From a virus: a stretch of 64,000 bases of DNA. Positions 1-64,000 of the stretch are shown here, in pieces. The notes beneath the pieces were generated by a model. The model saw only the letters and a program-made list of their open reading frames with translations. It searched no databases and had not been told where the DNA came from. The translations under genes were made by a program, and so were the position numbers. Position 1 is the stretch's first letter. Each line of letters begins with the position of its first letter. The stretch is taken from the IMG/VR virus record IMGVR_UViG_3300045999_011735, positions 50,997-114,996 of that record. The stretch is one strand, 5' to 3'.

Positions 1-399
1 ACCTGTAGATACAGAAGCAAGTTGTGTATTTTCTGGGATTGTTAATGCATAGCTTAAATCAGGTTGACCTGCTACAATAGGTACTCTTTGGTAAAAGTCA
101 ATTGTAGTAACAGCAGCATAAGATGTTTTAGGGCGGTATCCTAATGAATAGGCCATGTTTAACAAATTCTGTTTTTCAACAGCCGTTAAAACAAAGTTTT
201 CTTGAATTTGGGTATCAGTATAAAACGATAATACATCACCAACATAAGCAGCCATTTCAATAAACATCGTACCAGGGGATGCTTCTGAAAAGTCTGTATA
301 AGTGTTTGGGAAATAATTTTTTGCAAACTCAATAAGGGAAGCCTTAAATTGAGTAAAATTCTTATTTAAATATGATATGTTTTTATTATTGTTTGCCAT
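1..399 (-). CDS. Baseplate wedge protein, gp6/baseplate-J-like (N-terminal part)
   Basis: The reading frame starts at the ATG at 399 and runs off the left edge, leaving 133 residues visible. The stretch SEASPGTMFIEMAAYVGDV followed by LSFYTDTQIQENFVLTAVEK is characteristic of the N-terminus of T4 gp6-type and baseplate J-like wedge proteins, which form the inner ring of the contractile-tail baseplate. Its start overlaps the stop of the gp25-like gene, so the two are translationally coupled. The call rests on recognised motif order; only the first part of what is usually a 500-700 residue protein is present. Confidence 0.85.
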   Translation of the reverse strand, partial: MANNNKNISYLNKNFTQFKASLIEFAKNYFPNTYTDFSEASPGTMFIEMAAYVGDVLSFYTDTQIQENFVLTAVEKQNLLNMAYSLGYRPKTSYAAVTTIDFYQRVPIVAGQPDLSYALTIPENTQLASVSTG

Positions 400-815
400 T
401 ACTCAAAATTAACTGTTACTGTGTCTGTTTGTCCTGAAATTAGAATTTGATATATTATTTTAATAACTAAAGAATTACTAACATTATTTGGTTCTTGTGT
501 AAATTCTATATTATTAATTGATATTTCAGGAATATACACTTGAACACTGTCTCTAATACTATCTTCAATATCGCTAAAAGAGGCTTCAGTCATTGGGTTA
601 AATAACTGAGATCTTAAAGTTGTTCCAAAATTAGGATTGTCAATCCTTTCACCTTGGGAGGTTAATATTAGATTAATTAAATTATATTTCAATTGGTCTT
701 TAGTTGAAAAAGTACTATAAAATACACCAGGAGCGTTAAACGGAAGTCTAACGCCTATTGCTGTGTTTCGCTGTAGATCTCTAGGATCAACTCTAGTACT
801 TCTTACGTAAGCCAT
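399..815 (-). CDS. gp25: Baseplate wedge subunit, gp25-like
   Basis: This 138-residue protein carries the GPW/gp25 fold over residues 25-115. The features are a RLPF start segment, LILTSQGERIDNPNFG, a TLRSQLFNP stretch and a C-terminal beta hairpin ending in TVNFE. In T4 gp25 triggers sheath contraction as part of the wedge. Length matches the family (about 130 residues). The gene lies immediately upstream of the gp6-like gene, the usual order in contractile-tail phages, and its ATG overlaps the stop of the preceding gene (TAATG). Confidence 0.9.
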   Translation of the reverse strand: MAYVRSTRVDPRDLQRNTAIGVRLPFNAPGVFYSTFSTKDQLKYNLINLILTSQGERIDNPNFGTTLRSQLFNPMTEASFSDIEDSIRDSVQVYIPEISINNIEFTQEPNNVSNSLVIKIIYQILISGQTDTVTVNFE

Positions 816-1141
816 TATTGAACATTTCTAAAATTACTAACTTCACCTGGATTTTGTCTCATTTCTGCAGCAACTTGAGCCAGCATGTTTTGGTAAACAT
901 TTTGTTTTTGAGCTGGTGTAGTTGGTTTGGCTTGTGGCGCTCCTTGCATTCCCATTTGATCCATCAAACTTTGACGGAAAGCAGCAGGGTTAACATTTTT
1001 AGTAGTTAAATTAACTGTAGGCCATTCCTCAGTAGCAGCTAATGATTCCTGGATTTTTTGTTTGCCGATATTGGCTAGTTCTTCTTTCAAAACTTCCCTA
1101 ACGGCTTCTTTAATTAGATTTTTTAAGTCTTGTGTTTTCAT
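815..1141 (-). CDS. Hypothetical protein in baseplate operon
   Basis: This is a 108-residue protein of no recognised family. The first 30 residues form a charged amphipathic helix (LKNLIKEAVREVLKEE), and the C-terminal half is rich in Gln, Ala and Pro with an AQVAAEMRQNPGEV segment. It sits between baseplate genes with overlapping stop and start codons on both sides, so a structural or assembly role is likely but unproven. Confidence 0.75.
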   Translation of the reverse strand: MKTQDLKNLIKEAVREVLKEELANIGKQKIQESLAATEEWPTVNLTTKNVNPAAFRQSLMDQMGMQGAPQAKPTTPAQKQNVYQNMLAQVAAEMRQNPGEVSNFRNVQ

Positions 1142-1152
1142 ATCAATAAATA

Positions 1153-2460
1153 TTAAGCTTCGAGATTTCGTTCGTCGATTTGGAGTTTTAAATCTTCAAT
1201 TAAAACATCAGAATTTAATGTAAATGATGGTTGTGTACGTAATACGATAAATCCACTTCTATCTAAAGCAACAGCATATCTACGTTTATTTCCATCTACT
1301 ACAAATTTAGGATCATTTTCTTCATATATTGCAAAAGTAAATCCTTTATATGAAACATTAGGTACTGCACCTAATTGACCACCACCTTCTAACTGTGCTA
1401 CTAATGCATTAATTTCATTTGGTGATAAGTCATTGTCAATTGCTTTATCAATAATATCGCTAATTGGTAATAATCTTGATTTTTGGTATTGTACTTCAAT
1501 TACTAATCCATTTAATGCTTCTCTAGTAATTCCTAACATTACTGTTATAGAATCTAATGTCATTATAGCATCTGTTATTTTTTTAACAGTACCCGGAGTT
1601 GCTGGGGTAGGGATTAATAATAGTATTCTAACAACTATAGAAATAATTCTTAATATTCTTTCTAAAGTTCTAATTGTATTTCTAATTTTAGTAATTTGAC
1701 GTTCAGCTTTATTTAATTCAACTAAAGCAGCATTTCGTACTACCCTTGCTCTTAATACATCCTGTTTAGTTTGAATATTTAAAATTTGTTCGTTTACTCT
1801 ATCAACTAAATCAGTTAATTGCTGTACTATTTTAGCTAATCGCTGAACTTCTCTATTCAATAATTTAGATATGATAAATAGAGCTGCGGCTTTAGCTAAT
1901 GATCTAATTGCTGAACTATTTTTCTTTGCAATTGCTCTAGCATCATTTATTTTAATTTTTTTAACATCTTGTTTAACAATAGTATCACTTTTCCTTTCAG
2001 ATGCTTCTACTGTTTGTTTTAATTCTCTTTTCCTAAATATATTTCCTACTCTTCTTGTAAGATCATCTACTTTAGTTTGAACAGCTTCTAAAAATTTAGT
2101 AAGTTGTTGAACTTCTTTTTCTGCTTTTTTCTTTTTTTCCTCTGCAACTTTTAACTTTTTATCGGCTTCATTTGATAAATTTTGTCTTATTTGTTCTGAA
2201 TTTGCTCCTGGTTGGTTAGCTTGTTGGTTGAATGTTGCTGGGTCTGGAGCAAGAGTAGCAGCAGCAGCTAAAGCAGCATCAGCAGATAATTGTTTGTTAC
2301 TTAAAGTACCAGCATATGATTTAGCTTGTATAGCAGCTGCTTTAGCTTGTTCATATAGTGCTTTAGCATTTTCATACCTACGTCTTCCCTCTTCGTATAG
2401 TTTACGATTTTCCTCTATCTCTTTTTGAGTATTTTCTATCCTTTCATCAATAGTAGCCAT
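1153..2460 (-). CDS. Coiled-coil tail/baseplate-associated protein
   Basis: This is a 435-residue protein of no recognised family. Residues 1-130 are a long Ala/Glu/Lys-rich coiled coil interrupted by an Ala/Pro/Gln segment. Residues 190-330 are helical with a very hydrophobic stretch (LRIISIVVRILLLIPTPATP). The last 75 residues look like a small beta domain containing RYAVALDRSGFIVLRTQPSF. It is bracketed by gp25-like and OB-fold baseplate genes with TAATG coupling to the gene upstream. A central-spike, tape-like or hub-associated role is possible. Confidence 0.75.
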   Translation of the reverse strand: MATIDERIENTQKEIEENRKLYEEGRRRYENAKALYEQAKAAAIQAKSYAGTLSNKQLSADAALAAAATLAPDPATFNQQANQPGANSEQIRQNLSNEADKKLKVAEEKKKKAEKEVQQLTKFLEAVQTKVDDLTRRVGNIFRKRELKQTVEASERKSDTIVKQDVKKIKINDARAIAKKNSSAIRSLAKAAALFIISKLLNREVQRLAKIVQQLTDLVDRVNEQILNIQTKQDVLRARVVRNAALVELNKAERQITKIRNTIRTLERILRIISIVVRILLLIPTPATPGTVKKITDAIMTLDSITVMLGITREALNGLVIEVQYQKSRLLPISDIIDKAIDNDLSPNEINALVAQLEGGGQLGAVPNVSYKGFTFAIYEENDPKFVVDGNKRRYAVALDRSGFIVLRTQPSFTLNSDVLIEDLKLQIDERNLEA

Positions 2461-3668
2461 TATAAGGTCTTTACAGTTTTAGAAAGTAAATTATCTTTAT
2501 TTAACTTTTTAGTATTATTACTAAGATATGTTTGTAATTTTTCGGCAGCTAAAGCTATATCCATAATAGTTATACCTTCAGGAGTAGCCTTAGCATCAAT
2601 TATATCAGTGCTAAAATCACTTAATGCCTTATATAATCCAGATAAAAGTTGTCTTAAATTATTTCCTAAAACAACAGGTTGAAGTTTATTAAATGAAGTA
2701 TCTATTGATGGTCCTAAAGCAATAATATTATCTTGTATAGTTATTCCTGTTTTATCACTTTGCATATAAACAGGACCTTGAGAATATAATTCAACACCTG
2801 TTCTACCAAATACTAATACTTCATCTGATTTAGAAGAAATAATAGTTCTATCAGCATTTATAATTGCTTGAGGATTTGAATAGGAAGATATACCAATAGG
2901 TTCAGTAATATTACTTAAACGTACGTTACCTATATTTAAAGGAACAATTTGTTGAGATGTTAAGTAAAATGAAGATCCATCTTGGTTAATATTTTCAACG
3001 TATAAATCAGAACCTGAAGGTTTAAATCCATGTTCATTTGAAAGAATAAGAATAGGATTACTATTTAATTCTCCTGGGTTGGTAGACCATGGTGTTAAAT
3101 CTTTATCTCCTGATCTATTTGTACTTCCAAAACGAAGTGAATTTCCAAATCGACCTTCTAAAACATAGTCACCTTCAAATGTTTGTACTCCTCTAAAATC
3201 AGAATTTTGTGTAAATGAATTATATAATAAATCTTTATTTTCATTAATAAATAATCCGTTAAATTGAGGGCTATTCCATGCATTAATTACACTTAAGTAA
3301 TAAGTTTCTTCTGTTTTATTTGTAATAGGAGAAGGTGCTGATGGTAAATCCATCAACAATACTATTTCACCTGGTAATGGGAAATACTTTTGGTTTGGAT
3401 ATAAAGGTAAAGCAGTAGGTAACGTAGCAAGAGTAGCATCATTCAACTGATCCAAAGGAATTTCAGTTGATTCATCATATATTTGATACAATATAGTTCC
3501 TACACCAGCCCAACCACCATTAGCATCCCATACTTTTTCAGGGACACTAGTTGGGCCTAATATAACAGCATAAACCTTTCCTGTCTTAAATTGAAAAGGA
3601 GGCAAAAAGTTATTATTACCAATAGAGGTAGTAATAAACGATAGACCTTCTCTTATTCTAGTACTCAT
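2460..3668 (-). CDS. OB-fold baseplate/spike-like structural protein
   Basis: This 402-residue protein begins with a beta-rich domain (residues 25-125) that reads as an OB fold: GKVYAVILGPTSVPEKV, then YPNQKYFPLPGEIVLLMDLP. That pattern resembles the N-terminal domains of phage spike and hub proteins. The middle contains repeated short beta segments. The C-terminus has PVVLGNNLRQLLSGLYKAL, similar to the helical ends of gpV/VgrG-type spikes. No lysozyme domain is visible. Baseplate location supports a hub or spike role, but assignment to a named T4 protein is not secure. Confidence 0.65.
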   Translation of the reverse strand: MSTRIREGLSFITTSIGNNNFLPPFQFKTGKVYAVILGPTSVPEKVWDANGGWAGVGTILYQIYDESTEIPLDQLNDATLATLPTALPLYPNQKYFPLPGEIVLLMDLPSAPSPITNKTEETYYLSVINAWNSPQFNGLFINENKDLLYNSFTQNSDFRGVQTFEGDYVLEGRFGNSLRFGSTNRSGDKDLTPWSTNPGELNSNPILILSNEHGFKPSGSDLYVENINQDGSSFYLTSQQIVPLNIGNVRLSNITEPIGISSYSNPQAIINADRTIISSKSDEVLVFGRTGVELYSQGPVYMQSDKTGITIQDNIIALGPSIDTSFNKLQPVVLGNNLRQLLSGLYKALSDFSTDIIDAKATPEGITIMDIALAAEKLQTYLSNNTKKLNKDNLLSKTVKTL

Positions 3669-3669
3669 A

Positions 3670-4023
3670 TTAGTTATTTGTAGGTCCGCTAATGTTGTCT
3701 CCTACTTCTTTTACAGCAGAAAACAATTGTTCTTTTTCAGCCTCACTTAAAATATAACTAGCAGCTTCATCACTATTACTAGATAATGCACGCTGAACAA
3801 TACCTGCTAATTTAACAAGTTGTTCATCATTTTTAACACTAATATTAAGGTGCTCAGCAATTAAAGGAACAATCATAAGAGCCGATTGAGCGTCACTGAC
3901 CAATGGTTTAAGAGTCTCAATTAGGTCTCTAATTTGCTTTTCTTTATCCTTAGAATTGGTATATATGTCCTTGAGTAAATCAGAAAACTTTTTACTGCCC
4001 CACATTACTTGATCAAAATTCAT
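3670..4023 (-). CDS. Hypothetical protein of the structural operon
   Basis: This is a 117-residue, mostly helical acidic protein of no recognised family. It has an N-terminal MNFDQVMWGSKKFSDLLKDI segment and several Leu/Ile-rich helices. A promoter-like ATATTTATA box lies 16 bases before its ATG, so this gene may open the leftward structural transcript. Confidence 0.7.
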   Translation of the reverse strand: MNFDQVMWGSKKFSDLLKDIYTNSKDKEKQIRDLIETLKPLVSDAQSALMIVPLIAEHLNISVKNDEQLVKLAGIVQRALSSNSDEAASYILSEAEKEQLFSAVKEVGDNISGPTNN

Positions 4024-4038
4024 TGTCTAATTTTTGAC

Positions 4039-4047
4039 TATAAATAT
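4039..4047 (-). promoter_or_regulatory. Second-class promoter box ATATTTATA
   Basis: On the minus strand the sequence ATATTTATA lies 16 bases upstream of the start at 4023. No TTTG or AAACC block precedes it. It belongs to a set of identical boxes in front of structural, sugar and replication genes, and may be read by the phage late sigma factor. Confidence 0.45.
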
Positions 4048-4062
4048 AGAAGCAGTAAAAGT

Positions 4063-4866
4063 TTATATATTTACATACCCCTGTTCGTAATATGAATTAT
4101 ATAATTGAACATAAACAACCTTTAACTTTTTAATTATTTTAGTGATTTGGGGTGTTTCAACATCAACCATCTCACGTATATAAATGTAAAGGGCTTTTTT
4201 ATTGAATATGTCTAATGATTCACATTTACGAAATAGCTCCATTATAGCATCAGCTGTTTTAGCATCATTTTCTTTAGGGAATAATTTATTAAGATTTTTA
4301 TCTATATACTTAATATACAATCCCATGAACTCTGTAAGGCTATAGTCTTGGCTATAATGCTCATTTAGTGTTTCTTCTTTAATTTTTTTATCATCATCTA
4401 CTTCGGCCAAGTCACCTTTGTCTTGTAGTTTTTGATAATTTTTCTTATTTTTAAGGATAAGGTAACGCTTTGCAATAGTACCAAAATATGAATAAGCTTT
4501 ACCTTTATGTGGTTTATAAAGCTTAAGTTTTTCAAGTAAAAATGCAATTACTTCCTGCTGCATATCTTCTACGGATTCACCATCCATATAATAAAACTTA
4601 AACGTATGAATAATATTTTGGGTTAATTTAAAAAACCCATACTCAATACGTTCGCGATACACAGTATTTCTAAACTCCTGGTCATCTGAGGCTACATATT
4701 CCACAATAGCGTTTTGAGTATCCTCAGTAAAATAAGTATTAGATGTTTTAGGTTTACGTTTGCGTACTTTTCCAGATTTAGTATACTCGACAGTTACTAA
4801 ATTATCTTCTACTAGAAGACTATTGGTTTGGTTGTTGTCCACGCTTTTTATTAATGTTAAAGTCAT
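4063..4866 (-). CDS. gp55: Late-transcription sigma factor, gp55-like
   Basis: This 267-residue protein has a sigma region 2-like core at residues 75-140. It contains GFFKLTQNIIHTFKFYY, then SVEDMQQEVIAFLLEK (the DLxQE-type helix) and AYSYFGTIAKRYLI, close to the conserved YFxxIAxR pattern of T4-type gp55. No clear region 4 is seen, as expected for gp55 proteins, which rely on the sliding clamp and a co-activator. It would redirect host RNA polymerase to late promoters. The N-terminal basic segment KSGKVRKRKPK is unusual. The start overlaps the preceding gene by 47 bases. Confidence 0.8.
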   Translation of the reverse strand: MTLTLIKSVDNNQTNSLLVEDNLVTVEYTKSGKVRKRKPKTSNTYFTEDTQNAIVEYVASDDQEFRNTVYRERIEYGFFKLTQNIIHTFKFYYMDGESVEDMQQEVIAFLLEKLKLYKPHKGKAYSYFGTIAKRYLILKNKKNYQKLQDKGDLAEVDDDKKIKEETLNEHYSQDYSLTEFMGLYIKYIDKNLNKLFPKENDAKTADAIMELFRKCESLDIFNKKALYIYIREMVDVETPQITKIIKKLKVVYVQLYNSYYEQGYVNI

Positions 4867-5128
4867 TTAATTCGCTTTGTAATGTTTTTACACTCTCAAA
4901 GAACCAACCAATTTCATCATCAGAATGAAACGTACCTTTAGCATCTATATCTTCCAAACGTCTATTAGTATTATTTACAGCATTAGAAAAAAGGGCAATA
5001 TATTGATCTTGTGAATCAACAATTTTTTCCAACTTTTCTACTTTTTTAAATAAATTATAAGACACATATCCCGAAATAGAAGCCAAAGCCGATAAAATAA
5101 TAATTGTTATAATCATAATTAGTTCCAT
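4820..5128 (-). CDS. Small membrane-anchored hypothetical protein
   Basis: This 102-residue protein has one N-terminal membrane segment (IITIIILSALASISGYVSY) followed by a coiled coil (LEKIVDSQDQYIALF) and a polar tail. It is not a recognised family. The long overlap with the sigma gene start (47 bases) suggests coupled translation. Confidence 0.65.
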   Translation of the reverse strand: MELIMIITIIILSALASISGYVSYNLFKKVEKLEKIVDSQDQYIALFSNAVNNTNRRLEDIDAKGTFHSDDEIGWFFESVKTLQSELNDFNINKKRGQQPNQ

Positions 5129-5325
5129 TCATCGTTTTCAATAGAAATATTATCCTGCAACTGTTGAAGTAACGTTTTAATCATTTCTAATCTAGCATTA
5201 ACTTGTTGAAGTGAACCTCCACGATTCAAATCAATTTCTAATGCACGTAATTGATGTTCAAGTTTTTCGATTTTTGAAAGTGCTTGTTGTTTATATTTCA
5301 TAAAATATTTTTTAAGTATTATCAC
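5119..5325 (-). CDS. Short coiled-coil hypothetical protein
   Basis: This 68-residue protein is almost entirely one heptad-type helix (KIEKLEHQLRALEIDLNRGG and LEMIKTLLQQLQDNI). A second in-frame ATG lies nine codons downstream and could be the true start. It overlaps the next gene by ten bases. No function is recognised. Confidence 0.6.
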   Translation of the reverse strand: MIILKKYFMKYKQQALSKIEKLEHQLRALEIDLNRGGSLQQVNARLEMIKTLLQQLQDNISIENDEWN

Positions 5326-5465
5326 AATATACGACCTTTATTTTCAATAACCAAGTTTTCAACGCCCTATTTTTAGAGCGATTTTACCCTTACTCCTCAA
5401 TAAATACGTATATACACGCATTTTAACAAGAAAGATAGCCTAAAAGGTTTTTACACACTTTAGAC

Positions 5466-5732
5466 TTAACGACGAGACGCCTCAACCATTTGTTTGAGGT
5501 TAATTTTCTTAATTGGATACGAAAAAGTCTTCTTATCAATCAACTTATCAAGCAATTGTATCTCAATTGGATTATCAGTTATAAAGATACATTTATCATC
5601 AGCACCATCACCAGGAATATCAATAAAATTTTGAGTATTAAGCTTAGTACCAGGTTTAACCTGACCAAGAAAATCATTCATTTTGTTAGTGAAGGCTGCT
5701 TTATCGCGATCGCGCATTAAATATTCTGCCAT
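5466..5732 (-). CDS. Hypothetical protein
   Basis: This is an 88-residue soluble protein of no recognised family. A DIPGDGADDKCIFITDNPIE segment precedes a basic C-terminus. It follows a 140-base non-coding gap and has an ATATTTATA box 26 bases before its ATG. Confidence 0.7.
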   Translation of the reverse strand: MAEYLMRDRDKAAFTNKMNDFLGQVKPGTKLNTQNFIDIPGDGADDKCIFITDNPIEIQLLDKLIDKKTFSYPIKKINLKQMVEASRR

Positions 5733-5757
5733 GATATAATTTTGAGTATATACTGGA

Positions 5758-5766
5758 TATAAATAT
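5758..5766 (-). promoter_or_regulatory. Second-class promoter box ATATTTATA
   Basis: On the minus strand ATATTTATA sits 26 bases before the start at 5732, without a recognisable -33 element. It is identical to the boxes before other genes of this class. Confidence 0.4.
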
Positions 5767-5777
5767 ATGAAAGGACT

Positions 5778-5969
5778 TTAGGTACCGTGCTTTTTGGATT
5801 TGCGCTTATGTTTATCCAATTCAAACTTATAATAACGAATATTATTACCCTTAGCAGAGAAAAATTCCTTAATTTCCGGCTTACCATAATTAGTCTCAAT
5901 ATTCATAACCAACTCGGGACTAATAGTATGGATATAATCAACAGTAAATTGAGAATAAATAAGAATCAT
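5778..5969 (-). CDS. Small basic hypothetical protein
   Basis: This 63-residue protein ends in a strongly basic tail (DKHKRKSKKHGT). It follows the T5orf172 gene directly, with the start of one at the stop of the other. No family is recognised; the basic tail could bind nucleic acid. Confidence 0.6.
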   Translation of the reverse strand: MILIYSQFTVDYIHTISPELVMNIETNYGKPEIKEFFSAKGNNIRYYKFELDKHKRKSKKHGT

Positions 5970-6440
5970 CTAAATACCAGCATTGTTTTCACCAATAATA
6001 CGAATAATAACATCCTCAGCCATCTTGGGAGTAACGGCAAACCCCTCCTTATTAACGTGATACTCCCACAATTGTGTATGGACCATACCCTCAATATGCG
6101 ATGGGGCCTTACAAGCAAATGAATTAATAATATACCACGGGGTAATAACACCCGTACCACCATTAATTTCTTTTAAACGCGATTGGGGTGTACGATCCGT
6201 ATATCCAATTTTTAATATACCTGGTTGTCCTTTATTTTCCAACACGTATATATAACCTTCATTAAATGATAATTGGGCATCAAAACTGTGTCGCTTAATC
6301 CAATAATGAACAAGTTCAAATTCTGGATCATGTGGATCTGGTGTAAGTGTATAGGCATTGGCATATACAACGGATTCACCTTCATTTTTAGGGTAATACT
6401 CGCGTTTAGCCTCCTCCATTGTGATAAGCTTTATCATCAT
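5970..6440 (-). CDS. T5orf172/GIY-YIG-type domain protein
   Basis: This 156-residue protein has a T5orf172-like GIY-YIG core from residue 62: GYIYVLENK, then KIGYTDRTPQSRLKEIN containing the conserved Arg at 88. GIY-YIG domains cut DNA in homing endonucleases and repair enzymes. The T5orf172 branch is common in phages and eukaryotic viruses and its role is mostly unknown. The N-terminal 60 residues are extra and unassigned. It lies in the early-type gene block. Confidence 0.75.
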   Translation of the reverse strand: MMIKLITMEEAKREYYPKNEGESVVYANAYTLTPDPHDPEFELVHYWIKRHSFDAQLSFNEGYIYVLENKGQPGILKIGYTDRTPQSRLKEINGGTGVITPWYIINSFACKAPSHIEGMVHTQLWEYHVNKEGFAVTPKMAEDVIIRIIGENNAGI

Positions 6441-6655
6441 AAGATAATACCTTTAACTACTACGTGCGTAGATGGGTTTAAAACAAATTTAGCATCTTCA
6501 TGTGGACCATAATACCAAGCTTCATTTACATTCAAGGCAATTTCTTTTTCCTCACCTATAACAACATCACAATATCCACCTTCGTATCCATTAGTGAATA
6601 CATGTAAATCGGGATCTAGCTGTTGTAATTGTTGGATTAATTCTTTAATGGTCAT
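6437..6655 (-). CDS. Conserved phage hypothetical protein
   Basis: This is a 72-residue protein with the pattern LDPDLHVFTNGYEGGYCDV, a recurring arrangement in small phage proteins of unknown function. It overlaps its neighbours by four bases on both sides. Confidence 0.7.
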   Translation of the reverse strand: MTIKELIQQLQQLDPDLHVFTNGYEGGYCDVVIGEEKEIALNVNEAWYYGPHEDAKFVLNPSTHVVVKGIIL

Positions 6656-6849
6656 TTTCTAAATTTAGAGATGAAAAAATCAAAACAAAATAACCAATCA
6701 AACATGATTGCTCGTGGAATACTAGAAACATACAAATCAAATGTAAGTGGTTGTTCAAAAACCTCTGCCTTAATAGATGCATAACGAAATGCTCCTAATG
6801 TTGAGGCAATTAAAACATAAACTAAAAGTACTAATTTTAATGTTTCCAT
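6652..6849 (-). CDS. Small membrane protein
   Basis: This is a 65-residue protein with a membrane segment at residues 4-20 (LKLVLLVYVLIASTLGAF) and a second hydrophobic stretch near the C-terminus. I chose the start at 6849 rather than an upstream ATG at 6867, because the later one is preceded by the AATTAAAAATC leader typical of this phage. Function is unknown. Confidence 0.65.
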   Translation of the reverse strand: METLKLVLLVYVLIASTLGAFRYASIKAEVFEQPLTFDLYVSSIPRAIMFDWLFCFDFFISKFRK

Positions 6850-7158
6850 GATTTTTAATTTAGACATTAATTTACGTATATACGCTTGGTTTCCAAAAAA
6901 AGATTGTCAAAAGAAAGGTTTCACCCCCTATAGATATTTGGCGAAAGGGGTATAATGGATTTTGTGGAGCCAAAATCTAGCAATATTTTGTTGGATATTT
7001 GTATATATGCGCGCCTTGGGTAAAGATCGTAGTTTATCTGTGAGTACGGGGCAGGCCGCGACATATATGCGGCCCGTCGATGGACCGCTATTGCCGTGGG
7101 GTCATAACGATAGCGGAGCGCTATCGCCCCGCTATCGAGTATCCTTATTTTCTTTTTT
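6850..7158. other. Non-coding 309-bp stretch with GC-rich hairpins
   Basis: I see no gene here. The left part holds a CGTATATACG palindrome. Positions 6990-7137 are much richer in GC than the surroundings. They contain GGCCGC...GCGGCC (7054-7074), a perfect 8-bp stem CGATAGCG/CGCTATCG with a three-base loop (7108-7126), and a further GCTATCG copy at 7131-7137. There is no T-tract, so a simple terminator is unlikely. A structured RNA or a protein-binding or replication site is possible. Confidence 0.5.
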
Positions 7159-7440
7159 TTATACCATTAACGGATTTGCCGCTACGATATTGTCAATTAA
7201 CTTATAATCACTATGACCATTATATAATTGATCATCAATTTGTATTGCAATGCCTAAGTTATTCTGTATACAATCATCTAATACAGTCAGTACTGATAAC
7301 ATATCATAATTACTTAAGTCCATTTCAACATAATATATGTTATTAACTGCATCATCAATTTCAATATTAAATCCTAGTTTCTGATATTCAGATAATACTT
7401 TGTAATTGGCATCTACAAATGCAAACATTAACTTTTTCAT
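7159..7440 (-). CDS. Hypothetical protein
   Basis: This is a 93-residue protein with alternating beta and alpha segments (MKKLMFAFVDANYKVLSEYQ), of no recognised family. It starts with the standard leader AATTAAAAGTT. It lies immediately downstream (leftward) of the lipoprotein gene. Confidence 0.7.
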   Translation of the reverse strand: MKKLMFAFVDANYKVLSEYQKLGFNIEIDDAVNNIYYVEMDLSNYDMLSVLTVLDDCIQNNLGIAIQIDDQLYNGHSDYKLIDNIVAANPLMV

Positions 7441-7501
7441 AACTTTTAATTTTAATTATTTAATCATTTTAACATGTTAAATATAATAAATTTAGTTATG
7501 T

Positions 7502-7630
7502 TTATTGAGGAACTCTTGTGATTAATTTGCTTCTACCTTTACACCCATATCCGTTTGTAGCACAGCTGGTTAATCCAGATAATAGAGCTAACATTACAAT
7601 TATTAACAGTATTACTTGATGTGGCTTCAT
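7502..7630 (-). CDS. Short lipoprotein
   Basis: This is a 42-residue protein with a signal peptide. Its start is MKPHQVILLIIVMLALLSGL, followed by the lipobox LTSC, so Cys23 would be the lipidated residue. The mature part is only about 20 residues (CATNGYGCKGRSKLITRVPQ). Bacteroidota phages often carry such tiny lipoproteins; roles in superinfection exclusion or lysis are possible but not shown. Confidence 0.7.
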   Translation of the reverse strand: MKPHQVILLIIVMLALLSGLTSCATNGYGCKGRSKLITRVPQ

Positions 7631-7631
7631 C

Positions 7632-7832
7632 TTATTTAATTTTATAAATTAATCGTTTAAGGTCATTTACTTCTTCCTTTTGTTCCTCTATAATCACGAA
7701 ACATAGGAACACGACTGCCATTAGTAAGGTGATGAACATGAATGTTAGATCTAAATTGGTTTTAGCTGTAAACATTAAATACAATGCTAACACCCCTAAT
7801 ACTACACTGATAATACCATTTACTATTTTCAT
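7632..7832 (-). CDS. Small two-helix membrane protein
   Basis: This is a 66-residue protein with two membrane segments (IISVVLGVLALYLMF and LTFMFITLLMAVVFLCFVII) and a charged C-terminal tail. It lies one base upstream of the lipoprotein gene, so the two envelope proteins probably share a transcript. Function is unknown. Confidence 0.7.
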   Translation of the reverse strand: MKIVNGIISVVLGVLALYLMFTAKTNLDLTFMFITLLMAVVFLCFVIIEEQKEEVNDLKRLIYKIK

Positions 7833-7857
7833 ACTTATTAATTTTATAAATTAAATA

Positions 7858-7885
7858 TAAGGAGGGGAATTGTGTTCCCCTCCTA
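7858..7885 (-). terminator. Hairpin terminator
   Basis: A nine-bp stem, GGAGGGGAA with TTCCCCTCC around a five-base loop, lies just after the stop at 7891. On the minus strand it is followed by TTATATTTAA, which can serve both as the U-rich tract and as the -7 box of the next gene. Confidence 0.75.
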
Positions 7886-7890
7886 TTCCG

Positions 7891-8136
7891 TTATATTCCA
7901 AATTTAGCTCTTGTTTCAACGTATTCATTATACAATCCACCTCGTTGATATATTACACCCAAGGCACTTAATAGCACTTTTGAAGTGCATTTATGACTTA
8001 TCCCCATAAAATCACATACTTGTCTTTTGACATTAACGTAATTGGGGGCAAGGTGTTGTTTGTGTTTAATGTGCATTATAGTATCTAACAATAATGCTTT
8101 CACTTGCAGGCGATTGAATGTTACTGTTTGTTCCAT
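7891..8136 (-). CDS. Hypothetical protein
   Basis: This is an 81-residue basic, helical protein. The segment RQVCDFMGISHKCTSKVLLS could form a small DNA-binding helical unit, but no family is recognised. It has its own promoter and terminator, which is typical of the early-type single-gene units here. Confidence 0.7.
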   Translation of the reverse strand: MEQTVTFNRLQVKALLLDTIMHIKHKQHLAPNYVNVKRQVCDFMGISHKCTSKVLLSALGVIYQRGGLYNEYVETRAKFGI

Positions 8137-8155
8137 ACGTTTTAATTTTATAAAT

Positions 8156-8182
8156 TAAATATAACACAGTTTGTTGGGTTAA
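8156..8182 (-). promoter_or_regulatory. Early-type promoter
   Basis: The minus strand reads GTTAACCC, about 13 bases, then TATATTTAAT, just before the leader of the gene at 8136. It matches the recurring AAACC-N13/14-TAnnTTTA module. Confidence 0.6.
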
Positions 8183-8187
8183 CAAAT

Positions 8188-8209
8188 GGACCCCCTAGAA
8201 AGGGGGTCC
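8188..8209 (-). terminator. Hairpin terminator
   Basis: A perfect nine-bp stem GGACCCCCT/AGGGGGTCC with a four-base loop lies five bases after the stop at 8214. It separates that gene from the promoter of the next one. Confidence 0.75.
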
Positions 8210-8213
8210 GTAA

Positions 8214-8423
8214 TTAAAAATTAAAAGTATGAACAGTCTTTATTTGGCCATGATTCCAGTCTTCCATTATTTGATTTGCTCGATCAATTCCGTCTCTACT
8301 TCTACACATTCTAGACACGTTCAATTGTTTCATCCATTCCTGGAATTTAGGGTCCAGTTGTGTTTGTAGTCGTTCTTGTTCAAGCCGTTCCCATTGTTCA
8401 ATGGTAATGTCTTTTATGTTCAT
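8214..8423 (-). CDS. Hypothetical protein
   Basis: This is a 69-residue charged helical protein (ITIEQWERLEQERLQTQLDP). An upstream in-frame ATG exists, but the start at 8423 is preceded by the standard AATTAAAAGTT leader, so I use it. No family is recognised. Confidence 0.65.
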   Translation of the reverse strand: MNIKDITIEQWERLEQERLQTQLDPKFQEWMKQLNVSRMCRSRDGIDRANQIMEDWNHGQIKTVHTFNF

Positions 8424-8447
8424 AACTTTTAATTTAAATAAAGATAT

Positions 8448-8472
8448 GAAGAGGGGTTTAGTTCCCCTCTTC
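8448..8472 (-). terminator. Terminator hairpin containing a stop codon
   Basis: A nine-bp stem GAAGAGGGG/CCCCTCTTC has a seven-base loop that contains the TAA stop of the gene at 8458-8772. The last codons of that gene (Glu-Glu-Gly-Asn) therefore form one arm of its own terminator. Confidence 0.7.
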
Positions 8473-8772
8473 GTCCAAATAATTTCCAAGTACACCTTCA
8501 ACCACACGTTTAATTTTATTGTCATCAAACTCAATACTTGTTAACTCCACCTCACGATAATTCATTTCCAACTCATAATCACTAAGTACATCTGTACCCC
8601 AACTACTAAATTCGTTTTGGAGTGCCTCCACAACGTCATCAATAATCTCTTTAGTGATACCTCCACCATTCAACTCATTTACCCATTTAATTACTTCACT
8701 TACTGGTACGTAAGCAATCTTTACTAATTCATCTGATGATTGGAGCTTGTCCAATAATTGTTGTTTTGTCAT
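8458..8772 (-). CDS. Hypothetical acidic protein
   Basis: This is a 104-residue acidic protein with an N-terminal helix (TKQQLLDKLQSSDELVKIAY) and a C-terminal VVEGVLGNYLDEEGN segment. No family is recognised. The final codons lie inside the terminator stem. Confidence 0.7.
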   Translation of the reverse strand: MTKQQLLDKLQSSDELVKIAYVPVSEVIKWVNELNGGGITKEIIDDVVEALQNEFSSWGTDVLSDYELEMNYREVELTSIEFDDNKIKRVVEGVLGNYLDEEGN

Positions 8773-8837
8773 AACCTTGATTTTTAATTTTTAATTAATC
8801 AAATTAACAAGTTAAATATACACAAAAAAATTGTGTT

Positions 8838-9023
8838 TCAAAATGTTTCCCTAATTAATACTTCCACTCTAGCTTGTGTGTACTTTGCTTTTACATTTTC
8901 ATACATCTCCATTGCTTCAATTAGTTGTGTTCTTACTGTACCTGATTGAAACTCATTATCAACCTTAATGTAATAGGTAACATCACCTATTGTATTAAAT
9001 TCTTTAACTAATTCAATTGTCAT
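8838..9023 (-). CDS. Hypothetical protein
   Basis: This is a 61-residue protein with a beta-hairpin-like start (LVKEFNTIGDVTYYIKVDN) and a helical centre. No family is recognised. It has a standard leader and a TATCTTTA -7 box upstream. Confidence 0.65.
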   Translation of the reverse strand: MTIELVKEFNTIGDVTYYIKVDNEFQSGTVRTQLIEAMEMYENVKAKYTQARVEVLIRETF

Positions 9024-9130
9024 AACTTTTAATTTTATAAAATAAAGATATGTAAAATAATTATGTTTACAAGCTGAAAATTTGTTTGGAAACCAAATAA
9101 TCTTTTTTACATTTACATTGTCATTTGGAC

Positions 9131-9183
9131 GGGCGCCCTATGAAATGGGTGGAGGGATCAGAGGTAGGCTGCCTAAGACGTCT
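9131..9183. other. Cluster of three palindromes
   Basis: Within a GC-rich stretch of the 298-base gap 9024-9321, three palindromes follow each other: GGGCGCCC (9131-9138), TAGGCTGCCTA (9165-9175) and AGACGTCT (9176-9183). I see no gene in this gap. Confidence 0.5.
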
Positions 9184-9260
9184 TCCACTATCCCCAAAAT
9201 AAAATTGGTCTAAAATTACGAATAAGAATTTGGTTTCCCAAATCATACCAGGACAACAAA

Positions 9261-9294
9261 AGACCCAGTTCATTAATTAAAACGAACCGGGTCT
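9261..9294 (-). terminator. Hairpin terminator after the AT-hook gene
   Basis: The minus strand forms AGACCCGGTTC with GAACTGGGTCT around a twelve-base loop and continues with TTTTGTTG. It lies 27 bases after the stop at 9322. Confidence 0.7.
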
Positions 9295-9321
9295 AGTTGA
9301 TAACCCCTAAATTACCAACAA

Positions 9322-9573
9322 TTAAGCCACTTCTGTTGTGGCTTGTTTCTTTGGGCGTCCACGCTTCACAACTTCACCATTTGCAATTCGTTCTGCAAAC
9401 GCTGCGAGACGTTGCTGGCGTGCACTGTTTTCATTTGGTTTACGTCCACGTTGAACACTTAATCCTTGCTCTGCCAATGCGGCACGAGTTGCAAGTTTCA
9501 ACTGACGAGCGCTGTTAGGATTTACCTTACGTCCACGCTGTTTTGTTTCGGTTGTCTGAATTGTTGTTTCCAT
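9322..9573 (-). CDS. AT-hook DNA-binding protein
   Basis: This is an 83-residue basic protein with three AT-hook-type cores: RGRKVNPNSARQ (residue 13), RGRKPNENSARQ (residue 42) and RGRPKK near the C-terminus. The first two are copies of one repeat unit, RGRKxNxNSARQxxLA. AT hooks bind the minor groove of AT-rich DNA. The gene lies beside the largest non-coding repeat region of the window, so roles in replication control, DNA compaction or transcription are plausible. It has its own promoter and terminator. Confidence 0.75.
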   Translation of the reverse strand: METTIQTTETKQRGRKVNPNSARQLKLATRAALAEQGLSVQRGRKPNENSARQQRLAAFAERIANGEVVKRGRPKKQATTEVA

Positions 9574-9619
9574 AACCTTGATTTTTGTTTTTTTTATTTA
9601 TTTAATCAAATTAACAAAC

Positions 9620-9650
9620 TAAATATACTATGTTTTTATTTGGTTTCAAA
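9620..9650 (-). promoter_or_regulatory. Early-type promoter of the AT-hook gene
   Basis: The minus strand reads TTTTGAAACC, 14 bases, then TATATTTA. This fits the Bacteroidota TTTG/TAnnTTTG pattern with the extra AAACC block. Confidence 0.65.
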
Positions 9651-9711
9651 ATTTTCCTTAACAAAAAAACATATTTCTGGATATACAAAAACATTTGAAA
9701 TGATTTGTTGA

Positions 9712-10140
9712 TGTCGCGCTGAATTCATGCATACAAACACAACACCATTACCCACATTACTCTGTTTCATTCCACATATTATCAAATATCCATACATAAA
9801 AAAATACCGATATGTTTATGTTTTGATATACTTATATGCTATCTTCCATATTTGGAACGTTTAACATATAACATAAATCTATGTTAATTTGTTGAGTTTC
9901 CCGCGTAAACTTCAATTACCTCTTGTCAATCACGCCTATGGTCACATAAAAAGAAGGCGCGGTAACTACGTTATATTCAACCATAATGTTATACCAGTAT
10001 GTTCCCACGTAGGGACGTTACCCGTTTCTATCGTTCCCCCGTTTCACCGTCCGACGTTTACCCACATTACGTTTATCCACATTACGGTTCCCACGTAACG
10101 TTATATTCTTTCCTGCTTTAATTGCATTAACAAAAAAACG
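9712..10140. other. Non-coding repeat region, candidate replication origin
   Basis: No convincing gene lies between 9574 and 10157. The region holds a perfect DnaA-box-like TTATCCACA (10073-10081) and two near copies TTACCCACA (9748-9756, 10058-10066). It also has two TTCCCACGTA (10002-10011, 10088-10097) and two ACGTTATATTC (9968-9978, 10098-10108). The left part is very AT-rich (A/T runs and TATG repeats). Short direct repeats next to an AT-rich stretch are typical of origins. Whether this phage uses host DnaA is unknown. Confidence 0.5.
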
Positions 10141-10157
10141 CAACAGAAAAAAATTCA

Positions 10158-10373
10158 TTACTCGTCGTTTTTATTATCCAAAAATTCATCGGTACTCTCC
10201 GCCACACGATATTTCATGTTCATATTATGTCTGAGTTCATCTTCTTCTAATATACGTTCCTTATTTGCTTCCCACCATTCCCTATAGCTTGGTGATGTTA
10301 ACATGCTTCGCTCATGTTGTTCATTATCCCATTGCTTTGCGTTTGGGTCCGTTTCATTGCTATAAACTGCCAT
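10158..10373 (-). CDS. Hypothetical acidic protein
   Basis: This is a 71-residue acidic protein with a WWEANKERILEEDELRHN helix. No family is recognised. It is separated by 14 bases from the next gene upstream. Confidence 0.65.
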   Translation of the reverse strand: MAVYSNETDPNAKQWDNEQHERSMLTSPSYREWWEANKERILEEDELRHNMNMKYRVAESTDEFLDNKNDE

Positions 10374-10387
10374 ATACTATGTTTAAT

Positions 10388-10621
10388 TTATTCATCAATA
10401 TCATTTCCGTCCATATCAAAATCCTCATACGTTTCACATACCTCTCTCAATTCTTGCCCTAGTTCCGATTTGACATCTATTGTTCCTTCATTATCACTTG
10501 TGATGAACCAAAAATCTACTATTTCATCCTCTTGACATTGCACATAAAAAACATCGTCTGGTCCTTCAATAGTCCAATGAATTGTTCTGTAAATTACCTT
10601 GTCGGTTACTTGATAATCCAT
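10388..10621 (-). CDS. Hypothetical acidic protein
   Basis: This is a 77-residue protein with mixed beta segments (DDVFYVQCQEDEIVDFWFIT) and a very acidic C-terminus. No family is recognised. It has its own early-type promoter. Confidence 0.7.
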   Translation of the reverse strand: MDYQVTDKVIYRTIHWTIEGPDDVFYVQCQEDEIVDFWFITSDNEGTIDVKSELGQELREVCETYEDFDMDGNDIDE

Positions 10622-10648
10622 AACTTTTATTTTAATTATTTAATACGT

Positions 10649-10672
10649 TAAATATAAGAAAAAAACTTGGTC
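10649..10672 (-). promoter_or_regulatory. Early-type promoter
   Basis: The minus strand reads GACCAAG, a T-run, then TATATTTAAC before the leader of the gene at 10621. It belongs to the recurring promoter family. Confidence 0.6.
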
Positions 10673-10874
10673 ACTCAAAATATCCATTTTGTTGATGCCA
10701 TACTCCGTTTATTTGTATCTCAATTGTGTAATCGCCGTTGTATTTTCTATTTTCGGGATGTGTTAACCATACCTTAACACCTTGTTCCCAAATTTTTAAT
10801 TCATCCCCGTCCCACGCTTGCTCAATGGTTTCTAGTTGTTGCAAATCGCGTTTGCTGTAACTAATTGTATTCAT
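10671..10874 (-). CDS. Hypothetical protein
   Basis: This is a 67-residue Trp-rich protein (LTHPENRKYNGDYTIEIQIN). No family is recognised. Its 3' end overlaps the upstream block of the next promoter. Confidence 0.65.
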   Translation of the reverse strand: MNTISYSKRDLQQLETIEQAWDGDELKIWEQGVKVWLTHPENRKYNGDYTIEIQINGVWHQQNGYFE

Positions 10875-10895
10875 AACTAATTTATTTAATTACCT

Positions 10896-10923
10896 TAAAC
10901 ATACACACAAAAAACTTGGTTTA
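10896..10923 (-). promoter_or_regulatory. Early-type promoter
   Basis: The minus strand reads TTTGTAAACC, 14 bases, then TATGTTTA before the gene at 10874. Confidence 0.6.
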
Positions 10924-11163
10924 CAAATGATTACCCGTAAGCATATTTTGCTTAGTTGTAACCATTAGTGGTGTTTCCCTTGTTCCATACACCCAATGAT
11001 ATAACAAATCATTTACCAATTCTGCATAAAATTCTGGATCTGCCTTGATATCTTCAAGCGTTGATTCAAATGCATTTTCAATTTGCTTTGACCTGTCTAC
11101 ATAGTTAATATCAAGGTAAGGATTGTACCTTTTGTCTGGTGCAAATAGTGGTGTTGTTGTCAT
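10921..11163 (-). CDS. Hypothetical protein
   Basis: This is an 80-residue, mostly helical protein (DPEFYAELVNDLLYHWVYG). No family is recognised. It lies seven bases after the stop of the gene at 11171 and probably shares its transcript. Confidence 0.65.
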   Translation of the reverse strand: MTTTPLFAPDKRYNPYLDINYVDRSKQIENAFESTLEDIKADPEFYAELVNDLLYHWVYGTRETPLMVTTKQNMLTGNHL

Positions 11164-11170
11164 AACCTAT

Positions 11171-11407
11171 TTATTTAATTACCTTAAAATACTTCTTTAC
11201 ATCATTATATTCCCACCAACCATCATTACATTCACCTTTCCACTCACCTTCAATACAAATAAAATCCCCATCTTCATCTTTTTCCCACACATCACCTACA
11301 ACCAACAAATGAGAAAAAGAACTCTGAAATTCCTTCTCATCTATCATTCCTATACCACTCAAATCCTCGGACACATAGTAAGCGTTTTTTACTACTTTGA
11401 TTTTCAT
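11171..11407 (-). CDS. Hypothetical Trp-rich acidic protein
   Basis: This is a 78-residue protein with VGDVWEKDEDGDFICIEGEW and NDGWWEYNDVKKYFKV segments, suggesting a small beta-barrel-like fold. No family is recognised. A short related pattern (GxWGWCSGWEL) appears in the protein at 12195. Confidence 0.65.
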   Translation of the reverse strand: MKIKVVKNAYYVSEDLSGIGMIDEKEFQSSFSHLLVVGDVWEKDEDGDFICIEGEWKGECNDGWWEYNDVKKYFKVIK

Positions 11408-11426
11408 ATGTTTTAATTTTATGAAT

Positions 11427-11456
11427 TAAATATACAAACAAAAATTATGTTTCCAA
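11427..11456 (-). promoter_or_regulatory. Early-type promoter
   Basis: The minus strand reads CTTGGAAAC, 14 bases, then TATATTTA before the gene at 11407. The palindrome CGTATATACG lies directly upstream (11458-11467) and could be an operator. Confidence 0.65.
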
Positions 11457-11487
11457 GCGTATATACGTATGTTTGTATTGATGTGTT

Positions 11488-11525
11488 GTACTGCAAAAGC
11501 TCTGCTATTTTTTATTTAACAGAGC
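11488..11525 (-). terminator. Hairpin terminator
   Basis: The minus strand forms GGCTCTG...CAGAGC, with an A/T-rich loop followed by TTTTGC, at the 3' end of the gene at 11512-11754. The upstream arm includes its last codons. Confidence 0.5.
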
Positions 11526-11754
11526 CGTAAACCATCAAGTTTTCAATAACACACATATACGACCCTTCTCTATTAAAACCATGTGCCTCGTACCATAACA
11601 ACAAATCTTCAATTGATTCACATTCGTTTATTTCATCTTTCATTCCGTTGATATACGGAACAGGGTCATTACCTTCATCGCTATGAAAATCGTTGAGCCA
11701 TTCTGCTTCACTTTTGATAACGATTTGTTTCAAATCATTTAGTGTTATAGCCAT
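11512..11754 (-). CDS. Hypothetical acidic protein
   Basis: This is an 80-residue helical acidic protein (IEDLLLWYEAHGFNREGSYM). No family is recognised. It lies 13 bases after the stop of the gene at 11768. Confidence 0.65.
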   Translation of the reverse strand: MAITLNDLKQIVIKSEAEWLNDFHSDEGNDPVPYINGMKDEINECESIEDLLLWYEAHGFNREGSYMCVIENLMVYGSVK

Positions 11755-11767
11755 AACCTTGATTTAA

Positions 11768-11959
11768 TTACATATAAATTTGTTCTGCTATGTATTCGGC
11801 TAAGTCATCATCATAAATCAATTCGTCCTTGTCGTTAAACAATTCCCAATCGATGATTTTACCTCTATCATCTAGATACTCCTTGTATGTGTATCTGTTT
11901 TCTTCTACTATTACTTCGTAAATAGTAGTTGTTGTTGTTAGTTGTGATAGTATTTGCAT
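11768..11959 (-). CDS. Hypothetical protein
   Basis: This is a 63-residue protein rich in Thr, Tyr and Asp with a beta-rich look (TTTTIYEVIVEENRYTYKEY). No family is recognised. Confidence 0.6.
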   Translation of the reverse strand: MQILSQLTTTTTIYEVIVEENRYTYKEYLDDRGKIIDWELFNDKDELIYDDDLAEYIAEQIYM

Positions 11960-11997
11960 AACCTTTTATTTAGTTAAATGTATAAACAAAAACTGCG

Positions 11998-12189
11998 TTA
12001 CCCAATTTTGAAATCGGTGTATTGTTCTGCTAGTTCGATTACTTCACCTTCATCTAGTACCATTACACCACCTTCGTCATATAACCCCCAAATGCCATTG
12101 TTTACAAATATCCATTTGTCTTCATGTTGTTGAAATTCTGCTCCGTATTTTTTTAATGCTTTCAAAGCACCATTTAAAATCATATTCAT
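11998..12189 (-). CDS. Hypothetical protein
   Basis: This is a 63-residue protein with the pattern KWIFVNNGIWGLYDEGGVMV. No family is recognised. It is five bases from the gene at 12195 and probably co-transcribed with it. Confidence 0.6.
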   Translation of the reverse strand: MNMILNGALKALKKYGAEFQQHEDKWIFVNNGIWGLYDEGGVMVLDEGEVIELAEQYTDFKIG

Positions 12190-12194
12190 AACTT

Positions 12195-12407
12195 TTATTT
12201 TATTGTAACGTTATAGTTTGTATCCATCATTTTAAAATGTACAACAAATTCCTTTGGACTAAAAATTAATTCCCAACCACTACACCAACCCCACTCTCCT
12301 TCAACATACACTGATCCTTCTTCTGTTTTGATGAGTTTAACTGCATCACCTTGCATAGCAACAACATTTTCATTGTCTGCTATTCCTTTAATACATTCAA
12401 ATTTCAT
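12195..12407 (-). CDS. Hypothetical protein
   Basis: This is a 70-residue beta-rich protein (MQGDAVKLIKTEEGSVYVEG, then GEWGWCSGWELIF). No family is recognised; it resembles the Trp-rich protein at 11171 in layout. Confidence 0.65.
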   Translation of the reverse strand: MKFECIKGIADNENVVAMQGDAVKLIKTEEGSVYVEGEWGWCSGWELIFSPKEFVVHFKMMDTNYNVTIK

Positions 12408-12439
12408 AACTTATTTATTTAGTTAAATGTAAAAATAAA

Positions 12440-12457
12440 AGCTAGGTTTTCCTAGCT
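12440..12457 (-). terminator. Hairpin terminator
   Basis: A seven-bp stem AGCTAGG/CCTAGCT with a four-base loop directly follows the stop at 12458. On the minus strand it continues TTTTATTTTTA. Confidence 0.75.
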
Positions 12458-12865
12458 TCATTCTGGATGTAATTCGTATAGATTTATTGTTTCCTTGGTA
12501 TTTATTTTGTAACACTCCCAATAATCACCATCAAACACATACAAATAATCTACATTGTCATCTTTAAGTAAATCATTAAAATATGCGGTTCGTTTACTTG
12601 TATCTGATTCACCTCTGTCTCGTCCATAGGCTAAACACCATTTTTCGTTGTGTGTAGTTCTATCGTTAAAATCTTGTTTTTCACCGATTTCTTCTGATAA
12701 AATACTCAAACTACCTAAGTCAAGTAATTGCCTTACTTTGTTAATGTTTTGGTAGTGTTCAGCTAAAATTTTTCCGTTGTGCTGTGGATAACCATCATAG
12801 TGACAATAAATGTAATCAATGGTTCCATCTGTGTTTCTAACACCAATGTGTGATCTTGTTGCCAT
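12458..12865 (-). CDS. Conserved phage hypothetical protein
   Basis: This 135-residue protein starts MATRSHIGVRNTDGTIDYIY and continues CHYDGYPQHNGKIL. This arrangement is seen in many phage and bacterial proteins of unknown function. The C-terminal half has VDYLYVFDGDYWECYKIN. It is complete and of the expected size. It lies just left of a tRNA-like gene. Confidence 0.75.
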   Translation of the reverse strand: MATRSHIGVRNTDGTIDYIYCHYDGYPQHNGKILAEHYQNINKVRQLLDLGSLSILSEEIGEKQDFNDRTTHNEKWCLAYGRDRGESDTSKRTAYFNDLLKDDNVDYLYVFDGDYWECYKINTKETINLYELHPE

Positions 12866-12881
12866 AACCTTTATTTTTTAG

Positions 12882-12979
12882 TAGTCAGGACAGGATTCGA
12901 ACCTGTAAATCTTTTCCTTGTGTACTCTAACAATTAAGAGTGTATAAGGTTTTTACGTCTAACATTCCGCCACCTGACT
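12882..12979 (-). tRNA. Class II tRNA-like gene, isotype unresolved (Leu-like)
   Basis: The acceptor stem is a perfect seven-bp AGTCAGG/CCTGACT with discriminator A. The T arm is normal (ACAGG-TTCGAAT-CCTGT), and the D arm GCG-GAATGTTAGA-CGT is Leu-like. The gene is 98 bases long. The middle does not give a standard anticodon arm: the best hairpin is ACTCT/AGAGT with an eight-base loop TAATTGTT. The anticodon is therefore not assigned. A strong early-type promoter precedes it. Confidence 0.65.
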
Positions 12980-12993
12980 ATCTTTTATTTATT

Positions 12994-13021
12994 TAAATAT
13001 ACAAACAAAAATTTGGTTTAT
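12994..13021 (-). promoter_or_regulatory. Early-type promoter of the tRNA-like gene
   Basis: The minus strand reads ATAAACC, 13 bases, then TATATTTA, 15 bases before the 5' end of the tRNA-like gene at 12979. Confidence 0.65.
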
Positions 13022-13025
13022 CTAA

Positions 13026-13295
13026 TTAATTATCTTCTACATCACCCCAAGAATTGATATAAAACCTATATCCTGCTTCTTCAAGTGCTTTACTAATTTC
13101 TCTCGCAATGTGCCAACGTGGCTCTGTATCATGTACTTCAGGATGTTTTGCTTCTACCTTATCAAGACCCTCATTATAGATCTTTTCAATATCTTCTTTA
13201 GTTAATCGAGTCTTACCCAAGATCTTTTTCTTGACTGACTTGACCATTGATTCGCAGGCTCGATCACCTGCTGGTGTAAACATTTCGTATGGCAT
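13026..13295 (-). CDS. Hypothetical protein
   Basis: This is an 89-residue protein with a basic helical N-terminal half (ESMVKSVKKKILGKTRLTKE) and a REISKALEEAGYRFYINSW segment. No family is recognised. Confidence 0.7.
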   Translation of the reverse strand: MPYEMFTPAGDRACESMVKSVKKKILGKTRLTKEDIEKIYNEGLDKVEAKHPEVHDTEPRWHIAREISKALEEAGYRFYINSWGDVEDN

Positions 13296-13311
13296 AACCT
13301 TTTTATTTAAT

Positions 13312-13338
13312 TAAAGATAAAAACTTTATTTGGTTTCT
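13312..13338 (-). promoter_or_regulatory. Early-type promoter
   Basis: The minus strand reads GAAACC, 13 bases, then TATCTTTA before the gene at 13295. Confidence 0.55.
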
Positions 13339-13802
13339 TCAAACTTAAACGCATTACGAATAGGACGTCTAAAACCATTATTCCTAATTTTAAAATTACC
13401 ATTATCATAAATAACCCCATCCTTAATAGTTAAAGCGTGTCCCCTTACTAATATAAAATAAGTACCTTTGTTGTGTTTCTGAGAAAATGTTCCTACTGTA
13501 TATTGAACTTTCTTGTGGGTATAATCAGGGTTATACAAATCATTAGAAGAAATAGATATAAAATGTTTATTATTTATTTTTACCTCTGCATTTGAAAGGA
13601 TTGATAGTTTAATAGCAGTTAGTGATGTTCCCTCTCGATCAGGTCGTTTTAGATTTTCTTTAACCCATTTGTGTGCTGTTGGATAATCTGTGTCTGCGGC
13701 AATAGCCATTGCTCTAACAACACAATCATTGTTTTCCCATTCAAATCCTGTTTTATCTAAAACAGATGTTGAACTAATTACTTCTGGTTTGTTATTATTC
13801 AT
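13326..13802 (-). CDS. Papain-like/C39-like fold protein
   Basis: This is a 158-residue protein. Cys27 lies at the start of a helix (NNDCVVRAMAIA) and is followed much later by FILVRGHALTIKDGVIYDN, with His122 and Asp133/Asn134. Cys, His and Asp/Asn in this order and spacing fit a papain-like or C39-like cysteine peptidase fold, seen in small phage proteins. Substrate and activity are unknown. The early-type promoter suggests expression soon after infection. Confidence 0.65.
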   Translation of the reverse strand: MNNNKPEVISSTSVLDKTGFEWENNDCVVRAMAIAADTDYPTAHKWVKENLKRPDREGTSLTAIKLSILSNAEVKINNKHFISISSNDLYNPDYTHKKVQYTVGTFSQKHNKGTYFILVRGHALTIKDGVIYDNGNFKIRNNGFRRPIRNAFKFEETK

Positions 13803-13819
13803 AACCTTTTTTATTTGTA

Positions 13820-13847
13820 TAAATGTACAAACAAAAATTTAGTTTCT
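13820..13847 (-). promoter_or_regulatory. Early-type promoter of the papain-like gene
   Basis: The minus strand reads AGAAACT, 13 bases, then TACATTTA before the leader at 13802. Confidence 0.6.
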
Positions 13848-13856
13848 AAAAACTAA

Positions 13857-14093
13857 TCACTTCACAATTTCACTATATTTCTTCCAATTAACGGCTCCAT
13901 ATGAAGCATCTTCAATAGGCATAGCTAACATACATTCATTATCAAATTTACCTATTGCTATAAAACCAAACCCTTCACAAATAAGTGGTATGTAATAGTC
14001 ATTTTCCAATAGTTCAAATTCCAAAAGTATATCAAAATCACCTTCAAACCCCATATCATGGAGTTCACAATACTGCTTACTAAAATCAGCCAT
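13857..14093 (-). CDS. Hypothetical acidic protein
   Basis: This is a 78-residue protein with DILLEFELLENDYYIPLICE and a GYGAVNWKKYSE-like end (ASYGAVNWKKYSEIV). No family is recognised. It is 11 bases from the gene at 14105. Confidence 0.65.
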   Translation of the reverse strand: MADFSKQYCELHDMGFEGDFDILLEFELLENDYYIPLICEGFGFIAIGKFDNECMLAMPIEDASYGAVNWKKYSEIVK

Positions 14094-14104
14094 GTTATGT
14101 TATT

Positions 14105-14455
14105 TTATTCATTAACAAACTCTACAGTTGCAGAAATATAATACTGTCCTCCTTGTTTCCCTATAAACCCTGGAGAACAAGGGCAAGTACAACCACATTT
14201 TTGTCTCCAACCCCATTCTTCATTTTTTACTGCTTCATAAACATTAGGAAATTCTTCCTTTAGTTTTTCAATAACAACAGGGATTACTTCTGTTTTCCAA
14301 ACCTTAGATGGGCGATCATGTCTGTTAAATAAATTGTCTAGGACAGTTTCATTTTCAGGCCAAATATAAAGTTTGTTTGATCCTTTATACGGTTCGTTTT
14401 TTCTGGTGTGGTACGGTTCGTACTCGGCTTTTAAGCCTTTAATTGTAAATTTCAT
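14105..14455 (-). CDS. Cysteine-cluster hypothetical protein
   Basis: This 116-residue protein contains QKCGCTCPCSPGFIG, a four-Cys cluster (C-x-C-x-C-x-C) followed by SPGF. It recurs in small phage proteins and could bind a metal. No function is known to me. Confidence 0.7.
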   Translation of the reverse strand: MKFTIKGLKAEYEPYHTRKNEPYKGSNKLYIWPENETVLDNLFNRHDRPSKVWKTEVIPVVIEKLKEEFPNVYEAVKNEEWGWRQKCGCTCPCSPGFIGKQGGQYYISATVEFVNE

Positions 14456-14470
14456 AACCTTTTATTTATA

Positions 14471-14497
14471 TGAATGTAAGAACAAAAATTGGGTTAA
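14471..14497 (-). promoter_or_regulatory. Early-type promoter
   Basis: The minus strand reads GTTAACCC, then 12-13 bases, then TTACATTCA before the gene at 14455; this is a weaker -7 match. Confidence 0.5.
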
Positions 14498-14856
14498 CAA
14501 CAGTCACCCCAATCTTGTCTAATCCTAAAACCTAAAATTGTCGATAGTATTATATCTTCCTGTTCAAATAAAGCATTTCCAGGAGCATCATCATCAGCAA
14601 TTGTTAGTATTTCAGATATACTAACAGCCTTATTTACTTTCTCGATTTGTTTTTCACTTATGTTTTCTGATGTTCGAATCATATCAGCAAACATTTCAAC
14701 ATCAGCTAAGCAATCATTATTGGCTGCGTTTTTAATTTCATTCATCATGTCTGTACAAAAATCATAACTTGATCTTTTAATTAGATCAATTACTTGCCTT
14801 TTAGCAACATTTAAATTATACTTTTTTTCAAGTACTTGGGGTTTTTTCTTTGCCAT
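14494..14856 (-). CDS. Hypothetical protein
   Basis: This is a 120-residue, mainly helical protein. It has a basic N-terminus (MAKKKPQVLEKKYNLNVAKR) and a C-terminus ending in DWGDCC. No family is recognised. Confidence 0.7.
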   Translation of the reverse strand: MAKKKPQVLEKKYNLNVAKRQVIDLIKRSSYDFCTDMMNEIKNAANNDCLADVEMFADMIRTSENISEKQIEKVNKAVSISEILTIADDDAPGNALFEQEDIILSTILGFRIRQDWGDCC

Positions 14857-14876
14857 AACCTTTATTTTTATTTAGA

Positions 14877-14905
14877 TAAATGTATGAAAGAAAATTTAGT
14901 TTCTA
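14877..14905 (-). promoter_or_regulatory. Early-type promoter
   Basis: The minus strand reads TAGAAACT, 13 bases, then TACATTTA before the gene at 14856. Confidence 0.6.
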
Positions 14906-15814
14906 AATTACCACTTGTGTTTGTATAGCGCTGTTGTCTAATAATCCCTTACTAACAACATAATCATGGTCAAACTTTACTTTACCAAAATCTTCCCAAA
15001 ACACATTCATGATGCGGTGGTCAACTGTAAATGGTCCTACTTCAAATTGATTTATTCCAATCATATGATAAATTGGTCCAAGTAAAAATTCATCATTAAT
15101 TACTCTAGAACCTTCATATAATCCTATTTGCTTTGTTTCGTATAAATGAACAACCATTTCATTCCAAATAGTAAACAACTTCATCATTTGTTCTTCACTT
15201 TCAAATATAAACAAACGAGCTGCGGCATCAGGAGTAAATACAATTTCATCTGTTGTTTCATAATTATACTTTTCCTTTAATATATTCCAAGTCAGTTCTA
15301 ATTGTGGGCAATGATTTTTAGTTGTACCATAAATTGCTACTGCATTGTATAGTTTGTTTTTGTAACTAAACATATGATTGAATGTTTTGCCTAACACATC
15401 CATTTCAACCATTCGTTTAAAACTAAAACAAGAATCAACACACATCATAGCAACATTTGTAATACCTAAACGTTGTGCTTGAATTAAATTAAAACGATAC
15501 ACAGAAAAAGAAAACTTACTACCTGCACCTAAATTCTGTGTGATGTAGTTATAATGTTCTTCTGCTGTCATTCCTGTATAGAATTTTTCATATGGTTCTA
15601 TCTCAGGATATTCACTATAAAAATCTTGTAGTTCATTAACTATTAAGTTTTTACGTGTGCATTGATTAAAGTATTCTTTGTTGTCTGTTAGAACAAGATA
15701 ATAGATGTTTTCATCATCTATACAATTATACTCTAGTTGGTACAAAGTTATTTCACGAAATGTTTCTCCACCACAAATGTAACCAATAGCTACTTTCTCA
15801 TTTAATTGACTCAT
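14903..15814 (-). CDS. Glycosyltransferase-like protein with altered DxD motif
   Basis: This is a 303-residue protein similar in layout to the GT-A-type protein at 56918-57979. It has GSKFSFSVYRFNLIQAQRLG followed by VAMMCVDSCF, where the relative has GKLFSYSLHRFSFPTIAKLG followed by VVFMDGDVKL. The metal-binding DGD is thus replaced by DSC. It may be an inactive or repurposed relative. It stands alone among small early-type genes, away from both glycan blocks, and is coupled to the gene at 15798 by a 17-base overlap. Confidence 0.6.
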   Translation of the reverse strand: MSQLNEKVAIGYICGGETFREITLYQLEYNCIDDENIYYLVLTDNKEYFNQCTRKNLIVNELQDFYSEYPEIEPYEKFYTGMTAEEHYNYITQNLGAGSKFSFSVYRFNLIQAQRLGITNVAMMCVDSCFSFKRMVEMDVLGKTFNHMFSYKNKLYNAVAIYGTTKNHCPQLELTWNILKEKYNYETTDEIVFTPDAAARLFIFESEEQMMKLFTIWNEMVVHLYETKQIGLYEGSRVINDEFLLGPIYHMIGINQFEVGPFTVDHRIMNVFWEDFGKVKFDHDYVVSKGLLDNSAIQTQVVI

Positions 15815-16187
15815 TGCTATCTTCTTCGTTTAATCGTTTTAATTCGTCTTTACCTTCTTCGCTCAATCCATAAAGTATTTCTCCAGTATCACTTATACTT
15901 ATCTCTAGTAATCCTTTATCACTTAAATCTTCTAACGCTTTGTCAACCATCATTTCTACTCCTAAACGATAAGCTTCATCCATTTCTTCATCACTCAACA
16001 TAAATGTTTCTTCTTTACCTATGATATAGTCTTGGTATTTTTCAACACACTTTTTCCTTATTTCAATACACCAGTATTCTACTATTAATGTATCTATTTC
16101 ATTAGTATCTTTAATTTCAAGTAAGCCTTGAATTAAAATATCTGCGTAGTCATCCCCGCTTTGTATATTGTAACCATCTAAACTCAT
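15798..16187 (-). CDS. Hypothetical acidic protein
   Basis: This is a 129-residue acidic protein. The C-terminal part (LEDLSDKGLLEISISDTGEI, then LYGLSEEGKDELKRL) reads like a small winged-helix unit, but confidence in that is low. It overlaps the start of the glycosyltransferase-like gene. Confidence 0.65.
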   Translation of the reverse strand: MSLDGYNIQSGDDYADILIQGLLEIKDTNEIDTLIVEYWCIEIRKKCVEKYQDYIIGKEETFMLSDEEMDEAYRLGVEMMVDKALEDLSDKGLLEISISDTGEILYGLSEEGKDELKRLNEEDSNESIK

Positions 16188-16306
16188 TGTAACTGTTTCT
16201 TATACATATGTTAATTCAAATGTATATAATTAATTGTTGCAAATACATTTTCCGTATCAATAGGAATGTATGCTGTGTGTTCATTTACTCTAAACATATT
16301 GTAAGT

Positions 16307-16576
16307 TTATGATTCTGGATTTGGTTTCTCGTTTGGGGCTGGTTTGTTATTTCCAACACCTAATCCTTCATATTTGAGGAGAGCATTTGCAACGTATAAT
16401 TGCACTTTGTGAAGATATTTCATCTGCTCAATTTCACTAATCATTTTAAGACGATCTGATTCTTTAATTTTGCTTTCTTGAAGATAGTCAAGACATATCT
16501 TCTTTGCTTCGTCTAAAGTTTTTGCTTCGAAAACTTGTGTTGCAATTTGGTCGAGTGTTGATACTAGGGGTTTCAT
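16307..16576 (-). CDS. Hypothetical helical protein
   Basis: This is an 89-residue helical protein with a Pro/Asn-rich end (NNKPAPNEKPNPES). No family is recognised. A 119-base gap with no visible gene follows it to the right. Confidence 0.65.
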   Translation of the reverse strand: MKPLVSTLDQIATQVFEAKTLDEAKKICLDYLQESKIKESDRLKMISEIEQMKYLHKVQLYVANALLKYEGLGVGNNKPAPNEKPNPES

Positions 16577-16626
16577 AACTTTTTAATTTAACCTCAATTT
16601 ACATTCTTAATTGGGTTTCTCCAAAT

Positions 16627-16791
16627 CTACTCTTCATACTTACTATCTAAATCAACAATATGGTTACTCCACCACTGTCTAAACTTGTTTGATTTAGGTT
16701 TATCTTCTAAGATACCTGATATGTACATTATAGAAATTATTACTCCAATAGAAAGAGCAAATAATATAATAAGTAATTTTAATATAAACAT
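16627..16791 (-). CDS. Small membrane protein
   Basis: This is a 54-residue protein with one membrane helix (LKLLIIL then FALSIGVIISIMYISG) and a charged tail with RQWWSNHIVDLDSKYEE. It ends in TAG. It lies seven bases after the next membrane gene, so the two are probably co-expressed. Confidence 0.6.
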   Translation of the reverse strand: MFILKLLIILFALSIGVIISIMYISGILEDKPKSNKFRQWWSNHIVDLDSKYEE

Positions 16792-16798
16792 AAATTGA

Positions 16799-17095
16799 TT
16801 ATTTTCTTTTTAGAAATAAATTAGCAATAAGTCCTATAACAACATATCCTATTTGTGTTACTAAATAACCCATATAGTATGTACTTGTATTACGTGGACC
16901 AATAATGTGATAAATTCCTATTATGTAAATAAGAAAAAATAGTATTTGAAATAAAAGTAAAAACTTTACTCTACCTTCAAAGCGATAATCGTCTTTTGTA
17001 TCCCAAAATAGTTTGACTATACCTGCAGTAGCAAAAACATAGAATAGGATAAATCCTAAACTTGATAACAATGATTTTAAATCTTTATAGTCCAT
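16799..17095 (-). CDS. Membrane protein with about three helices
   Basis: This is a 98-residue protein with hydrophobic segments SSLGFILFYVFATAGIV, LLLFQILFFLIYIIGIYHII and GYLVTQIGYVVIGLIANLFL, ending in KRK. No family is recognised. Together with the genes at 16627 and 17125 it forms a small membrane-protein cluster. Confidence 0.7.
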   Translation of the reverse strand: MDYKDLKSLLSSLGFILFYVFATAGIVKLFWDTKDDYRFEGRVKFLLLFQILFFLIYIIGIYHIIGPRNTSTYYMGYLVTQIGYVVIGLIANLFLKRK

Positions 17096-17107
17096 AACCT
17101 TTTATTT

Positions 17108-17136
17108 TGAATATACAACCTTTTTTATGGTTTCAA
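17108..17136 (-). promoter_or_regulatory. Early-type promoter
   Basis: The minus strand reads TTTGAAACC, 13 bases, then TATATTCA before the gene at 17095. It overlaps the 3' end of the gene at 17125. Confidence 0.55.
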
Positions 17137-17361
17137 ATCTTCTTTTTCTACTTCTATAGACATATCAGTATCATCAATTATACCTTTCTCGTGTAATTTT
17201 TTAGCCATAACAAAACTAGTTACAGTATGTACAAACTGGTTGCTTCTGAGTTGGATTAATTCTTTTTCTACTTTGTTTAGCTTATACATGCAAATAAGAA
17301 AACCAAAAGTACTAACAACGTTATATGCTGTTTGTAAGTCAAATTGTAGAGTCATTGTCAT
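17125..17361 (-). CDS. Small membrane-anchored protein
   Basis: This is a 78-residue protein with a membrane segment near the N-terminus (TAYNVVSTFGFLICMY) followed by a helical soluble part. No family is recognised. It overlaps the gene at 17339 by 23 bases. Confidence 0.65.
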   Translation of the reverse strand: MTMTLQFDLQTAYNVVSTFGFLICMYKLNKVEKELIQLRSNQFVHTVTSFVMAKKLHEKGIIDDTDMSIEVEKEDLKP

Positions 17362-17515
17362 TGTTTTTTAGAAATGAAGGTTTTGTCCATTCTACTTGAT
17401 CAATAGTTGTATCTGGTTCTACTTCAATCCAAGCAGGAACAATATATTTCTTTTGGTCAGTTGGGCTAATAAAGAATGTGGGTGGCAAAACACCTTCGTA
17501 CTTATATTTTTTCAT
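17339..17515 (-). CDS. Hypothetical protein
   Basis: This is a 58-residue protein (PPTFFISPTDQKKYIVPAWI). The frame is open further upstream, but the ATG at 17515 has the standard GGTT leader, so I take it as the start. No family is recognised. Confidence 0.6.
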   Translation of the reverse strand: MKKYKYEGVLPPTFFISPTDQKKYIVPAWIEVEPDTTIDQVEWTKPSFLKNNDNDSTI

Positions 17516-17531
17516 AACCATTTGTTTTGAA

Positions 17532-17777
17532 TCAGTATTCATCATCATATTCCCCTTCATCATAGAAGTTATTCAAATCCTTCAATGATAAAATACCTTC
17601 ACCCTCACTAATCAAATTGTAAATAATACCTTCATCTTCATTTTCCATAGAATAATCAATCAATGAATCTATGTCGTTTACTCCTAATTCTTCATATGCT
17701 TCATCTAAGATATTTAACCACATATCATCATTACTCAATTGATCATGTAATTCTAATAGTTGATCATAAATGTTCAT
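17532..17777 (-). CDS. Hypothetical acidic protein
   Basis: This is an 81-residue, very acidic protein with a helical N-terminus and an end DEGEYDDEY. No family is recognised. Strong negative charge would suit a DNA mimic, but that is only a guess. Confidence 0.65.
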   Translation of the reverse strand: MNIYDQLLELHDQLSNDDMWLNILDEAYEELGVNDIDSLIDYSMENEDEGIIYNLISEGEGILSLKDLNNFYDEGEYDDEY

Positions 17778-17813
17778 TGTTATCTTAATTTTAAATAAAT
17801 ATACTAAACTAAT

Positions 17814-18266
17814 TTATTCCCCAAATACCCAACTACATTCTGCAAAAGCTTTATTTGTATTTTGTTTAGCAAAATCTTCGGCTTGAATTTCATAGGGGTT
17901 CTTCCAATAACCAAATTTTTCTGTATAGTAAAAATATAACTTCATATTTTGAGTATAATGACAATACTCATGTAATAATGAAGCTGTTAATGATTTTATT
18001 GTTTTGTTTCGTTTTAAATGTATTGTTATTAAATTATCTTCTTTAACCCAATCAGCCATATTATCATAATTCTTAGTATTGCGTCTTAAAACATAAACAC
18101 CTGGTTTGCGTTTTGGTGCTTTATACCTGTATATTTTGAATTTGATTTTTTTATGATAAGGGGTATGATACTCCTTATGTAATAGGTTAAGTACTTCTTT
18201 AATATAAGCCAATAATACTTTTCGAGATAAGTTTCGAGTACGAGTATATAGGGATATATTGCTCAT
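17814..18266 (-). CDS. SprT-like zinc metalloprotease
   Basis: This 150-residue protein has the zinc protease motif HEYCH at 99-103, followed by NPYEIQAEDFA with Glu126 and Glu130 as candidate third ligand. The fold order (N-terminal helices, beta strands, HExxH helix) fits SprT/WSS1-type minigluzincins, which in cells cleave DNA-bound or DNA-crosslinked proteins. The N-terminus is rich in Lys and Arg. Phage versions might act on host chromatin proteins or in phage DNA repair; that is inference. Confidence 0.7.
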   Translation of the reverse strand: MSNISLYTRTRNLSRKVLLAYIKEVLNLLHKEYHTPYHKKIKFKIYRYKAPKRKPGVYVLRRNTKNYDNMADWVKEDNLITIHLKRNKTIKSLTASLLHEYCHYTQNMKLYFYYTEKFGYWKNPYEIQAEDFAKQNTNKAFAECSWVFGE

Positions 18267-18350
18267 AGAAGAGGGGGATTTCGTATCTAAATATACGACT
18301 GAAATCTCACCCTTCCAAAAATGTAAAAGAACTTTTTAAATCGTTATGTT

Positions 18351-18494
18351 CTAGTTCTGTTCTGTTTTTAGCTCGTTATATTCCTCTTCATCATGTTGCT
18401 GTTTCAACCATTCTTCATAACGATAATCAGCATCAATTGTATCAGGCCATAAATCAGCATATCTATCTGTTATCAATTCTTTAATTTTACTCAT
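18351..18494 (-). CDS. Short acidic hypothetical protein
   Basis: This is a 47-residue protein (LWPDTIDADYRYEEWLKQQH) that ends in TAG. It starts one base after the stop of the gene at 18496. No family is recognised. Confidence 0.55.
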   Translation of the reverse strand: MSKIKELITDRYADLWPDTIDADYRYEEWLKQQHDEEEYNELKTEQN

Positions 18495-18495
18495 A

Positions 18496-18720
18496 TTATT
18501 CTCCAATTGTAACGTCAAAACGAATGTGAGCTAATACTAATTTTTCTTTACCTAATTCAAAGACTTTGATTTGCTCAATCTCGTCTCCTTCCAGTTCCTC
18601 GATATCAATATATTCTTGAATTGCTTCGATAACTTGCTCGCGAGTTCCTGTTGCAATAAATTCATTTTGATAATCATCAAAAGCGATGTAATTGGGTGGG
18701 AGTGTTTTTTTCTTTGACAT
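18496..18720 (-). CDS. Hypothetical acidic protein
   Basis: This is a 74-residue protein with YQNEFIATGTREQVIEAIQE and a beta-strand C-terminus (LVLAHIRFDVTIGE). No family is recognised. Confidence 0.65.
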   Translation of the reverse strand: MSKKKTLPPNYIAFDDYQNEFIATGTREQVIEAIQEYIDIEELEGDEIEQIKVFELGKEKLVLAHIRFDVTIGE

Positions 18721-18755
18721 AACTTTTATTTTTTGTTTACAATAAATTTAAAAAT

Positions 18756-18779
18756 GGGAGCTTGGTTTCCCAAGCTCCC
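18756..18779 (-). terminator. Hairpin terminator after the DUF932 gene
   Basis: A ten-bp stem GGGAGCTTGG/CCAAGCTCCC with a four-base loop is followed on the minus strand by ATTTTTAAATTT. Confidence 0.8.
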
Positions 18780-18795
18780 GGTAACAACACAACTA

Positions 18796-19587
18796 TTAAC
18801 TGGCAAATCCTTCAGCCAACTGCCATAACTCACCATTGAATTGCATGTCAGCTGTAAAATTCTTAAGTGCTCTTACTTTACGTGTTTTCTTCCCATTATT
18901 GTAACTAAGACCACCATTAACTAATTTTTCCTGAATACGATTAAATACTGTCCATAAATTGGATCCTTTATCTTGATCACGTTCAGCAGCTACTAGTTCT
19001 ACTAGTTCAACTGATGTTTTCTTTCCTTTCCAACGCAGTGCAACTGCTTTAGTTGCAAATTCTTCTATTTGTGCTTCAGATAGTTCTGTACTTCTGAATG
19101 TATTAATTTTTTGAACCAATTTAGGTAATGTGTCAATCATATTGCGAACTTGCTCACGCAATGCCTCAAATGTATATCCCATGTGACGAATAGATACATT
19201 ACTAAATTCAGAATCAGCAATTACAAGTCCATTTGAACAAACTAAACGATACAATCCAACTCTCAAATGAAATGCATTTTTTCCATCATGACTATTAGTC
19301 AATAGCAATTCAGGAAATACATCATCACCATCATTTCCTTTAATCATAATGTTTTGATTTTGGAAACGAATAATGTGTTTTTGGTAACCTTTACCCTTAC
19401 GTGCTCTAACTTCTTGAGCACTCACTGGTGTCCAACCTAATTCAATCATGTCTTCAATTACTTGAGACGTTGGAATGTGAGTGTAGTTGTTTGATACATT
19501 AGGTGCTGATGCAAGTGTAAATGCACTTGAACACACATCTTGGATGTCTTGCAAACTCATTGGTTCGCGTTTGTTTGTAATTGTCAT
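18796..19587 (-). CDS. DUF932 (phage/plasmid-type) protein
   Basis: This is a 263-residue protein with the DUF932 pattern: LRVGLYRLVCSNGLV around residue 110, FSNVSIRH after it, and a C-terminal LWTVFNRIQEKLVNGG. DUF932 proteins are common on phages, plasmids and integrative elements; their function is unknown, though some links to DNA metabolism or anti-defence have been proposed. Full length. It has its own promoter and terminator, so it is a free-standing early-type unit. Confidence 0.8.
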   Translation of the reverse strand: MTITNKREPMSLQDIQDVCSSAFTLASAPNVSNNYTHIPTSQVIEDMIELGWTPVSAQEVRARKGKGYQKHIIRFQNQNIMIKGNDGDDVFPELLLTNSHDGKNAFHLRVGLYRLVCSNGLVIADSEFSNVSIRHMGYTFEALREQVRNMIDTLPKLVQKINTFRSTELSEAQIEEFATKAVALRWKGKKTSVELVELVAAERDQDKGSNLWTVFNRIQEKLVNGGLSYNNGKKTRKVRALKNFTADMQFNGELWQLAEGFAS

Positions 19588-19600
19588 AACCTTTTTATTT

Positions 19601-19631
19601 TAAATGTACAATTAAATAAACGGGTTTCCAA
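19601..19631 (-). promoter_or_regulatory. Early-type promoter of the DUF932 gene
   Basis: The minus strand reads CTTGGAAACC, 14 bases, then TACATTTA, just before the leader at 19587. Confidence 0.65.
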
Positions 19632-20310
19632 GTTTTTTCCATTCATAATACTTTTCTATTGATGTTGGTCCTTGATCTCCATCTATATTATCGTATCTAT
19701 CTAATAAATAATAATCATTCATCCCACATCCCGAATAACATTCATTTTCATCTATGAAATGTATATTTTCTTCTCCTATTCTTTTCTTTAAAGGTAAATA
19801 TACTTGATCATGGAAGTGACCTTTGTTGGTTGGATTAGTGGGGTCTAGAAATGATTCTTTAAAGGTGCTTAACATATGTTTAGGAAACACATACAAATTA
19901 TCACAGGTAAAACCTCTTCCATCGTAAAAGTGGTTTTTTTCTCTAAATAAAAAGTTAAATTTGTTGTAGTCTATATTTAAAGAAGATAATGAATTAAAAA
20001 ATATAATATCAAATCTAGTAATTATCACTAAGTCCAAATCTTCATTTTCCATTACATTTACTAAATATATTAATTTATTTAATATACGAAATTCAGTATG
20101 TATAAAAGGAACAAGTTTAGTATCTACATATTTCTTAGGATTGTAAAAATCAAGCAGTTCTTGAGTTATATCTTCTGTTGATAAGTAGAGATTAACTTCA
20201 TGACCTGACCAACAGTTAATTACTTTATTTTTTATTTCATCTTTAGTTCGTCTCCAATCTCTATTTCTAAAACCAGATGATAATCCTACTAGTCCAATTC
20301 CTATTTTCAT
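19612..20310 (-). CDS. Glycosyltransferase-like protein
   Basis: This is a 232-residue protein with a GT-A-like layout: an N-terminal strand MKIGIGLVGLSSGFRNRDW, then DLDLVIITRFDIIFF, where RFD may take the DxD position, and a late FHDQVYLPL segment. No exact family is recognised. It sits apart from the main glycan blocks, next to a MazG-like gene. Confidence 0.55.
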   Translation of the reverse strand: MKIGIGLVGLSSGFRNRDWRRTKDEIKNKVINCWSGHEVNLYLSTEDITQELLDFYNPKKYVDTKLVPFIHTEFRILNKLIYLVNVMENEDLDLVIITRFDIIFFNSLSSLNIDYNKFNFLFREKNHFYDGRGFTCDNLYVFPKHMLSTFKESFLDPTNPTNKGHFHDQVYLPLKKRIGEENIHFIDENECYSGCGMNDYYLLDRYDNIDGDQGPTSIEKYYEWKKLGNPFI

Positions 20311-20313
20311 CTA

Positions 20314-20511
20314 TTATTTGTTCTTATTTTCCCTAATTATCCTAAGTGCTTTATTTAAATATAAAATAGCATCCATATGTTCCTCTAAAGCATGTTGTAA
20401 ATAATCTTCTAAATCTAGATCAGTACGATCTAAATCTACACCATATTTTTCTTTACCTTTTGTTGCTCTGTACTCGAATTTTTCAATTATTTCTTTTACT
20501 ATACTATCCAT
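20314..20511 (-). CDS. MazG-like nucleotide pyrophosphohydrolase fragment-type protein
   Basis: This is a 65-residue protein with RATKGKEKYGVDLDRTDL and YLQHALEEHMDAILYL. The latter is an EExxD-type helix like the metal-binding helix of small MazG-like phage enzymes, which hydrolyse nucleoside triphosphates. It is much shorter than full MazG but of normal size for this phage group. Activity is not certain. Confidence 0.6.
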   Translation of the reverse strand: MDSIVKEIIEKFEYRATKGKEKYGVDLDRTDLDLEDYLQHALEEHMDAILYLNKALRIIRENKNK

Positions 20512-20539
20512 AGGTTTAATTTATATAAAGGTAAGAAAA

Positions 20540-20561
20540 GGAGTTTGGTTATCCAAACTCC
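20540..20561 (-). terminator. Hairpin terminator
   Basis: A nine-bp stem GGAGTTTGG/CCAAACTCC with a four-base loop is followed on the minus strand by TTTTCTTACCTTT. Confidence 0.75.
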
Positions 20562-20583
20562 ATTTTCTACTTGCATGGGTGGG

Positions 20584-20790
20584 TCAATATTTTACAAACT
20601 TACTAAATGCCATTTTTTCACCTTCTGTTCTAGGTTTTGATTCAATTCTTACATTTACCTGTGGTTTACGTCCCCTTGGTTTTGATTGTTTTTCTTCAGG
20701 TTCTTCCCATCTCCAATTAGCTACTTTTTTACGAAATGCTACTCTAGCTCTCTCTAAACTACCATTGTCCTTAGGATAAACAGGCATCAT
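20584..20790 (-). CDS. Basic protein with AT-hook-like motif
   Basis: This is a 68-residue basic protein with a KPRGRKP motif (residues 37-43), an AT-hook core, and Trp-rich VANWRWEEPEE before it. It may bind AT-rich DNA. Its start overlaps the stop of the gene at 20787. Confidence 0.6.
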   Translation of the reverse strand: MMPVYPKDNGSLERARVAFRKKVANWRWEEPEEKQSKPRGRKPQVNVRIESKPRTEGEKMAFSKFVKY

Positions 20791-20978
20791 ATAAATTCAA
20801 TTAATAGTTCACCATGATACATTCTTTGTAAAGCATCTAATTTACACATGTGATCAAATGGTTTGGCTTCATTTATGTTGAGTGACCATTGAGGTACACC
20901 ACCATACTTTAAACCAGTAAAAAATCCATATTCACTAAATATAACAAATTCTTTTGAGACTCCCTTTTTACTTTTCAT
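20787..20978 (-). CDS. Hypothetical protein
   Basis: This is a 63-residue protein with VIFSEYGFFTGLKYGGVPQW and LDALQRMYHGELLIEFI. No family is recognised. It overlaps both neighbours by four bases, so the genes at 20584-21860 form one translation-coupled run. Confidence 0.65.
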   Translation of the reverse strand: MKSKKGVSKEFVIFSEYGFFTGLKYGGVPQWSLNINEAKPFDHMCKLDALQRMYHGELLIEFI

Positions 20979-21595
20979 TGCTCTGGTACTAATCTGTTTA
21001 ATTCTTCTTTTAGTGAATCTATAGTGTAACCACTATGAAACTTAGTGCTAGGATCCAATCTTTTAATTTGTTCTGCTAAGTCCTCTTTATGTCCTTCCCT
21101 GTAGAACTTATCTTCAATGGCATCAGCTAGATCATTCATTTGCTCGCTACCCCAAACTGATATTCTTAGATCATACCATTCCCATTTGGTTTTATAGTCT
21201 ACGAGTGTGTAGCCTTTAGTTATTTTTCTTTTAAGATTACTTAAAGATCTATTCCTTACTCTTACTATAGAGTTATCATCACCAAATAGATGTAGAAAAC
21301 GTAATACAAATCTAGGACACCACCAAGGTCTTGCTTTGTAGTCCATAAATATAACAAGTGGTTCCATTGCTTTAAATATTGAATCATTTTCTTTCCAAGG
21401 TACTGAACCTAGATATCCATACTTCTCGTGGAAAGTTTTAGGAAAGAATACAGCTCTAACGTCATCCCAATTAACGTCTCTAGTATGAATCATTCCTTTT
21501 TTTCTACCTTTCCAAAAGGGAAGACTCTTTAGAAAATCGATTGTCCTCTCTTTGAAAGGCTTTGGTGTATAGAATTTACTCTTTTTCAAAGTCAC
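20975..21595 (-). CDS. Hypothetical basic protein
   Basis: This is a 206-residue basic protein with aromatic-rich segments (YKARPWWCPRFVLRFLHLFG) and a C-terminal helical part. No family is recognised. It overlaps the next gene by 20 bases. Confidence 0.65.
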   Translation of the reverse strand: MTLKKSKFYTPKPFKERTIDFLKSLPFWKGRKKGMIHTRDVNWDDVRAVFFPKTFHEKYGYLGSVPWKENDSIFKAMEPLVIFMDYKARPWWCPRFVLRFLHLFGDDNSIVRVRNRSLSNLKRKITKGYTLVDYKTKWEWYDLRISVWGSEQMNDLADAIEDKFYREGHKEDLAEQIKRLDPSTKFHSGYTIDSLKEELNRLVPEQ

Positions 21596-21860
21596 TAAAT
21601 TTAAGTCCCCACATTAACGAACACATTGCTGCTTCTCGTTTTGCTATTTTAGAGAACATTTTACAATCTTTTTTAAAATATTCTATCATCCATTTTTGCC
21701 ATTCATCATTTTGAGCTACAGTCATTGTCCATTCCTGATACCAAGCATCTTTACGTCCTACTACTTGCTCATAAGTAACGTCATGTCCTGCGATTTCAAA
21801 CATTTTATTAATTATTGTTTGCACTATTTCTTCCTTTGATGGTCTTTTTTTTCGTGCCAT
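21576..21860 (-). CDS. Hypothetical protein
   Basis: This is a 94-residue protein with a basic N-terminus (MARKKRPSKEEIVQTI) and EWQKWMIEYFKKDCKMFSK. Similar Trp/Lys-rich helices occur in small phage proteins of unknown role. Confidence 0.65.
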   Translation of the reverse strand: MARKKRPSKEEIVQTIINKMFEIAGHDVTYEQVVGRKDAWYQEWTMTVAQNDEWQKWMIEYFKKDCKMFSKIAKREAAMCSLMWGLKFSDFEKE

Positions 21861-21861
21861 A

Positions 21862-22599
21862 TTATCTTACTTTACCTGTTGTAATAACATTATCATTAAT
21901 GATAAGATATTCTCCACTGGTTTCCAAAGTATCTATAAAGAAATATTTTAATCCGTTTGTTTTGCCATGAATATCTATTTGGTTTTGTGCTGTATGTCCT
22001 GCTATTTGAATTATTTCTTTGCGTAATGTATTTCTATTAGCTGATTTTAGTGAGCGGGGTCTAATCCAGATTGGTGATTGTTCTTCATTATCACCATATG
22101 GATCTAAATAACTTATATTAGTGGCACTTCCAAAACTAAATGTTAATGGTTTATATTTAAATAATTCATTTAAATCATCAACTATAGTTTCTGTTTTCCA
22201 TCCATTAGTTCCAAATACACTATCCATAAATTTACTACTAACACCAGCATGGCTAAATAGAAAATCATCAAATTGATATGCCATTTGTAAATGTTCTCTA
22301 TTAGCATCTAATACAGGACGAATTTGATAACTAAACATTGCTTGATAACCAGATGTGCCTGTATCACCTACTTCAGGGAAATAATGATGATCGTGATTAC
22401 CAATCAACATTATAACTTCCTTACCACTTGTTTTTTTATACTCAATGATATCAAGGAAATTATTTAATTGTTCTTCTCCCTTAATGTTAAATGAATCGAA
22501 ATAGTCACCAATGAATATAACCCTATCAGGATTATCTTGATGTACTGCTAATTTCCAGTTAGAGCGGCCATGTGTATCACCTAACACTATTGTTTTCAT
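21862..22599 (-). CDS. PPP-family metallophosphatase
   Basis: This is a 245-residue protein with the full metallophosphoesterase signature: GDTHG near residue 8, GDYFD around 31, GNHDHH around 67, FLFSHAGVS around 115 and IAGHTAQNQ around 200. This fits PPP-type Ser/Thr or diadenosine-tetraphosphate phosphatases (PrpE/ApaH group) rather than nucleases. It may reverse host phosphorylation or degrade signalling nucleotides. Confidence 0.85.
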   Translation of the reverse strand: MKTIVLGDTHGRSNWKLAVHQDNPDRVIFIGDYFDSFNIKGEEQLNNFLDIIEYKKTSGKEVIMLIGNHDHHYFPEVGDTGTSGYQAMFSYQIRPVLDANREHLQMAYQFDDFLFSHAGVSSKFMDSVFGTNGWKTETIVDDLNELFKYKPLTFSFGSATNISYLDPYGDNEEQSPIWIRPRSLKSANRNTLRKEIIQIAGHTAQNQIDIHGKTNGLKYFFIDTLETSGEYLIINDNVITTGKVR

Positions 22600-22627
22600 A
22601 ACCTTAATTTAATTAATTAGTTTGAGT

Positions 22628-22864
22628 TTACCAAACTTTCCACCAAGGCTTTTTAGGTGGTGGTGGAGGTGTTTGCTTTGGATCTGTTACTTTAAGAACA
22701 CGGTCCAAGAATAAGGAAGCGTTTTTATGTATTATGTGTTTATTCTGTTCATTTAAACCAGATATGTTTATATTGATTTGAACAGGAACTTGAACCTTAG
22801 ATGCTTCAAACGTAGTTTGAATTATAAAGTATTCTTTACCATTTCGTGTAACAAAGTGCATCAT
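22628..22864 (-). CDS. Hypothetical protein with Pro-rich tail
   Basis: This is a 78-residue protein with a beta-rich body (YFIIQTTFEASKVQVPVQIN) and the C-terminus PPPPPKKPWWKVW. The Pro-rich, Trp-ending tail may bind a partner protein. No family is recognised. Confidence 0.6.
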   Translation of the reverse strand: MMHFVTRNGKEYFIIQTTFEASKVQVPVQININISGLNEQNKHIIHKNASLFLDRVLKVTDPKQTPPPPPKKPWWKVW

Positions 22865-22884
22865 ATTAATAAATATAACACTTT

Positions 22885-23535
22885 TTACAGGTTGAATGCT
22901 TCAATTGTTTCTTTAAATGGATTACCTTCTATTTGCTTAACTAAATCGAGCATATCTTGAGCTAGTTGTCTTACTTCAACTTGAGCATGCTCGCTATTTC
23001 TTAATTGTTGGAAATGATAAAACGAACGCCAGTTAAACATTACATCCATTGTAATTTGACTATTGAATGTTTTAAAGAAGCGAGCTGATTCCTTAGCACG
23101 TTTACGGCCTAATACTGGTGTTAGATCTTCTAAACACTTGTGGTATAATTGATTGCCATACCTAGTATATTCATCTAATATATCAGCCCAATTTTTTCTT
23201 TGTAGATGTTCCATACTGCAAGGAATATCAGGCCAATCATTAGGAATATAGTATTTATCTTCTTTCAATTCCTTATAACGAGCGCTCTCACCATTAACTG
23301 AAACACCAATACGATGTTTAATTAAATGGATATGAGTTGCTTGATCCACTGTTACTAGAAAATGTAATGATGATTTTTCAAATGGTGTATGATGTCCTTC
23401 ACTTGCTAACATTTTAAGTAGCTTACCTACCCTAGCTTTCTTCTCATCAGTAATATCTCTAGATGTTGATGTCCAAGCTGATTGGGCATGTATTAGATCT
23501 GAACCGTAATGTCCTAATAATTCTACTTTATTCAT
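22885..23535 (-). CDS. thyX: Flavin-dependent thymidylate synthase ThyX
   Basis: This 216-residue protein converts dUMP to dTMP using methylene-tetrahydrofolate, NADPH and FAD. The signature is KHRIGVSVNGESARY at 73-87, a variant of the ThyX motif with Lys for the first Arg and one extra residue. The later NSQITMDVMFNWRSFYHFQQ contains the C-terminal substrate-binding part. Length matches the family (210-250). It overlaps the next phosphoesterase gene by eight bases. Together with the dCTP deaminase-like gene at the right edge it indicates phage control of dTTP supply. Confidence 0.9.
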   Translation of the reverse strand: MNKVELLGHYGSDLIHAQSAWTSTSRDITDEKKARVGKLLKMLASEGHHTPFEKSSLHFLVTVDQATHIHLIKHRIGVSVNGESARYKELKEDKYYIPNDWPDIPCSMEHLQRKNWADILDEYTRYGNQLYHKCLEDLTPVLGRKRAKESARFFKTFNSQITMDVMFNWRSFYHFQQLRNSEHAQVEVRQLAQDMLDLVKQIEGNPFKETIEAFNL

Positions 23536-24184
23536 CTATAACAAATTTTTCATGGTGATCAGAAGGTAATATACTTGCTTTAATTGGTCTAGTTTCAAGT
23601 AATGATATTACTTCTTTTAATTCATATGGTTTTAAATTATTTCCATCTATTCCAACATCCATTGCTCTACCAGGCATTAATTTTTTGTTACCTCGTAAGT
23701 GAACATGTCCAAATAAATGGAAACGACCTTTATTCATATCATGCCAACTACAAATGGGATAATGTGATAACACAAAATCATATTCTAAATCATCACTGTT
23801 ATCATCAATTACTCTTAATACTTTATATTGTTCTACATCTACAAACAATGATCTAATATCATCTTTATTTCGTTCAATATGATGATCATGATTACCTAAA
23901 ATTAGGTAAATGTTTTGACATGTTAATCTATGTTTAAATTCACTAATAGATTCAAACCCACCAAATGACCAATCACCCAAATGAATTAATATATCGTCTT
24001 GTCCTACTGTATTGTTAATGTTGTTAATAATAGTATCATTCATCTTAGCTAATGTAGAAAAGTCCCTAGTGTGACCATCAGCATGAGTCCAACTTGTAAC
24101 TCCACGACAGATATTCTTATGATTATAGTGAGTATCTGATGTGAAGAATAATTTTTGGTGAGGTTTTAAATTAATAATCCACAT
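23528..24184 (-). CDS. Calcineurin-like metallophosphoesterase
   Basis: This is a 218-residue protein with FTSDTHYNHKN (residue 15), HLGDWSFGG (69), LGNHDHH (95), VLSHYPICSWH (138) and HLFGHVHLRG (155), the complete two-metal phosphoesterase set. It resembles small phosphodiesterase-type enzymes found in many phages. Substrate unknown. It differs from the PPP-type enzyme at 21862. Confidence 0.85.
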   Translation of the reverse strand: MWIINLKPHQKLFFTSDTHYNHKNICRGVTSWTHADGHTRDFSTLAKMNDTIINNINNTVGQDDILIHLGDWSFGGFESISEFKHRLTCQNIYLILGNHDHHIERNKDDIRSLFVDVEQYKVLRVIDDNSDDLEYDFVLSHYPICSWHDMNKGRFHLFGHVHLRGNKKLMPGRAMDVGIDGNNLKPYELKEVISLLETRPIKASILPSDHHEKFVIDE

Positions 24185-24187
24185 AAG

Positions 24188-24340
24188 TTAAAATATATCA
24201 TTGTGATCTTTTTCATCCCAATTTAACCAGTCTTCACCTTTATAGTCAGGGTGATTTTTATGCATGTTGTCAATTCCTTCCACCCATGCCCAAGATAGAA
24301 ATATCAATCCACCTATAAAGCCAAGTATTAGTCCCACCAT
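24188..24340 (-). CDS. Small membrane protein
   Basis: This is a 50-residue protein with one N-terminal membrane segment (VGLILGFIGGLIFLSWAWVE) and a polar tail rich in Asp, Asn and Trp. Its start lies inside the end of the gene at 24328 (13-base overlap). Confidence 0.6.
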   Translation of the reverse strand: MVGLILGFIGGLIFLSWAWVEGIDNMHKNHPDYKGEDWLNWDEKDHNDIF

Positions 24341-24690
24341 CCTTCAATATGTTTATCAAGTAATTTAAATAATAATTGACGTGCTTTTTTCTGTTTATTA
24401 TAAGCAGTATCTATTTTTTCTTTAGTTAATTCATTTTCATTGATTAATATTTCCATATAAGCTTCATTCTGCACCTTTTCAATCAACCTAACACACAACA
24501 TGATTCTATCTGCATCATAATTAGAATTAACATGGTAACCATACTTACGAGTATGTTCGGCAGTAAATATAAGTTTATGTTTTAATATTTCAAAAATGTG
24601 ATAATAATCCCATTGTTCGTCCTTCCAAATAATAGGCAACCAACGAAATAGATTTTTAGTTCGTCTTATGATTCGCTTTATGCGCCACAT
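24328..24690 (-). CDS. Hypothetical basic protein
   Basis: This is a 120-residue helical basic protein (RIKRIIRRTKNLFRWLPIIW at the N-terminus). No family is recognised. It overlaps the membrane-protein gene upstream by 35 bases. Confidence 0.6.
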   Translation of the reverse strand: MWRIKRIIRRTKNLFRWLPIIWKDEQWDYYHIFEILKHKLIFTAEHTRKYGYHVNSNYDADRIMLCVRLIEKVQNEAYMEILINENELTKEKIDTAYNKQKKARQLLFKLLDKHIEGWWD

Positions 24691-24985
24691 TTTTTAACTT
24701 TCTTTTTAAAAGTAAGCTGTATATTTTTTCTTTGTAATTGGTTACTTTAGTCATAGCTACCCATTTACCAACTACACTTCCAGCTATGTATACTATAATT
24801 ACTGACCAATTACCTTTAAATAAACTATCAATAGCAAAGTAAACTGAACCTAAAGACACTAAATTAATCCAAATTGAATTGATCATTAGTTCTTTTACTT
24901 TGTGTTCATAGGTATACTTTATTTCTAAAGTTTTGAACACGTTAAATAGGACTTGAAAAATAAATACTAATAGATAGATCTTCAT
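24656..24985 (-). CDS. Membrane protein
   Basis: This is a 109-residue protein with hydrophobic segments YLLVFIFQVLFNVFKT, IWINLVSLGSVYFAIDSLF and WSVIIVYIAGSVVG, and a basic tail ending KNVAHKANHKTN. No family is recognised. Confidence 0.65.
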   Translation of the reverse strand: MKIYLLVFIFQVLFNVFKTLEIKYTYEHKVKELMINSIWINLVSLGSVYFAIDSLFKGNWSVIIVYIAGSVVGKWVAMTKVTNYKEKIYSLLLKRKLKNVAHKANHKTN

Positions 24986-25012
24986 ATAGTGAAGATACTA
25001 AAGGTTTTCGGG

Positions 25013-25963
25013 TTATCCAAGAGGATCTGTAAAGAATCTATAGAATGATTTTAATTCACTGTTAGATTCAAGTAATCCAGGCCATACACTAGATTCTTCT
25101 TGATAGAATGTATTAAATGTCCAATCTTTAAACCATTCAGGATGTTTAACATGGATATAACCCATTAATTCTTGTTCTGTACAGGCATAATTATGCTCAG
25201 GTAGATCAAGGATTCTATTTGCTAATTCTGTAAAAGCATCTATATAATTTTTTAAATATGGTGTTTTACCTCCGAACATAGCACCAACAGGGAATTTGTT
25301 TGATCTTACTATGTCATCATAAACATCTTCTCCTATCTTTTCTGAAAGTAATCTATAATCATTGTCCATTGTATCTTGTCTACACATACAGAGTATTTTA
25401 TCCCTAACAAATGTATTAATTTTTTCCATTGTTTGAGGATTAAATGCTTTGTCAAAAACAAAGAATTTATATTCCTGTTCACGATCATGATTAAATCTAG
25501 TTTCAAATCCTTCTTCATCTTTATATTTACATAAAACATAAGGAAGCAAAGAACCAGTAGACAAACCAGCATCTATCCAATAAACATACTTAGTTTCATC
25601 ATATTCTAAATTTAGAAAATGCCATTTTAACCAATATATTGCAATTGGTAAAGTATAAAATGGATGAAACTCGTTATTGTATAGTTCTGGGTTATTTATT
25701 CTATTTCTATAAATTCTATCATGGAATGGGCTTGTTGTTAAATCAAATAACTTAATTGTTAAGTTGGTTAAGTTATGTTTTTCTTTGATAGATAATAAAT
25801 AATCAAATCCTTTATCACCAGCATCTGTATAACAAACAACTTCAGCACCTAAACCACAAATTGATGTGATTGAATAGGCATACCATTCAAATCTATTTAA
25901 TTTACCCCAAAATGGAGGACCAGCATGTGCAGCGAAAAATGTTGTAACTAATTTAGTAGGCAT
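25013..25963 (-). CDS. HtrL/YibB-like glycan protein
   Basis: This is a 316-residue protein with GT-A-like features: VTTFFAAHAGPPFWGK at the start, YWIDAGLSTG in the middle (same position as LWLDAGITN in the protein at 52880), and FPVGAMFGGK followed by CTEQELMGYIHVKHPEWF. This matches the HtrL/YibB family linked to surface-polysaccharide synthesis. An ATG further upstream lies inside a tRNA gene, so I use the start at 25963. Confidence 0.65.
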   Translation of the reverse strand: MPTKLVTTFFAAHAGPPFWGKLNRFEWYAYSITSICGLGAEVVCYTDAGDKGFDYLLSIKEKHNLTNLTIKLFDLTTSPFHDRIYRNRINNPELYNNEFHPFYTLPIAIYWLKWHFLNLEYDETKYVYWIDAGLSTGSLLPYVLCKYKDEEGFETRFNHDREQEYKFFVFDKAFNPQTMEKINTFVRDKILCMCRQDTMDNDYRLLSEKIGEDVYDDIVRSNKFPVGAMFGGKTPYLKNYIDAFTELANRILDLPEHNYACTEQELMGYIHVKHPEWFKDWTFNTFYQEESSVWPGLLESNSELKSFYRFFTDPLG

Positions 25964-25984
25964 TATAACGTTTATAATAAATAT

Positions 25985-26097
25985 TGGTTGCGGAGAGAGG
26001 ACTTGAACCTCCACGCTGCTCAAAGCAGCAGACGCTTGTTTCGCGCCTCATGTCTACCATCGGTAGTCGTACGCCTACTCGCTTTCACCACTCCGCA
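25985..26097 (-). tRNA. Oversized tRNA-like gene, anticodon unresolved
   Basis: The acceptor stem is a perfect seven-bp TGCGGAG/CTCCGCA with discriminator A and an encoded CCA. The T arm is GGAGG-TTCAAGT-CCTCT, and a GCTGC/GCAGC hairpin may be a variable arm. The gene is 113 bases with CCA, at least 20 longer than normal class II tRNAs. The extra part forms CTACC-GAT-GGTAG. No seven-base loop with T33 fits well; the best stem has loop GAAACAA. It may be a degraded, interrupted or specialised tRNA. Confidence 0.55.
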
Positions 26098-26111
26098 CAT
26101 TTAATCATAAG

Positions 26112-26197
26112 TACCTGAGGCCGGAGTCGAACCGGCACGGGCATTTCTGCCCAAGAGATTTTAAGTCTCTCTTGTCTACCTATTTCAACACTCAGGT
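26112..26197 (-). tRNA. tRNA-Leu (anticodon TAA)
   Basis: The acceptor is ACCTGAG/CTCAGGT and the anticodon arm AGAGA-CTTAAAA-TCTCT. The long variable arm is GGGCAGAAATGCCC, and the T arm is GCCGG-TTCGACT-CCGGC. CCA is not encoded. Confidence 0.92.
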
Positions 26198-26239
26198 ATA
26201 AGTTAAAGGTAAGAACTTTAACTTTGGTTTCCACTTTTG

Positions 26240-26311
26240 TAGTCCCGACAAGAATCGAACTTGTATTCTCTGCTTAGAAGGCAGATGTTCTATCCGTTGA
26301 ACTACAGGACC
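26240..26311 (-). tRNA. tRNA-Arg (anticodon TCT)
   Basis: The anticodon arm is TCTGC-CTTCTAA-GCAGA and the T arm ACAAG-TTCGATT-CTTGT. The acceptor GGTCCTG/CGGGACT has two G-U pairs. The tRNA reads AGA, a frequent codon in AT-rich genomes. Confidence 0.9.
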
Positions 26312-26331
26312 TTATTTCCGAAGCTCCATAG

Positions 26332-26405
26332 TTGACCCTACAGGAATTGAACCTGTGACCTACTGATTATGAGTCAGTTGCTCTAACCAATTGAGCTAAG
26401 GGTCA
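26332..26405 (-). tRNA. tRNA with CAT anticodon (Met, or Ile after lysidine modification)
   Basis: The acceptor is TGACCCT/AGGGTCA, the D arm GCTC-AATTGGTTA-GAGC, the anticodon arm ACTGA-CTCATAA-TCAGT and the T arm ACAGG-TTCAATT-CCTGT. The T1-A72 pair argues against initiator tRNA. Met and Ile2 cannot be separated by reading. Confidence 0.9.
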
Positions 26406-26410
26406 ATTTG

Positions 26411-26481
26411 ATGTTCCTCTAGGATTCGAACCTAGACTAAGTGGACCAAAACCACTTGTGCTACCGTTACACCAAAGAACA
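26411..26481 (-). tRNA. tRNA-Gln (anticodon TTG)
   Basis: The anticodon arm is AGTGG-TTTTGGT-CCACT and the T arm CTAGG-TTCGAAT-CCTAG. The acceptor is TGTTCTT/AGGAACA. Confidence 0.9.
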
Positions 26482-26484
26482 TTT

Positions 26485-26561
26485 TGAGGAAAGCAGTAGA
26501 TGGGTGCGTGGACAACTGCTTTTATGATTAGCTTTACTAACCTAAGTCCTAATCAACCTCA
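26485..26561. ncRNA. Three-way-junction RNA-like element in the tRNA cluster
   Basis: Between tRNA-Gln and tRNA-Glu, 77 bases fold on paper into a closed three-way junction. The closing stem is TGAGG/CCTCA (26485-26489 with 26557-26561). The second stem is AAAGCAGT/ACTGCTTT (26490-26497 with 26515-26522, 17-base loop). The third is GATTAG/CTAATC (26526-26531 with 26549-26554, 17-base loop). It has tRNA-like length and spacing but no T-arm motif, so it is not a tRNA. Strand is uncertain; the flanking tRNAs are on minus. Confidence 0.45.
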
Positions 26562-26596
26562 GTGGCGTCAATGCTTGTTTTAGCACCGTCTTCAGG

Positions 26597-26668
26597 TACT
26601 CTGTAGGGGATTCGAACCCCTATTACCTCCGTGAAAGGGAGGTGAACTAACCCTTATTCGAACAGAGC
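26597..26668 (-). tRNA. tRNA-Glu (anticodon TTC)
   Basis: The anticodon loop is CTTTCAC, the T arm AGGGG-TTCGAAT-CCCCT, and the acceptor GCTCTGT/ACAGAGT. Confidence 0.9.
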
Positions 26669-26673
26669 ATCTG

Positions 26674-26747
26674 TCGGGGAAGCAGGATTCGAACCTACGA
26701 CCTCTTGGTCCCAAACCAAGCATACTACCGGACTGTACTATTCCCCG
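26674..26747 (-). tRNA. tRNA-Pro (anticodon TGG)
   Basis: The anticodon arm is CTTGG-TTTGGGA-CCAAG, the acceptor CGGGGAA/TTCCCCG and the T arm GTAGG-TTCGAAT-CCTGC. It is the first gene of the leftward tRNA cluster. Confidence 0.92.
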
Positions 26748-26757
26748 ATTCATGAAT

Positions 26758-26786
26758 TAAAGATACAAATTTTATTTTAGGTTTCA
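26758..26786 (-). promoter_or_regulatory. Early-type promoter of the tRNA cluster
   Basis: The minus strand reads TTTTGAAACC, 14 bases, then TATCTTTA, 11 bases before the tRNA-Pro gene. It overlaps the end of the terminator of the lipoprotein gene. Confidence 0.65.
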
Positions 26787-26817
26787 AAAAAAAAGCCTTG
26801 ACTTTTCAGCCAAGGCT
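26786..26817 (-). terminator. Hairpin terminator after the lipoprotein gene
   Basis: The minus strand forms AGCCTTG/CAAGGCT with a ten-base loop, followed by a run of nine T. This is the clearest intrinsic terminator in the window. Confidence 0.9.
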
Positions 26818-26839
26818 CTTTAGTGCTTTGATCTGTAGA

Positions 26840-27013
26840 TTATTTTACTCCAACAGCAGGTGTAGAAGCAGTAGTATCAACAGCTACAGCTGTAGTATCT
26901 ACGGTTACAGAATCAACTTTGGTTGAATCAACAGTTGTAGCAGTTCCTTCACTTGAATTGTTACAAGCAGCGAACATAATAACAGCTGCGATTGCAATCA
27001 TTGTTTTTTTCAT
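26840..27013 (-). CDS. Short Thr/Val/Asp-rich lipoprotein
   Basis: This is a 57-residue protein. Its signal peptide MKKTMIAIAAVIMF is followed by a lipobox-like FAAC (Cys17). The mature part is made of VDTT/VDST-type repeats (VDSTKVDSVTVDTTAVAVDT), a composition typical of small Bacteroidota surface lipoproteins. It has its own promoter and strong terminator, so it is a one-gene unit. It may act in the host envelope, for example against superinfection. Confidence 0.75.
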   Translation of the reverse strand: MKKTMIAIAAVIMFAACNNSSEGTATTVDSTKVDSVTVDTTAVAVDTTASTPAVGVK

Positions 27014-27048
27014 CTTTTTTCGTTTTTGTTAAAAAATTTAAGCGACCA

Positions 27049-27078
27049 TAAATATATGGTTACTTATTTGGGTTTCCA
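27049..27078 (-). promoter_or_regulatory. Early-type promoter of the lipoprotein gene
   Basis: The minus strand reads TTTGGAAACC, 14 bases, then TATATTTA. This is the best match to the family consensus, with a full TTTG. Confidence 0.7.
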
Positions 27079-27090
27079 AATTTAATTTAG

Positions 27091-27474
27091 TGGAGGAGAC
27101 GGGAATCGAACCCGTGTATCCATAAGGAACAATAACACCAGCGTATCACATGCTTAGATCTGCAAGCTGATCAGTAATTGGGGACGCTAGTTTTGGTTAG
27201 CGTGCCTACCACCACCTAATTTTATGAAACTAGGAAAACTAGAGCTATAATACTGAGACTATAGCGGGGTTGCTGTTCTGTTGCAAGGCTATCAGCTGCC
27301 CCTTGCGGATTAGGCTGCTACAGCGTAATCGGCACCTACGAACGCCATTAAGTCGTCGAAGGTCATTGTTGACATTTCGTCATTTATTGGTTGAAAATTT
27401 GTTTAAAGACGACATATCCAAACGTCTGCATGTAGTGGTACCTTCACATTACGGAGCAATACCTGGACTCCCCC
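27091..27474 (-). ncRNA. ssrA: Transfer-messenger RNA (tmRNA) with a long tag
   Basis: The 5' GGGGGAG pairs with CTCCTCC before the encoded final A, and the 3' end carries a T arm CGGG-TTCGATT-CCCG and CCA. The tag frame ends at the TAA at 27310-27312 and closes with FVGADYAVAA, the AVAA-type degradation signal. Reading back, the open frame passes through FDDLMA and MSTMT to about 27384 (aat, or a nearby resume codon). That gives a tag of about 20-24 residues, versus about 10 in many bacteria. Total length about 384 bases in one piece. It rescues stalled ribosomes and tags products for proteolysis. Confidence 0.85.
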
Positions 27475-27502
27475 ATATTTTAAAGAACTAATAATAAATA
27501 TA

Positions 27503-27895
27503 CTAAAGATTCTTTATGGTTCCAATTAAATTATCTACTGCTTCTTTCTTTCGTTTACGAGTAGTTTTTTTAGGAAGACCATTTATAATTTTTTCTTTTG
27601 CCTTAACTAATTCGGCACATAACTCATATTCTTCAAGTTCAATAAGAAGATCTAAATTTTTTTCTAGATTTTCTAAAAAATTAGTTTCTTCAACATTCAA
27701 ACAAACTATTTCCTTCGACTTAGGAATTATAATTTCAGCAAATACTGTTTTTGATTTTCCAAATTTAATACAGTGTATAATAGCTTCAACTATTTTTACA
27801 GCAAATTCATATCTATAATCTTCAAATACTGTTTTAGGAGCATTTGTTCTTATAGATAAAGGTTCAAAAATGGTAATATTTGCTTTAGTTGCCAT
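27503..27895 (-). CDS. Hypothetical protein with UVR-like helix
   Basis: This is a 130-residue protein of beta-rich N-terminal half, followed by LDLLIELEEYELCAELVKAK, a helical pair reminiscent of UVR motifs, and a very basic tail (KKTTRKRKKEA). The protein at 29684 has the same plan (LEQYEMCADIQKLIESL), so the two are probably paralogues. Function unknown; the basic tail suggests nucleic-acid or ribosome contact. Confidence 0.65.
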   Translation of the reverse strand: MATKANITIFEPLSIRTNAPKTVFEDYRYEFAVKIVEAIIHCIKFGKSKTVFAEIIIPKSKEIVCLNVEETNFLENLEKNLDLLIELEEYELCAELVKAKEKIINGLPKKTTRKRKKEAVDNLIGTIKNL

Positions 27896-28061
27896 TATTT
27901 TCTTCTGTTGTTTTTACTTCTGGCATAGGGATAGGAGGTGGTGGATGTAACATTGCTTCATATCCTATTATGCAGTTTTCACAACATACAGTACCATTTG
28001 AGGCTGTTCGTCTTTGACAACCACAAGATAATTGGCTACCACAATTTGGGCATACTCTCAT
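27885..28061 (-). CDS. Small zinc-ribbon-like protein
   Basis: This is a 58-residue protein with CPNCGSQLSCGCQ and CCENC, giving Cys pairs suitable for one or two zinc sites, and a Pro-rich linker (HPPPPIPMPEV). It overlaps the start of the gene at 27503 by 11 bases and has an ATATTTATA box 16 bases before its ATG. Confidence 0.65.
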   Translation of the reverse strand: MRVCPNCGSQLSCGCQRRTASNGTVCCENCIIGYEAMLHPPPPIPMPEVKTTEENNGN

Positions 28062-28076
28062 ACTGTTTTATTTGAA

Positions 28077-28085
28077 TATAAATAT
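28077..28085 (-). promoter_or_regulatory. Second-class promoter box ATATTTATA
   Basis: The box is identical on the minus strand to those at 4039, 40910, 43900 and elsewhere. It lies between the end of the bS21 gene and the zinc-ribbon gene it would drive. Confidence 0.45.
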
Positions 28086-28088
28086 TGA

Positions 28089-28283
28089 TTAATCTTCAAT
28101 ACTATTGCGTAATTGTTGTTTGTATATTGCCTTTAATTTTTTACCTCGTTTTTCAACAGAAGGTTTAGTATACTCTTGTCTACTACGTAATTCTTTTACA
28201 ATACCAAGTTTATTGTGCTTGTTTTTATATTGTTTTAATGCTTGATCTATTGACTTAAAATCTTTAGTATTTACTATAATCAT
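28089..28283 (-). CDS. rpsU: Ribosomal protein bS21 homologue
   Basis: This is a 64-residue basic protein with the bS21 layout: SIDQALKQYKNKHNKLGIVK, then ELRSRQEYTKPSVEKRGKKL, and a helical end. The ELRSRQxxTKPSVxxR core is close to Bacteroidota bS21. In the 30S subunit bS21 sits at the mRNA exit near the 3' end of 16S rRNA; in Bacteroidota it helps to hide the anti-Shine-Dalgarno sequence. A phage copy may replace host bS21 and bias ribosomes toward phage messages. It overlaps the next gene by four bases. Confidence 0.85.
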   Translation of the reverse strand: MIIVNTKDFKSIDQALKQYKNKHNKLGIVKELRSRQEYTKPSVEKRGKKLKAIYKQQLRNSIED

Positions 28284-28465
28284 AGTCCTTTTTGTTTTTT
28301 CTTTAATTTAACCCAAGCAAGTTGTTCTGCTAATGAAGCACCTCGTTGATTTAAATCACTCCATTCTTCTTCACCTAATGGAGTGCGTTTTTTTCTTTTT
28401 TTTAGACTTTTATCTGCTTTTCTACTAAATTTGTCTTGTGCTTCGTCTTTAGTTTGAATAGGCAT
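28280..28465 (-). CDS. Small basic hypothetical protein
   Basis: This is a 61-residue very basic protein (FSRKADKSLKKRKKRTPLGE, then LAWVKLKKKQKGL). Translation is coupled to the bS21 gene by a four-base overlap, so it may also act at the ribosome or on RNA. No family is recognised. Confidence 0.65.
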   Translation of the reverse strand: MPIQTKDEAQDKFSRKADKSLKKRKKRTPLGEEEWSDLNQRGASLAEQLAWVKLKKKQKGL

Positions 28466-28470
28466 ATTAG

Positions 28471-28680
28471 TTAGTTTATTACATCTACAATTGGTGAAGT
28501 AATAGCTGCCTTAATTTCAAAGTTACGTTCGCTTCTTTCAACTAAATACTTAGTCATTTTAGCTTCAGCTTCAGTAACTGATACAGCATCAATAAGGTAA
28601 TCTACTTTTTGTCTTTTAATTTTACCTTTTTCATCTTCAAGTTGAAATTCAACTTTAACTGTGTAATACTTGTTTTCCAT
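28471..28680 (-). CDS. DUF4494-like protein
   Basis: This is a 69-residue protein with YYTVKVEFQLEDEKGKIKRQ and YLIDAVSVTEAEAKMTKYL, the arrangement of the Bacteroidota-specific DUF4494 family (usually about 150 residues), here in a short version. An open frame continues upstream, but the ATG at 28680 has a fitting leader. Function unknown; useful as a host marker. Confidence 0.75.
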   Translation of the reverse strand: MENKYYTVKVEFQLEDEKGKIKRQKVDYLIDAVSVTEAEAKMTKYLVERSERNFEIKAAITSPIVDVIN

Positions 28681-28703
28681 AATCTTGATTTTGTTTTTGT
28701 GTT

Positions 28704-28712
28704 TATAAATAT
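28704..28712 (-). promoter_or_regulatory. Second-class promoter box ATATTTATA
   Basis: The box lies 24 bases before the DUF4494-like start on the minus strand, just at the end of the HNH-like gene. Confidence 0.4.
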
Positions 28713-29365
28713 TATTTTGTATAAGCAATAAATTCAGATCCAGGTTCATCATCATCGTCATCTTCATCCCATAATCCAAGTGATTTCATATTTTCAATTT
28801 GTTCTGGTGATAGTTCCCACTCGTGAGGTGTTGCTTTTACTTCTGTATTGTCTTCAATATGTCTAACTTGATTTGGAGTTAATGGATCAGCAACGTATAA
28901 GAAATAACAATTGTAGCATGTTAATTCTAGATTATCAAGTAAATAGTTATTTTTATTTCCATCTTTAAAATTCAATAATAATGGTATTTTATAGTCAGTT
29001 ACTCTGCGTTCATTAAATCCACATTTACAGCATTCTTCTTTTAAATACCCTTCAGTTATTATTCTTGATTTTATTTTTTCAGGTGTAAATGATTCCCACC
29101 CAGTACCAGTTTCAACTATGATTTTAACATTTGGTTCTTTGCGTTTATTAGGTAAAAATTTGGGAATACCCTTACCGCTTTGATTTTTATGTATTTCGAA
29201 TAATGAAGGTGAATCTATATCTCCATCATTTACTTTATATTGTTTAGCCCAAGGTTTATAATGCTGGTATGATACTCCTAAATAGCGAGCAGCAGCACGA
29301 TTTGATTTTGTAAATCGCATTGCACGCAATATATCTTCTTTACTTAATGGTTTAGGAGCAGGCAT
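28712..29365 (-). CDS. HNH-like protein with N-terminal HTH
   Basis: This is a 217-residue protein. Residues 5-45 form a helix-turn-helix (DILRAMRFTKSNRAAARYLG). The centre has CCKCGFNERR, then PLLLNFKDGNKNNYLLDNLE, then LTCYNCYFLY: the zinc and beta-beta-alpha frame of HNH nucleases. The usual catalytic HH/DH before DGN is replaced by LN, so nuclease activity is doubtful. The C-terminus is very acidic (DEDDDDDEPGSE). It may be a recruited DNA-binding protein. Confidence 0.65.
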   Translation of the reverse strand: MPAPKPLSKEDILRAMRFTKSNRAAARYLGVSYQHYKPWAKQYKVNDGDIDSPSLFEIHKNQSGKGIPKFLPNKRKEPNVKIIVETGTGWESFTPEKIKSRIITEGYLKEECCKCGFNERRVTDYKIPLLLNFKDGNKNNYLLDNLELTCYNCYFLYVADPLTPNQVRHIEDNTEVKATPHEWELSPEQIENMKSLGLWDEDDDDDEPGSEFIAYTK

Positions 29366-29766
29366 TACTTTTTAACTTGTTTTATTAATTCCCATAAATC
29401 CTCAATTCGCTCTAAAGGAATAGGATTATCATCTTCATCATATATTGGATTAATAGTTCCATCAGGATTAGTTCTTTCATAAACATAAAAGCTAACTAAT
29501 TCACCTGCTTCTTTTCCAAAATGCATAAAAATAAAACTATCAATTATTTGGAAAAACGGTTCATCATACTTAGTCATATCAAGCCCATAATCAATATGCA
29601 TCATAGGCCCTCTATTTACAATATGTGTTAATAAGGAAATAGTACTAATGAATATTTCTCGTTGAGTATCTTCGTTTGTCTTTTTACGACGTTTTAGAGT
29701 ACTTTGAGCCCCTATTATTTGATTTATCTGCTCTTGAAGTTTTTCTATGTATTCTTTTTGATCCAT
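29365..29766 (-). CDS. Hypothetical protein
   Basis: This is a 133-residue protein with a helical N-terminus (YIEKLQEQINQIIGAQSTLK) and an aromatic middle (MMHIDYGLDMTKYDEPFFQI). No family is recognised. The first 27 codons overlap the end of the gene at 29684 in another frame (83 bases), which is unusual; the real start might be later. Confidence 0.6.
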   Translation of the reverse strand: MDQKEYIEKLQEQINQIIGAQSTLKRRKKTNEDTQREIFISTISLLTHIVNRGPMMHIDYGLDMTKYDEPFFQIIDSFIFMHFGKEAGELVSFYVYERTNPDGTINPIYDEDDNPIPLERIEDLWELIKQVKK

Positions 29767-30073
29767 AACTATTTAATGATTCTATTAATTTTTGAATGTC
29801 AGCACACATTTCGTATTGTTCTAAATCCATAAAATATGTTTGTGCTTTTTCTAATGATTGTTTCCAACCAGTACGATCAAGTGAAATATAATTCCCTGTA
29901 GAGTTTAATTCTATAATAGTTGCTTCAGATTTATTTGTTTTAGCTGCTGATTTTATTCCTTCAACAATACTATTATAAAGTATGTCTTTTATTTGTACAT
30001 TTTCTTGAATTGCTGTAAAGTCAATTCCTTCTTGGACAGTAATATACAAATTAGGAATTTTTCTTTTAGACAT
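29684..30073 (-). CDS. Hypothetical protein, paralogue-like to 27503
   Basis: This is a 129-residue protein. A beta-rich N-terminal half (IPNLYITVQEGIDFTAIQEN) is followed by YFMDLEQYEMCADIQKLIES and a basic tail (SKRIHRKTSRADKSNNRG), the same plan as the gene at 27503. Function unknown. Confidence 0.6.
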   Translation of the reverse strand: MSKRKIPNLYITVQEGIDFTAIQENVQIKDILYNSIVEGIKSAAKTNKSEATIIELNSTGNYISLDRTGWKQSLEKAQTYFMDLEQYEMCADIQKLIESLNSYGSKRIHRKTSRADKSNNRGSKYSKTS

Positions 30074-30084
30074 ATCCAGTAGTT

Positions 30085-30459
30085 TTATACTTGTTCTTTT
30101 TCAGCACCTCCAGTTTCCAATGCTGATTTGATAAGCATTTTGATATTATTTAGGCTAATTAAAAATCCAATAACATTTTCATAAGGTACATCTAAATCAA
30201 CGTCAACACTTAACATATGAGGAGCTAAACCAGCATTTAACTTGGTTTTTAACTTTTGTGTTAATTCTTCTTTTTGACTTTGAGTATATCCTTTAGGTAA
30301 TATAAATTGAACTTTAATACCCTTTTTAGTTGGGTTTGAATTAACGTCTAATTTTAAGCGAGGTGATGTAGATGTATCAACTTCAACATCTGCTGTTGCT
30401 TCTACTTCTTCTGCTTCAAGATATAACTTTAACTCTTCTAATATGCTAATTGGTTTCAT
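30085..30459 (-). CDS. Hypothetical protein
   Basis: This is a 124-residue protein with repeated beta-type segments (VQFILPKGYTQSQKEELTQK) and VDVDLDVPYENVIGFLISLN. No family is recognised. It is the last gene before the sugar island, four bases from the glycosyltransferase start. Confidence 0.6.
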   Translation of the reverse strand: MKPISILEELKLYLEAEEVEATADVEVDTSTSPRLKLDVNSNPTKKGIKVQFILPKGYTQSQKEELTQKLKTKLNAGLAPHMLSVDVDLDVPYENVIGFLISLNNIKMLIKSALETGGAEKEQV

Positions 30460-30462
30460 GTA

Positions 30463-31395
30463 CTATTTTCGTATAAATATTAAATCTTGTTCAAATGATT
30501 CTAATGATTCTACATTAACTTTAACATTTCCTAACTCAAACATACCGATTTCGTTATTTTCTGCAACAATATCATTCAGTTGTGTTAAAAATGTGTAATC
30601 TTGTTGAGTAAAGGTATTAACATCTATTTCAACAACCACATTTGCTTCTTCAAGAGGAGATGTAAAGAATAAGTCTAATGCTTTAGTTAGGTCAGGAGTA
30701 GCATTACCTATAATAACATAAGCCTTTTTATATACCTTATTATATTTGGATATCCTAAAACCCCACTTTTTAATAAAGGCTAAGTTAGACATCATTTCGA
30801 TTTCTTGATAGTTATCTGATCTTGATGTTTTGCTCACAAAGTGATATACCATAGCTGCATTTGCTACTTTACATTCAAACCCAGCTAATTTATATCTTAA
30901 ATGCACATCATCATCTTCACAGAATTTTTTAAAGGTATATCCATCTATGTCAAGATAATCTTCTTTATAAACGGCAAAGAATAGTTGTGAACCACCATCA
31001 ATCAAAACATCATCTACAGTATATTGAAAGAATTTGTTTTTATCGTAATTTTCAATTCCACGACCACAATCAAATATAGATTTGCCTGGATATTCGTCTG
31101 TGTAAATTGGTGGTTCTACTCGATGATAAACTAATACCATTTTGCGTTTAATATGCTTTAAAATAGTTTCCACAAATCCAGGATGTGGCACCATATCATT
31201 ATGCATCAATACTACTACTTCACCTTTTGCTTTAGCTACAGCATTGTTAAAATTAATTCCTAAAGTCACATCATCATTTACTTCAACTACAATTTCAACT
31301 TCATTTTCATCAGGATATAACTCTCTGATTTGTTGAACCGCAAAGTCAGTATAATGTTGATTAGATGTGGTTGCTGGTATTATTAGTGATATCAT
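30463..31395 (-). CDS. GT2-family glycosyltransferase
   Basis: This is a 310-residue protein with the GT-A fold: SLIIPATTSNQHYTDFAV start, GEVVVLMHNDMVPHPGFVE (HND as the DxD equivalent), then CEDDDVHLRYKLAGFECKV, the acceptor-site region with EDD. It transfers a sugar from a nucleotide donor. It overlaps the next glycosyltransferase by 35 bases and forms the left end of the sugar island. Confidence 0.8.
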   Translation of the reverse strand: MISLIIPATTSNQHYTDFAVQQIRELYPDENEVEIVVEVNDDVTLGINFNNAVAKAKGEVVVLMHNDMVPHPGFVETILKHIKRKMVLVYHRVEPPIYTDEYPGKSIFDCGRGIENYDKNKFFQYTVDDVLIDGGSQLFFAVYKEDYLDIDGYTFKKFCEDDDVHLRYKLAGFECKVANAAMVYHFVSKTSRSDNYQEIEMMSNLAFIKKWGFRISKYNKVYKKAYVIIGNATPDLTKALDLFFTSPLEEANVVVEIDVNTFTQQDYTFLTQLNDIVAENNEIGMFELGNVKVNVESLESFEQDLIFIRK

Positions 31396-32254
31396 ATATC
31401 ATTCTGTTTTTAATTGATGGTATTGGTTTTACAAAATCATTATTATCAAATTGTGGCATTGCTCCCCATTTATTTAAAAATTTCTTTGCATTTTTATATT
31501 CATTAAGTCTTTGTCTTTCAGAAGATTGTCCATTGTTTTCTTCTAAACGATGTGAACCTCTACCTGCAAAATGCCAAATTACAGATTTAGTTGTTTGAAC
31601 AAATCCAAACCCTTCATTTTGCATTCTAATAAATAAGTCCATGTCTTCCCAAGATGTTGGAGCAAATAAGGCATCATTGCCTCCAATATAGTCCCAATCT
31701 TCTTTTCTAATTATAAACCCACCTGCACCTTCACATCTTCTTATTTGAATATCATTCAAGCTACTAAATTCTCTTGAAAATTCCAAAAATGCATTTTCAT
31801 TAAAATCATCATGATATGCCCCAATTGCATCTACAGGAAAGAATATATTACCTGGTTTTTGAGGTGGATTGTTAAATATGTTTGGTTGTATTCTCCAAGA
31901 CGATATGGCATATTTACTGTCATATTTTCTTATTTCATTTAATAATACTAAATCAAACTCTTCAGCAACATAAAAGTCAGATTGTAAAAATATAATATAT
32001 TCTGTTTTTACCTTACTAGCACAGAAGTTCATCCCACCACCTATTCCTCTAGCCGGTTCAAAATGTGGTTCAATATATATTTCTAGATTGTATTGATCTT
32101 TAACTTCTTCAAGCCATTCGTTTGTTCCATCAGTACAGTTTTCTGCATGTATTATAAATGGAGCATCTTTAAAATAGGCATTTTGTCTTACTGATTTGAT
32201 GCTCCATTTTAAATATTCTAGATTATTGTATGTTGAAATTGTAAATGTAATCAT
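31361..32254 (-). CDS. GT2-family glycosyltransferase
   Basis: This is a 297-residue protein: FTISTYNNLEYLKWSIKSVR, then EYIIFLQSDFYVAEEFD (SDF as DxD) and PTSWEDMDLFIRMQNEGFGF (ED acceptor motif), then a WHFAGRGSH segment. Full length for GT2. It overlaps the next gene of the island, as expected for a single operon. Confidence 0.8.
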   Translation of the reverse strand: MITFTISTYNNLEYLKWSIKSVRQNAYFKDAPFIIHAENCTDGTNEWLEEVKDQYNLEIYIEPHFEPARGIGGGMNFCASKVKTEYIIFLQSDFYVAEEFDLVLLNEIRKYDSKYAISSWRIQPNIFNNPPQKPGNIFFPVDAIGAYHDDFNENAFLEFSREFSSLNDIQIRRCEGAGGFIIRKEDWDYIGGNDALFAPTSWEDMDLFIRMQNEGFGFVQTTKSVIWHFAGRGSHRLEENNGQSSERQRLNEYKNAKKFLNKWGAMPQFDNNDFVKPIPSIKNRMIYDITNNTSNHI

Positions 32255-32257
32255 TTA

Positions 32258-32956
32258 TTATTGTTTTTTAAAGGTGAAATACCAATTCCATGATCTTCTT
32301 AAAGATTCATCCATTGTTGATTCGGACTCTATTCTAGGATAATCAGCAGTCATTAGAATTGATGGATAAACAGATACTGGATCCCAACCATGGGTATACA
32401 TAAAGTAGATAAAATTATCATAATCAAATAATCCTCTATAAATCCAATCATGTCCCATTCTCCAATTAGGTACTGAAATAGAGAATAAAGTATGTTCTGG
32501 GGTGTGGGTATGTAGATTTCTGATTAAATTACCTGGATTGCTAACATGTTCTAGGAAATCATTTGCTACTATTACATCATATTTGTCTGTTAATGGTGTA
32601 ACGTCAATTCCATCCATCATATTTTGAACTATGAATTTTCCTTTATATCCACGTTCATCAAATAATTGTTTAGCACCTATTTTATCTACAAACGTATAAT
32701 TACACCCTGTTTCATTAATAATTAACTGTCCTAAATATCCAGGACCAGATCCTAATTCTAACACATAACTATCTTTAGTTACATTAGTTTCATTTATTAT
32801 TAACTTTTTTTCGTATTCATATCTTTGCTTCCATATGTCTTCAGTATCTCTGAGTTGTCCTTCAGGTACAGTAGTCCATTCTAAATTTTGTTTTTCTTCA
32901 GTATGCTGAGTTACATAGTGTGCTTTAAAATCAACATCGTTTGAGTGTCTAAACAT
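32258..32956 (-). CDS. SAM-dependent methyltransferase
   Basis: This is a 232-residue class I methyltransferase: YVLELGSGPGYLGQLIINE (motif I), YTFVDKIGAKQLFDERG (motif II) and DVIVANDFLEHVSNPGNLIR (motif IV). The DFLEHV type is seen in sugar O-methyltransferases and small-molecule methylases. Within the sugar island it probably methylates a sugar or nucleotide-sugar. Confidence 0.8.
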   Translation of the reverse strand: MFRHSNDVDFKAHYVTQHTEEKQNLEWTTVPEGQLRDTEDIWKQRYEYEKKLIINETNVTKDSYVLELGSGPGYLGQLIINETGCNYTFVDKIGAKQLFDERGYKGKFIVQNMMDGIDVTPLTDKYDVIVANDFLEHVSNPGNLIRNLHTHTPEHTLFSISVPNWRMGHDWIYRGLFDYDNFIYFMYTHGWDPVSVYPSILMTADYPRIESESTMDESLRRSWNWYFTFKKQ

Positions 32957-32961
32957 GTTTT

Positions 32962-33693
32962 TTAAATTTTATAATTAAATGCTTTATTTCTTATTTCTGT
33001 AAATTTATTAAATTTTCCTGTTTCAGTAAAATATTCAAACATATTTCTTTCAGCCATGCTGTTTGTGTCGGATAATTCGTCTGCAAATAGCTTTAGTGTT
33101 TGACTAATTAAGTGAATAGTAGGTGTTTTATCACATACTCCCATTTTCCAATTATTTTCTTCACATATCATTGCTGATAGGCAATCTATACCCCATCCAT
33201 AAATTAATTTGGAAGGTATTGGATATAATTTTTCAGCTAATTCTCTTGAAAACATAGGTGCTTGGTAATCTATAAATGGTACTTCTCTAGTTGTACCTGT
33301 ATTCCAAGGTCTCATTGTTTTCCATATTGTTTGATCCCCTGTATGTGGTTCTAAAATGCAAGGTGAAATTAATTTAAAATCGCCTTTAAACATTTCTTCA
33401 CGTAATGTTCTAATATAGTTAGCTCCATGTAATAATACATCGTTATTTAAAATAATAACAGAATCATATTGTGGTGATTCTAAGAATAAATCTAAAATAA
33501 CACTTACACCACCTCCATAACGTACATTTTCTTCTAAAGCATGTGTTGTGTATTTACTAACTTTATCTTTATGTGAACCATTATCTATAACAGCAACGTC
33601 GTATATATCTTCTTCAAATGGTTTTAAAGTTTCATATAAACTATCTGTTAATTCAAATGTGTTGTATTGTAATATTGCTACTAGTGTTTTCAC
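32962..33693 (-). CDS. GT2-family glycosyltransferase
   Basis: This is a 243-residue protein: LVAILQYNTFELTDSLYETL, DVAVIDNGSHKDKV, NVRYGGGVSVILD and SVIILNNDVLLHG (NND as DxD). The NxGxxG segment resembles rhamnosyl- and related transferases. It shares one base with the stop of the next gene (33693). Confidence 0.75.
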   Translation of the reverse strand: MKTLVAILQYNTFELTDSLYETLKPFEEDIYDVAVIDNGSHKDKVSKYTTHALEENVRYGGGVSVILDLFLESPQYDSVIILNNDVLLHGANYIRTLREEMFKGDFKLISPCILEPHTGDQTIWKTMRPWNTGTTREVPFIDYQAPMFSRELAEKLYPIPSKLIYGWGIDCLSAMICEENNWKMGVCDKTPTIHLISQTLKLFADELSDTNSMAERNMFEYFTETGKFNKFTEIRNKAFNYKI

Positions 33694-34271
33694 TATATAC
33701 GTTTTAAAATAGTTAAACCATTATTGTTTGTATATGTTTCGTGAACATTCCATTCTTTATGTTCTTCTAAGAATTCATTTATGGCAGGTATTAGTCCTTT
33801 CTTTTCAGACCCGTTATACCACCCAAATTTATCATAGCTGTTTAATTCATCTTGATTTCCAAACAATACAGTATCGTGTAAAATAATATATTTTTTTACT
33901 TTTGAAGCATGTAGTGTTAATTCAGCACTTAGTTGTTTATATGAGTGCCAAGTATCAATGAATAATAAGTCAGTTTCGTCAATTTCTATTTCTAAATTAT
34001 TAGTTAACCAAAATTTATATTGACAATTTATGTCTCTAGCATATTGTTCAGCTAATTCAATACTAGCACCCCATTTTGATGGGTGTTGTATGTCAATAGA
34101 AAACATTTTTTTAGGCTTAGCAGCCAAGAAAGCATAAGTAGATACGATCCATCTTACACCCATTTCAGTTACATGTTCACATTCTTCAGCATACTTTTTT
34201 AATGTTGGAAGATGTTCATTAATATCTGATTCGGTTTTTACTAAGTATTTATATTTTTCTTCTAATGTCAT
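33693..34271 (-). CDS. Class I methyltransferase / cephalosporin-hydroxylase-like
   Basis: This is a 192-residue protein with VTEMGVRWIVSTYAFLAA (motif I), MFSIDIQHPSKWG, then DLLFIDTWHSYKQLSAELTL and YIILHDTVLFG. The DTWH..HDT pattern fits the CmcI-like group of Rossmann methyltransferases. It is coupled to both neighbours by overlapping codons. Likely substrate: a sugar or small metabolite. Confidence 0.65.
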   Translation of the reverse strand: MTLEEKYKYLVKTESDINEHLPTLKKYAEECEHVTEMGVRWIVSTYAFLAAKPKKMFSIDIQHPSKWGASIELAEQYARDINCQYKFWLTNNLEIEIDETDLLFIDTWHSYKQLSAELTLHASKVKKYIILHDTVLFGNQDELNSYDKFGWYNGSEKKGLIPAINEFLEEHKEWNVHETYTNNNGLTILKRI

Positions 34272-34891
34272 GTATTAGTATATTTTCGACTTATATCTCT
34301 GAAGTTTTCTATAAACACATACCCAGGATTACTTAGTATAAGTGGTTCAGATATTGTATTATAACTACGTAATAATGTTTCGCCATATCCTTTTGTAAAT
34401 CCAATTATACCCCAAGCATAAGCATTATCTTCTTTTGTAAATATACGCTTAGGTTTTTCATAAAACACATTTTCACATATAATTCCCCAGTTTGAATGGT
34501 CTTCAACATTGAATAAAGCAAACACACAGTCATTACCTGCTTTCATACATTTGGAAATATCAGTGAACATGTTTTCAGGATATTCGAATCTAGTATCAGG
34601 TAGTATCATTATGTTATATTCACCCCAATATTCTTTAGCACTTAGTAAAGATTCACCTGTAGATTCACCTCCACCAATTACATGTTCTATATTATTATCT
34701 TCTAGATATTTAATAAATTCTACTTTTTCTTTTCTAGTAATAATTACAGGTTCAATATTAAATCGTTTGCATATATTTAAAGACCACTCAATTGTTGGTT
34801 TTCCGTCTTCATCAGGTAATAATTCCTTAGCTTCATGAGGTTGCATTCTCATTCTTGTTCCATAACCAGCACAAGGTATTAATGCTTTCAT
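34268..34891 (-). CDS. Sugar nucleotidyltransferase
   Basis: This is a 207-residue protein with the nucleotidyltransferase signature ALIPCAGYGTRMRMQPHEAK then ELLP (GxGTRxxxxxxxxK), and NIMILPDTRFEYPE (DTR as DxD). It would activate a sugar phosphate to an NDP-sugar. Shorter than RmlA/RfbF (250-290), lacking part of the C-terminal region. It overlaps the RmlD-like gene by four bases. Confidence 0.8.
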   Translation of the reverse strand: MKALIPCAGYGTRMRMQPHEAKELLPDEDGKPTIEWSLNICKRFNIEPVIITRKEKVEFIKYLEDNNIEHVIGGGESTGESLLSAKEYWGEYNIMILPDTRFEYPENMFTDISKCMKAGNDCVFALFNVEDHSNWGIICENVFYEKPKRIFTKEDNAYAWGIIGFTKGYGETLLRSYNTISEPLILSNPGYVFIENFRDISRKYTNT

Positions 34892-35598
34892 AAAATACTA
34901 TTTAATTTTTCTAAATTCATTGATATATTTCCTGGTACGTGATCTGGTTTTTGTGATGGTTGAGTTTCTGGTTTTGTTTGTTTTGCTAGATCAAGCATTG
35001 TTTTAATCTCAGTACCTACATTGTAAATACCTGTTGCTTTTTTATTTATTAATTTAACAATTAAATCTGCTATTATATCTACATAATCAAAGTTTCCTAT
35101 TTGATTATACCAGGCATATTTAAATTCAAACGGTCTAGATTTAAATGAACATCTACAAATTAAATGGTTGTTGTTAGTTAACGAAATATATTCATCAGCT
35201 AACAATTTGTAGTATGTATACCAGTTGTTTGAAGGTACAGGCATATCCTCTTCAGTTGCATTGTTTACAGATCCAGCATAAACATAATCTGTTGAAATAT
35301 GTACTAACTTTATTTTATAAGCATTACACACATCAGAAAGTATACTAACCGCTTCATAGTTTACTTTATACATCGACTCTTTATCTGTTGAATATGTGTC
35401 TGTATTTGCAATGCAATTTACTACTACATCATATTTTGATGTTACTATAGTACCGTGATGTATTTCTAATAGAGTATCAGTAATATCTTTATTATTAGTA
35501 AGATCAAATCCATCTTTTTTTCTTGAAATATAATCCCATTTAGTTTGTTTTACTATTTCAGATCCTAACTTTCCATCTCCTAATACTAATACTTTCAT
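34888..35598 (-). CDS. RmlD-like NAD(P)-dependent sugar-nucleotide reductase
   Basis: This 236-residue short-chain-dehydrogenase-type protein has VLVLGDGKLGSEIVKQT (dinucleotide-binding GxGxLG), VVNCIANTDTYSTDKES and KLVHISTDYVYAG (Thr/Ser-Tyr region). A YYKLLADEYIS segment gives the YxxxK motif (Tyr-Tyr-Lys). It resembles dTDP-4-dehydrorhamnose reductase. Next to the RfbH-like gene, it may reduce the 4-keto group of a 3,6-dideoxy sugar nucleotide. Confidence 0.75.
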   Translation of the reverse strand: MKVLVLGDGKLGSEIVKQTKWDYISRKKDGFDLTNNKDITDTLLEIHHGTIVTSKYDVVVNCIANTDTYSTDKESMYKVNYEAVSILSDVCNAYKIKLVHISTDYVYAGSVNNATEEDMPVPSNNWYTYYKLLADEYISLTNNNHLICRCSFKSRPFEFKYAWYNQIGNFDYVDIIADLIVKLINKKATGIYNVGTEIKTMLDLAKQTKPETQPSQKPDHVPGNISMNLEKLNSIL

Positions 35599-36878
35599 TT
35601 GAATTTCTTTAAAACGTCTTCAATGTATCCAAATACAGGTTCACGATAATGAGGAGCAGCTCCAACAAAGAATACTTTATCAAGTACCTTATTTGCTTCA
35701 GGGTATTTTTTATAATCATCTAAAAATTCAAATCCAGGATGCATTAATATATTTCCTGCGAAGTAATTTCTAGTTTGTATTTTATTATCTTCTAGATGTT
35801 GTACTAATCTATGTTTTAATCCTTCTTCTTCACATATGATTGGAGTTCCAAACCAACATGGTTCTGCTTTATCTAATGTTTGAGGTACTCTTACATTTGG
35901 AATATATTTTAAAAATATTGATTCAATTACATCTTTAGAAAGTCTTCTATTTTTTTCTATTTCTTCAAATTTATCTAATTGAGCTAATCCAATAGCACCT
36001 TGCAAATCTAATGGTTTTAAATTAAATCCCATATTTGCAAACACGTATTTGTGATCAATTATACCATCATAATTTTCAAGCCATTTATCAAATCTGTTTC
36101 CACAAGTACCACATGATAATAAATTAGCTGATCCTACACAATAGCAATCTCTACCCCACCATGAAAAACTTACAAATAATGATTTTAATTTGTCATCATT
36201 AGTACAAACCATCCCACCTTCACCTGTTGAAATGTGGTGTGCTGGGTAGAATGAGTTTGAATGTGCTATATAATAATCTGTTAAGAGTAACCCTCCCCAC
36301 TTGCTTCCTAAGCTGTCACAGTTGTCACCTATCAACTTGAGATCATACTTATTTGCTAATTCTACTAGCTTATCAAAGTCGGGAGGATTACCTAGTACAG
36401 GAGAAACAAATATACCTTTTGTTTTTGGTGTAATTTTTTCTTCAATTTTATTTACATCAAAGTTTAAAGTATCCCATTCAATATCTACAAATACAGGTTT
36501 TAATCTATTTTGATAAATTACAGATACTGTTGTTGCAAATCCAACAGGCGACACGATTAATTCATCATCGTCTTGCCAATTGAATCGTTTTTTAAGAGCA
36601 GCAATCAATACTAAGTTAGCAGATGAACCTGAGTTCACCATGTGAGCATGCTTTTGATTGAATTTCTTTGCAAATCTGCTCTCAAATTTATGTACTTTTT
36701 CTCCTGCTACAATCCACTTTCCATTTAAGAAAGCATCCATAGCAGCTACTATCTCATTACTATCCCAGTAAGGACCTGAATAATATACTGGTGTTTTGCC
36801 AGGTTCAAAATGGTCATTATAAATGTATTTTGGAACATGGTTTCCAGCTAATGCTTGTATGTTTGATAATTCTATCAT
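35595..36878 (-). CDS. RfbH-like CDP-4-keto-6-deoxyglucose 3-dehydrase
   Basis: This is a 427-residue DegT-fold protein in which the PLP lysine is replaced: SNSFYPAHHISTGEGG has His214/His215 where aminotransferases have Lys, as in RfbH/E1. RDCYC and SCGTCGNRF give Cys245, Cys247, Cys256 and Cys259, matching the [2Fe-2S] region of RfbH, and Cys187 in GDNCDSLGS may be a further ligand. RfbH uses PMP and an iron-sulfur cluster to remove the C3 hydroxyl, the step to 3,6-dideoxyhexoses. The upstream dehydratase (RfbG) and E3 reductase are not in this window. Confidence 0.8.
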   Translation of the reverse strand: MIELSNIQALAGNHVPKYIYNDHFEPGKTPVYYSGPYWDSNEIVAAMDAFLNGKWIVAGEKVHKFESRFAKKFNQKHAHMVNSGSSANLVLIAALKKRFNWQDDDELIVSPVGFATTVSVIYQNRLKPVFVDIEWDTLNFDVNKIEEKITPKTKGIFVSPVLGNPPDFDKLVELANKYDLKLIGDNCDSLGSKWGGLLLTDYYIAHSNSFYPAHHISTGEGGMVCTNDDKLKSLFVSFSWWGRDCYCVGSANLLSCGTCGNRFDKWLENYDGIIDHKYVFANMGFNLKPLDLQGAIGLAQLDKFEEIEKNRRLSKDVIESIFLKYIPNVRVPQTLDKAEPCWFGTPIICEEEGLKHRLVQHLEDNKIQTRNYFAGNILMHPGFEFLDDYKKYPEANKVLDKVFFVGAAPHYREPVFGYIEDVLKKFK

Positions 36879-37543
36879 TTATATATTTTTTCCCAATCAA
36901 TTACTGGTGCAAGCCATTCTACTTCACAATGTGTTGATAAACTAGGTATTGGAGCTAAAACGCTTCTTCCTTTATATGCTGATAAATGTTCAAATCGGCC
37001 TCTATCACTTGGATTGCTAGTATGAATATCAAAGTCTTCATTAATTATTCTTTTAGATACTAATACACTACCTGTACTACTTGGAACTGTTTTCCAATGG
37101 TGTGTTTTAGTAGGAAGAATATATGAAGTTAATCCAGGATAGTGGTTTGGATTGTAAAAATCAGGATGATCATATAACGTTACATAATCAATATCTTCAT
37201 AAGTACTAAATAGTTCTTTTGCTTTAAAGGGCCATTCAGGTCTAAATGCATAGTCATTTTCAGCAAAGTATACTATATCGTCATCATTTAGATTTAAATT
37301 TTTAGCATAATTCCAAGTATAAAGATATGAAGCCCAATCAGATCCTCCCTTAAAAACCTCAGTACAATGTATTCTAGAATCATTAATTTGGCAATCACCA
37401 TCAAACATTAAGTGGAATTTAACAAAGTCTAATCCATCTATTGTTGATAATATATTATTTAAACTTTTTTCATATGAAAACCAGCTAGGTCTGTTTTTAC
37501 CAAACCCACTGTGATTAGTATGTCTATAAAGTATGTGTATCAT
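36875..37543 (-). CDS. Glycosyltransferase-like protein of the sugar island
   Basis: This is a 222-residue protein with DDDIVYFAENDYAFRPEWPF (END as possible DxD) and an N-terminal RHTNHSGFGKNRPSWFSYEK segment. No exact family is recognised; similar proteins occur beside sugar genes in large phages. It overlaps the RfbH-like gene and the NeuD-like gene by four bases each. Confidence 0.6.
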   Translation of the reverse strand: MIHILYRHTNHSGFGKNRPSWFSYEKSLNNILSTIDGLDFVKFHLMFDGDCQINDSRIHCTEVFKGGSDWASYLYTWNYAKNLNLNDDDIVYFAENDYAFRPEWPFKAKELFSTYEDIDYVTLYDHPDFYNPNHYPGLTSYILPTKTHHWKTVPSSTGSVLVSKRIINEDFDIHTSNPSDRGRFEHLSAYKGRSVLAPIPSLSTHCEVEWLAPVIDWEKIYK

Positions 37544-38127
37544 TTTATTCTTTTTGCAGGTACACCAACATATATACCCGATTCTATAAGATCTGTTACT
37601 ACAGCCGCATTTGCTCCTATAGTAATAGATTCATTAATTATTAATTTTTCTCTTATAGAAGCATTGTTTCCCATATACACTTTATCTTGAATTTTAACAT
37701 TACCTGATACTATAGAACCAGGCATTGCGCTAAAATAGTCTCTAATTATACAATCATGTCCAATATGAACTGCTCTGTTCAATATTGCATGATCTCCTAT
37801 TTCTATATTATATGTTAATACACAATTAGCTCCTATAAAAGAGCCTTGTCCTATATTAACATAAGATAATACTAATGCCGATGGGTGAATATATGAAAAA
37901 TATTTTGTGTTTCCAGGGAGTTTATTAAACATTTCAGATCTATCTTGAGGTTTTGCTATTGCTATCATTACCTCATATTCTGTAGGGTCAAATTCAGATA
38001 ATGGAAATATATAATCGTTGTTTTCTTTCCAGTATTTATCATCTACAAAGCACTTCATTGTAAAATCTCCAATGTGTGCTCTTACTTCTTGAGCGTGTCC
38101 TCCAGCGCCTATTAATGCTCTTTTCAT
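37540..38127 (-). CDS. NeuD/PglD-like sugar acyltransferase
   Basis: This is a 195-residue protein. The N-terminal Rossmann-like part is MKRALIGAGGHAQEVRAHIG, and the C-terminal left-handed beta helix has hexapeptide repeats (IGQGSFIGANCVLTYNIEIG; ITIGANAAVVTDLI). It ends GIYVGVPAKRIK, a classic closing motif. His107 in HDCII or nearby could be catalytic. It acetylates amino-sugars in sialic-acid and bacillosamine pathways; the half-size aminotransferase at 38748 could supply an amino-sugar. Confidence 0.85.
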   Translation of the reverse strand: MKRALIGAGGHAQEVRAHIGDFTMKCFVDDKYWKENNDYIFPLSEFDPTEYEVMIAIAKPQDRSEMFNKLPGNTKYFSYIHPSALVLSYVNIGQGSFIGANCVLTYNIEIGDHAILNRAVHIGHDCIIRDYFSAMPGSIVSGNVKIQDKVYMGNNASIREKLIINESITIGANAAVVTDLIESGIYVGVPAKRIK

Positions 38128-38751
38128 TTAACTTTTATTTTGGTAGTACCAACAGTTATCATTATTAAAGACCTTTAAATTATTCTCATTAGCATAATCA
38201 TGCACTGCTCTACGTACAGTTTCCCATGTATAATCATCTCCGATTATATTTGCGTTTGGCCATAATTTATGAGTAATTTTAATATCATGTAAAACAGAAT
38301 CATAATCATGGTGCGCATCTATATAGACTAAATCAAAAGGAATATTCATTTTACCTAATATTTCTAAACCTTCTACTGTTTTAGCTCTAAGTGGGGTTAA
38401 ATGGTGTTTATGATCCCACATATTAACTAAAAACGTTTCCCACAATACACTAATTTGAGGCCATAATTCTTTTACTTGTTCGATACCAAATTCTTCTTGG
38501 ACATAATCGTTCATATCTTTACTCCAATGATCTATACACACTATATGAGCATCTGGGGCGTTTTCTGCTATGAATTTTGTTGAACCTGCTCCTGTCCAAC
38601 TTCCCATTTCTAGAATATATTTAGGTTTTAAATCTCTTATTACTGATTTTAGTATGTGGTGGTTTCCTATTCCAAACCAATTATGGCTATCTTTATTAAT
38701 ATTTGGTTTTTCACTAGGCCATTGAAACAGAGATTCTATTCGTTCTTTCAT
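38128..38751 (-). CDS. Class I methyltransferase (MTase_24-like)
   Basis: This is a 207-residue protein with PKYILEMGSWTGAGSTKFIA (motif I), AHIVCIDHWSKDMN (motif II), PFDLVYIDAHHDYDSVLHDI (motif IV) and NANIIGDDYTWETV. The IDAHHDYDSV type is common in methyltransferases next to glycosyltransferases. It is coupled to the DegT-like gene. Confidence 0.75.
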   Translation of the reverse strand: MKERIESLFQWPSEKPNINKDSHNWFGIGNHHILKSVIRDLKPKYILEMGSWTGAGSTKFIAENAPDAHIVCIDHWSKDMNDYVQEEFGIEQVKELWPQISVLWETFLVNMWDHKHHLTPLRAKTVEGLEILGKMNIPFDLVYIDAHHDYDSVLHDIKITHKLWPNANIIGDDYTWETVRRAVHDYANENNLKVFNNDNCWYYQNKS

Positions 38752-39377
38752 TGTTTATAGATGTCAAATTTAGATAAATCTGGATATGGTAATTCTAAAT
38801 CAGTATTGTGCTTTTTGGTTCCATCTATATTATAGAATTGATTCATTAATAGTAATCCTCTAGCTGCTAACTCAGGCATCATATAGAAATTCCATCCTAG
38901 CATATCAAAATTATCATCATGATATGAACATTCTCTTCTACCACTATATCTTGCTCTTTTAAACCAGTGATATGCTTCTAAACTGTCAGTTAAGATAGCT
39001 CCACCTTTACTTAATTTAAAATGCTTATAAGGACCTGTAAATGAAACACACATATGAGTTCCTGGTTTGTACATGTCTGCTGTAAAGCATAAAGCACTGT
39101 CCCAAACATTAGTAGGTGCTAATTGATAAGCTCCTTTTAATGTTTTACCTTCTACAGGTGTAAATTTTACTTTAGCACCAGCATGAATAATTTCACAAGG
39201 TACAGATGGGTATGTACGAGCAGGGATTGTTACTTCTTTTCCTTTAACATTTTCAAACATTAAAGCCAAGAATAAAGCATTACTTTGGTTATCTACAGTT
39301 ACTACGTAAGGAGCACCTGTATAGTCAGCTAGTGCTTTTTCGAAATCTTCTGTTATTTTATAAATACCATTTGCCAT
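38748..39377 (-). CDS. Half-size DegT/DnrJ-type aminotransferase-like protein
   Basis: This is a 209-residue protein matching only the N-terminal large domain of DegT/DnrJ/EryC1 enzymes (normally about 370-400 residues). It has DYTGAPYVVTVDNQSNALFL, VTIPARTYPSVPCEIIHAGA and SFTGPYKHFKLSKGGAILTD, with Lys as the PLP candidate. The C-terminal small domain is missing and the stop is followed directly by the next gene upstream in the operon order. It may be a minimal enzyme or one half of a complex. Confidence 0.65.
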   Translation of the reverse strand: MANGIYKITEDFEKALADYTGAPYVVTVDNQSNALFLALMFENVKGKEVTIPARTYPSVPCEIIHAGAKVKFTPVEGKTLKGAYQLAPTNVWDSALCFTADMYKPGTHMCVSFTGPYKHFKLSKGGAILTDSLEAYHWFKRARYSGRRECSYHDDNFDMLGWNFYMMPELAARGLLLMNQFYNIDGTKKHNTDLELPYPDLSKFDIYKQ

Positions 39378-39380
39378 AAT

Positions 39381-40007
39381 CTATATTTTTTCGTAAAAAG
39401 CATTTTGTTTTTCTTGACGCTCAATTGTTTTAGAATGTACTAATTCATATCCTTTAGGTAAATTAGCTATTGTTTTCCAACCTGCAAGACGCTCGTGTAC
39501 TTTGTTAATCCACGTTATTTCCTTTTTATTAGCGCATATACGTGTTTGGAAATCAGGATAATTAACCCACCCATTATCATCTACAAACCATCTCCATTTA
39601 TCAATGTGATCACGAGTTAATCCTTCGACAGTATTAATTCTAGGTACGGCGATTAGATCTACTAAATCTTTATTCATGTCTAATATACCATGAATATTTT
39701 CAGCTAATCCATCACTTAGATATTCATCTGCATCAATAAAGAATACCCAATCACGTGTACAGTGGTTTTTAACATTATTTTTAAATGATGCAAAGTCACC
39801 ATTTAGTGAAGCGAATATTCTATGATATTCAAAAGATTGTCCAACATTATATTTGTTGGCTACTTTTTTAACCTCGTCTGTAGCAGTTGAATCTAATTGA
39901 ACCATTATTTCATCACCTGGTTTGATGATGGTTACTAGTTGATCTAGTAAACGCTCTAGTTCAACATGTTCATTCCATGCTGTAATTGCAAAACTAATTG
40001 TAGACAT
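39381..40007 (-). CDS. GT2-family glycosyltransferase
   Basis: This is a 208-residue protein: SFAITAWNEHVELERLLDQL, DEIMVQLDSTATDEVKKVA, TRDWVFFIDADEYLSDGLAE with the DAD metal motif. The short length and the missing C-terminal acceptor domain resemble small SunS/WaaE-like enzymes. It is four bases from its upstream neighbour. Confidence 0.8.
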   Translation of the reverse strand: MSTISFAITAWNEHVELERLLDQLVTIIKPGDEIMVQLDSTATDEVKKVANKYNVGQSFEYHRIFASLNGDFASFKNNVKNHCTRDWVFFIDADEYLSDGLAENIHGILDMNKDLVDLIAVPRINTVEGLTRDHIDKWRWFVDDNGWVNYPDFQTRICANKKEITWINKVHERLAGWKTIANLPKGYELVHSKTIERQEKQNAFYEKI

Positions 40008-40010
40008 AAC

Positions 40011-40256
40011 TTAGTCATTTAATAACTCTTTTTTAGATTCATTAGATACTGAATTTGTATCTGTTGATACCCACTGTTTATATTTTTCAGCAGCACTTAG
40101 TAAGGTTTCATTTGGTTCATAGTCATAATAGATAACATCATCATTTACTTCTTTGATTTTTTCCTTTAACATGTCCCATTGAGCTGGGGTTATGTTATGA
40201 TGATGTGCTCCTTCCATGAATCCTTTAAACCAAATTACAAAGTCTCTACTTGTCAT
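40011..40256 (-). CDS. Conserved phage hypothetical protein
   Basis: This is an 81-residue protein starting TSRDFVIWFKGFMEGAHHHN and continuing ITPAQWDMLKEKIKEV, a pattern common in small proteins of large phages. Function unknown. It overlaps the next gene by four bases. Confidence 0.65.
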   Translation of the reverse strand: MTSRDFVIWFKGFMEGAHHHNITPAQWDMLKEKIKEVNDDVIYYDYEPNETLLSAAEKYKQWVSTDTNSVSNESKKELLND

Positions 40257-40684
40257 AACGAATTTAATTTTAAAATAGCAGATGCAAATGATTCTCTTGG
40301 AAAATGTTCCATTAAACTCATATCAATTCTATGAGTTTGATTTTTTGGAAAACGTGCTTTTTCCTCTTCTTTAATTGGTACTAATGGAGCAACTGTCCAT
40401 TTCCAAGCATCTTTATTACTTCCATTTGGAAATAATATACCTTTTTCAGCTATATTGATTGTACTTGGATACCATACGAATCCATCTTTATCTACTATTT
40501 CTAAATCTTTAATTAGTTCTGGGAGTGATTCTTTTGCATTTGTTACAAAGTCGCTGTCCTGTACCATGTGTGAAGTGCTTCCGTATCCACAATTAAAACA
40601 CATCCATTGAATGAATTGTTCATGATGATACTCATAACACATTTCAGCGTCACAACATGGACACTTAATTAAATTGTCAGTCAT
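40253..40684 (-). CDS. Zinc-ribbon protein
   Basis: This is a 143-residue protein. CPCCDAEMCYEYHHEQF followed by WMCFNCGYGS gives two CxxC pairs of a zinc ribbon, and the C-terminal part is beta-rich. Role unknown; zinc ribbons of this type often contact RNA polymerase or nucleic acid. Confidence 0.7.
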   Translation of the reverse strand: MTDNLIKCPCCDAEMCYEYHHEQFIQWMCFNCGYGSTSHMVQDSDFVTNAKESLPELIKDLEIVDKDGFVWYPSTINIAEKGILFPNGSNKDAWKWTVAPLVPIKEEEKARFPKNQTHRIDMSLMEHFPRESFASAILKLNSL

Positions 40685-40707
40685 AATATAAAGGTATAAA
40701 CTATATT

Positions 40708-40893
40708 TTAGAATCCAAACAACTTCTTAATTTTATCTAATAAAGATGTTTTTATTTCAACATCACGATTAGATACAAATGGAGTTGTTTCTGGAGCAAG
40801 AACTGGAAGTTCAACATTCTTTTTCTTTGATGTTGGTTTCTTTGCAGTTGTTGCTTTTTTAGTTGTTACCTTTTTTGTGGTTTTCTTTTCCAT
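40708..40893 (-). CDS. Lys/Thr-rich small protein
   Basis: This is a 61-residue protein with a KKTTKKVTTKKATTAKKPTS tail-like N-terminus, similar to histone-H1-like low-complexity tails, and a C-terminal helix LLDKIKKLFGF. It may bind DNA or RNA. An ATATTTATA box lies 17 bases before its ATG. Confidence 0.65.
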   Translation of the reverse strand: MEKKTTKKVTTKKATTAKKPTSKKKNVELPVLAPETTPFVSNRDVEIKTSLLDKIKKLFGF

Positions 40894-40909
40894 GATTGAT
40901 TTGTTTGTA

Positions 40910-40918
40910 TATAAATAT
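40910..40918 (-). promoter_or_regulatory. Second-class promoter box ATATTTATA
   Basis: The box lies between the GT4 gene end and the Lys/Thr-rich gene, 17 bases before the ATG at 40893, with no -33 element. Confidence 0.45.
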
Positions 40919-40921
40919 AGA

Positions 40922-42223
40922 TTATTGTTCTATCTTTTTAAGTTTAGGCAACTTAAGTTCAACTTGTTTTGGAAATTCAGGAGTATACTTTTTAAGTAAT
41001 TCGTCTAACACCTCAACCATTTTGTCAAATGAGAAATTTTGTTTATTTCTGTATGCGAGGCGTTTTGCTTTTTCTTGATATTCTTTATAGTTGGTAAATA
41101 CATCCATTAAAGCATGTCCTGATTGGTTATCATCAGGTTTGAACCACATTGATTCAGCCAATATTGTATTAGCAACAGCCGCACTTGGGTGTACTTGATT
41201 TAATGTACCTCCTACTAAGCCACAGAGTTCAGAATTTAAGAAATCTAAATGCCCACTCCATCCACTAGCAATAATTGGTTTTCCAATAACACTAAATTCA
41301 AGTAACGGGCGTCCAAATCCTTCACCTTTAGTAAAGGACACCATTGCTTTTACTTTTGGGTGGTTGTATATGCAATTTACTTCATCATCACTCAAATCAC
41401 CATGGATTAAGTAGATATTAGGTATATCTTTTGAATTTACTGTTTTTCTAATATCATCTATCTTCTTCAAAATATTGTCTCTATCTATAATTGAAGGAGC
41501 ACCTTGTGATACTTTTAAAATTAGTCCTGGTTTGTTTTTCTTTCCTTTAAATACTTCAAGGAATGCTTTAATCATGTATCCAACATTCTTTCTATCTTCA
41601 GCATAGTCACCTTGCAACCAGTGCCCTACAAATAAGTAACAGAATTCTTCTTTAATTGTATTTAAATCATCATAAATGTCAAAATCAACAATATCGTCCG
41701 ATTTAAAATATTTATTTAAATCAGCACCTTCAAATAATATTTCAAGTGGTTTTTTTAATTCAATTACGTTTACTAATTGACCATTTGGTGCTTTCTGTTC
41801 AAATTTACTACTTTGAAATACTTTTTTAGAATGATCAGATGATACTAAATTTAGAGTCATTCTATTACAACCTTCAATCCAACTAGGATCGCATGTTGTA
41901 GTTTCAATACCTGCTGTAACACCAATATTGAATTTACCTAATGGTTGAAATTCATTTGGTACTGTAATTTGGATCCATACTTCAGGTTGTTTAGGAACAC
42001 TCATTGTTAGTTTTCCAATGATTCTATTTTTCAAATCTTCTTCTTCAGCAATGTTTGTATCTAAAGCACCGAATGGTGTTTGTCCCCATCTTTGAGATAA
42101 TATTTTAATATCCCATTCTTCACCTTTAATTTTGATAAGTGATTTTACAAAATCACGAGATCTAGCTCCGTATCCACTATACGTGTCAATAGGGCAACTT
42201 ACTATACAAAGTGGTTTACTCAT
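40922..42223 (-). CDS. GT4-type (GT-B) glycosyltransferase
   Basis: This is a 433-residue protein. The N-terminal domain has SGYGARSRDFVKSLIK, and the C-terminal donor domain has YLFVGHWLQGDYAEDRKNVG and a late VSFTKGEGFGRPLLEFSVIG with the E-x7-E motif, then KPIIASGWSGH. Full length for family GT4. It overlaps the second GT4 gene by four bases. Confidence 0.8.
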   Translation of the reverse strand: MSKPLCIVSCPIDTYSGYGARSRDFVKSLIKIKGEEWDIKILSQRWGQTPFGALDTNIAEEEDLKNRIIGKLTMSVPKQPEVWIQITVPNEFQPLGKFNIGVTAGIETTTCDPSWIEGCNRMTLNLVSSDHSKKVFQSSKFEQKAPNGQLVNVIELKKPLEILFEGADLNKYFKSDDIVDFDIYDDLNTIKEEFCYLFVGHWLQGDYAEDRKNVGYMIKAFLEVFKGKKNKPGLILKVSQGAPSIIDRDNILKKIDDIRKTVNSKDIPNIYLIHGDLSDDEVNCIYNHPKVKAMVSFTKGEGFGRPLLEFSVIGKPIIASGWSGHLDFLNSELCGLVGGTLNQVHPSAAVANTILAESMWFKPDDNQSGHALMDVFTNYKEYQEKAKRLAYRNKQNFSFDKMVEVLDELLKKYTPEFPKQVELKLPKLKKIEQ

Positions 42224-43662
42224 AACGAAATTACAGTTTTATTTTGTTTTGCAGGTAATTCTTCAATTTTTATAAAATTATAACATTCTCTAGGCTCCCA
42301 TTTTTCAAGAGTTTTATCAATATATTTGATAACATTTTTAGCCATATTTTTAGATGTCATCATTGCTTCATCTGATGTAACCCATTTACGAGCGGCTTCT
42401 CCTCTACGTTTACGTTCATCAGAACTTAATTCATATAGTGCTTTTATTTGAGCAGCTGCATCTCTAAAATCAGCTCTATCATCAAAGATATAAGGTGTTG
42501 GGACTGAACCTACAAGAGATAAATTTGATGGAAATACTGGGAAGGCCCATTCACCACATTTTTTATATTTTCCAAAATGGTTTGATCCAAATTCTTCAGT
42601 GAATTTAATCCATTCACCATTTTCATCTTCAAAGCGCATTTGGTCTTGCATACCACCAGTTACGTTGGCAATGATTGGTTTTCCACACATCATAGCTTCA
42701 GTTAAACTTAATCCCCATCCTTCATTCGATGAAATCAAAATACAAGCATCCATTGAATTGTATAGTAAATTCATTTGTTCAGGAACAAATCTATTTAATC
42801 CTGTAATTAATACATTTGGAGGATTTTTACCCCAAATCATTTCAATTACAGCAGGAATATCTGTTCCGTTTTCATCTACAGGGTGTGTATGAGCTATAAA
42901 TGCTACTTTATCTTTTTTATCTTCTGGAAGTTGGTCTACAAATAATTTCCAAGCTAATAGTACATCTGGGAATGATTTGCGTCTAATGTTTCTAGAGTTA
43001 AATCCTAAAACAAAGTCAAATTCTTTTTTTCCAAATATGTTCTTTTTAAACTCTTCAAGTTCTTTTCCTTTATCTGTTCCTTCCTGAATAGGGAAGAATA
43101 CATCTTCATTTATACCATGAGGCACATATCCTATTACTTTGTCTTTGGCTTTATCACCTAACACAGCATGATTTAAGTTTTCAGTCTGTTTAGAAATAGC
43201 TAATAAACCATCACATGATTCGTAATATGGTCTGTTGTAAAGTGGATAAGGCAATGAATCCCAAATGTTCAAATAAATAATTGGAACTTGAGAACGTATC
43301 TCTCTTTCATGCATCCACAACCAAATCCAATAACGTGGATCTGTAAACAACATGATTGCGTCTGGTTTTTCAACTTCAAGTAATGCTCTAATGGCTTCAA
43401 TAGTTCCATATCCAGAACTAGGGTATAATGTTACTTGAGCATCTTCAATTCCATTAAATTTATTTGCATCTGCACTTAAATCTAATTTTTTACCTTCGTC
43501 TGGGTGTTTGATTGTACTACCTAAATTTATCCAATTGTAGTAATGGCAGGTACCTAAAATCATTTCCCTTGCCATAGTTGCAATACCAGAAGTTGTTCTG
43601 ATATCATCTGATAATAGTAAAATCTTTTTACGTTGTGCTTGTGGAATGTAACCTTCTTTCAT
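42220..43662 (-). CDS. GT4-type (GT-B) glycosyltransferase
   Basis: This is a 480-residue protein: LLLSDDIRTTSGIATMAREM at the start, LAISKQTENLN, FVLGFNSRNIRRKSFPDVLL (phosphate/UDP region) and ILISSNEGWGLSLTEAMMCG (E-x7-E), then KPIIANVTGGMQDQM. Full length. It joins the replication operon to the sugar island with an 18-base gap to the upstream small gene. Confidence 0.85.
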   Translation of the reverse strand: MKEGYIPQAQRKKILLLSDDIRTTSGIATMAREMILGTCHYYNWINLGSTIKHPDEGKKLDLSADANKFNGIEDAQVTLYPSSGYGTIEAIRALLEVEKPDAIMLFTDPRYWIWLWMHEREIRSQVPIIYLNIWDSLPYPLYNRPYYESCDGLLAISKQTENLNHAVLGDKAKDKVIGYVPHGINEDVFFPIQEGTDKGKELEEFKKNIFGKKEFDFVLGFNSRNIRRKSFPDVLLAWKLFVDQLPEDKKDKVAFIAHTHPVDENGTDIPAVIEMIWGKNPPNVLITGLNRFVPEQMNLLYNSMDACILISSNEGWGLSLTEAMMCGKPIIANVTGGMQDQMRFEDENGEWIKFTEEFGSNHFGKYKKCGEWAFPVFPSNLSLVGSVPTPYIFDDRADFRDAAAQIKALYELSSDERKRRGEAARKWVTSDEAMMTSKNMAKNVIKYIDKTLEKWEPRECYNFIKIEELPAKQNKTVISL

Positions 43663-43679
43663 AATAATTTTTAAAAGTA

Positions 43680-43883
43680 TTAAAGACTACCACTCATTAT
43701 TAATTCAGTGTGGTTGTGTAATTGTTTGCGAAATTCTTCACTGCTCAAATACAAATGAATTGCTCTATTTGTTAACTTTTGTAAGTTAAATTTGTTTTTG
43801 ATACTTGCAACTTTAAATTCTTCAAACAAGTCTTGATGTACTTTTACACTCGTAAGTGTTAATTTTTCATTTTTGCTTGCCAT
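43680..43883 (-). CDS. Ribbon-helix-helix-like small protein
   Basis: This is a 67-residue protein: TLTSVKVHQDLFEEFKVASI, then KFNLQKLTNRAIHLYLSSEE, the beta-strand plus two-helix plan of CopG/MetJ-type DNA-binding proteins. It may regulate phage genes. It has an ATATTTATA box 17 bases before its ATG. Confidence 0.65.
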   Translation of the reverse strand: MASKNEKLTLTSVKVHQDLFEEFKVASIKNKFNLQKLTNRAIHLYLSSEEFRKQLHNHTELIMSGSL

Positions 43884-43899
43884 AAACTATATATTTTGA

Positions 43900-43908
43900 T
43901 ATAAATAT
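43900..43908 (-). promoter_or_regulatory. Second-class promoter box ATATTTATA
   Basis: The box lies 17 bases before the ribbon-helix-helix-like gene and just after the end of the nuclease gene. Confidence 0.45.
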
Positions 43909-43916
43909 ATATTCCT

Positions 43917-44858
43917 TTAAAAAGAATTTAACTTGTTACAAAGAGAGGGATTGTTGTTAAATTGGCACCATTTACATAAAGGTCCTACTTGTTTTAGGTG
44001 TTCTTTAACTAATGGTTTTCCATCTTTATCAAAACAATCTTCTATAAATGTACGAAAGCCTTCTAATGTAGCCGAACGTTTTCTTGGGCCTGATGCAGGA
44101 GTGAATGTTTGAATCCTAGGAATCGGATATTCACTGTTTTCCCATATTTTACGCTTCACAATGAAGAATTCAACTTCAATTTTATCTATATCCCAATTGA
44201 ATAATTTACTAAAGTATTCTTTATAAAGTAATATTTGTGATGTTTTAGTTTCGTTTCGTTTATCCTCGTCTCTCCATCCACGTTTTGAGGTTTTAATATC
44301 GTAAATACAAATGGTGTCTGTATTTTCATTATATAGTATAAAATCGATAAAACCCCTAAATTTAACATTAGGATAATTTTCATGCGGAGTATATGCTAAA
44401 GGAAATTCAATTCCTATAAGGTGAGTTTTACGAGATGAAAAATATTCTCCTCGTTTTTTAAGGAAAAATTCTATTATTTCTCTTCCATCCTCGAAGTATT
44501 CAGCCATTTCAGCTGCTGAGGAGAAGTGTGTTTTGTGATTTTGTTCGAATCCTGTTTTGTATTCTTCCCTAAATGTGTTTTCAAACAGGCCTATAATATC
44601 TTCCCTGTCAGCAGCTGCTCCACTTTGTTCATACATTACTTTAAGGTAATGCTGTAATGCTGTATGCATTGCTGTTCCAAATGTAAGTTCAATGCTTGGG
44701 GGGTTCTTATGTTTATCTACACTTTGAAGCTTCCACTTGTGTGGGCATTGCTTCCAAGTAGAATACTGTGAATATGAAACTATTTTTTCTTTACTCCAAT
44801 CAATCTCTGTTTCTTTATGCTCGAGTAGAGGCTTTAGATGCTTTGGTAGTTTTTTCAT
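43917..44858 (-). CDS. RecB/Cas4-type PD-(D/E)XK nuclease
   Basis: This is a 313-residue protein with SYSQYSTWKQCPHKWKLQ, LTFGTAMHTALQHYL, then FRGFIDFILYN and ICIYDIKTSKRGW: D-x20-DxK of the nuclease core. It ends CKWCQFNNNPSLC. The Cys in QCPHK plus the three late Cys fit the [4Fe-4S] site of Cas4/AddB nucleases. Likely a 5'-3' exonuclease in recombination or replication, replacing T4-type end processing. It overlaps the gp62-like gene by 44 bases. Confidence 0.85.
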   Translation of the reverse strand: MKKLPKHLKPLLEHKETEIDWSKEKIVSYSQYSTWKQCPHKWKLQSVDKHKNPPSIELTFGTAMHTALQHYLKVMYEQSGAAADREDIIGLFENTFREEYKTGFEQNHKTHFSSAAEMAEYFEDGREIIEFFLKKRGEYFSSRKTHLIGIEFPLAYTPHENYPNVKFRGFIDFILYNENTDTICIYDIKTSKRGWRDEDKRNETKTSQILLYKEYFSKLFNWDIDKIEVEFFIVKRKIWENSEYPIPRIQTFTPASGPRKRSATLEGFRTFIEDCFDKDGKPLVKEHLKQVGPLCKWCQFNNNPSLCNKLNSF

Positions 44859-45267
44859 CTTTCAATAACTTTTTTATTTCATCATCGTCTATTCCTCTGC
44901 TACTTAAGATGTTTTTTACTTCATCTTTATTTAATATATGGAGATATTCTTTTATCTCTCTAGTTGATATTTGGTAATGATTAGCTAAAGTATCTAATAA
45001 TTCACTATTTACTTTAGATTTAGTTGATTTAATATATTTTGCAAATACCTTATTTTCAGGTAAATACTTACAGTATATTAAATATATTTGATCAGGTTTT
45101 AATTGCCAAAACTGTTGTAGATAATTGGCTAATTCAAGATATGGTTCATACATTGATACAAGTCTATGCATCATGTAAGGATTAAATGTCGCTTTGTCCT
45201 CTTCACTAAATGAGGACCAAGGATCCTTAATGTACGTAACCTGTTTAAACCAATCAAATATTGTCAT
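44815..45267 (-). CDS. gp62: Clamp-loader small subunit, gp62-like
   Basis: This is a 150-residue protein with FNPYMMHRLVSMYEPYLELA, LPENKVFAKYIKSTK and ANHYQISTREIKEYLHIL, the order seen in gp62 subunits of T4-type phages, although overall identity would be low. gp62 joins four gp44 subunits to load the gp45 clamp. Location close to the gp44-like gene supports this. The C-terminal tail (DEKTTKASKASTRA) is extra. Confidence 0.65.
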   Translation of the reverse strand: MTIFDWFKQVTYIKDPWSSFSEEDKATFNPYMMHRLVSMYEPYLELANYLQQFWQLKPDQIYLIYCKYLPENKVFAKYIKSTKSKVNSELLDTLANHYQISTREIKEYLHILNKDEVKNILSSRGIDDDEIKKLLKDEKTTKASKASTRA

Positions 45268-45270
45268 TTA

Positions 45271-45489
45271 TTACTTATCTTTAGGCATAAATTCAGCATT
45301 TACATGTCCACATTTAGAACAAGTAAATACTGGAATAGGCATAAGTGCATCTTGTGCTGTACCTGTTACGAAACGAGATATTTTACGTAACATTACTCCT
45401 TCGATAAACACTTCGTTTTCACATTCTTCACACTTAATAGGCGTTGTATCTTTTAACGCCACGTTCATGTTTAATTGCTGTTGGTTCAT
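45271..45489 (-). CDS. Zinc-ribbon protein in replication operon
   Basis: This is a 72-residue protein with IKCEECENEVFIEGVMLRKI and FTCSKCGHVNAEF: two CxxC pairs. ALMPIPV between them is typical of small conserved proteins in this phage group. It might be a replication or transcription accessory factor. It is four bases from the gp62-like gene. Confidence 0.7.
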   Translation of the reverse strand: MNQQQLNMNVALKDTTPIKCEECENEVFIEGVMLRKISRFVTGTAQDALMPIPVFTCSKCGHVNAEFMPKDK

Positions 45490-45764
45490 TTTGATTTTGT
45501 TTTAGAAAACCCTTGTTTTAAAGGTTCTATGTTTTTAGGTTCATCTTTTAAAAATTCTGCCTTAACTGCTCTCCAATAATTTATATGGTTTGTATCTTTT
45601 TTTCTAGCTTCATCTACTTCTTCTTCTGAAAAGCGAGAATAGTTCATTTTTTCTAAAGAACCAATAAGACCACTTATAAAAGCAATGACTTGTTCTTTAT
45701 TTTGTTTCTTTAAATGGTTTGCTTGTTCTACTGGGGATGCAGTTGTTGTATCTAGTAAATTCAT
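45486..45764 (-). CDS. Hypothetical helical protein
   Basis: This is a 92-residue helical protein (AFISGLIGSLEKMNYSRFSE) with a basic end. No family is recognised. It overlaps the zinc-ribbon gene by four bases and lies just after the gp44-like gene. Confidence 0.65.
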   Translation of the reverse strand: MNLLDTTTASPVEQANHLKKQNKEQVIAFISGLIGSLEKMNYSRFSEEEVDEARKKDTNHINYWRAVKAEFLKDEPKNIEPLKQGFSKTKSK

Positions 45765-45766
45765 AG

Positions 45767-46678
45767 TTATTTTATTTTTAGTATCTGTGATATAAACGCC
45801 ATGAAGTTAATTTCTTTATCGGCAATACTGTTATTTTGCCATAAATATTGGGCTGAATGGATTGCTATATCGGCAGGTGCATTTGAATATTCAGTTACAC
45901 GTTCGTATAAACCGGTAAATAATGGTACATAATCATTTATGTCTGCGTCTGCTATTGTTTGTCTGATATCAGTCCATGCTGTTTTGCTCTTTGATTTTAG
46001 GTGCTTTATAACGTCATTTAAAACACCTTCAACATTAGCAACTAATGCTCCTGGATTTAAATTATTACTGTCATCTACTGATTGTTGAGATGCATTAATA
46101 ATTTTTCTAATGTCAGGATAATATGTTTTAACTAGAGCAGCAATGTCTGTTAATTCATATTTTACTTTTTCTTGATCTAAAAGCCAAGCTAAATGTTTTG
46201 CAACATCGCCTTTAGCAGGTGGTTCAATATGAAATGTTTGGCATCTGCTCTTAAGTGGATCAATAATACGTTCAGCATAGTTAGCTGTAAGTATAAATCG
46301 TGTTTTTGCAGAATATGTTTCCATTACATTACGCAATGCGGCTTGTGCTTGAGCAGTAATATAATCGGCTTCATCCAATATTACTACTTTAAGTGGATTA
46401 AAACTATTTACAGAGGCAAAATCAACGATTTTATCTCTAATAGTGTCAATACCTCTTTCATCAGATGCGTTAATATACATTATATCACACTTGATATTTT
46501 TAGTAATTAACTTAGCTAATGTTGTTTTACCTGTACCAGGTTTTCCAAATAGCAGTAAATGAGGAATATCATTTGTAGTGATACATTTAGAAATGAAGGC
46601 TTTTACACCCTCATTTCCAACGTATGTATCTAGTGTTTGGCTACGATATTTCTCAACCCATAGGGAATTGTTCGCCAT
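45767..46678 (-). CDS. gp44: Clamp-loader large subunit, gp44/RFC-like
   Basis: This is a 303-residue AAA+ ATPase: Walker A GKPGTGKT at 45-52, Walker B LDEADY around 101 and the SRC motif at 144-146 (arginine finger). It also has the RFC-type sensor ILTANYAERI. Length fits gp44 (about 320). It loads the sliding clamp with gp62. The start overlaps the end of GroEL by 26 bases. Confidence 0.92.
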   Translation of the reverse strand: MANNSLWVEKYRSQTLDTYVGNEGVKAFISKCITTNDIPHLLLFGKPGTGKTTLAKLITKNIKCDIMYINASDERGIDTIRDKIVDFASVNSFNPLKVVILDEADYITAQAQAALRNVMETYSAKTRFILTANYAERIIDPLKSRCQTFHIEPPAKGDVAKHLAWLLDQEKVKYELTDIAALVKTYYPDIRKIINASQQSVDDSNNLNPGALVANVEGVLNDVIKHLKSKSKTAWTDIRQTIADADINDYVPLFTGLYERVTEYSNAPADIAIHSAQYLWQNNSIADKEINFMAFISQILKIK

Positions 46679-48284
46679 CTTTATCTTTTTTAGGTTCGTT
46701 ATAGATTACACATTCAGTCAATAATACAGTACCTGCTACTGAAATGGCATTTTCAAGTGCTGTACGAGCTACTTTCATTGGATCAATAATGCCTGCTTCA
46801 AACATATCTTGTACTGTTTCTGACTTAATGTCATATCCAAATGTACGACCATTTGTAGGGTTTTCCTCTCTAGCTTTTCTAAGGGCAAAGATAATTTCAT
46901 CTTTGTTTTCAATTCCAGCATTTGATAGGATTTTGAGGAATGGAGAACCACAAGCAACATATGCTATTTTCTTTCCTAAATTAAAGTCTTCACCATCATC
47001 TTTCTTAAGTGTGATTTTCTCTCTTGCTTCGAGTAAAGCTACACCACCACCTGGAAGCAATCCTTCTTCAAGTGCTGCTTTAGTTGCTTGTAAAGCGTCA
47101 TCAATGCGGTCTTTCTTTTCTTTCATTTCGGTTTCAGTAGCACCTCCGATATTAATCACAGCTACTCCACCTACTAGTTTTCCAAGGCGTTCTTGCAAAT
47201 GTTCTTTTTCAAATGCAGAAAGTGATTTTCCAATTTGTTCTTTAAGTTCTGCAATACGTGCTTGAACGTTTTCTTCAGAACCACTACCATCTACAATTGT
47301 AGTAGTGTCTTTAGTTACAGTTACTACTCTTGCTTTACCGAACCAGTCTGAATTAAAACGCTCTAGTTTCATTCCTTTTTCAGGTGAAATTACAGTACCA
47401 CCAGTTACAGTTGCAATATCTTCCAAAAGTGCCAAACGACGGTCTCCAAAGTCAGGAGCTTTAACAGCAACTGCCTTTAACATTCCTCTCATTTTATTTA
47501 CAATCAATGTTGATAGTGCTTCACCATCAATATCTTCTGCAATAATTAAGAGTGAACTGTCTGTTTGTGAAGTACCTTCAAGTACTGGAAGTAATTCTTT
47601 AACTGATGTTAAACGTCCATTATAAATTAAGATCAATGGATCTTTTAAAATAGCAGACATTGTACTGTTGTCTGTAGTGAAATACATTGATTTGTATCCT
47701 CTATCAAACTGAATACCTTCTACTGTTTCAAGTGATGTTTCACCTGTTTTACTTTCTTCAACAGTAACAACACCATCCATTCCTACCATATTCATAGCTT
47801 CAGCTACTAATGCTCCAATTTCTTCATCATTATTTGCTGAAATAGTAGCTACTTGCTTGATTTGGTCTTCAGAATTGATGTCACGTTTAATTTCATTTAA
47901 ACCAGCAATTACTTCTTTAGATGCTGCTTCAATACCTTTCTTTACTAAAACCACATTAGTATTAGGATTAATACTTGAGAATGATTTAGTAATTAAGGCA
48001 TTTGCAAGCACAGTTGATGTAGTTGTACCATCACCTGCTTTATCTGCAGTTTTAATAGATGCTTGCTTAATCATTTGAGCACCTATATTTTCAATTGGGT
48101 CTTCAACGTCTTTAAGCGTTTTTGCTACTGTAACACCATCTTTGGTACTACGTACAGTTCCGTATTCATCAATGAATACTACATTACGGCCATAAGGTCC
48201 GAGCGTTGAGCTAACGGCATCAGCCACTTGCTTAATACCATTAGCTAATTTTTCTTTTGCTTCTTGATTGAAAGCTGTTTTCAT
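46653..48284 (-). CDS. groEL: GroEL chaperonin
   Basis: This is a 543-residue group I chaperonin: LANGIKQVADAVSSTLGPYG start, AGDGTTTSTVLANAL (ATP hydrolysis Asp region), ISANNDEEIG, the apical-domain IAEDIDGEALSTLIVNK and the late GGGVALLEA. It is full length but ends EQFPMG instead of a GGM tail. In the phage, GroEL would fold abundant virion or replication proteins. The catalytic GDGTTT is intact, so activity is expected. Confidence 0.95.
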   Translation of the reverse strand: MKTAFNQEAKEKLANGIKQVADAVSSTLGPYGRNVVFIDEYGTVRSTKDGVTVAKTLKDVEDPIENIGAQMIKQASIKTADKAGDGTTTSTVLANALITKSFSSINPNTNVVLVKKGIEAASKEVIAGLNEIKRDINSEDQIKQVATISANNDEEIGALVAEAMNMVGMDGVVTVEESKTGETSLETVEGIQFDRGYKSMYFTTDNSTMSAILKDPLILIYNGRLTSVKELLPVLEGTSQTDSSLLIIAEDIDGEALSTLIVNKMRGMLKAVAVKAPDFGDRRLALLEDIATVTGGTVISPEKGMKLERFNSDWFGKARVVTVTKDTTTIVDGSGSEENVQARIAELKEQIGKSLSAFEKEHLQERLGKLVGGVAVINIGGATETEMKEKKDRIDDALQATKAALEEGLLPGGGVALLEAREKITLKKDDGEDFNLGKKIAYVACGSPFLKILSNAGIENKDEIIFALRKAREENPTNGRTFGYDIKSETVQDMFEAGIIDPMKVARTALENAISVAGTVLLTECVIYNEPKKDKDGEQFPMG

Positions 48285-48285
48285 A

Positions 48286-48447
48286 TTAATCTTTTAAAAG
48301 TTTATACATCATAAACCATAAGGCACTAACTGCTAATCCTAGTGAAAGCCACGATGGAGCATACATAATAACAGCAAACCAGGCTACCATGCCGGCTATT
48401 GTACCTAAAGTGTACATAAACGATTTTCCTAGAGTTTTTAAGTTCAT
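48286..48447 (-). CDS. Small membrane protein between groES and groEL
   Basis: This is a 53-residue protein with two hydrophobic segments (FMYTLGTIAGMVAWFAVIMY and WLSLGLAVSALWFMMY). It starts 18 bases after the groES end and its stop is one base from the groEL start. Function unknown. Confidence 0.65.
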   Translation of the reverse strand: MNLKTLGKSFMYTLGTIAGMVAWFAVIMYAPSWLSLGLAVSALWFMMYKLLKD

Positions 48448-48464
48448 ATTATTTATTTTTTATT

Positions 48465-48755
48465 TTATTCTTCAATTAATGCTAATACATGTGCTTCAGC
48501 TACAGCAAGGTATTCTACACCTTCCCATTCTAATTTTGCAGGACCTACTTGTGGTAGTACTACTTTATCTCCTACTTTAAAAGACATAGGAACACGAGCA
48601 TCACCTGCTGCATTCCATTTTCCTGGTCCCACATCAATAATTGTTCCAACAATTGCTTTTTCTTGCGACAAATCTGGAATGATGAATTTGCCGTGCATTT
48701 TTTCTGTTTTTTCGTCCACCTTTATAATAAGGGCGTCCCATACTGCTTTAATCAT
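48465..48755 (-). CDS. groES: GroES co-chaperonin
   Basis: This 96-residue protein has the GroES beta barrel: VWDALIIKVDEKTEKMHGKF, a mobile loop with IIPDLSQEKAIVGTI, IDVGPGKWNAAGD and FKVGDKVVLPQVGP. The loop IIPD (for canonical IVLP-type) contacts the GroEL apical domain. Length is normal (about 97). Together with groEL this is a complete phage chaperonin set. It overlaps the next gene by four bases. Confidence 0.92.
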   Translation of the reverse strand: MIKAVWDALIIKVDEKTEKMHGKFIIPDLSQEKAIVGTIIDVGPGKWNAAGDARVPMSFKVGDKVVLPQVGPAKLEWEGVEYLAVAEAHVLALIEE

Positions 48756-49054
48756 ATACCTAGTGCTTTTTTAAATTTATCAAGTGTTTGTTTATGTTCT
48801 ATAACATATTCTTTAAGAGTAAGTATTGCTTTACTATCTACCATTTTACCACGTACTAATTTATGTACAATAGATTCTAACGAACTATAATAGCCAACGG
48901 CCATCATGTTATCGTTATAACCTGGTTCCATTAGTGTGTAGCAATTTTTATCCTCATGAATTTCATAAGGGGCAAACAGAGGATCTTTGATGATTACTAC
49001 ATCTTTAGTTTGTCCCTTTTGACGTCCGCGACGTCCTTGTGTTGAATCACTCAT
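48752..49054 (-). CDS. Hypothetical protein
   Basis: This is a 100-residue protein with a basic N-terminus (STQGRRGRQKGQTKDVVIIK), a central beta part and a helical end (DSKAILTLKEYVIEHKQTLD). It contains an RGRQKG AT-hook-like piece. It precedes groES with overlapping codons and has an ATATTTATA box 22 bases upstream. Confidence 0.65.
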   Translation of the reverse strand: MSDSTQGRRGRQKGQTKDVVIIKDPLFAPYEIHEDKNCYTLMEPGYNDNMMAVGYYSSLESIVHKLVRGKMVDSKAILTLKEYVIEHKQTLDKFKKALGI

Positions 49055-49075
49055 AACTTTTATTAATTTATTATA

Positions 49076-49084
49076 TATAAATAT
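49076..49084 (-). promoter_or_regulatory. Second-class promoter box ATATTTATA
   Basis: The box lies 22 bases before the start at 49054, so the chaperonin genes may have a promoter separate from the polymerase and clamp. Confidence 0.45.
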
Positions 49085-49087
49085 ATG

Positions 49088-49288
49088 CTAGTTAATGGGG
49101 TCTCCCACAACTTCCTCAACAATTTCAGCTTCCTCTACTAATTCACAAAAGAATAAGCGATCTCCTTGTTTAAATGTTCTATGTAATGGTGATATTTTGT
49201 TCCATTCAGGTCCCAATGGTTCATAATCAGCGCTCATGTTTCGACGCACTATGAACAATTCATCATTTATTTTAATTATATTAGGCAT
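49088..49288 (-). CDS. Hypothetical protein
   Basis: This is a 66-residue beta-rich protein (KINDELFIVRRNMSADYEPL) with an acidic end. No family is recognised. Its start shares one base with the stop of the clamp gene. Confidence 0.65.
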   Translation of the reverse strand: MPNIIKINDELFIVRRNMSADYEPLGPEWNKISPLHRTFKQGDRLFFCELVEEAEIVEEVVGDPIN

Positions 49289-50028
49289 TATGATATTTGT
49301 AATTCAGGTAAATAATATACTGAGTATCCTGTTTCTGTTTTAAATTCAAGTTTAAGTAATCCTTGTGTACTTAAGTATCCTTTAGCTTCAGTCATATCAT
49401 CTTTATTTGCATTAAGGATTTCCTTTACATATGCAGAATTAAATGACACGAAGCCATCATGTAAATTTTCAAATGATGCTTCTGTTGTAAATTCTACTTT
49501 ATTTGAATGTGATGTTGGCTCTCCTAAAACAAATTTTACTTGTTTATTTCCTTCATCATTTGTAATAGTAGACATTCTAAATATGTCTTTAACATTTGAT
49601 CCTAAAGCACCTTTTGCTTTGGCAAAACGCATAATAAATTCAGAATCAACTACAAATGACACTTCGTATCCTGGTTCTGTAATTTCAGGTGTGGTTTGAA
49701 TAATATAAGGGTCTGCTAGTGAATATTGTAGTGAGAAATTTGAATCTTCAATTTGTAATTTAGTAGGTACTTTATGTGTTTTTTCAACATTAATTATAAC
49801 GTCCATATCTAGGATACTTAACATTTTAAGTAATCCACTTGTATTGAATATACCTAATGTACCATCATCTAATTTAACATCACATTCAATACGTCCTACT
49901 AAATCTTGATTTGGGGATACAAATCCAACATTTAAACGATTATTAACAATATTCCATTTGACACTTTCTACAGTGCCATTTAAGTAATATTTTTCAATAT
50001 TTGCTACTAAGTCTAGTTTATTGATCAT
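49288..50028 (-). CDS. gp45: Sliding clamp, gp45-like
   Basis: This is a 246-residue protein with the two-domain beta pattern of gp45: SVKWNIVNNRLNVGFVSPNQ, GIFNTSGLLKMLSILDMDVI, EVSFVVDSEFIMRFAKAKGA and GFVSFNSAYVKEILNANKDD. As a trimer it tethers the polymerase to DNA and, with gp55, activates late promoters. It lies directly between polymerase and chaperonin genes. Confidence 0.85.
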   Translation of the reverse strand: MINKLDLVANIEKYYLNGTVESVKWNIVNNRLNVGFVSPNQDLVGRIECDVKLDDGTLGIFNTSGLLKMLSILDMDVIINVEKTHKVPTKLQIEDSNFSLQYSLADPYIIQTTPEITEPGYEVSFVVDSEFIMRFAKAKGALGSNVKDIFRMSTITNDEGNKQVKFVLGEPTSHSNKVEFTTEASFENLHDGFVSFNSAYVKEILNANKDDMTEAKGYLSTQGLLKLEFKTETGYSVYYLPELQIS

Positions 50029-50029
50029 A

Positions 50030-50158
50030 TTAATTTCCTCTCCCCGTTTTTCTAATTTGGGTATTTGTCTTGGCTGGTTTTGGTTGTGTGACCTTTCCCT
50101 TTTTATCTGTTTTATTTTTCTTTGCTTCGTTTGGGTTGTTAAAGAATTTTGATGGCAT
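50030..50158 (-). CDS. Short basic hypothetical protein
   Basis: This is a 42-residue protein rich in Lys, Asn and Thr (NPNEAKKNKTDKKGKVTQPK). It ends one base before the clamp start. Coding is likely given the tight spacing, but function is unknown. Confidence 0.55.
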   Translation of the reverse strand: MPSKFFNNPNEAKKNKTDKKGKVTQPKPAKTNTQIRKTGRGN

Positions 50159-50159
50159 A

Positions 50160-50231
50160 TTATTTGTTTTTAGTGTTTTCGTGTATCTTATACAAGAGTA
50201 TAACGATAACGAACATTAAAGCTGTTTGCAT
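50160..50231 (-). CDS. Tiny membrane peptide
   Basis: This is a 23-residue frame with one hydrophobic helix (MQTALMFVIVILLYKIHEN). It ends one base before the gene at 50158. It is short, so coding is only moderately supported. Confidence 0.4.
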   Translation of the reverse strand: MQTALMFVIVILLYKIHENTKNK

Positions 50232-50270
50232 GTTATTTATTTATATCTAAAGATAATAAGGTTTCCTGGT

Positions 50271-52856
50271 TTATCCAAACTTAAAGAACTTGTTGATGTT
50301 GTTATTGAATATTGGTTTTCCCCATTTCAAATCCTCATATAGTGTTTCTAATTTGTTTTTTAACATTGAATCAAATAACTGTACTTTATCCAGGTATTTT
50401 TCAATAAATTCTGTAATAAATGGAGGATCATCATATCCATTAAATCCAATAACATCAATTCGATATGGGTTATCTTTTAAATATGCTATAAACATTTTAT
50501 CTCCAATTTGAAATGCATTGTGTTTTTTATCTAACTTCTTAAATTTAAGTAAGTCATTATAGTAAATAGCTGCTTTAGTATTGATAGGACATTTCAATTC
50601 CAATTTAGAGAATATTTCGCCTGCTTGTGGAGGTGAAGCAATATATTCAGCCATATTTTTTAATCCAGTAGGTTTAAGTAGCAAGCGCCAATCTACTGTG
50701 TTGATGCTTTCTCTGAATGTAATGATTTGTTTGTCTATTTCTGGTTTGGGTTTACCAAACATGATATCTTGAATTAATCCCTTTGCAAATTTTCTAAAGT
50801 AAGGAGCAAAGTTAGATTTCATTAGATCTAATCCTTTAATATCTAGTTCTTCAGTTGGTACACCTTCTTTATTTACAATAAATTGAGCGTAACGTCTTTT
50901 ACCTGCAAAGTATCCTCGCTCAAGTACTACCTCTTGCTTTAATTCAAAATAATGAGGACGATCATGTAGATTGAATAATTCTACTACTAGTGTGTTTAAG
51001 TTTTCATTTGCTGCTTTTTGAATTTCAGTAGCAACTTCTAAAACATATTTTACTGCTTCCTCTCTACTACTTAAATCTACATTAGGATGCCTTTTCTGGA
51101 TTAGATCCTTAACTTGAATGAATAGTGAATCGGTATCTGAAGTTACAATATAATCAATACCTTCAGTTTCCATTTGTTTATTCATCCATTTATTTACATA
51201 CTTGATTGATTCTTGAGTTAGTCTTTGTCCTGTAAGTGTAATTGCTTTAGATATGAATTTATGTCCATCAGTGTATCTCCATCCATTAATTGCAAATACA
51301 CCGTAAACGTCATTTAATTTAATTTTATAAGCGTGTTGACGTCTGTTGTAAAAGTCTCCCATAACAGGATCTTTATCTACTTTAAACGCCTTTTTCATTT
51401 TATTTTTATATTCAACACGTTTGTTGAACCAATCACTTAAGATATCACACACTACTGAATTTTTATCTTTACGGAATATTACTCCAGGTGCAGATATAAT
51501 CCAATTTTCACTTTCAATTAATTTTACTATTTTACCTACTGTAATAACAGAGCGTGATATATTTTTATTTGAATTGATTTTCTCAATAGTTACTTCAGTA
51601 TCTGGATTTAGTAGTTTTAATTCTTTTAAAGACCATTGATTGTCATATTTGTCTTTATTTACAATTCTACCTATTAATGTTTCAATACCCATATTCAAGG
51701 ATCGAATAATTGATGGATATAGTGAGGTAAAGTCCAAATCAATAACCCATTCATATAATCCTGGTGTTGGGTCTTTTAAATATCCACCAGCATATTCTTC
51801 CTTAATATCTTTTAAATTAGGATTGTATGTAGTAGGTTTATTTGGTGAAACTATATCTTTACGCTTCAAATACGTTAAAATAGCACCCTCATTAAGTGCT
51901 GTTGACAGATATATTTGTTCGTAAGGTACATGGCACAAGTGAGATACAGTAACAGTTAGATCAATAAATTTAAGTTTATTTTCAAGCGCAACTATAATTT
52001 CAACGTCACGCAAATTATATTCAATAAACTTATTTACATCCTCTTTAAATAATTTATCTAACGATCCTAAGTAATCTACTTTACCTAAATCAACATATTT
52101 CTCTCCAATATTACCTAAGGCATAAGATGGTTCTTGTGTTGTAATATACTTTTTAAACAGCAGCATATAGTCAAGATGGTTTACACCTGCTATAGTAGTA
52201 TATTTTGCCCCTGCAAATTCGCCTTCATCTACCTTTTTAAGTGGAGATAAACGTGCTGCTTGGCTTTCACCCAATACATTTGCAATACGATGGTATAAGT
52301 AAGGAATATCAAAGAACTCACTATTCCATCCTGTTATAATTGTTGGATCTAATTCTTCCCATTTGTCAAGGAACTTATACATTAATTCCTTTTCTGTAAA
52401 GCAAGGTACTACAGTTTTGTTTTCATTTGTAGATTCAGTCATTGTCTTTGCTTCATCTAAAATATAACAGTAATACATTTTAGTACTATTGTCATATAAA
52501 GCAATGGCTGTTAATTTACCTGCTGGATTGCGAACTGTATCTTGAGTAAGTGCACCTGCAATTTCACATTCAATGTCTAAATAAATTATATTTTGATATT
52601 CAGGTGTATCATCTGATTCATAATATGCATCTACAAGTACACGAGTATATTTGTCAACATCACTTTCAAATACATTTGGATCTTTATACCCATATTGTTT
52701 TGTAGGTGATACACGTTGCCCATCTAGTGTTTCGTATTGGCCCCTTTCATCAGCGACATAGCAGGTGGCTCGATATGGAAATTCGAGCCAACCTTTTTTA
52801 TCGTCGCGTAAGTGATATTTCTTTTCTCCTCTATTGTAATAGATTGCTTGATACAT
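50271..52856 (-). CDS. gp43: Family B DNA polymerase with 3'-5' exonuclease
   Basis: This is an 861-residue protein. Exonuclease motifs: YLDIECEI (Asp94/Glu96), TGWNSEFFDIPYL (Asn178-Asp183), YNLRDVEII (Tyr280-Asp284). YAGGYL marks the exo/pol link. Polymerase motifs: VIDLDFTSLYPSII from 371, KLNDVYGVFAINGW and YIVTSDTDSLFIQ. Length is close to T4 gp43 (898). All catalytic residues are present, so it is active. It heads the replication operon. Confidence 0.96.
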   Translation of the reverse strand: MYQAIYYNRGEKKYHLRDDKKGWLEFPYRATCYVADERGQYETLDGQRVSPTKQYGYKDPNVFESDVDKYTRVLVDAYYESDDTPEYQNIIYLDIECEIAGALTQDTVRNPAGKLTAIALYDNSTKMYYCYILDEAKTMTESTNENKTVVPCFTEKELMYKFLDKWEELDPTIITGWNSEFFDIPYLYHRIANVLGESQAARLSPLKKVDEGEFAGAKYTTIAGVNHLDYMLLFKKYITTQEPSYALGNIGEKYVDLGKVDYLGSLDKLFKEDVNKFIEYNLRDVEIIVALENKLKFIDLTVTVSHLCHVPYEQIYLSTALNEGAILTYLKRKDIVSPNKPTTYNPNLKDIKEEYAGGYLKDPTPGLYEWVIDLDFTSLYPSIIRSLNMGIETLIGRIVNKDKYDNQWSLKELKLLNPDTEVTIEKINSNKNISRSVITVGKIVKLIESENWIISAPGVIFRKDKNSVVCDILSDWFNKRVEYKNKMKKAFKVDKDPVMGDFYNRRQHAYKIKLNDVYGVFAINGWRYTDGHKFISKAITLTGQRLTQESIKYVNKWMNKQMETEGIDYIVTSDTDSLFIQVKDLIQKRHPNVDLSSREEAVKYVLEVATEIQKAANENLNTLVVELFNLHDRPHYFELKQEVVLERGYFAGKRRYAQFIVNKEGVPTEELDIKGLDLMKSNFAPYFRKFAKGLIQDIMFGKPKPEIDKQIITFRESINTVDWRLLLKPTGLKNMAEYIASPPQAGEIFSKLELKCPINTKAAIYYNDLLKFKKLDKKHNAFQIGDKMFIAYLKDNPYRIDVIGFNGYDDPPFITEFIEKYLDKVQLFDSMLKNKLETLYEDLKWGKPIFNNNINKFFKFG

Positions 52857-52879
52857 TATTTAAAGATACAAAAGAGAAT

Positions 52880-55288
52880 TTAGTTCTCACGTCTTTCTTC
52901 TGGTTTATAATATACAATCCTGTTGTGCCAAACTGGTGCTGCTAATAATATTGCTGGTTTAATATGTCCTCTCATTGTTTCTTGGAACATATATGACATC
53001 CATGTTTGTTCAAATGGATTTGCCCATTCAGTTTCTAGGAACATTTTATAGTTACCTTTTTTGTTTACAATCATAGGCCAGTTTGCATAATATATTTCTC
53101 CGGTTGCATAAGATAATTCACCATTTACTTCAATTCTATCAAATTTAGTTCTTGGAGCGTATGGGTCTAATCCTGATACTGGTAGTTGGTCATAATCAGG
53201 CCATACAAATGTTCTTACTGATTGTGGTACATTATACCAAGATACCTGAATGTTATTGTCCATGTATACTTCAGTATATGATAATTTGAGGAAATCAAAA
53301 TCTTCCTTAGCCATTATTTCATGAATCTTCTTCCACAAGTCAGGAACGAATTTTCTAAATCCATTTCTACAATATCCTGTTTCAGTTGAAGGATAGAACC
53401 CCATATCATCTTCAAAGAATAAGTAATAGTCACTATCTGATTCTTGGAAATGTTTTGCAGCAAATAATCTTCCACCATTAATCCCTTTATTTTCGTTCAT
53501 AATGATATGTTCAAAACCATATTTGTCTGCTACTACTTTATTATCAATTCGTGCTTGTGGATCTGTAGAATTATCAATTAGTATTTTCTTATGTGGTTTT
53601 TCTAGCCAATCAGGTGAATTTGCTTTCCATGTAGCTAATGTGTGTTCAATTTGTTGAGGGAAATTAAACGTAAGCATGTACAATGATGTTTTATCTGTAG
53701 TAGCATTGTATATGCTCTTAGGCAATACATGGGCACGTTTACTATTATTTTCTAATTGTACTTGATCGTCTAATAATGCTTGTACAAACTTAACAATTAA
53801 TCCATTATCATCTAAAGCAAAACGTCTGTAAAGATGTGGTTCAAGATGTGCCATGATACTAAAGATACTTTCTTCAGTACCCATATATCCTTCATCTAAA
53901 GTACCTTGTAACAAAGCATAATAAGTACCATTTGCTTGAGTTAAGAAATCTTTATGTCCACCAAACAATCCACCTCTACAAACATATTCTACTTTTTCAC
54001 GAGCATATCTGTTAATTCCTTTAACTTCAAACCCATGAATTTCATCTACAGGCTGGTAAGGGTAACTTAAGAATAGGAATGTTTTTAAGTATGGGATAAT
54101 TTTATCTAGTGCTCTGTTTTCTGTAAAGTATTTTTCATAAACAGTATTTGTAATACCTGCATCAAGCCATAAGAAATAATTTGTATCAAATACATTCATT
54201 ACTTTAGCATCATGCAACATGAACATTTTTGATTGTACAATTGGATTGTACCATTCAAGTGCTGCTTGAGGACTACTTTTCAACCAACCATTTTCTCCTG
54301 TTTGATTAAGCCATTTTTCACTTGTTCTTATTTGTTGGGTTTTATCCCAAAACGGAGCATAAAAGTTATTTTTAATGTCGTCTAATTCAAAGTTTCTAAC
54401 GTGTGTGTTTTCAGGTTTACGTTTTTCCCAAACTAGATATTCATATTCTTTAGGAATATAAATAAACATTTTTACAGGTATATCTAGGAACTTTCTAAAG
54501 TTTTCAATATAATGACTAAAGTCTCTACCTGGTCTTCCTATGTTCCATAATCCAGTTACTAAGGTTAAATCATCAGTTGTTTCTAATGCTTTAACTGGTT
54601 CAGACATTTGTACTTGTTGTCTTAATTTATCCAACTCATAAAATGCTAATCCTTTTCTAACACCATTATCGTATCCGTCTACTTTAGGTTTTTCCTCAAT
54701 GTAAAATTCAGGTTTAGGAAAATTAAAAGGTGCTGAATGTAAGCATACAGGATAAAAAGCAGCAGCTCCTCTATCCCAATTTGCTTCTACTGTTACAGTA
54801 TTGTCTCTATTCTCATGAGTATAATTTGGATCATTTAAACTATACCAAGTAGTAGTTAAAAGATATTTACATTTTGATTTTAAAATATTTGCTATTGCTT
54901 TTTGTCCACCATCTAAAGTAAGATGTCCCAATACATCTCTTACAATCAATAAATCACCTTCAGGTATTTCAATACCGTCTTGTGTTAAGTCTAATTCTTT
55001 AAAACTAATTATTGAATTTGCAAACTTTTGGTTGTCCTGAATCATTTCAGGTACAATATCACAACCTGTATATTTTTCAAAATTGTATACAATGTCTTTC
55101 ATCCAGTTAAAGTCCCCACAAGGAACATCAACTACAGATTTTATTTCTTTGTCTTTAACTAACTGTTTGATTTGTTGCCTAATAATATCAGTTTCTTCCA
55201 TGGTGCTTCCAGGGCCACTTTTACTTTCAGGCCAACCACCAAATCTCCAGTTTGTGTAAACGTCTTGAAAAGTTTCTTTTAAACTCAT
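52880..55288 (-). CDS. Three-domain methyltransferase / HtrL-like / GT2 protein
   Basis: This is an 802-residue protein. Residues 1-200: methyltransferase with SVVDVPCGDFNWMKDI and YTGCDIVPEMIQDNQKF and LLIVRDVLGHLT. Residues about 225-520: HtrL/YibB-like unit with FLWLDAGITNTVYEKYF and CRGGLFGGHKDFLTQ. Residues about 540-802: GT-A domain with YMLTFNFPQQIEHTLATWKA, NENKGINGGRLFAAKHF and YYLFFEDDMGFYP. Such a fusion suggests that methylation and sugar transfer act on the same growing glycan. It is coupled to the carbamoyltransferase by a four-base overlap. Confidence 0.8.
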   Translation of the reverse strand: MSLKETFQDVYTNWRFGGWPESKSGPGSTMEETDIIRQQIKQLVKDKEIKSVVDVPCGDFNWMKDIVYNFEKYTGCDIVPEMIQDNQKFANSIISFKELDLTQDGIEIPEGDLLIVRDVLGHLTLDGGQKAIANILKSKCKYLLTTTWYSLNDPNYTHENRDNTVTVEANWDRGAAAFYPVCLHSAPFNFPKPEFYIEEKPKVDGYDNGVRKGLAFYELDKLRQQVQMSEPVKALETTDDLTLVTGLWNIGRPGRDFSHYIENFRKFLDIPVKMFIYIPKEYEYLVWEKRKPENTHVRNFELDDIKNNFYAPFWDKTQQIRTSEKWLNQTGENGWLKSSPQAALEWYNPIVQSKMFMLHDAKVMNVFDTNYFLWLDAGITNTVYEKYFTENRALDKIIPYLKTFLFLSYPYQPVDEIHGFEVKGINRYAREKVEYVCRGGLFGGHKDFLTQANGTYYALLQGTLDEGYMGTEESIFSIMAHLEPHLYRRFALDDNGLIVKFVQALLDDQVQLENNSKRAHVLPKSIYNATTDKTSLYMLTFNFPQQIEHTLATWKANSPDWLEKPHKKILIDNSTDPQARIDNKVVADKYGFEHIIMNENKGINGGRLFAAKHFQESDSDYYLFFEDDMGFYPSTETGYCRNGFRKFVPDLWKKIHEIMAKEDFDFLKLSYTEVYMDNNIQVSWYNVPQSVRTFVWPDYDQLPVSGLDPYAPRTKFDRIEVNGELSYATGEIYYANWPMIVNKKGNYKMFLETEWANPFEQTWMSYMFQETMRGHIKPAILLAAPVWHNRIVYYKPEERREN

Positions 55289-56916
55289 AATTTCATGTAT
55301 TTTCTGATGTATTCGTTTTCTATAATTAATGTATCCATTTGTGTGTTTTCAAACACGTTAAATGCATCTTTTAATGTGCTAAGTATAGGCATTCTGTTTA
55401 CGTTAAATGAAGTATTTAATATAACTCCAATGCCTGTTTTTGCTTCAAACATAGTAATTAAATCGTACAACCATGGGTTTTGTTCTCTAGTTACTGTTTG
55501 AACACGAGCAGTATTGTCAACGTGTGTAATTGCTGCTAATTTTTCTCTCCATTCCTCACGTACAATTGGAGCATAAGACATCCATCTTGCATCTCTATTC
55601 CATTCAAAGTATTTATTTACATCTTCTAAACGTACAACTGGAGCAAATGGTCTATACCATTCTCTATGTTTTACTTTAGCGTTTAAGATATCTTTCATTT
55701 CTGGGAATGAAGGATTACAAATAATACTTCTATTGCCTAATGCTCTTGGTCCATGTTCACCTCTATCTCTTACAACGCCTATAATTTTACCTTCAGCTAA
55801 ATCATCAATTACTTCATCCATGTTTAATTCATCTTTCCACCATGATGATTGGTTAAAGTAGTATTGGAACATATATTTGTCCATTATAGGTAAACCAGCA
55901 TATGTAATATCTATTGGCTCTTCAGGTCTTAAAAATCCAGCCATTAAACCAACTGCTAAACCACAGTCATTAGGGTTAGGACCTACAAATACATCTTTAC
56001 CAAACTCATTTACTAAACGAGTATTTAATAAAATGTTTAATCCACATCCACCTGTAATGCCAATAGGCAAATCAGGGAATAAATCAAAATAAGGTTTTGC
56101 TATTTCTAAGAAACATTCTTCAAATGCTCTTTGTGAAGTTGCTGCTATATCCCAAGCAAGTTGTCCTTCTAATCTGTTATGTTCATCAAACGTAACACCT
56201 ATGCTTTCACCTAGTGGGATCATTTTTTCTAAGTAAGTATGTCCTTGAGGATCGCTTTTATAATATTCTTTAAAAGCATCCATCCATTCTTCTCTTACAT
56301 TACCGTATGAAACTAGACCCATTATCTTTCCAGCATATACTAAGTTTCCTTCACTTAATCCTTCAAAACTAATATCTTTTAAATAGTGTCCTATCAACAT
56401 ATAAGGAAAACCTAAGTCATAGTCAATCCAATGTTCTCCCATTGTTGGGCAAGCTAATCGTTCTAAAAGTTTTGGATGTTGTCCTCTTTGACAGTAGAAT
56501 ATATTAAATTTTCCATCATCACCTCCTCCATCAAATGAAAATACTAATGCTTCTTTATGTGGGGATTGATAAAAGGTACCAGCAGCGTGGGCCTGATGGT
56601 GATGATATGAAATATGCCTATCAGCTGGTATAACTTCATGTGTGCGTAGTAATACATTATCTACTACTAGATCGGTGTTCATTGAAATACAATGTTCAAA
56701 ATGTTCAATGCCGTATTCTTCTTTTACAAATGCAAGAATACTCTTTATAATTTCTACAAAGTCTCTATAATTTTTATGTTTTGGGCATTTATATTGAGCA
56801 AGTCCTGAGTTTTTATACCCTAAAAAGCGTTCAACTTCAATTACAGATATAATTTTTCCGTCTTGCTCAATAGCAAAAGCAGCGTTGTGGGACCCGTAGT
56901 ATGCTATATTTGCCAT
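55285..56916 (-). CDS. NodU/TobZ-type O-carbamoyltransferase
   Basis: This is a 543-residue protein. The N-terminal Kae1-like domain has the metal-binding SYHHHQAHAAGTFYQS (His105-110) and VFSFDGGGDDGKF, and ITGGCGLNILLNTRL. The C-terminal YrdC-like domain has RGEHGPRALGNRSIICNP, WYRPFAPVV and ILNTSFNVNRMPIL. The family moves a carbamoyl group from carbamoyl-phosphate and ATP to a hydroxyl of a sugar, as on Nod factors and tobramycin. Here, among glycosyltransferases, a sugar O-carbamoylation is expected. Confidence 0.9.
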   Translation of the reverse strand: MANIAYYGSHNAAFAIEQDGKIISVIEVERFLGYKNSGLAQYKCPKHKNYRDFVEIIKSILAFVKEEYGIEHFEHCISMNTDLVVDNVLLRTHEVIPADRHISYHHHQAHAAGTFYQSPHKEALVFSFDGGGDDGKFNIFYCQRGQHPKLLERLACPTMGEHWIDYDLGFPYMLIGHYLKDISFEGLSEGNLVYAGKIMGLVSYGNVREEWMDAFKEYYKSDPQGHTYLEKMIPLGESIGVTFDEHNRLEGQLAWDIAATSQRAFEECFLEIAKPYFDLFPDLPIGITGGCGLNILLNTRLVNEFGKDVFVGPNPNDCGLAVGLMAGFLRPEEPIDITYAGLPIMDKYMFQYYFNQSSWWKDELNMDEVIDDLAEGKIIGVVRDRGEHGPRALGNRSIICNPSFPEMKDILNAKVKHREWYRPFAPVVRLEDVNKYFEWNRDARWMSYAPIVREEWREKLAAITHVDNTARVQTVTREQNPWLYDLITMFEAKTGIGVILNTSFNVNRMPILSTLKDAFNVFENTQMDTLIIENEYIRKYMKL

Positions 56917-56917
56917 A

Positions 56918-57979
56918 TTAATAAGGTTCTGTGTGAGGCCATGCGTTGCGGTCCTCTAATATTTGTTTTAAATCTTTGTTTTTTTCAATAAAGTCTTCTT
57001 CACTATCACCAGGTATAAACTTAGTTCCTAATCCTGGAGCCCCTCCATTTAATGGGAGAAAATATCTATCTGTAAAATGAATTTGTCTGTTGTAAACAGT
57101 ATTAGGGAAATTCAATACTTTCATTTGTTGATAGACATTAGTAGTTGCTACAGGCATATAATCACATGTCATATATCCTCCACACTGTTGATGTTGTCTT
57201 AAAAATGTGTTTGAATGGAATAATCTAATAACTTCATTCCAGGTTTCAAAATACTTTTGTACTTTTTCTGGGGATTCGAAATGGTAGTATCTAAAAGGAC
57301 CTTCAGTTAAAGGTAATTCAGTAATTACTTGTGGTTTAACTACATTATCTGCTTTATATAATTCATGAAGAACAATAGAACATGCTTGTAAAGCACCAAA
57401 TGATTGTCCCATTCCCATAGCCATTGACCATACAAAGTCAAATGTACCTTTTTGTTGGTTGAATGTATCTTGTCTTATTCCTAACAATTCATAAACACAT
57501 CCCTTCATTGAATTTACAGGCGAATCAAATTCAGCCCAAAATTGTTCTTCAGTTAATTCACCACTTACTATTTTATCGTAACGTAATTTTACATCACCAT
57601 CCATGAATACAACTTTATTGTATCCTAATTTTGCAATAGTTGGAAATGAAAATCTGTGTAGTGAATATGAAAATAGTTTTCCCTTAGATAAAGATTCCAT
57701 GTATTCATCACCATATTGTTTTGGATCTGTAGTAACAGCTGGAATAAATTCTAATTCTTTAGACCATTCATATTCTTGTCTTGCTTCGTGTATATTTACA
57801 ATTGCTTTAATTTTACCCGTTTGTTCTGCAAATTCAGTAAAATCTTCAGGCATGTCAGTTAAAACAACATAATCCATCATGTTGTCATAACCCATTTCAA
57901 TTGCATCAAGAATATTTAATTTAACGCGCTTGCGATACGAAGGGCCAAAACCCCAAAGTGAAACAATTGGTTTATCCAT
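56918..57979 (-). CDS. GT-A-type glycosyltransferase-like protein
   Basis: This is a 353-residue protein with GKLFSYSLHRFSFPTIAKLG and VVFMDGDVKLRYDKI (DGD metal motif) and a late FHSNTFLRQHQQCGGYM segment. It resembles GT8-like phage proteins. Related to the gene at 14903, in which the DGD is lost. It lies one base from the carbamoyltransferase start. Confidence 0.7.
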   Translation of the reverse strand: MDKPIVSLWGFGPSYRKRVKLNILDAIEMGYDNMMDYVVLTDMPEDFTEFAEQTGKIKAIVNIHEARQEYEWSKELEFIPAVTTDPKQYGDEYMESLSKGKLFSYSLHRFSFPTIAKLGYNKVVFMDGDVKLRYDKIVSGELTEEQFWAEFDSPVNSMKGCVYELLGIRQDTFNQQKGTFDFVWSMAMGMGQSFGALQACSIVLHELYKADNVVKPQVITELPLTEGPFRYYHFESPEKVQKYFETWNEVIRLFHSNTFLRQHQQCGGYMTCDYMPVATTNVYQQMKVLNFPNTVYNRQIHFTDRYFLPLNGGAPGLGTKFIPGDSEEDFIEKNKDLKQILEDRNAWPHTEPY

Positions 57980-57982
57980 AAC

Positions 57983-58921
57983 TTATTCTAATATTGTTGG
58001 GTCAAAAACTTTAAAAAATTCGTCTACTATTTTATTCGGTAATAAATATTTGTCATAGTAATCTATATTATTTCTAGATATAGACATTAACAAATCATCA
58101 TTATTGATGTTTTTCTCTACACTATCAATAAAATATTCTGCTATTCTTTCTAATGGTATCCCTGGGTATATCATAAAAGCTAAATCAGAAGGAGGAGTAG
58201 CAGCTATGTAATTTTGTCCAGGATATAATCCTTTATACATAGGTGTTAATGCTTCTGATCGGATAATGGGAATACCTAGCCCCATTGATTCAAAATCTCT
58301 AACACACCATTCTCCAGCTCCATTTAAGGATAATGTAAGAGCATATTCATTCATTTTTTGAAAATATGTTTCTCTAAAATACCCATCTTCTCTTCCATAA
58401 ACATCAAATAAAGGATGTTTACGTAATATATCAGCTACTACTCGTCTAGATTCATATAAACCCCCTATAAAACATGCTTTACGTATTTTTTTAGTTGGAT
58501 CATATGGCTCTCTAAATTGTTTAATGTAGTCGTAAATATAATAAAATTCTAATGGATATAAAAATGGAGTAAATTTAGCATTATACTTTTCCATTATTTG
58601 TTCTGGGGTCATATAAACACCTAATCCTCCAATTATATGAACAATATCAAACATTTCCCATCCTTCATGCCTAAGCATTTCTAATGTTCTATCCCAAAAA
58701 CTTACTAATGTTGTTTTTCTATTAGCATCATTAGTAATCTTCATAGCTGCTGTTCCTGAACGTGTAGATGGTCCTTGAGATATAGGGAACAGTTCTTGTA
58801 CGTTTACTGCTTTTTTAGTTATATTAGGGTAGTGAAGATTCAGTTCAAGAAATATTCTATCAAATACATACTGAAATCCTTGATTTCCCATTCCAAAAGG
58901 GTATTCTACTATTAAGTGCAT
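57983..58921 (-). CDS. Glycosyltransferase (GT-B, exostosin-like end)
   Basis: This is a 312-residue protein: YPFGMGNQGFQYVFDRIFLE start, IRKACFIGGLYESRRVVADI and TLSLNGAGEWCVRDFESMGL followed by GIPIIRSEALTP, the donor-binding end seen in exostosin-like and GT1/GT4 proteins. The N-terminal acceptor domain is short. It shares a base with the start of the GlcNAc-type gene. Confidence 0.65.
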   Translation of the reverse strand: MHLIVEYPFGMGNQGFQYVFDRIFLELNLHYPNITKKAVNVQELFPISQGPSTRSGTAAMKITNDANRKTTLVSFWDRTLEMLRHEGWEMFDIVHIIGGLGVYMTPEQIMEKYNAKFTPFLYPLEFYYIYDYIKQFREPYDPTKKIRKACFIGGLYESRRVVADILRKHPLFDVYGREDGYFRETYFQKMNEYALTLSLNGAGEWCVRDFESMGLGIPIIRSEALTPMYKGLYPGQNYIAATPPSDLAFMIYPGIPLERIAEYFIDSVEKNINNDDLLMSISRNNIDYYDKYLLPNKIVDEFFKVFDPTILE

Positions 58922-60213
58922 TACTGGGGTTTGTAAGTATAGTTAACTAGTCCTTCAATTCGTTCAGCCCATCCTTGAGATTTACTATGTGCCCAAATAA
59001 CCCAACGATGTGGAATTTTATCAGTTAAGAAGAATTTTTCTTCATTATACCATCCTGGTGATAACATTATATTTTTTATTTGGTGTTCTTGATAATCTTC
59101 TCTCCATATTTCCTTTCCCTCTGCATCATCAAAAGCACAAACCCAAAAATCATAGTCATCATGTTTAAATTGAGCTTTATCAAATTGAACTAAATGATAA
59201 AATGAAAACATAAATGAGTTTTCCCATTCTTCATCATTTTCAATTACAGGATTAGGAGGATATTTGTTATCATAAGTATAACGTTGTACTGAACGCTTTT
59301 TAAAATGAATACCAGCATACTTCTCATAGTCGCGAAGTGTACGCTCAGTTCCTAAATCGTATCCTGTTAAATCAAACCCATTATCTTCTGTGCGTAGTAA
59401 TTGTCTAATTTTAGATCTAGCAATAGTTTGTTGTGACCACCAATCTTCACCTCGTTTATGTTGATCATCCCAAATTAATATGTTGCTTCTTTCTTCACGC
59501 ATCGTAGCATGCCATACTACTAATTTGTGAGGATGGAAGAAATCATATCCGTGAGTATAAGAACGTACTGTTAAATTAAGTTCTTCACCACTAAAGTAAA
59601 TATCTTGGTCATGTAAAATTGTTTTTCCCCAATGTCCATCTGCAAAGCAAAAATGGCCTGATAAGAATCTTGATGGTGCTGGTTCAGTCATATTCTGCCA
59701 TCCATGTAATAATGAAGGGCGAATGAATATAGTACCATGCGGATAAAAGCAAGCAAATGTTTGTTGCCAAGGCTCCATTGTTCTATCAGCAGGGTCATTA
59801 AACGGGTTATAATAAGGTAAATATGCCGCTAAAATCGGTTTTTTAACACCTTTAGCTTTAAGTTGGTCATGCATTTCAATTAATGTAACATCCCAACCTT
59901 CAGCAAATCTATGGTGTGAATCAAGTTGACAGATATATTCTTCATCTTTCAACATTGTATTAATTTGGTAGCGAGCATAAGGCAATCCTTTGGCTTCAGT
60001 ATAATGAATATCCATTATTCTAAAACGAGGATCATCTCTAAATTCATCTACATTATCAAACCCATCTTCAGGATTAAATTGTCTACAAATACCAAATACT
60101 AATCTATTAGGATAAGTAGCGTTTTCAAGTGCTGATTTAATAGTAGGAACCAATTCTGGTTCTCTATAGGCAGGTAAATGGATAAAAATTTTTCTTGAGT
60201 TTGCTTTTTTCAT
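58921..60213 (-). CDS. GlcNAc-type glycosyltransferase (tandem copy 1)
   Basis: This is a 430-residue protein of the GlcNAc glycosyltransferase family (PF11397 type): IFIHLPAYREPELVPTIKSA, EYICQLDSHHRFAEGWD with the DSH metal motif, FLSGHFCFADGHWGKTI, IYFSGEELNLTVRSYTHGYD, and a C-terminal accessory part. In amoebae such enzymes start O-GlcNAc chains on cytoplasmic proteins, so protein glycosylation is possible. Paralogue of the next gene. Confidence 0.85.
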   Translation of the reverse strand: MKKANSRKIFIHLPAYREPELVPTIKSALENATYPNRLVFGICRQFNPEDGFDNVDEFRDDPRFRIMDIHYTEAKGLPYARYQINTMLKDEEYICQLDSHHRFAEGWDVTLIEMHDQLKAKGVKKPILAAYLPYYNPFNDPADRTMEPWQQTFACFYPHGTIFIRPSLLHGWQNMTEPAPSRFLSGHFCFADGHWGKTILHDQDIYFSGEELNLTVRSYTHGYDFFHPHKLVVWHATMREERSNILIWDDQHKRGEDWWSQQTIARSKIRQLLRTEDNGFDLTGYDLGTERTLRDYEKYAGIHFKKRSVQRYTYDNKYPPNPVIENDEEWENSFMFSFYHLVQFDKAQFKHDDYDFWVCAFDDAEGKEIWREDYQEHQIKNIMLSPGWYNEEKFFLTDKIPHRWVIWAHSKSQGWAERIEGLVNYTYKPQ

Positions 60214-61496
60214 TATCTAGGTATTTCTTGTTCAATAATTTCAGTATTCCAGTCTTTAGATACACTATGAGGCCATAGTTTCCAACTATGAGGCATTTCA
60301 TCACATTCAAATGTTCTCCAAATGTGATAGAAATGATCATCTTTAGGAGATGAAGCTATAATATCTTTAACTTCACTTTCACTAGCATCCATTCTATTAA
60401 TTTCATTACCATTTTTGTCTTTAAAGGCAATCACCCAACAATCATAATCGTTTTCAGGTAAAGATCCTTTATAAACATCTATACAGTATTTAAATCTTTT
60501 TACATAATTATCTTCCCATTCTTTTTCATTTTTGAATGGTATAGGAAGCATTTTTTGTTCTGCTGTATGTTTTTGTACTCGTTTTCCTTTAAAATCTACT
60601 CCAACGTGACGTTCAAATTCAGATAATGGACGTTCTTTACCTAAATCAAACCCTACAAAATCAAGTCCTTCTCTACTTTCATCATCTATTCCAAATAATG
60701 CTCTATATTTTCTAAATGAAAATTTATCTAAAGGAGAAAATTGATGATCATCCCAATGTCGTTGTTTTCCTTGCCTTGTATACTCATGCCAAATTATTGG
60801 TTTATGAGGATGGAATAAATCATATCCGTGTGTAAATGCTCTAGCAGATATTGATGTTTCTTCTCCATGAAAGTAAAAATCAGGATCATGTGGTACATCA
60901 TGTACAAATGATCCTAAAGTAAAACCAAAGTGTCCTGAATAAAATCTTGCTGGGATGGGTTCAGTGTGTTTTTGCCAATTGTCAACATGACAAGGAACAA
61001 TGAATATAGGACCTTCAGGCATAAATCTATCATAATTAGTATGCCATACTTCTATATTACGTCCATCAGGATCATTATTTGGAAAGTATCCAGGTAAATA
61101 AGCGGTTAGTAGTGGTTTTTTATGGCCTTTCTTTTGAAGACCTTTTAACATATCAATTAGTGTTTCATCCCAGTTTTTAGTAAAACGGTGATGTGAATCT
61201 AATTGTAATGTGTATGTTTCACCATTATAATATCTTTGCAATCTGTTTCGAGCCCAACAAACGCCTTTAGCATCTTTGTAGTGAATATCTATAATTTTAA
61301 AACGAGGATCATCTAAATATTCAGTTAAGTGATCCCATTCGTCTTCTTTAGCATGTTGCCATGCAATGCATATTCTAAGATTCTCAGGCCATTTTGCATT
61401 ATCAAGCATGTCCTTAATTGTAGGACGTAATTCGGGATCTCGATATGAAGCTATTTGGACGAATATTGTTTCGTCGTGAGTTTTTTTTCTTGCCAT
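60213..61496 (-). CDS. GlcNAc-type glycosyltransferase (tandem copy 2)
   Basis: This is a 427-residue paralogue of the gene at 58921 with the same motifs: IFVQIASYRDPELRPTIKDM, TYTLQLDSHHRFTKNWD, FYSGHFGFTLGSFVHDVPH and FYFHGEETSISARAFTHGYD. Stop and start of the pair share one base. The C-terminal domains match in length but diverge more, which suggests different acceptors. It is the first gene of the second glycan block and follows a terminator. Confidence 0.85.
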   Translation of the reverse strand: MARKKTHDETIFVQIASYRDPELRPTIKDMLDNAKWPENLRICIAWQHAKEDEWDHLTEYLDDPRFKIIDIHYKDAKGVCWARNRLQRYYNGETYTLQLDSHHRFTKNWDETLIDMLKGLQKKGHKKPLLTAYLPGYFPNNDPDGRNIEVWHTNYDRFMPEGPIFIVPCHVDNWQKHTEPIPARFYSGHFGFTLGSFVHDVPHDPDFYFHGEETSISARAFTHGYDLFHPHKPIIWHEYTRQGKQRHWDDHQFSPLDKFSFRKYRALFGIDDESREGLDFVGFDLGKERPLSEFERHVGVDFKGKRVQKHTAEQKMLPIPFKNEKEWEDNYVKRFKYCIDVYKGSLPENDYDCWVIAFKDKNGNEINRMDASESEVKDIIASSPKDDHFYHIWRTFECDEMPHSWKLWPHSVSKDWNTEIIEQEIPR

Positions 61497-61547
61497 AACA
61501 ATTTATACAACAATTATTTGCTATACATATATACTAAGATGAAAATA

Positions 61548-61575
61548 AATATAAGGGGGACCTTTTGGGTCCCCC
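61548..61575 (-). terminator. Hairpin terminator after the tail-fibre gene
   Basis: An eight-bp stem GGGGGACC/GGTCCCCC with a five-base loop lies 30 bases after the stop at 61605. On the minus strand it is followed by TTATATTTATTTT. The opposite direction has AGTTTTTATT, so it may work both ways. Confidence 0.8.
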
Positions 61576-61604
61576 AGTTTTTATTAAATCTTATGTAAAG
61601 TAAA

Positions 61605-63242
61605 TTACACTGTTCTTATCAAAACAAAACTTCCACTTCTATATAAACCACCAAGTGGCACACCACCAGTTGCAGCGGCAGCATCATCTACGAAATTAAG
61701 ACTTTGTGATACTGCAGTTAAAACTACAAAGCTAGAAGCAGCAAGAGATCCTGATATATCTAATGTGTAATTAGGTAATGATTTATTGATACCTACTTTA
61801 GCATTAGTCATTGAACCTGAAAAAGGATCCAGATTAAAAGGATCATAAGCATAAGATCCTGTTGCAAAAATTACACCACCTAAGTTAATAGAATCTCTTC
61901 TATTATTTTCTAAAGTAATGTTAGTTCCGATTATGATATTATTAGCTCCAATTCCAGCACCTGATACTCTTTTACCAGCTTGCCATCCTATTAAGTTTGA
62001 GAAAGAAGAGCTTGCTGCACCCTGTCCAGCACTACGTCCTATGAAATTGGACTGTTCTGCTAAAGTTGCTTGATCGCCAGCAAAATCTCCTATAAAATTT
62101 GATTGTTGAGCGTACGTTGCACCTTGTCCAGCTGCATTTCCAATAAAGTTTGAGGTACCAGCATTTGAAGCATTTTGACCAGCACTGGTTCCTATAAAGT
62201 TTGAACCAGCAGAACTTGCTGCATTTTGACCTGCTTGGCGTCCTATGAAGTTTGATTGTAGAGCATTTGTTGCACCATTACCAGCATTGTAACCTATAAG
62301 GTTTGCATAAGAAGCATTTGTTGCATTAAAACCAGCATAATATCCTGAGAAGTTTGAATAGGAAGCATTTGTAGCATATCCACCAGCTCCTTCTCCCATA
62401 AAAATAGAATCATTAGCAACCGGTGTATCTACTCCTGCTGTAGTGCCAAAAATAATTGAACCTGTTCTATTAAAATTGGTGCCAGCAAGAGGATTATTTG
62501 AGTATAAGGTAGAACCTAATACTGAGATTGGAACATTTAGTGCAAATGAAGCAGATCTTGCATTAGTAGCAAATGAAGCAGATGTAGCATTAGTAGCAAA
62601 TGAAGCAGATGTAGCATTAGTAGCAAATGAAGCAGATGTAGCATTAGTAGCAAATGAAGCTGTACCTTGAAGTGAACCTGTAATGCCACTAGTTACATCT
62701 AATGAACCTGTAATTTGGACTGAACCTAAAATATTAGTTCCATTATCTGCTACAATATCAATATGTTTAACTGAACCATAATTATCAACTTTAACATATG
62801 TTATATCATCACCAATAAATAATTGACCGCCACTTGCTGTGATATGTGTGTCGGTTGGTGATGTATTATATACTTGTAAATACCTAACATCATTTGCGTC
62901 AGGTTGTAAAATTAAACTTCCTGTTCCTTTAATTGTATTTGTTACAGTTATTGAACCACTTATCGTTTGATCACCTTTAAATGTATTTGAACCAGTTGTA
63001 GCGAAGCTACCTGTATTAATTGCTCCACCAGCATTTAATGCAAATGATGCAGTTAATGCATAAGAAGCACTTGTAGCATTATTAGCAAATGAAGCACTAA
63101 TAGATGAAGTTACTTGTGGTAAAGAACCTGCTAAATTAGCTATAGTAAGTTGAGAGGTTGTACCAGAAGCTACAATAGGTAGTACAGCATTATTAGCTGC
63201 TGAGGACGCTGAGGGTAATTGGGATATTTTTACGTCAGACAT
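61605..63242 (-). CDS. Repeat-rich tail-fibre-like protein
   Basis: This is a 545-residue protein. The N-terminus VKISQLPSASSAANNAVLPI is typical of tail-fibre and tail-spike proteins of Bacteroidota phages. The middle has beta-structured ITGSLDVTSGITGSLQGTAS and four perfect NATSASFAT units. Residues about 275-430 hold about ten repeats of the form SNFIGxxAGxxA, and the end has GVPLGGLYRSGSFVLIRTV, a common C-terminal module. A trimeric beta-helical fibre that binds host glycans is likely. Confidence 0.8.
   Translation of the reverse strand: MSDVKISQLPSASSAANNAVLPIVASGTTSQLTIANLAGSLPQVTSSISASFANNATSASYALTASFALNAGGAINTGSFATTGSNTFKGDQTISGSITVTNTIKGTGSLILQPDANDVRYLQVYNTSPTDTHITASGGQLFIGDDITYVKVDNYGSVKHIDIVADNGTNILGSVQITGSLDVTSGITGSLQGTASFATNATSASFATNATSASFATNATSASFATNARSASFALNVPISVLGSTLYSNNPLAGTNFNRTGSIIFGTTAGVDTPVANDSIFMGEGAGGYATNASYSNFSGYYAGFNATNASYANLIGYNAGNGATNALQSNFIGRQAGQNAASSAGSNFIGTSAGQNASNAGTSNFIGNAAGQGATYAQQSNFIGDFAGDQATLAEQSNFIGRSAGQGAASSSFSNLIGWQAGKRVSGAGIGANNIIIGTNITLENNRRDSINLGGVIFATGSYAYDPFNLDPFSGSMTNAKVGINKSLPNYTLDISGSLAASSFVVLTAVSQSLNFVDDAAAATGGVPLGGLYRSGSFVLIRTV
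62560..62660. repeat. 27-bp tandem repeat in the tail-fibre gene
   Basis: The unit GCATTAGTAGCAAATGAAGC plus AGATGTA is repeated without change three times, with a fourth partial copy (62560, 62587, 62614, 62641). It encodes nine-residue NATSASFAT units, and exact repeats allow slippage or recombination. Confidence 0.85.
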
Positions 63243-63246
63243 TTTG

Positions 63247-63516
63247 TTAAAGTATTATATTATTATTGTTTTCAGTAGTTAAACGATTGTCATTTTCTGT
63301 GGCTAAATATGAAGTAACACTTTCTTCTCCTGGAGGAAAATAAGGACCAGATGATGGTGATTGTGGAGGAACAGCACCTAAAACATTCAATCTTCTAGCT
63401 GCTCTTCCTGTTACTGCTTCTAAAAATACACTATTTGTATATTGTTTTGTATATACATTAGGTATTGATAGGTTTGATTGAGAATTTTGTAATCCTTGGT
63501 TTTTTCGTGTACTCAT
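63247..63516 (-). CDS. Hypothetical virion-associated protein
   Basis: This is an 89-residue protein with TNSVFLEAVTGRAARRLNVL followed by a Pro/Ser-rich segment (GAVPPQSPSSGPYFPPGEES). No family is recognised. It is directly upstream of the fibre gene (four bases) and has an ATATTTATA box 17 bases before its ATG, so it may be an accessory or fibre-attachment protein. Confidence 0.65.
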   Translation of the reverse strand: MSTRKNQGLQNSQSNLSIPNVYTKQYTNSVFLEAVTGRAARRLNVLGAVPPQSPSSGPYFPPGEESVTSYLATENDNRLTTENNNNIIL

Positions 63517-63532
63517 TTTTTATAGCGTTGCG

Positions 63533-63541
63533 TATAAATAT
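63533..63541 (-). promoter_or_regulatory. Second-class promoter box ATATTTATA
   Basis: The box lies 17 bases before the start at 63516 and right after a terminator, so it would open the fibre transcript. Confidence 0.5.
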
Positions 63542-63550
63542 GTAAAGTAA

Positions 63551-63575
63551 AATGCCCCTCGTTGTGAGGAGCATT
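63551..63575 (-). terminator. Hairpin terminator after the dCTP-deaminase-like gene
   Basis: The minus strand forms AATGCTCCTC/GAGGGGCATT (ten pairs, one G-U) with a five-base loop, followed by TTACTTT. It lies 24 bases after the stop at 63600. Confidence 0.75.
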
Positions 63576-63599
63576 AAAAATTAAAACTCTATTTGTAAA

Positions 63600-64000
63600 T
63601 TACAATGAATTACGTTGCTTATCGTTTTGCCACTGCCCATCATATTTTTCTGCAGGAGCACATTCGTGGAAGTAAATTTGTGCTACTCGAGCATTTTCTT
63701 CAATAAAGATTGGACAATGTACATACATCAACGTACCCATAAATTCAGTTTCGAATCCTGGATCAAATACAGGGCTATTGATAATAGCACCGTTACGATA
63801 CAATGATGAACGTTGTTTAATGAATGCTACTCTATTATCTGGTATTTTGCACCCTTCATTAAAGGTAATGTCGTATACACCTTCATATAGTAACCAACCT
63901 GTTACTCCATCTAGATTAATTAATCCATATGGTTCATAATTAGTAAGATGTGTTTTATCTTTTAATACTTTACCAACACGAAATCCTGCTAGATCTTTTT
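63600..64000 (-). CDS. dCTP deaminase/dUTPase-like protein (C-terminal part)
   Basis: The frame is open from the right edge to the TAA at 63600, so the gene starts outside the window; about 132 residues are visible. RVAFIKQRSSLYRNGAIINS and PVFDPGFETEFMGTLMYVHC fit the trimeric dCTP deaminase/dUTPase fold: the RSSLYRNG segment is the nucleotide-contacting motif and DPGFE the core strand. It would help to make dUMP for ThyX. Enzyme type (deaminase or dUTPase) cannot be decided without the N-terminal part. Confidence 0.75.
   Translation of the reverse strand, partial: KDLAGFRVGKVLKDKTHLTNYEPYGLINLDGVTGWLLYEGVYDITFNEGCKIPDNRVAFIKQRSSLYRNGAIINSPVFDPGFETEFMGTLMYVHCPIFIEENARVAQIYFHECAPAEKYDGQWQNDKQRNSL

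Follow-up and report, generated by a model that had tools for sequence, protein, structure and literature searches.

Clusters of genes for sugar synthesis and transfer have been described in cyanophages and jumbo phages, where they were read as modifying lipopolysaccharide (LPS) or capsule (Iyer et al., 2021; PMC7824862). Like the locus analysed here, which lies in a 64,000-nucleotide window of an IMG/VR virus record, these clusters combine several glycosyltransferase (GT) families with NDP-sugar enzymes, vary in content between relatives and, in some cases, are accompanied by a second cluster with carbamoyltransferases. The present locus differs in that a fixed gene head marks the slot, a dehydratase (E1) and its paired reductase form a recurrent module, and PF11397 transferases together with Thr-Pro-rich tail proteins point to virion proteins rather than LPS. 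No Pfam family corresponding to the PfkB sugar kinase or the HIGH-type nucleotidyltransferase of complete jumbo-cyanophage clusters was found among the island genes. Phage-encoded transferases have been tied to particle glycoproteins in mycobacteriophages (Freeman et al., 2023, cited in PMC12619734) and in XacN1 (PMC5852040), and the available portions of these accounts describe neither Thr-Pro mucin-like tails nor an E1-type sugar island. For the XacN1 virion, at least two glycoproteins are reported, but the text names neither the proteins nor the enzyme (PMC5852040).

The same slot order (nuclease, GT1a, GT1b, small ORF, GT2, variable genes, half-length DegT) is found in Flavobacterium phage immuto (Immutovirus; MW353176), which also has related capsid, terminase and baseplate genes. 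However, immuto carries no E1, PF11397 or Thr-Pro-rich proteins, and its genes were annotated only one by one. The phage under study, whose record (G000) is incomplete, is of the Bacteroidota type (probably a Flavobacterium phage), and a megablast comparison with known phages returned no match.

A fixed head and an exchangeable interior

The sugar island that the first-pass annotation had placed at 30463-43662 is confirmed, and the recurrence of its E1 and the synteny of its head (below) make it more than a chance arrangement. ORF calling of the window recovered 18 minus-strand ORFs with the same coordinates, and families were assigned to them with Pfam, PHROGs and NCBIfam. The locus is indeed rich in glycosyltransferases, but the proposed six plus GT-like proteins become five clear GTs by Pfam or PHROG, namely three GT2 (starting at 30463, 31361 and 39381) and two GT1 (40922 and 42220), and two GT-like proteins. 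Three methyltransferases, a short nucleotidyltransferase, a short RmlD-type reductase, an RfbH/E1-type dehydratase, a half-length DegT protein and a NeuD acyltransferase were also identified. Joining of genes by short overlaps was reproduced as well: neighbouring ORFs share 1 or 4 bases at 10 of the 17 junctions and 35 bases at one more.

43917..44858, minus strand: PD-(D/E)XK nuclease, fixed edge of the island (a boundary, not a sugar gene); placed by synteny with immuto
42220..43662, minus strand: GT1a, GT-B glycosyltransferase of the head (Pfam GT1, 47.7 bits; 36/36 slot loci)
40922..42223, minus strand: GT1b, GT-B glycosyltransferase of the head (below the Pfam cut-off; PHROG 2170, 9e-14; 36/36)
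40253..40684, minus strand: ORF143, function-unassigned protein fixed in the head (36/36)
40011..40256, minus strand: ORF81, small function-unassigned protein frequent in the head (14/36)
39381..40007, minus strand: GT2c, GT-A glycosyltransferase with which the fixed head ends (Pfam, 35.7 bits; 36/36)
38748..39377, minus strand: DegTs, half-length DegT-like protein (Pfam profile positions 24-98 of 360 only; 14/36, median identity 85%)
38128..38751, minus strand: MT24 methyltransferase, variable interior (Pfam; 5/36)
37540..38127, minus strand: NeuD/PglD-type sugar acyltransferase, variable interior (NCBIfam TIGR03570, 163.4 bits; cut-off 160.8)
36875..37543, minus strand: ORF222, putative glycosyltransferase of GT-A fold (AF2 pLDDT 88; Foldseek match to SpsA, E 7e-7)
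35595..36878, minus strand: E1/RfbH-type PMP and [2Fe-2S] dehydratase (NCBIfam RfbH, 354 bits)
34888..35598, minus strand: RmlD-like short SDR that pairs with E1, probably as a 4-ketoreductase (RmlD, 80.7 bits)
34268..34891, minus strand: short nucleotidyltransferase, variable interior (weak Pfam/NCBIfam scores below cut-off; AGxGTR signature; 9/36)
33693..34271, minus strand: CmcI/rhamnosyl-O-methyltransferase-like protein (Pfam, 26.6 bits)
32962..33693, minus strand: DUF707 GT-like protein (Pfam, 24.6 bits)
32258..32956, minus strand: Methyltransf_23 methyltransferase (Pfam, 54 bits; missing from the siblings G002 and G003)
31361..32254, minus strand: GT2b glycosyltransferase, distal end (Pfam, 44.6 bits; 79-84% identity in siblings)
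30463..31395, minus strand: GT2a glycosyltransferase, distal end (Pfam, 37.2 bits; 81-87% identity in siblings)

Using the nuclease as an anchor to delimit slot loci, we found the order nuclease-GT1a-GT1b-ORF143-GT2c in all 36 related loci. The interior that comes next is hypervariable and over these loci comprises 227 ORFs in 89 families, 49 of them singletons. The island thus consists of a fixed head and an exchangeable interior. In siblings, the island ends are kept at 79-87% identity, whereas the interior is swapped; DegTs is 81% identical to its counterpart in immuto. ORF222 has no family match in Pfam, PHROGs or NCBIfam, but its AF2 model matched GT-A enzymes in Foldseek, with SpsA ranked first.

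The E1-RmlD pair and the supply of donor sugars

The E1 protein aligns over nearly its full length (residues 21-419) with the solved E1, CDP-4-keto-6-deoxyglucose-3-dehydrase (PDB 3bcx; E 3.5e-71), and shares with E1/RfbH and ColD the DegT fold, the His at the site of the PLP lysine and the four Cys ligands. H214 aligns with the His of the solved enzyme, whereas the 3bb8 sequence has Lys at this position; H214 and C187, C245, C247 and C259 are invariant among its relatives, both viral (80/80) and cellular (16/16). The Cys pattern, C187-X57-C245-X1-C247 followed by C259 at X11, departs from that of E1 (C-X57-C-X1-C-X7-C) in the last gap, which is X11 (or X8). Given that its RfbH score of 354.3 bits is below the NCBIfam equivalog cut-off of 423 bits, we file the protein as an E1-type relative rather than RfbH proper. 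Such relatives are encoded in 552 IMG/VR stretches. The RmlD-like protein is short (236 aa versus about 285), and within the slot interior the two genes always occur together (8/8 loci). Retention of catalytic residues, which the first-pass annotation had left to alignment, was observed in E1 (H214 and the four Cys), in both GT1s (EX7E) and in the RmlD-like protein (GxxGxxG and YxxxK).

The partners RfbF, RfbG and E3 of E1/RfbH were not found with the phage protein. Homologues of RfbF and RfbG, which had been proposed as targets of a search in the rest of the genome, are absent from the incomplete record, and in 38 records of related phages none exceeded the cut-off (39 records in all); a search for an E3-type reductase domain likewise found none. 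The suggestion that the phage makes and attaches modified sugars is supported in part: it encodes enzymes for modifying and transferring sugars of the deoxy and amino type, but self-sufficient synthesis is not supported. Among 19 cellular genomes that carry E1, RmlB is encoded in at least 12 and RfbG in one, making host dTDP-4-keto-6-deoxyglucose the likelier substrate. Judging from this gene content, the phage probably uses this host compound, dTDP being more likely than CDP as the nucleotide carrier.

PF11397 transferases and Thr-Pro-rich tail-region proteins

Three features had escaped the first-pass annotation: the architecture of head and variable interior, another glycan cluster (52880-61496), and the Thr-Pro-rich proteins that are the probable acceptors. 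The second cluster comprises the following genes.

60213..61496, minus strand: GT60a, PF11397 transferase with predicted ppGalNAcT-like fold (236.6 bits; AF2 pLDDT 92; DSH invariant)
58921..60213, minus strand: GT60b, PF11397 paralogue of GT60a (183.1 bits)
57983..58921, minus strand: 312-aa protein (no Pfam family; homologues in 14/47 GT60 loci)
56918..57979, minus strand: 353-aa protein (no Pfam family; homologues in 9/47 GT60 loci)
55285..56916, minus strand: NodU/CmcH-type carbamoyltransferase (Pfam, 213 bits)
52880..55288, minus strand: HtrL/YibB-domain protein closing the cluster (Pfam, 38.3 bits; in 36/47 GT60 loci)

Both transferases exceed the PF11397 gathering score of 21, and the probable CAZy counterpart of this family is GT60. 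In sequence comparison with the PDB, PF11397 gave no real match, the profiles stopping short of ppGalNAc-transferases (ppGalNAcTs), so that a fold search was needed. The top 24 PDB matches of the AF2 model are all polypeptide GalNAc-transferases (E 1e-10 to 1e-7, TM about 0.5), suggesting a relationship that is visible by predicted fold only. The carbamoyltransferase adjoins PF11397 also in the isolate XacN1, in which the PF11397 gene is ORF334. In Trypanosoma cruzi, GT60 enzymes add GlcNAc to Thr of mucins (PMC9472816, PMC3769586). The phage proteins have in common with these alpha-GlcNAc-transferases (TcOGNT) and with ppGalNAcTs (GT27) the PF11397 family and the ppGalNAcT-like predicted fold, and Thr-Pro/Ser-rich candidate acceptors adjoin the phage genes. 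By contrast, the phage enzymes would act in the cytoplasm, with no Golgi and no recognised lectin domain, and their activity is a prediction.

Giant Thr-Pro-rich tail-region proteins, identified by scans of protein composition (a stricter DNA pattern misses G003 and G014), are present in 6/6 genomes with PF11397 and in 0/5 without it. Isolates that combine PF11397 with Thr-Pro proteins include Stenotrophomonas phage RAS14 and XacN1. Such a protein lies within 10 kb of PF11397 in 23 of 47 dereplicated loci and within 300 bp in 14 loci, against a null mean of 6.6. Their assignment to the tail region derives from synteny with immuto: they stand after the string of baseplate and tail genes, in the place that tail fibre and spike genes occupy in immuto, and PHROGs gives no function for the tail genes that precede them. 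Mucin-like phage tails were not found in the open-licence literature. A hydroxyproline acceptor made by a prolyl hydroxylase, as in Skp1 Gnt1, was considered and rejected, PF13640 being found in only 1/17 records (G034), which itself has no PF11397.

A physical link between E1 and PF11397 is seen in one relative lineage only (contigs G006 and G007). In G006 the genes are contiguous, in the order tail genes, two Thr-Pro proteins, two GT60, E1, RmlD and, further on, carbamoyltransferase and HtrL. Four other genomes have E1 (G019 and G038 with RmlD-like genes; G020 and G021) but neither PF11397 nor Thr-Pro proteins. The island therefore does not need that acceptor, and we reject the Thr-Pro proteins as the acceptor of every E1 island.

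Destination of the island's sugars

We lean slightly towards reading the island as a phage glycan-assembly cassette for cytoplasmic glycosylation of the phage's own virion tail proteins. The exchangeable interior would set which sugars are made and attached: E1 and the RmlD-like protein would convert host nucleotide-4-keto-6-deoxyglucose to a 3,6-dideoxyhexose donor, further variety of sugars may come from NeuD, the methyltransferases and the nucleotidyltransferase, and soluble phage transferases would place them on virion proteins in the cytoplasm. The giant Thr-Pro-repeat protein may represent one acceptor class, primed by the GT60/ppGalNAcT-like pair; the association is strong, though short of proof. 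Given that related phages with PF11397 also have these proteins, it is probably its own tail that the phage coats with sugars. The weakest step is that this island's own sugars would end on Thr-Pro proteins, for which the contiguous genes of a single lineage (G006/G007) speak.

The main rival is remodelling of host LPS, in which phage enzymes would act on lipid-linked precursors of O-antigen or capsule and so alter the surface of the infected cell, for example to block superinfection; a lasting change of this sort would be useful under lysogeny. Polymorphic clusters of GTs and epimerases in jumbo cyanophages were read in this way (PMC7824862), cytosolic GTs can act on the undecaprenyl-linked precursors of the host with no need of membrane proteins from the phage, and some phages with an E1 island have neither PF11397 nor Thr-Pro proteins. 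Nevertheless, we regard such remodelling as unlikely. Neither the island nor the ten E1-bearing records encode a protein with more than four predicted transmembrane segments, and hence they offer no candidate flippase, polymerase, ligase or initiating membrane transferase; the flippase, polymerase and initiating sugar-phosphate transferase of a Wzx/Wzy locus were not found in these ten records. Furthermore, in one relative E1-RmlD sits between PF11397 and the carbamoyltransferase, in a stretch that comes straight after tail genes.

That the island GTs glycosylate bases of the phage DNA as a defence against restriction appears improbable, even though phage GTs for DNA hypermodification are well known, with both GT-A and GT-B folds, and sibling G002 has the deazaguanine genes QueC, QueD, FolE and DpdA. 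A sugar pathway is not required for the deazaguanine route, and PF00303 (thymidylate synthase/dCMP hydroxymethylase family) is missing from G000-G003, G020, G021, G026, G037 and G038 (the G000 record being incomplete), so that the hydroxymethyl base that usually serves as acceptor is not supplied by this route; the hypervariable, multi-step set for deoxygenation, acylation and methylation also far exceeds the needs of known DNA sugars. Still more remote is production of a soluble sugar-derived metabolite, antibiotic-like or acting on host metabolism, instead of a glycoconjugate. Carbamoyltransferases and DegT enzymes are known from secondary metabolism, and one carbamoyltransferase-containing cyanophage cluster was proposed to make a metabolite (PMC7824862), but here many transferases are accompanied by no scaffold-building enzyme (PKS, NRPS or terpene) among the annotated genes, and every slot locus has the fixed GT head.

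Returning to virion glycosylation, a broader proposal, plausible yet short of probable, is that tailed phages possess mucin-type O-glycosylation of their own, in which the GT60/ppGalNAcT-like pair primes Thr and hypervariable islands, among them the present one with its E1-made 3,6-dideoxyhexose, extend the chains. In such a pathway, and with equal reserve, the acceptors would be kilo-residue Thr-Pro repeat tail proteins, priming would be cytoplasmic and the outcome would be a changeable glycan coat for each phage.

Phage sugar clusters are usually interpreted as tools for LPS, or their genes are simply labelled 'auxiliary'; the alternative considered here places the acceptor in the virion. 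In that case, related phages differing mainly in the island interior would differ in their coat glycan, which would matter for adsorption, for how hosts and grazers recognise the phage, and for its serology. A mucin-type phage pathway, if true, would bring the ppGalNAcT/GT60 branch, mostly eukaryotic so far, into bacterial viruses.

The island and its place in the phage genome

The capsid, portal-like gp20 and terminase of G000, the IMG/VR phage record of 114,996 bases that holds the window (bases 50997-114996; GC content ~31%), are 55-59% identical to those of Flavobacterium phage immuto (MW353176), which marks G000 as a T4-like tailed phage; its host is probably Flavobacterium or another member of the Bacteroidota. 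Features of the window are as follows.

12882-12979 (-), weak additional tRNA (Rfam, 36 bits; not called by ARAGORN)
27088-27474 (-), phage tmRNA (Rfam, 65 bits) with a 23-aa tag, DEMSTMTFDDLMAFVGADYAVAA; six tRNAs adjoin
30463-43662 (-), sugar island of 18 ORFs
34888-35598 (-), RmlD-like protein
35595-36878 (-), RfbH-type dehydratase (E1)
36875-37543 (-), ORF222, no family match; AF2 model (pLDDT 88) resembling GT-A enzymes
38748-39377 (-), half-length DegT protein, with just one fifth of the DegT profile matched
39381-40007, 40253-40684, 40922-42223 and 42220-43662 (-), GT2c, ORF143, GT1b and GT1a, the island head
43917-44858, PD-(D/E)XK nuclease
46653-48284 (-), GroEL (PHROG 5725, E 7e-149), kept in siblings and immuto
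48465-48755, ORF resembling GroES by size alone
52880-61496, second cluster, with GT60b (58921-60213) and GT60a (60213-61496)
61605-63242 (-), 545-aa protein with repeated TASYALTASFA/SNFIG motifs

The tmRNA tags of siblings G002 and G026 start nearly identically to that of G000 and differ at their ends. G002 also carries FolE, QueC, QueD and a DpdA-like gene (L185-L193, about 93-107 kb of its record), a set for deazaguanine DNA modification; no homologues were found in G000, a partial record.

The analysis bears out the island of the first-pass annotation. All genes lie on the minus strand; ten of the 17 junctions have an overlap of 1 or 4 bases, and at one further junction it is 35 bases. 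Pfam, PHROGs and NCBIfam assign five glycosyltransferases, three methyltransferases and one each of the following: a DUF707 protein, a nucleotidyltransferase and an RmlD-type SDR (both short), the RfbH-type enzyme, a NeuD acyltransferase and the half-length DegT protein. All 80 viral and all 16 cellular relatives of E1 share its catalytic His and four Cys; EX7E is kept in both GT1 proteins, and GxxGxxG and YxxxK in the RmlD-like protein. The loss of catalytic residues that the first-pass annotation named as a possible refutation is therefore not seen in E1, the two GT1 proteins or the RmlD-like protein. The island is genuine and, in these enzymes, catalytically intact.

Related loci were anchored on the flanking nuclease, chosen as independent of the sugar genes. 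The order nuclease, GT1a, GT1b, ORF143, GT2c recurs in all 36 loci with enough room, with a 67-aa ORF after the nuclease in 35. Downstream of GT2c, 227 ORFs fall into 89 families, 49 of them singletons, and E1 occurs in eight loci, every time with the RmlD-like gene. In G002 and G003, siblings that are ~80-90% identical on either flank, MT23, the CmcI-like gene and the nucleotidyltransferase have been swapped out. Bacterial O-antigen loci likewise have fixed ends and an exchangeable middle; here this layout lies within a phage genome. The best conserved interior gene is the half-length DegT (81-95% identity, where neighbours often show 50-65%).

Sugar supply and the E1-reductase pair

The first-pass annotation held that the phage seems able to make its own modified sugars and called for a search for RfbG (CDP-glucose 4,6-dehydratase) and RfbF (CDP-glucose synthase) in the rest of the genome. 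Neither has a homologue in G000. Related phages, in 38 records that are in many cases fragments, give no match that attains the curated cut-off, and no E3-type reductase domain is present. Self-sufficient synthesis is thus not upheld, and what stands is the narrower claim that the phage modifies host-made nucleotide sugars. Among 19 cellular genomes bearing E1 relatives, RfbG exceeds the cut-off in one, and at least 12 have RmlB; since RmlB is frequent regardless (10/14 control genomes), the absence of RfbG is the informative part. A Bacteriovoracaceae locus (L111) has an RmlA/RmlB-like pair, identified by sequence appearance and an RmlB match, 1-2 kb from E1. We infer that the phage draws on host dTDP-4-keto-6-deoxyglucose and on host reductases, from which it would make a 3,6-dideoxyhexose donor.

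In most of the 80 E1 loci, collected by similarity, the next gene encodes an RmlD-like protein or a 271-aa SDR, and a related 272-aa SDR often precedes E1 relatives in cells; this recurrence makes E1 plus a ketoreductase the likely working unit. Viral E1 proteins form one clade (support 100/100) in a set gathered by similarity to the E1 of G000. An intein with a LAGLIDADG domain interrupts one E1 gene (L122:7958-10711), whose contig resembles phage DNA and has been assigned to a Woesearchaeota MAG (KatS3mg002). A Bacteroidia E1 relative (L106:3982-8971) is followed by a thiamine-enzyme-like and a 649-aa SDR-like protein, resembling, by sequence appearance alone, a branched-chain (yersiniose-type) sugar cluster.

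PF11397 transferases and Thr-Pro-rich proteins

The second cluster, absent from the first-pass annotation, encodes HtrL/YibB, a carbamoyltransferase, two unknown proteins and two PF11397 transferases (GT60a and GT60b). A screen for PF11397 picked it up in 7 of 17 phage records with E1 and in 0/14 control cellular genomes. The first 24 PDB matches of the GT60a model (pLDDT 92) are all polypeptide GalNAc-transferases, which start mucin O-glycosylation in animals; at a TM of about 0.5, the modelled kinship is one of fold. D100-S101-H102, unvaried in 46/46 sequences, resembles the DXH metal motif of polypeptide GalNAc-transferases. Trypanosoma cruzi GT60 enzymes attach GlcNAc to Thr of mucins (PMC9472816, PMC3769586).

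G000 itself has two Thr-Pro-rich proteins outside the window (record 35105-40738), one of 1612 aa with 256 Thr-Pro dipeptides and one of 246 aa. The near-identical contig G001 has a further Thr-Pro protein (1174 aa), 3.6 kb from GT60a and just beyond the window end; the 545-aa repeat protein, probably a tail structural protein, lies between the two. Relatedness of the genomes weakens all of the following counts: Thr-Pro-rich proteins occur in 6/6 genomes with PF11397 (G000, G002, G003, G006, G014, G026) and 0/5 without (G019, G020, G021, G038, immuto), and 23 of 47 dereplicated PF11397 loci have one no more than 10 kb away, 14 of them no more than 300 bp, against 6.6 expected for random genes from the identical loci (2000 draws, maximum 14). 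Just 2 of the 80 E1 loci have one, both also with PF11397, and the nuclease-slot loci none.

The Thr-Pro proteins follow a string of baseplate wedge, 362-, 117-, 1531-, 220-, 340- and 333-aa proteins and take the position occupied in immuto by the tail fibre and tail spike genes. Homology to the G006, G014 and G026 Thr-Pro proteins extends over part of a 333-aa tail protein of G000. In G006, the tail genes are followed by PT409, PT716, GT60a, GT60b, E1, RmlD-like, 310 aa, 292 aa, carbamoyltransferase, 338 aa and HtrL, in that order, which physically ties the E1/RmlD-like module to Thr-Pro proteins in a single lineage.

Possible roles of the two clusters

An O-antigen machine of the phage's own is unlikely, because no island protein has a predicted TM segment and no protein in ten E1-bearing records has more than four. 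DNA glycosylation is disfavoured, since G000-G003 and G026 lack a PF00303 gene, the G000 record being incomplete. The main rival, a possible one that agrees with Iyer et al. (PMC7824862), is that the island feeds host LPS precursors. We give even chances to glycosylation of virion proteins as the main role. Among isolates, only XacN1, RAS14 and CM1 carry PF11397; Thr-Pro-rich ORFs lie within 20 kb of it in XacN1 and RAS14, and a carbamoyltransferase adjoins it in XacN1. The authors of the XacN1 study described at least two virion glycoproteins and proposed that the phage's own glycosyltransferases, among which they name ORF328 and ORF334, may make them (PMC5852040); ORF334 is the PF11397 gene.

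The fuller mucin-type reading, in which the GT60 pair would prime Thr-Pro tail proteins and the islands extend the chains, is offered more tentatively. The island itself is a new variant of already known phage sugar clusters; the stronger and new lead is the second cluster with its Thr-Pro tail-region proteins.

Follow-up and report, generated by a model that had tools for sequence, protein, structure and literature searches.

What a T4-like phage decorates with a contiguous set of glycosyltransferase, methyltransferase, and carbamoyltransferase genes is the question raised by the block at 52880–61496 of the window analysed here (a 64,000-nt stretch of DNA, to which positions refer unless stated otherwise). 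The window is contained in a 115-kb virus record that encodes gp23-type capsid, gp20 portal, gp21-type prohead protease, gp25, and terminase proteins, together with a family B polymerase, a clamp loader, GroEL, ThyX, tRNAs, and one tmRNA; the virus is a T4-like myovirus. Some secreted-type proteins of the phage have a Bacteroidota-like signal peptide, a mere hint to the host. The block had been delimited in an earlier note on this DNA, and all six open reading frames were found intact at these positions on the minus strand, arranged head to tail and running from 61496 down to 52880. Its first two genes, P6 (60213–61496, 427 aa) and P5 (58921–60213, 430 aa), encode GT60-family glycosyltransferases and are followed by two variable slots, P4 (57983–58921, 312 aa; a fast-evolving GT-B fold glycosyltransferase) and P3 (56918–57979, 353 aa; a probable GT-A, GT8/glycogenin-like glycosyltransferase), and then by the carbamoyltransferase gene P2 (55285–56916, 543 aa; NodU/CmcH/TobZ type) and the multi-domain gene P1 (52880–55288, 802 aa). 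The overlapping codons described in that note occur between some neighbours (4 nt or 1 nt), the others being spaced by 1–3 nt.

P2 matches both PF16861 (213 bits; E, 2.5e-63; curated cut-off, 27) and PF02543 (78.5 bits; E, 8.5e-22; curated cut-off, 24), and phrog_1601 over its full length (E, 2.4e-120). It aligns with the structures of novobiocin carbamoyltransferase, TobZ, and GdmN (7xb6, 9s2t, and 3ven). The two motifs for which P2 had been singled out earlier, HHHQAH (as YHHHQAH) and RGEHGPRALGNRS, are both present. The residues His106, His110, Asp129, and Asp317, invariant among 17 phage homologues, are aligned with the metal site of TobZ, as counterparts of its ligands His114, His118, Asp137, and Asp338 (chain offset, 6). 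As judged from these sequence features, P2 is an O-carbamoyltransferase of the TobZ/NodU type. P5 and P6 are assigned to GT60 by their matches to PF11397 (183 and 237 bits; E, 1.3e-53 and 7.5e-70, respectively; curated cut-off, 21), and both contain the motif LDSHHRF, which is invariant across 14 sequences and probably represents a DxD-like motif of the metal/nucleotide-binding type; a search for solved structures with sequence similarity to GT60 returned none. The proposed three-domain composition of P1 holds for the N-terminal methyltransferase (phrog_3382; E, 1.6e-31) and the HtrL_YibB-type domain (PF09612; E, 1.5e-9), while the C-terminal GT2-like part falls under the cut-off (E, 0.03). 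The YibB/GT2 part forms the conserved core of P1, and the N-terminal methyltransferase is swapped or missing in relatives. Four further glycosyltransferases had also been proposed, of which P5 and P6 are solid; P4 is predicted to adopt a GT-B fold (pLDDT, 82), with a mannosyltransferase as the best PDB match (E, 4.6e-6) and several protein O-glycosyltransferases among the nearest structures, and P3 is weakly GT-A-like (glycogenin match; E, 6e-4; low TM-score).

Purifying selection on the block genes indicates that they are not a product of chance. In comparison with one relative, pN/pS is 0.16–0.27 for P1, P2, P5, and P6, and 0.40–0.57 for P3 and P4, the most weakly constrained genes of the block. 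Repeats inside the block correspond to the expected similarity of the two GT60 paralogues (repeats D1 and D17) or to short chance matches of low identity. Immediately upstream, a minus-strand gene (61605–63242) encodes a Ser/Ala/Thr-rich repeat protein of 545 aa, a probable virion structural protein. Between this gene and P6 lies a terminator-like hairpin on the minus strand (61555–61575; GGGGGACC-CAAAA-GGTCCCCC), which matches the consensus with a near-perfect stem, the number of such sites in the region being at chance level. With the hairpin setting it apart from the structural gene upstream, the cassette may be transcribed separately; a promoter scan gave matches no more frequent than expected by chance.

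A scan of viral contigs with carbamoyltransferase and GT60 alignments yielded 174 loci, which were reduced to 113 independent clusters by removal of near-identical loci. GT60 and the carbamoyltransferase share a locus in 60 of these 113 clusters, and are accompanied by P1 (YibB/GT2) in 56; GT60 is found nearby in 60 of the 72 clusters with a carbamoyltransferase. While the flanking genes change, the loci keep to the order GT60–(GT60)–[variable genes]–carbamoyltransferase–(extra)–P1, with assorted glycosyltransferases, methyltransferases, or epimerases filling the middle slot. A small protein encoded after the carbamoyltransferase in L019–L027 was considered as a hydroxyproline-making 2OG-Fe(II) oxygenase and rejected, as it had no Pfam match and its only PHROGs label, ‘ferrochelatase’, was doubtful. 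The cassette is conserved in Xanthomonas and Stenotrophomonas phages and in many further phages. Relatives of P6 occur in only three of 50,697 phage records, those of Xanthomonas phage XacN1 and Stenotrophomonas phages CM1 and RAS14, which represent two kinds of cultured jumbo phages with the cassette. In the cyanophages S-SCSM1 and Bellamy, the carbamoyltransferase is present, and neither a P6 relative nor the repeats described below were found.

The conserved gene set is statistically linked to genes for proteins rich in Thr, Pro, and Ser. With a strict definition of a mucin-like open reading frame (a 100-aa window with S+T+P ≥50%, T ≥15, and P ≥8), 18 of the 60 clusters have one right beside the cassette, compared with a mean of 8.4 when positions were shuffled within loci (p = 5e-5), and one is found anywhere in the locus in 29 of the 60. 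In three loci (L011, L014, and L015), a Thr/Ser/Pro repeat protein of more than 1,100 aa is encoded immediately upstream of the cassette, and a fourth (L010) has such a protein likewise upstream, cut off by the contig start. The repeat DNA pattern TP[ST]xTxTP, with its reversed form as a control, is matched 166 times in the 115-kb record and 318 times in the closest of its long relatives, and is present in all 14 records of 90 kb or longer that carry the cassette or GT60, with 0–1 matches for the reversed pattern. GT60 itself was recovered in 20/20 records tested as a positive control. Among the matches listed for polymerase-matched controls, which were chosen regardless of the cassette and are mostly shorter contigs that may infect other hosts, GT60 was found in 0/24 and more than one repeat match in 0/24, one record having a single isolated match. 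Limited to records of at least 90 kb, the comparison of repeats with these controls gives a Fisher p of 2.6e-5, to be taken as a guide only because related sequences are non-independent. The same reservation applies to the reverse test, in which GT60 was present in 11 of 18 repeat-selected viral records and absent from the other seven, versus 0/24 controls (Fisher p = 7e-6). This carbamoyltransferase was found in none of the 11 repeat-selected records with GT60, which suggests that carbamoylation is an accessory step.

The positions of the repeat proteins among structural genes point to virion components. The 1,612-aa repeat protein of the phage itself (T36, P16, S12) is encoded among tail and baseplate genes at contig positions 35900–40738. 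A second repeat protein, of 1,174 aa (T33, P16, S14), is encoded on a contig (L005/L392) that shows 99.989% identity across 18.7 kb; its gene shares the strand of P6 and ends ~3.6 kb upstream of it, near the cassette without adjoining it. TP[ST]xTxTP has no match within the 64-kb window, the repeat proteins of the phage lying outside it. In XacN1, whose cassette includes ORF334 (GT60) and ORF333 (carbamoyltransferase), at least 10 proteins have Thr/Pro repeat stretches, including ORF325 in a fibre/baseplate cluster facing the cassette, ORF350 within the head genes, ORF369 next to the tail sheath genes, and ORF384, and at least two glycoproteins have been reported by its authors (PMC5852040). 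RaK2, named by the same authors as the nearest relative of XacN1 for structural genes (PMC5852040), was searched for GT60 and the repeats, and neither was found. A literature search on mucin-like phage proteins gave nothing on point among the papers covered.

Based on these findings, we consider the block to be, with somewhat better than even probability, a phage-encoded cytosolic cassette for mucin-type O-glycosylation of the phage's own particle. Of the acceptors that the earlier note had left open (virion protein, DNA base, and host glycan), DNA is disfavoured by the evidence, which speaks for a virion protein and, more precisely, for the Thr/Pro/Ser-rich fibre-like proteins. Counting against this reading are the seven repeat-selected records without GT60, the short cassette-bearing contigs without a repeat match, and the gap between cassette and repeat gene in the phage itself. 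The glycan would be started in the cytosol from host UDP-sugars, with GT60 (P5/P6) placing the first sugar, probably α-GlcNAc, on Thr (or Ser/hydroxy-Pro) of the virion-protein repeats. Extension or branching may then fall to P4 and P3 together with the YibB/GT2 portions of P1, whose methyltransferase portion would methylate the glycan, and a sugar hydroxyl would be carbamoylated by P2, with carbamoyl phosphate as the donor and by way of ATP. The carbamoylated, methylated glycans suggested earlier are well supported as a genetic programme, their chemistry being predicted from the genes. The glycan may serve as a surface shield, in spacing or adsorption, or in escape from host factors.

It is also conceivable, if rather unlikely, that another virion protein is modified, such as the product of 61605–63242, the capsid, or the tail tube, and that the Thr/Pro repeats are mere linkers. 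The direct upstream neighbour of the cassette is indeed a Ser/Thr-rich structural protein, mycobacteriophages are known to bear virion glycans on their capsid and tail tube proteins (Freeman 2023, in the account given in PMC12619734), and the repeat was not found on several short cassette-bearing contigs, perhaps just because these are fragments; however, GT60 and the repeats are associated in both directions, which would be unexpected if the repeats were irrelevant. It is still more doubtful that the cassette modifies a glycan on the host surface (capsule or LPS), for instance in superinfection exclusion. Surface polysaccharides of bacteria typically involve glycosyltransferases as well as methyl and carbamoyl groups, enterobacteria have HtrL_YibB genes close to LPS genes, and the phage has a second block of sugar-nucleotide and glycosyltransferase genes at 30463–43662. 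Against such a role, no flippase, polymerase, or lipid-carrier gene was seen in the cassette, which is linked to repeat-rich virion-type genes and is conserved across phages of Xanthomonas and Stenotrophomonas and the many further phages.

A phage-type carbamoyltransferase with the same domain composition as P2 has been proven to act on 5-hydroxymethylcytosine in nucleic acids in the MetaGPA study (PMC8670742). Hypermodification of DNA, either by P2 acting likewise or by glycosyltransferases acting on DNA, was also weighed. We regard it as improbable, the least likely of the readings considered. In that study, thymidylate-synthase neighbours were seen in modified contigs only, and glycosyltransferase neighbours in unmodified ones (PMC8670742); P2 lacks a thymidylate-synthase-type hydroxymethylase partner and has glycosyltransferases as its partners. 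A search for thymidylate-synthase-family partners found no PF00303 protein in the 115-kb record (G000) or in its 174-kb (G001) and 166-kb (G007) relatives, and no such homologue in any of the 174 cassette loci (~10 kb on each side where the contig allows); the phage carries ThyX. Three more distant relatives (G004–G006) do have a thymidylate-synthase homologue with Asp at the position of E. coli Asn177, so hydroxymethylcytosine DNA is possible there, independently of the cassette. The residues at the positions of TobZ Trp408, Gly421, and Arg423, reported to separate modified from unmodified contigs (PMC8670742), are Val, Gly, and Arg in the alignment of P2, the states of the DNA enzymes not being specified in the text of that paper.

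O-glycosylation of virion repeat proteins, the reading that we prefer, agrees with what is known of the enzyme families. The products of characterised GT60 enzymes are GlcNAc-α-O-Thr in mucins of Trypanosoma cruzi and, in the cytosolic protein Skp1, GlcNAc-O-Hyp (PMC9472816, PMC6939170). P5 and P6 share PF11397 with T. cruzi TcOGNT1 and with Skp1 Gnt1 of Toxoplasma and Dictyostelium, a group whose known acceptors include Thr/Pro-rich mucins and in which the Skp1 enzyme is cytosolic; unlike the protist enzymes, the phage GT60 proteins are predicted enzymes encoded as tandem pairs, alongside genes for tailoring by carbamoyl and methyl groups. P2 likewise resembles TobZ, NovN, GdmN, and NodU in its combination of PF02543 and PF16861 with the metal-site and carbamoyl-phosphate/ATP-site motifs, and differs from these enzymes of antibiotics and Nod factors in that its gene is part of a cassette of glycosyltransferases with linkage to repeat proteins of the virion. 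Phage-encoded glycosyltransferases are shared with mycobacteriophages (Freeman 2023, as relayed in PMC12619734) and XacN1 (PMC5852040), in which glycosylated structural proteins have been reported, the counterpart here being the genes. The mycobacteriophage glycans, as far as that account of them goes, are located at the C-termini of capsid and tail-tube proteins, whereas long mucin-like repeats are the likely acceptor here, with carbamoylation added. Virus-encoded cytosolic glycosylation of virion proteins, as proposed here, has a parallel in Chlorella virus PBCV-1, which differs in enzyme families, acceptor, and virus group. The multi-domain glycosyltransferase/methyltransferase design of P1 resembles that of PBCV-1 A064R.

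Altogether, the cassette would be a form of phage-encoded virion glycosylation in which ordinary protein families occur in an unusual conserved combination. Virion glycosylation in phages has been known in few cases and without a general rule for the acceptor, and a widespread cassette is here tied to a recognisable acceptor class, the Thr/Pro repeat proteins. The chances are about equal for and against the stronger proposition that tailed phages make true mucins, that is, giant Thr/Pro/Ser-rich virion proteins that are densely O-glycosylated in the bacterial cytosol by GT60 enzymes resembling those of protists, and then methylated and carbamoylated. The idea is directly testable, since the cassette is present in the cultured phages XacN1, CM1, and RAS14. 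If it is true, mucin-type O-glycosylation would occur in bacterial viruses, viral protein glycans would gain a new kind of decoration in the carbamoyl group, and the phage GT60 proteins would be candidates for soluble polypeptide GlcNAc-transferases compatible with bacterial cells; a phage carbamoyltransferase encoded beside glycosyltransferases would then not by default signify DNA modification.

Immediately past the right end of the window (L005 1-1818; L392), the same phage encodes a Thr/Pro/Ser repeat protein of 1,174 aa, followed by a methyltransferase-like protein of 256 aa; both belong to a cluster of structural genes that lies upstream of the carbamoyltransferase cassette. Within the window, a first glycan block (30463-43662) of sugar-nucleotide and glycosyltransferase genes contains three GT2 and two GT1 glycosyltransferases, two DegT-type aminotransferases, an RmlD-like reductase, a PglD-like acyltransferase, an NTP transferase, and several methyltransferases, and probably produces activated sugars. 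Additional glycosyltransferase-like genes are dispersed at 14903-15814, 19612-20310, and 25013-26023; the first is a distant paralogue of P3, the probable GT-A-like glycosyltransferase of the cassette, and relatives of the third occupy the variable slot in the cassettes of other phages. The window also carries a phage-encoded GroEL (46653-48284) and a tmRNA gene (27090-27474) adjoining a cluster of six tRNAs.

Among the other viral loci, L021-L027 have carbamoyltransferases in tandem inside a single cassette, followed by a small phrog_2954 protein (its 'ferrochelatase' label is doubtful) and adjoined by a VTPSP-repeat protein. Three more distant relatives (G004-G006; loci L031, L032, and L033) carry the cassette together with thymidylate-synthase homologues having Asp in place of E. 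coli Asn177, next to dUTPase-like and deaminase-like genes; these homologues are candidate dCMP hydroxymethylases. In Synechococcus phage S-SCSM1 (L035, 96322-115869), the carbamoyltransferase shares its cluster with four 2OG-Fe(II) oxygenases; genes for making GDP-fucose and a GDP-fucose protein O-fucosyltransferase are also part of this cluster, suggesting a different protein-glycan route without GT60.
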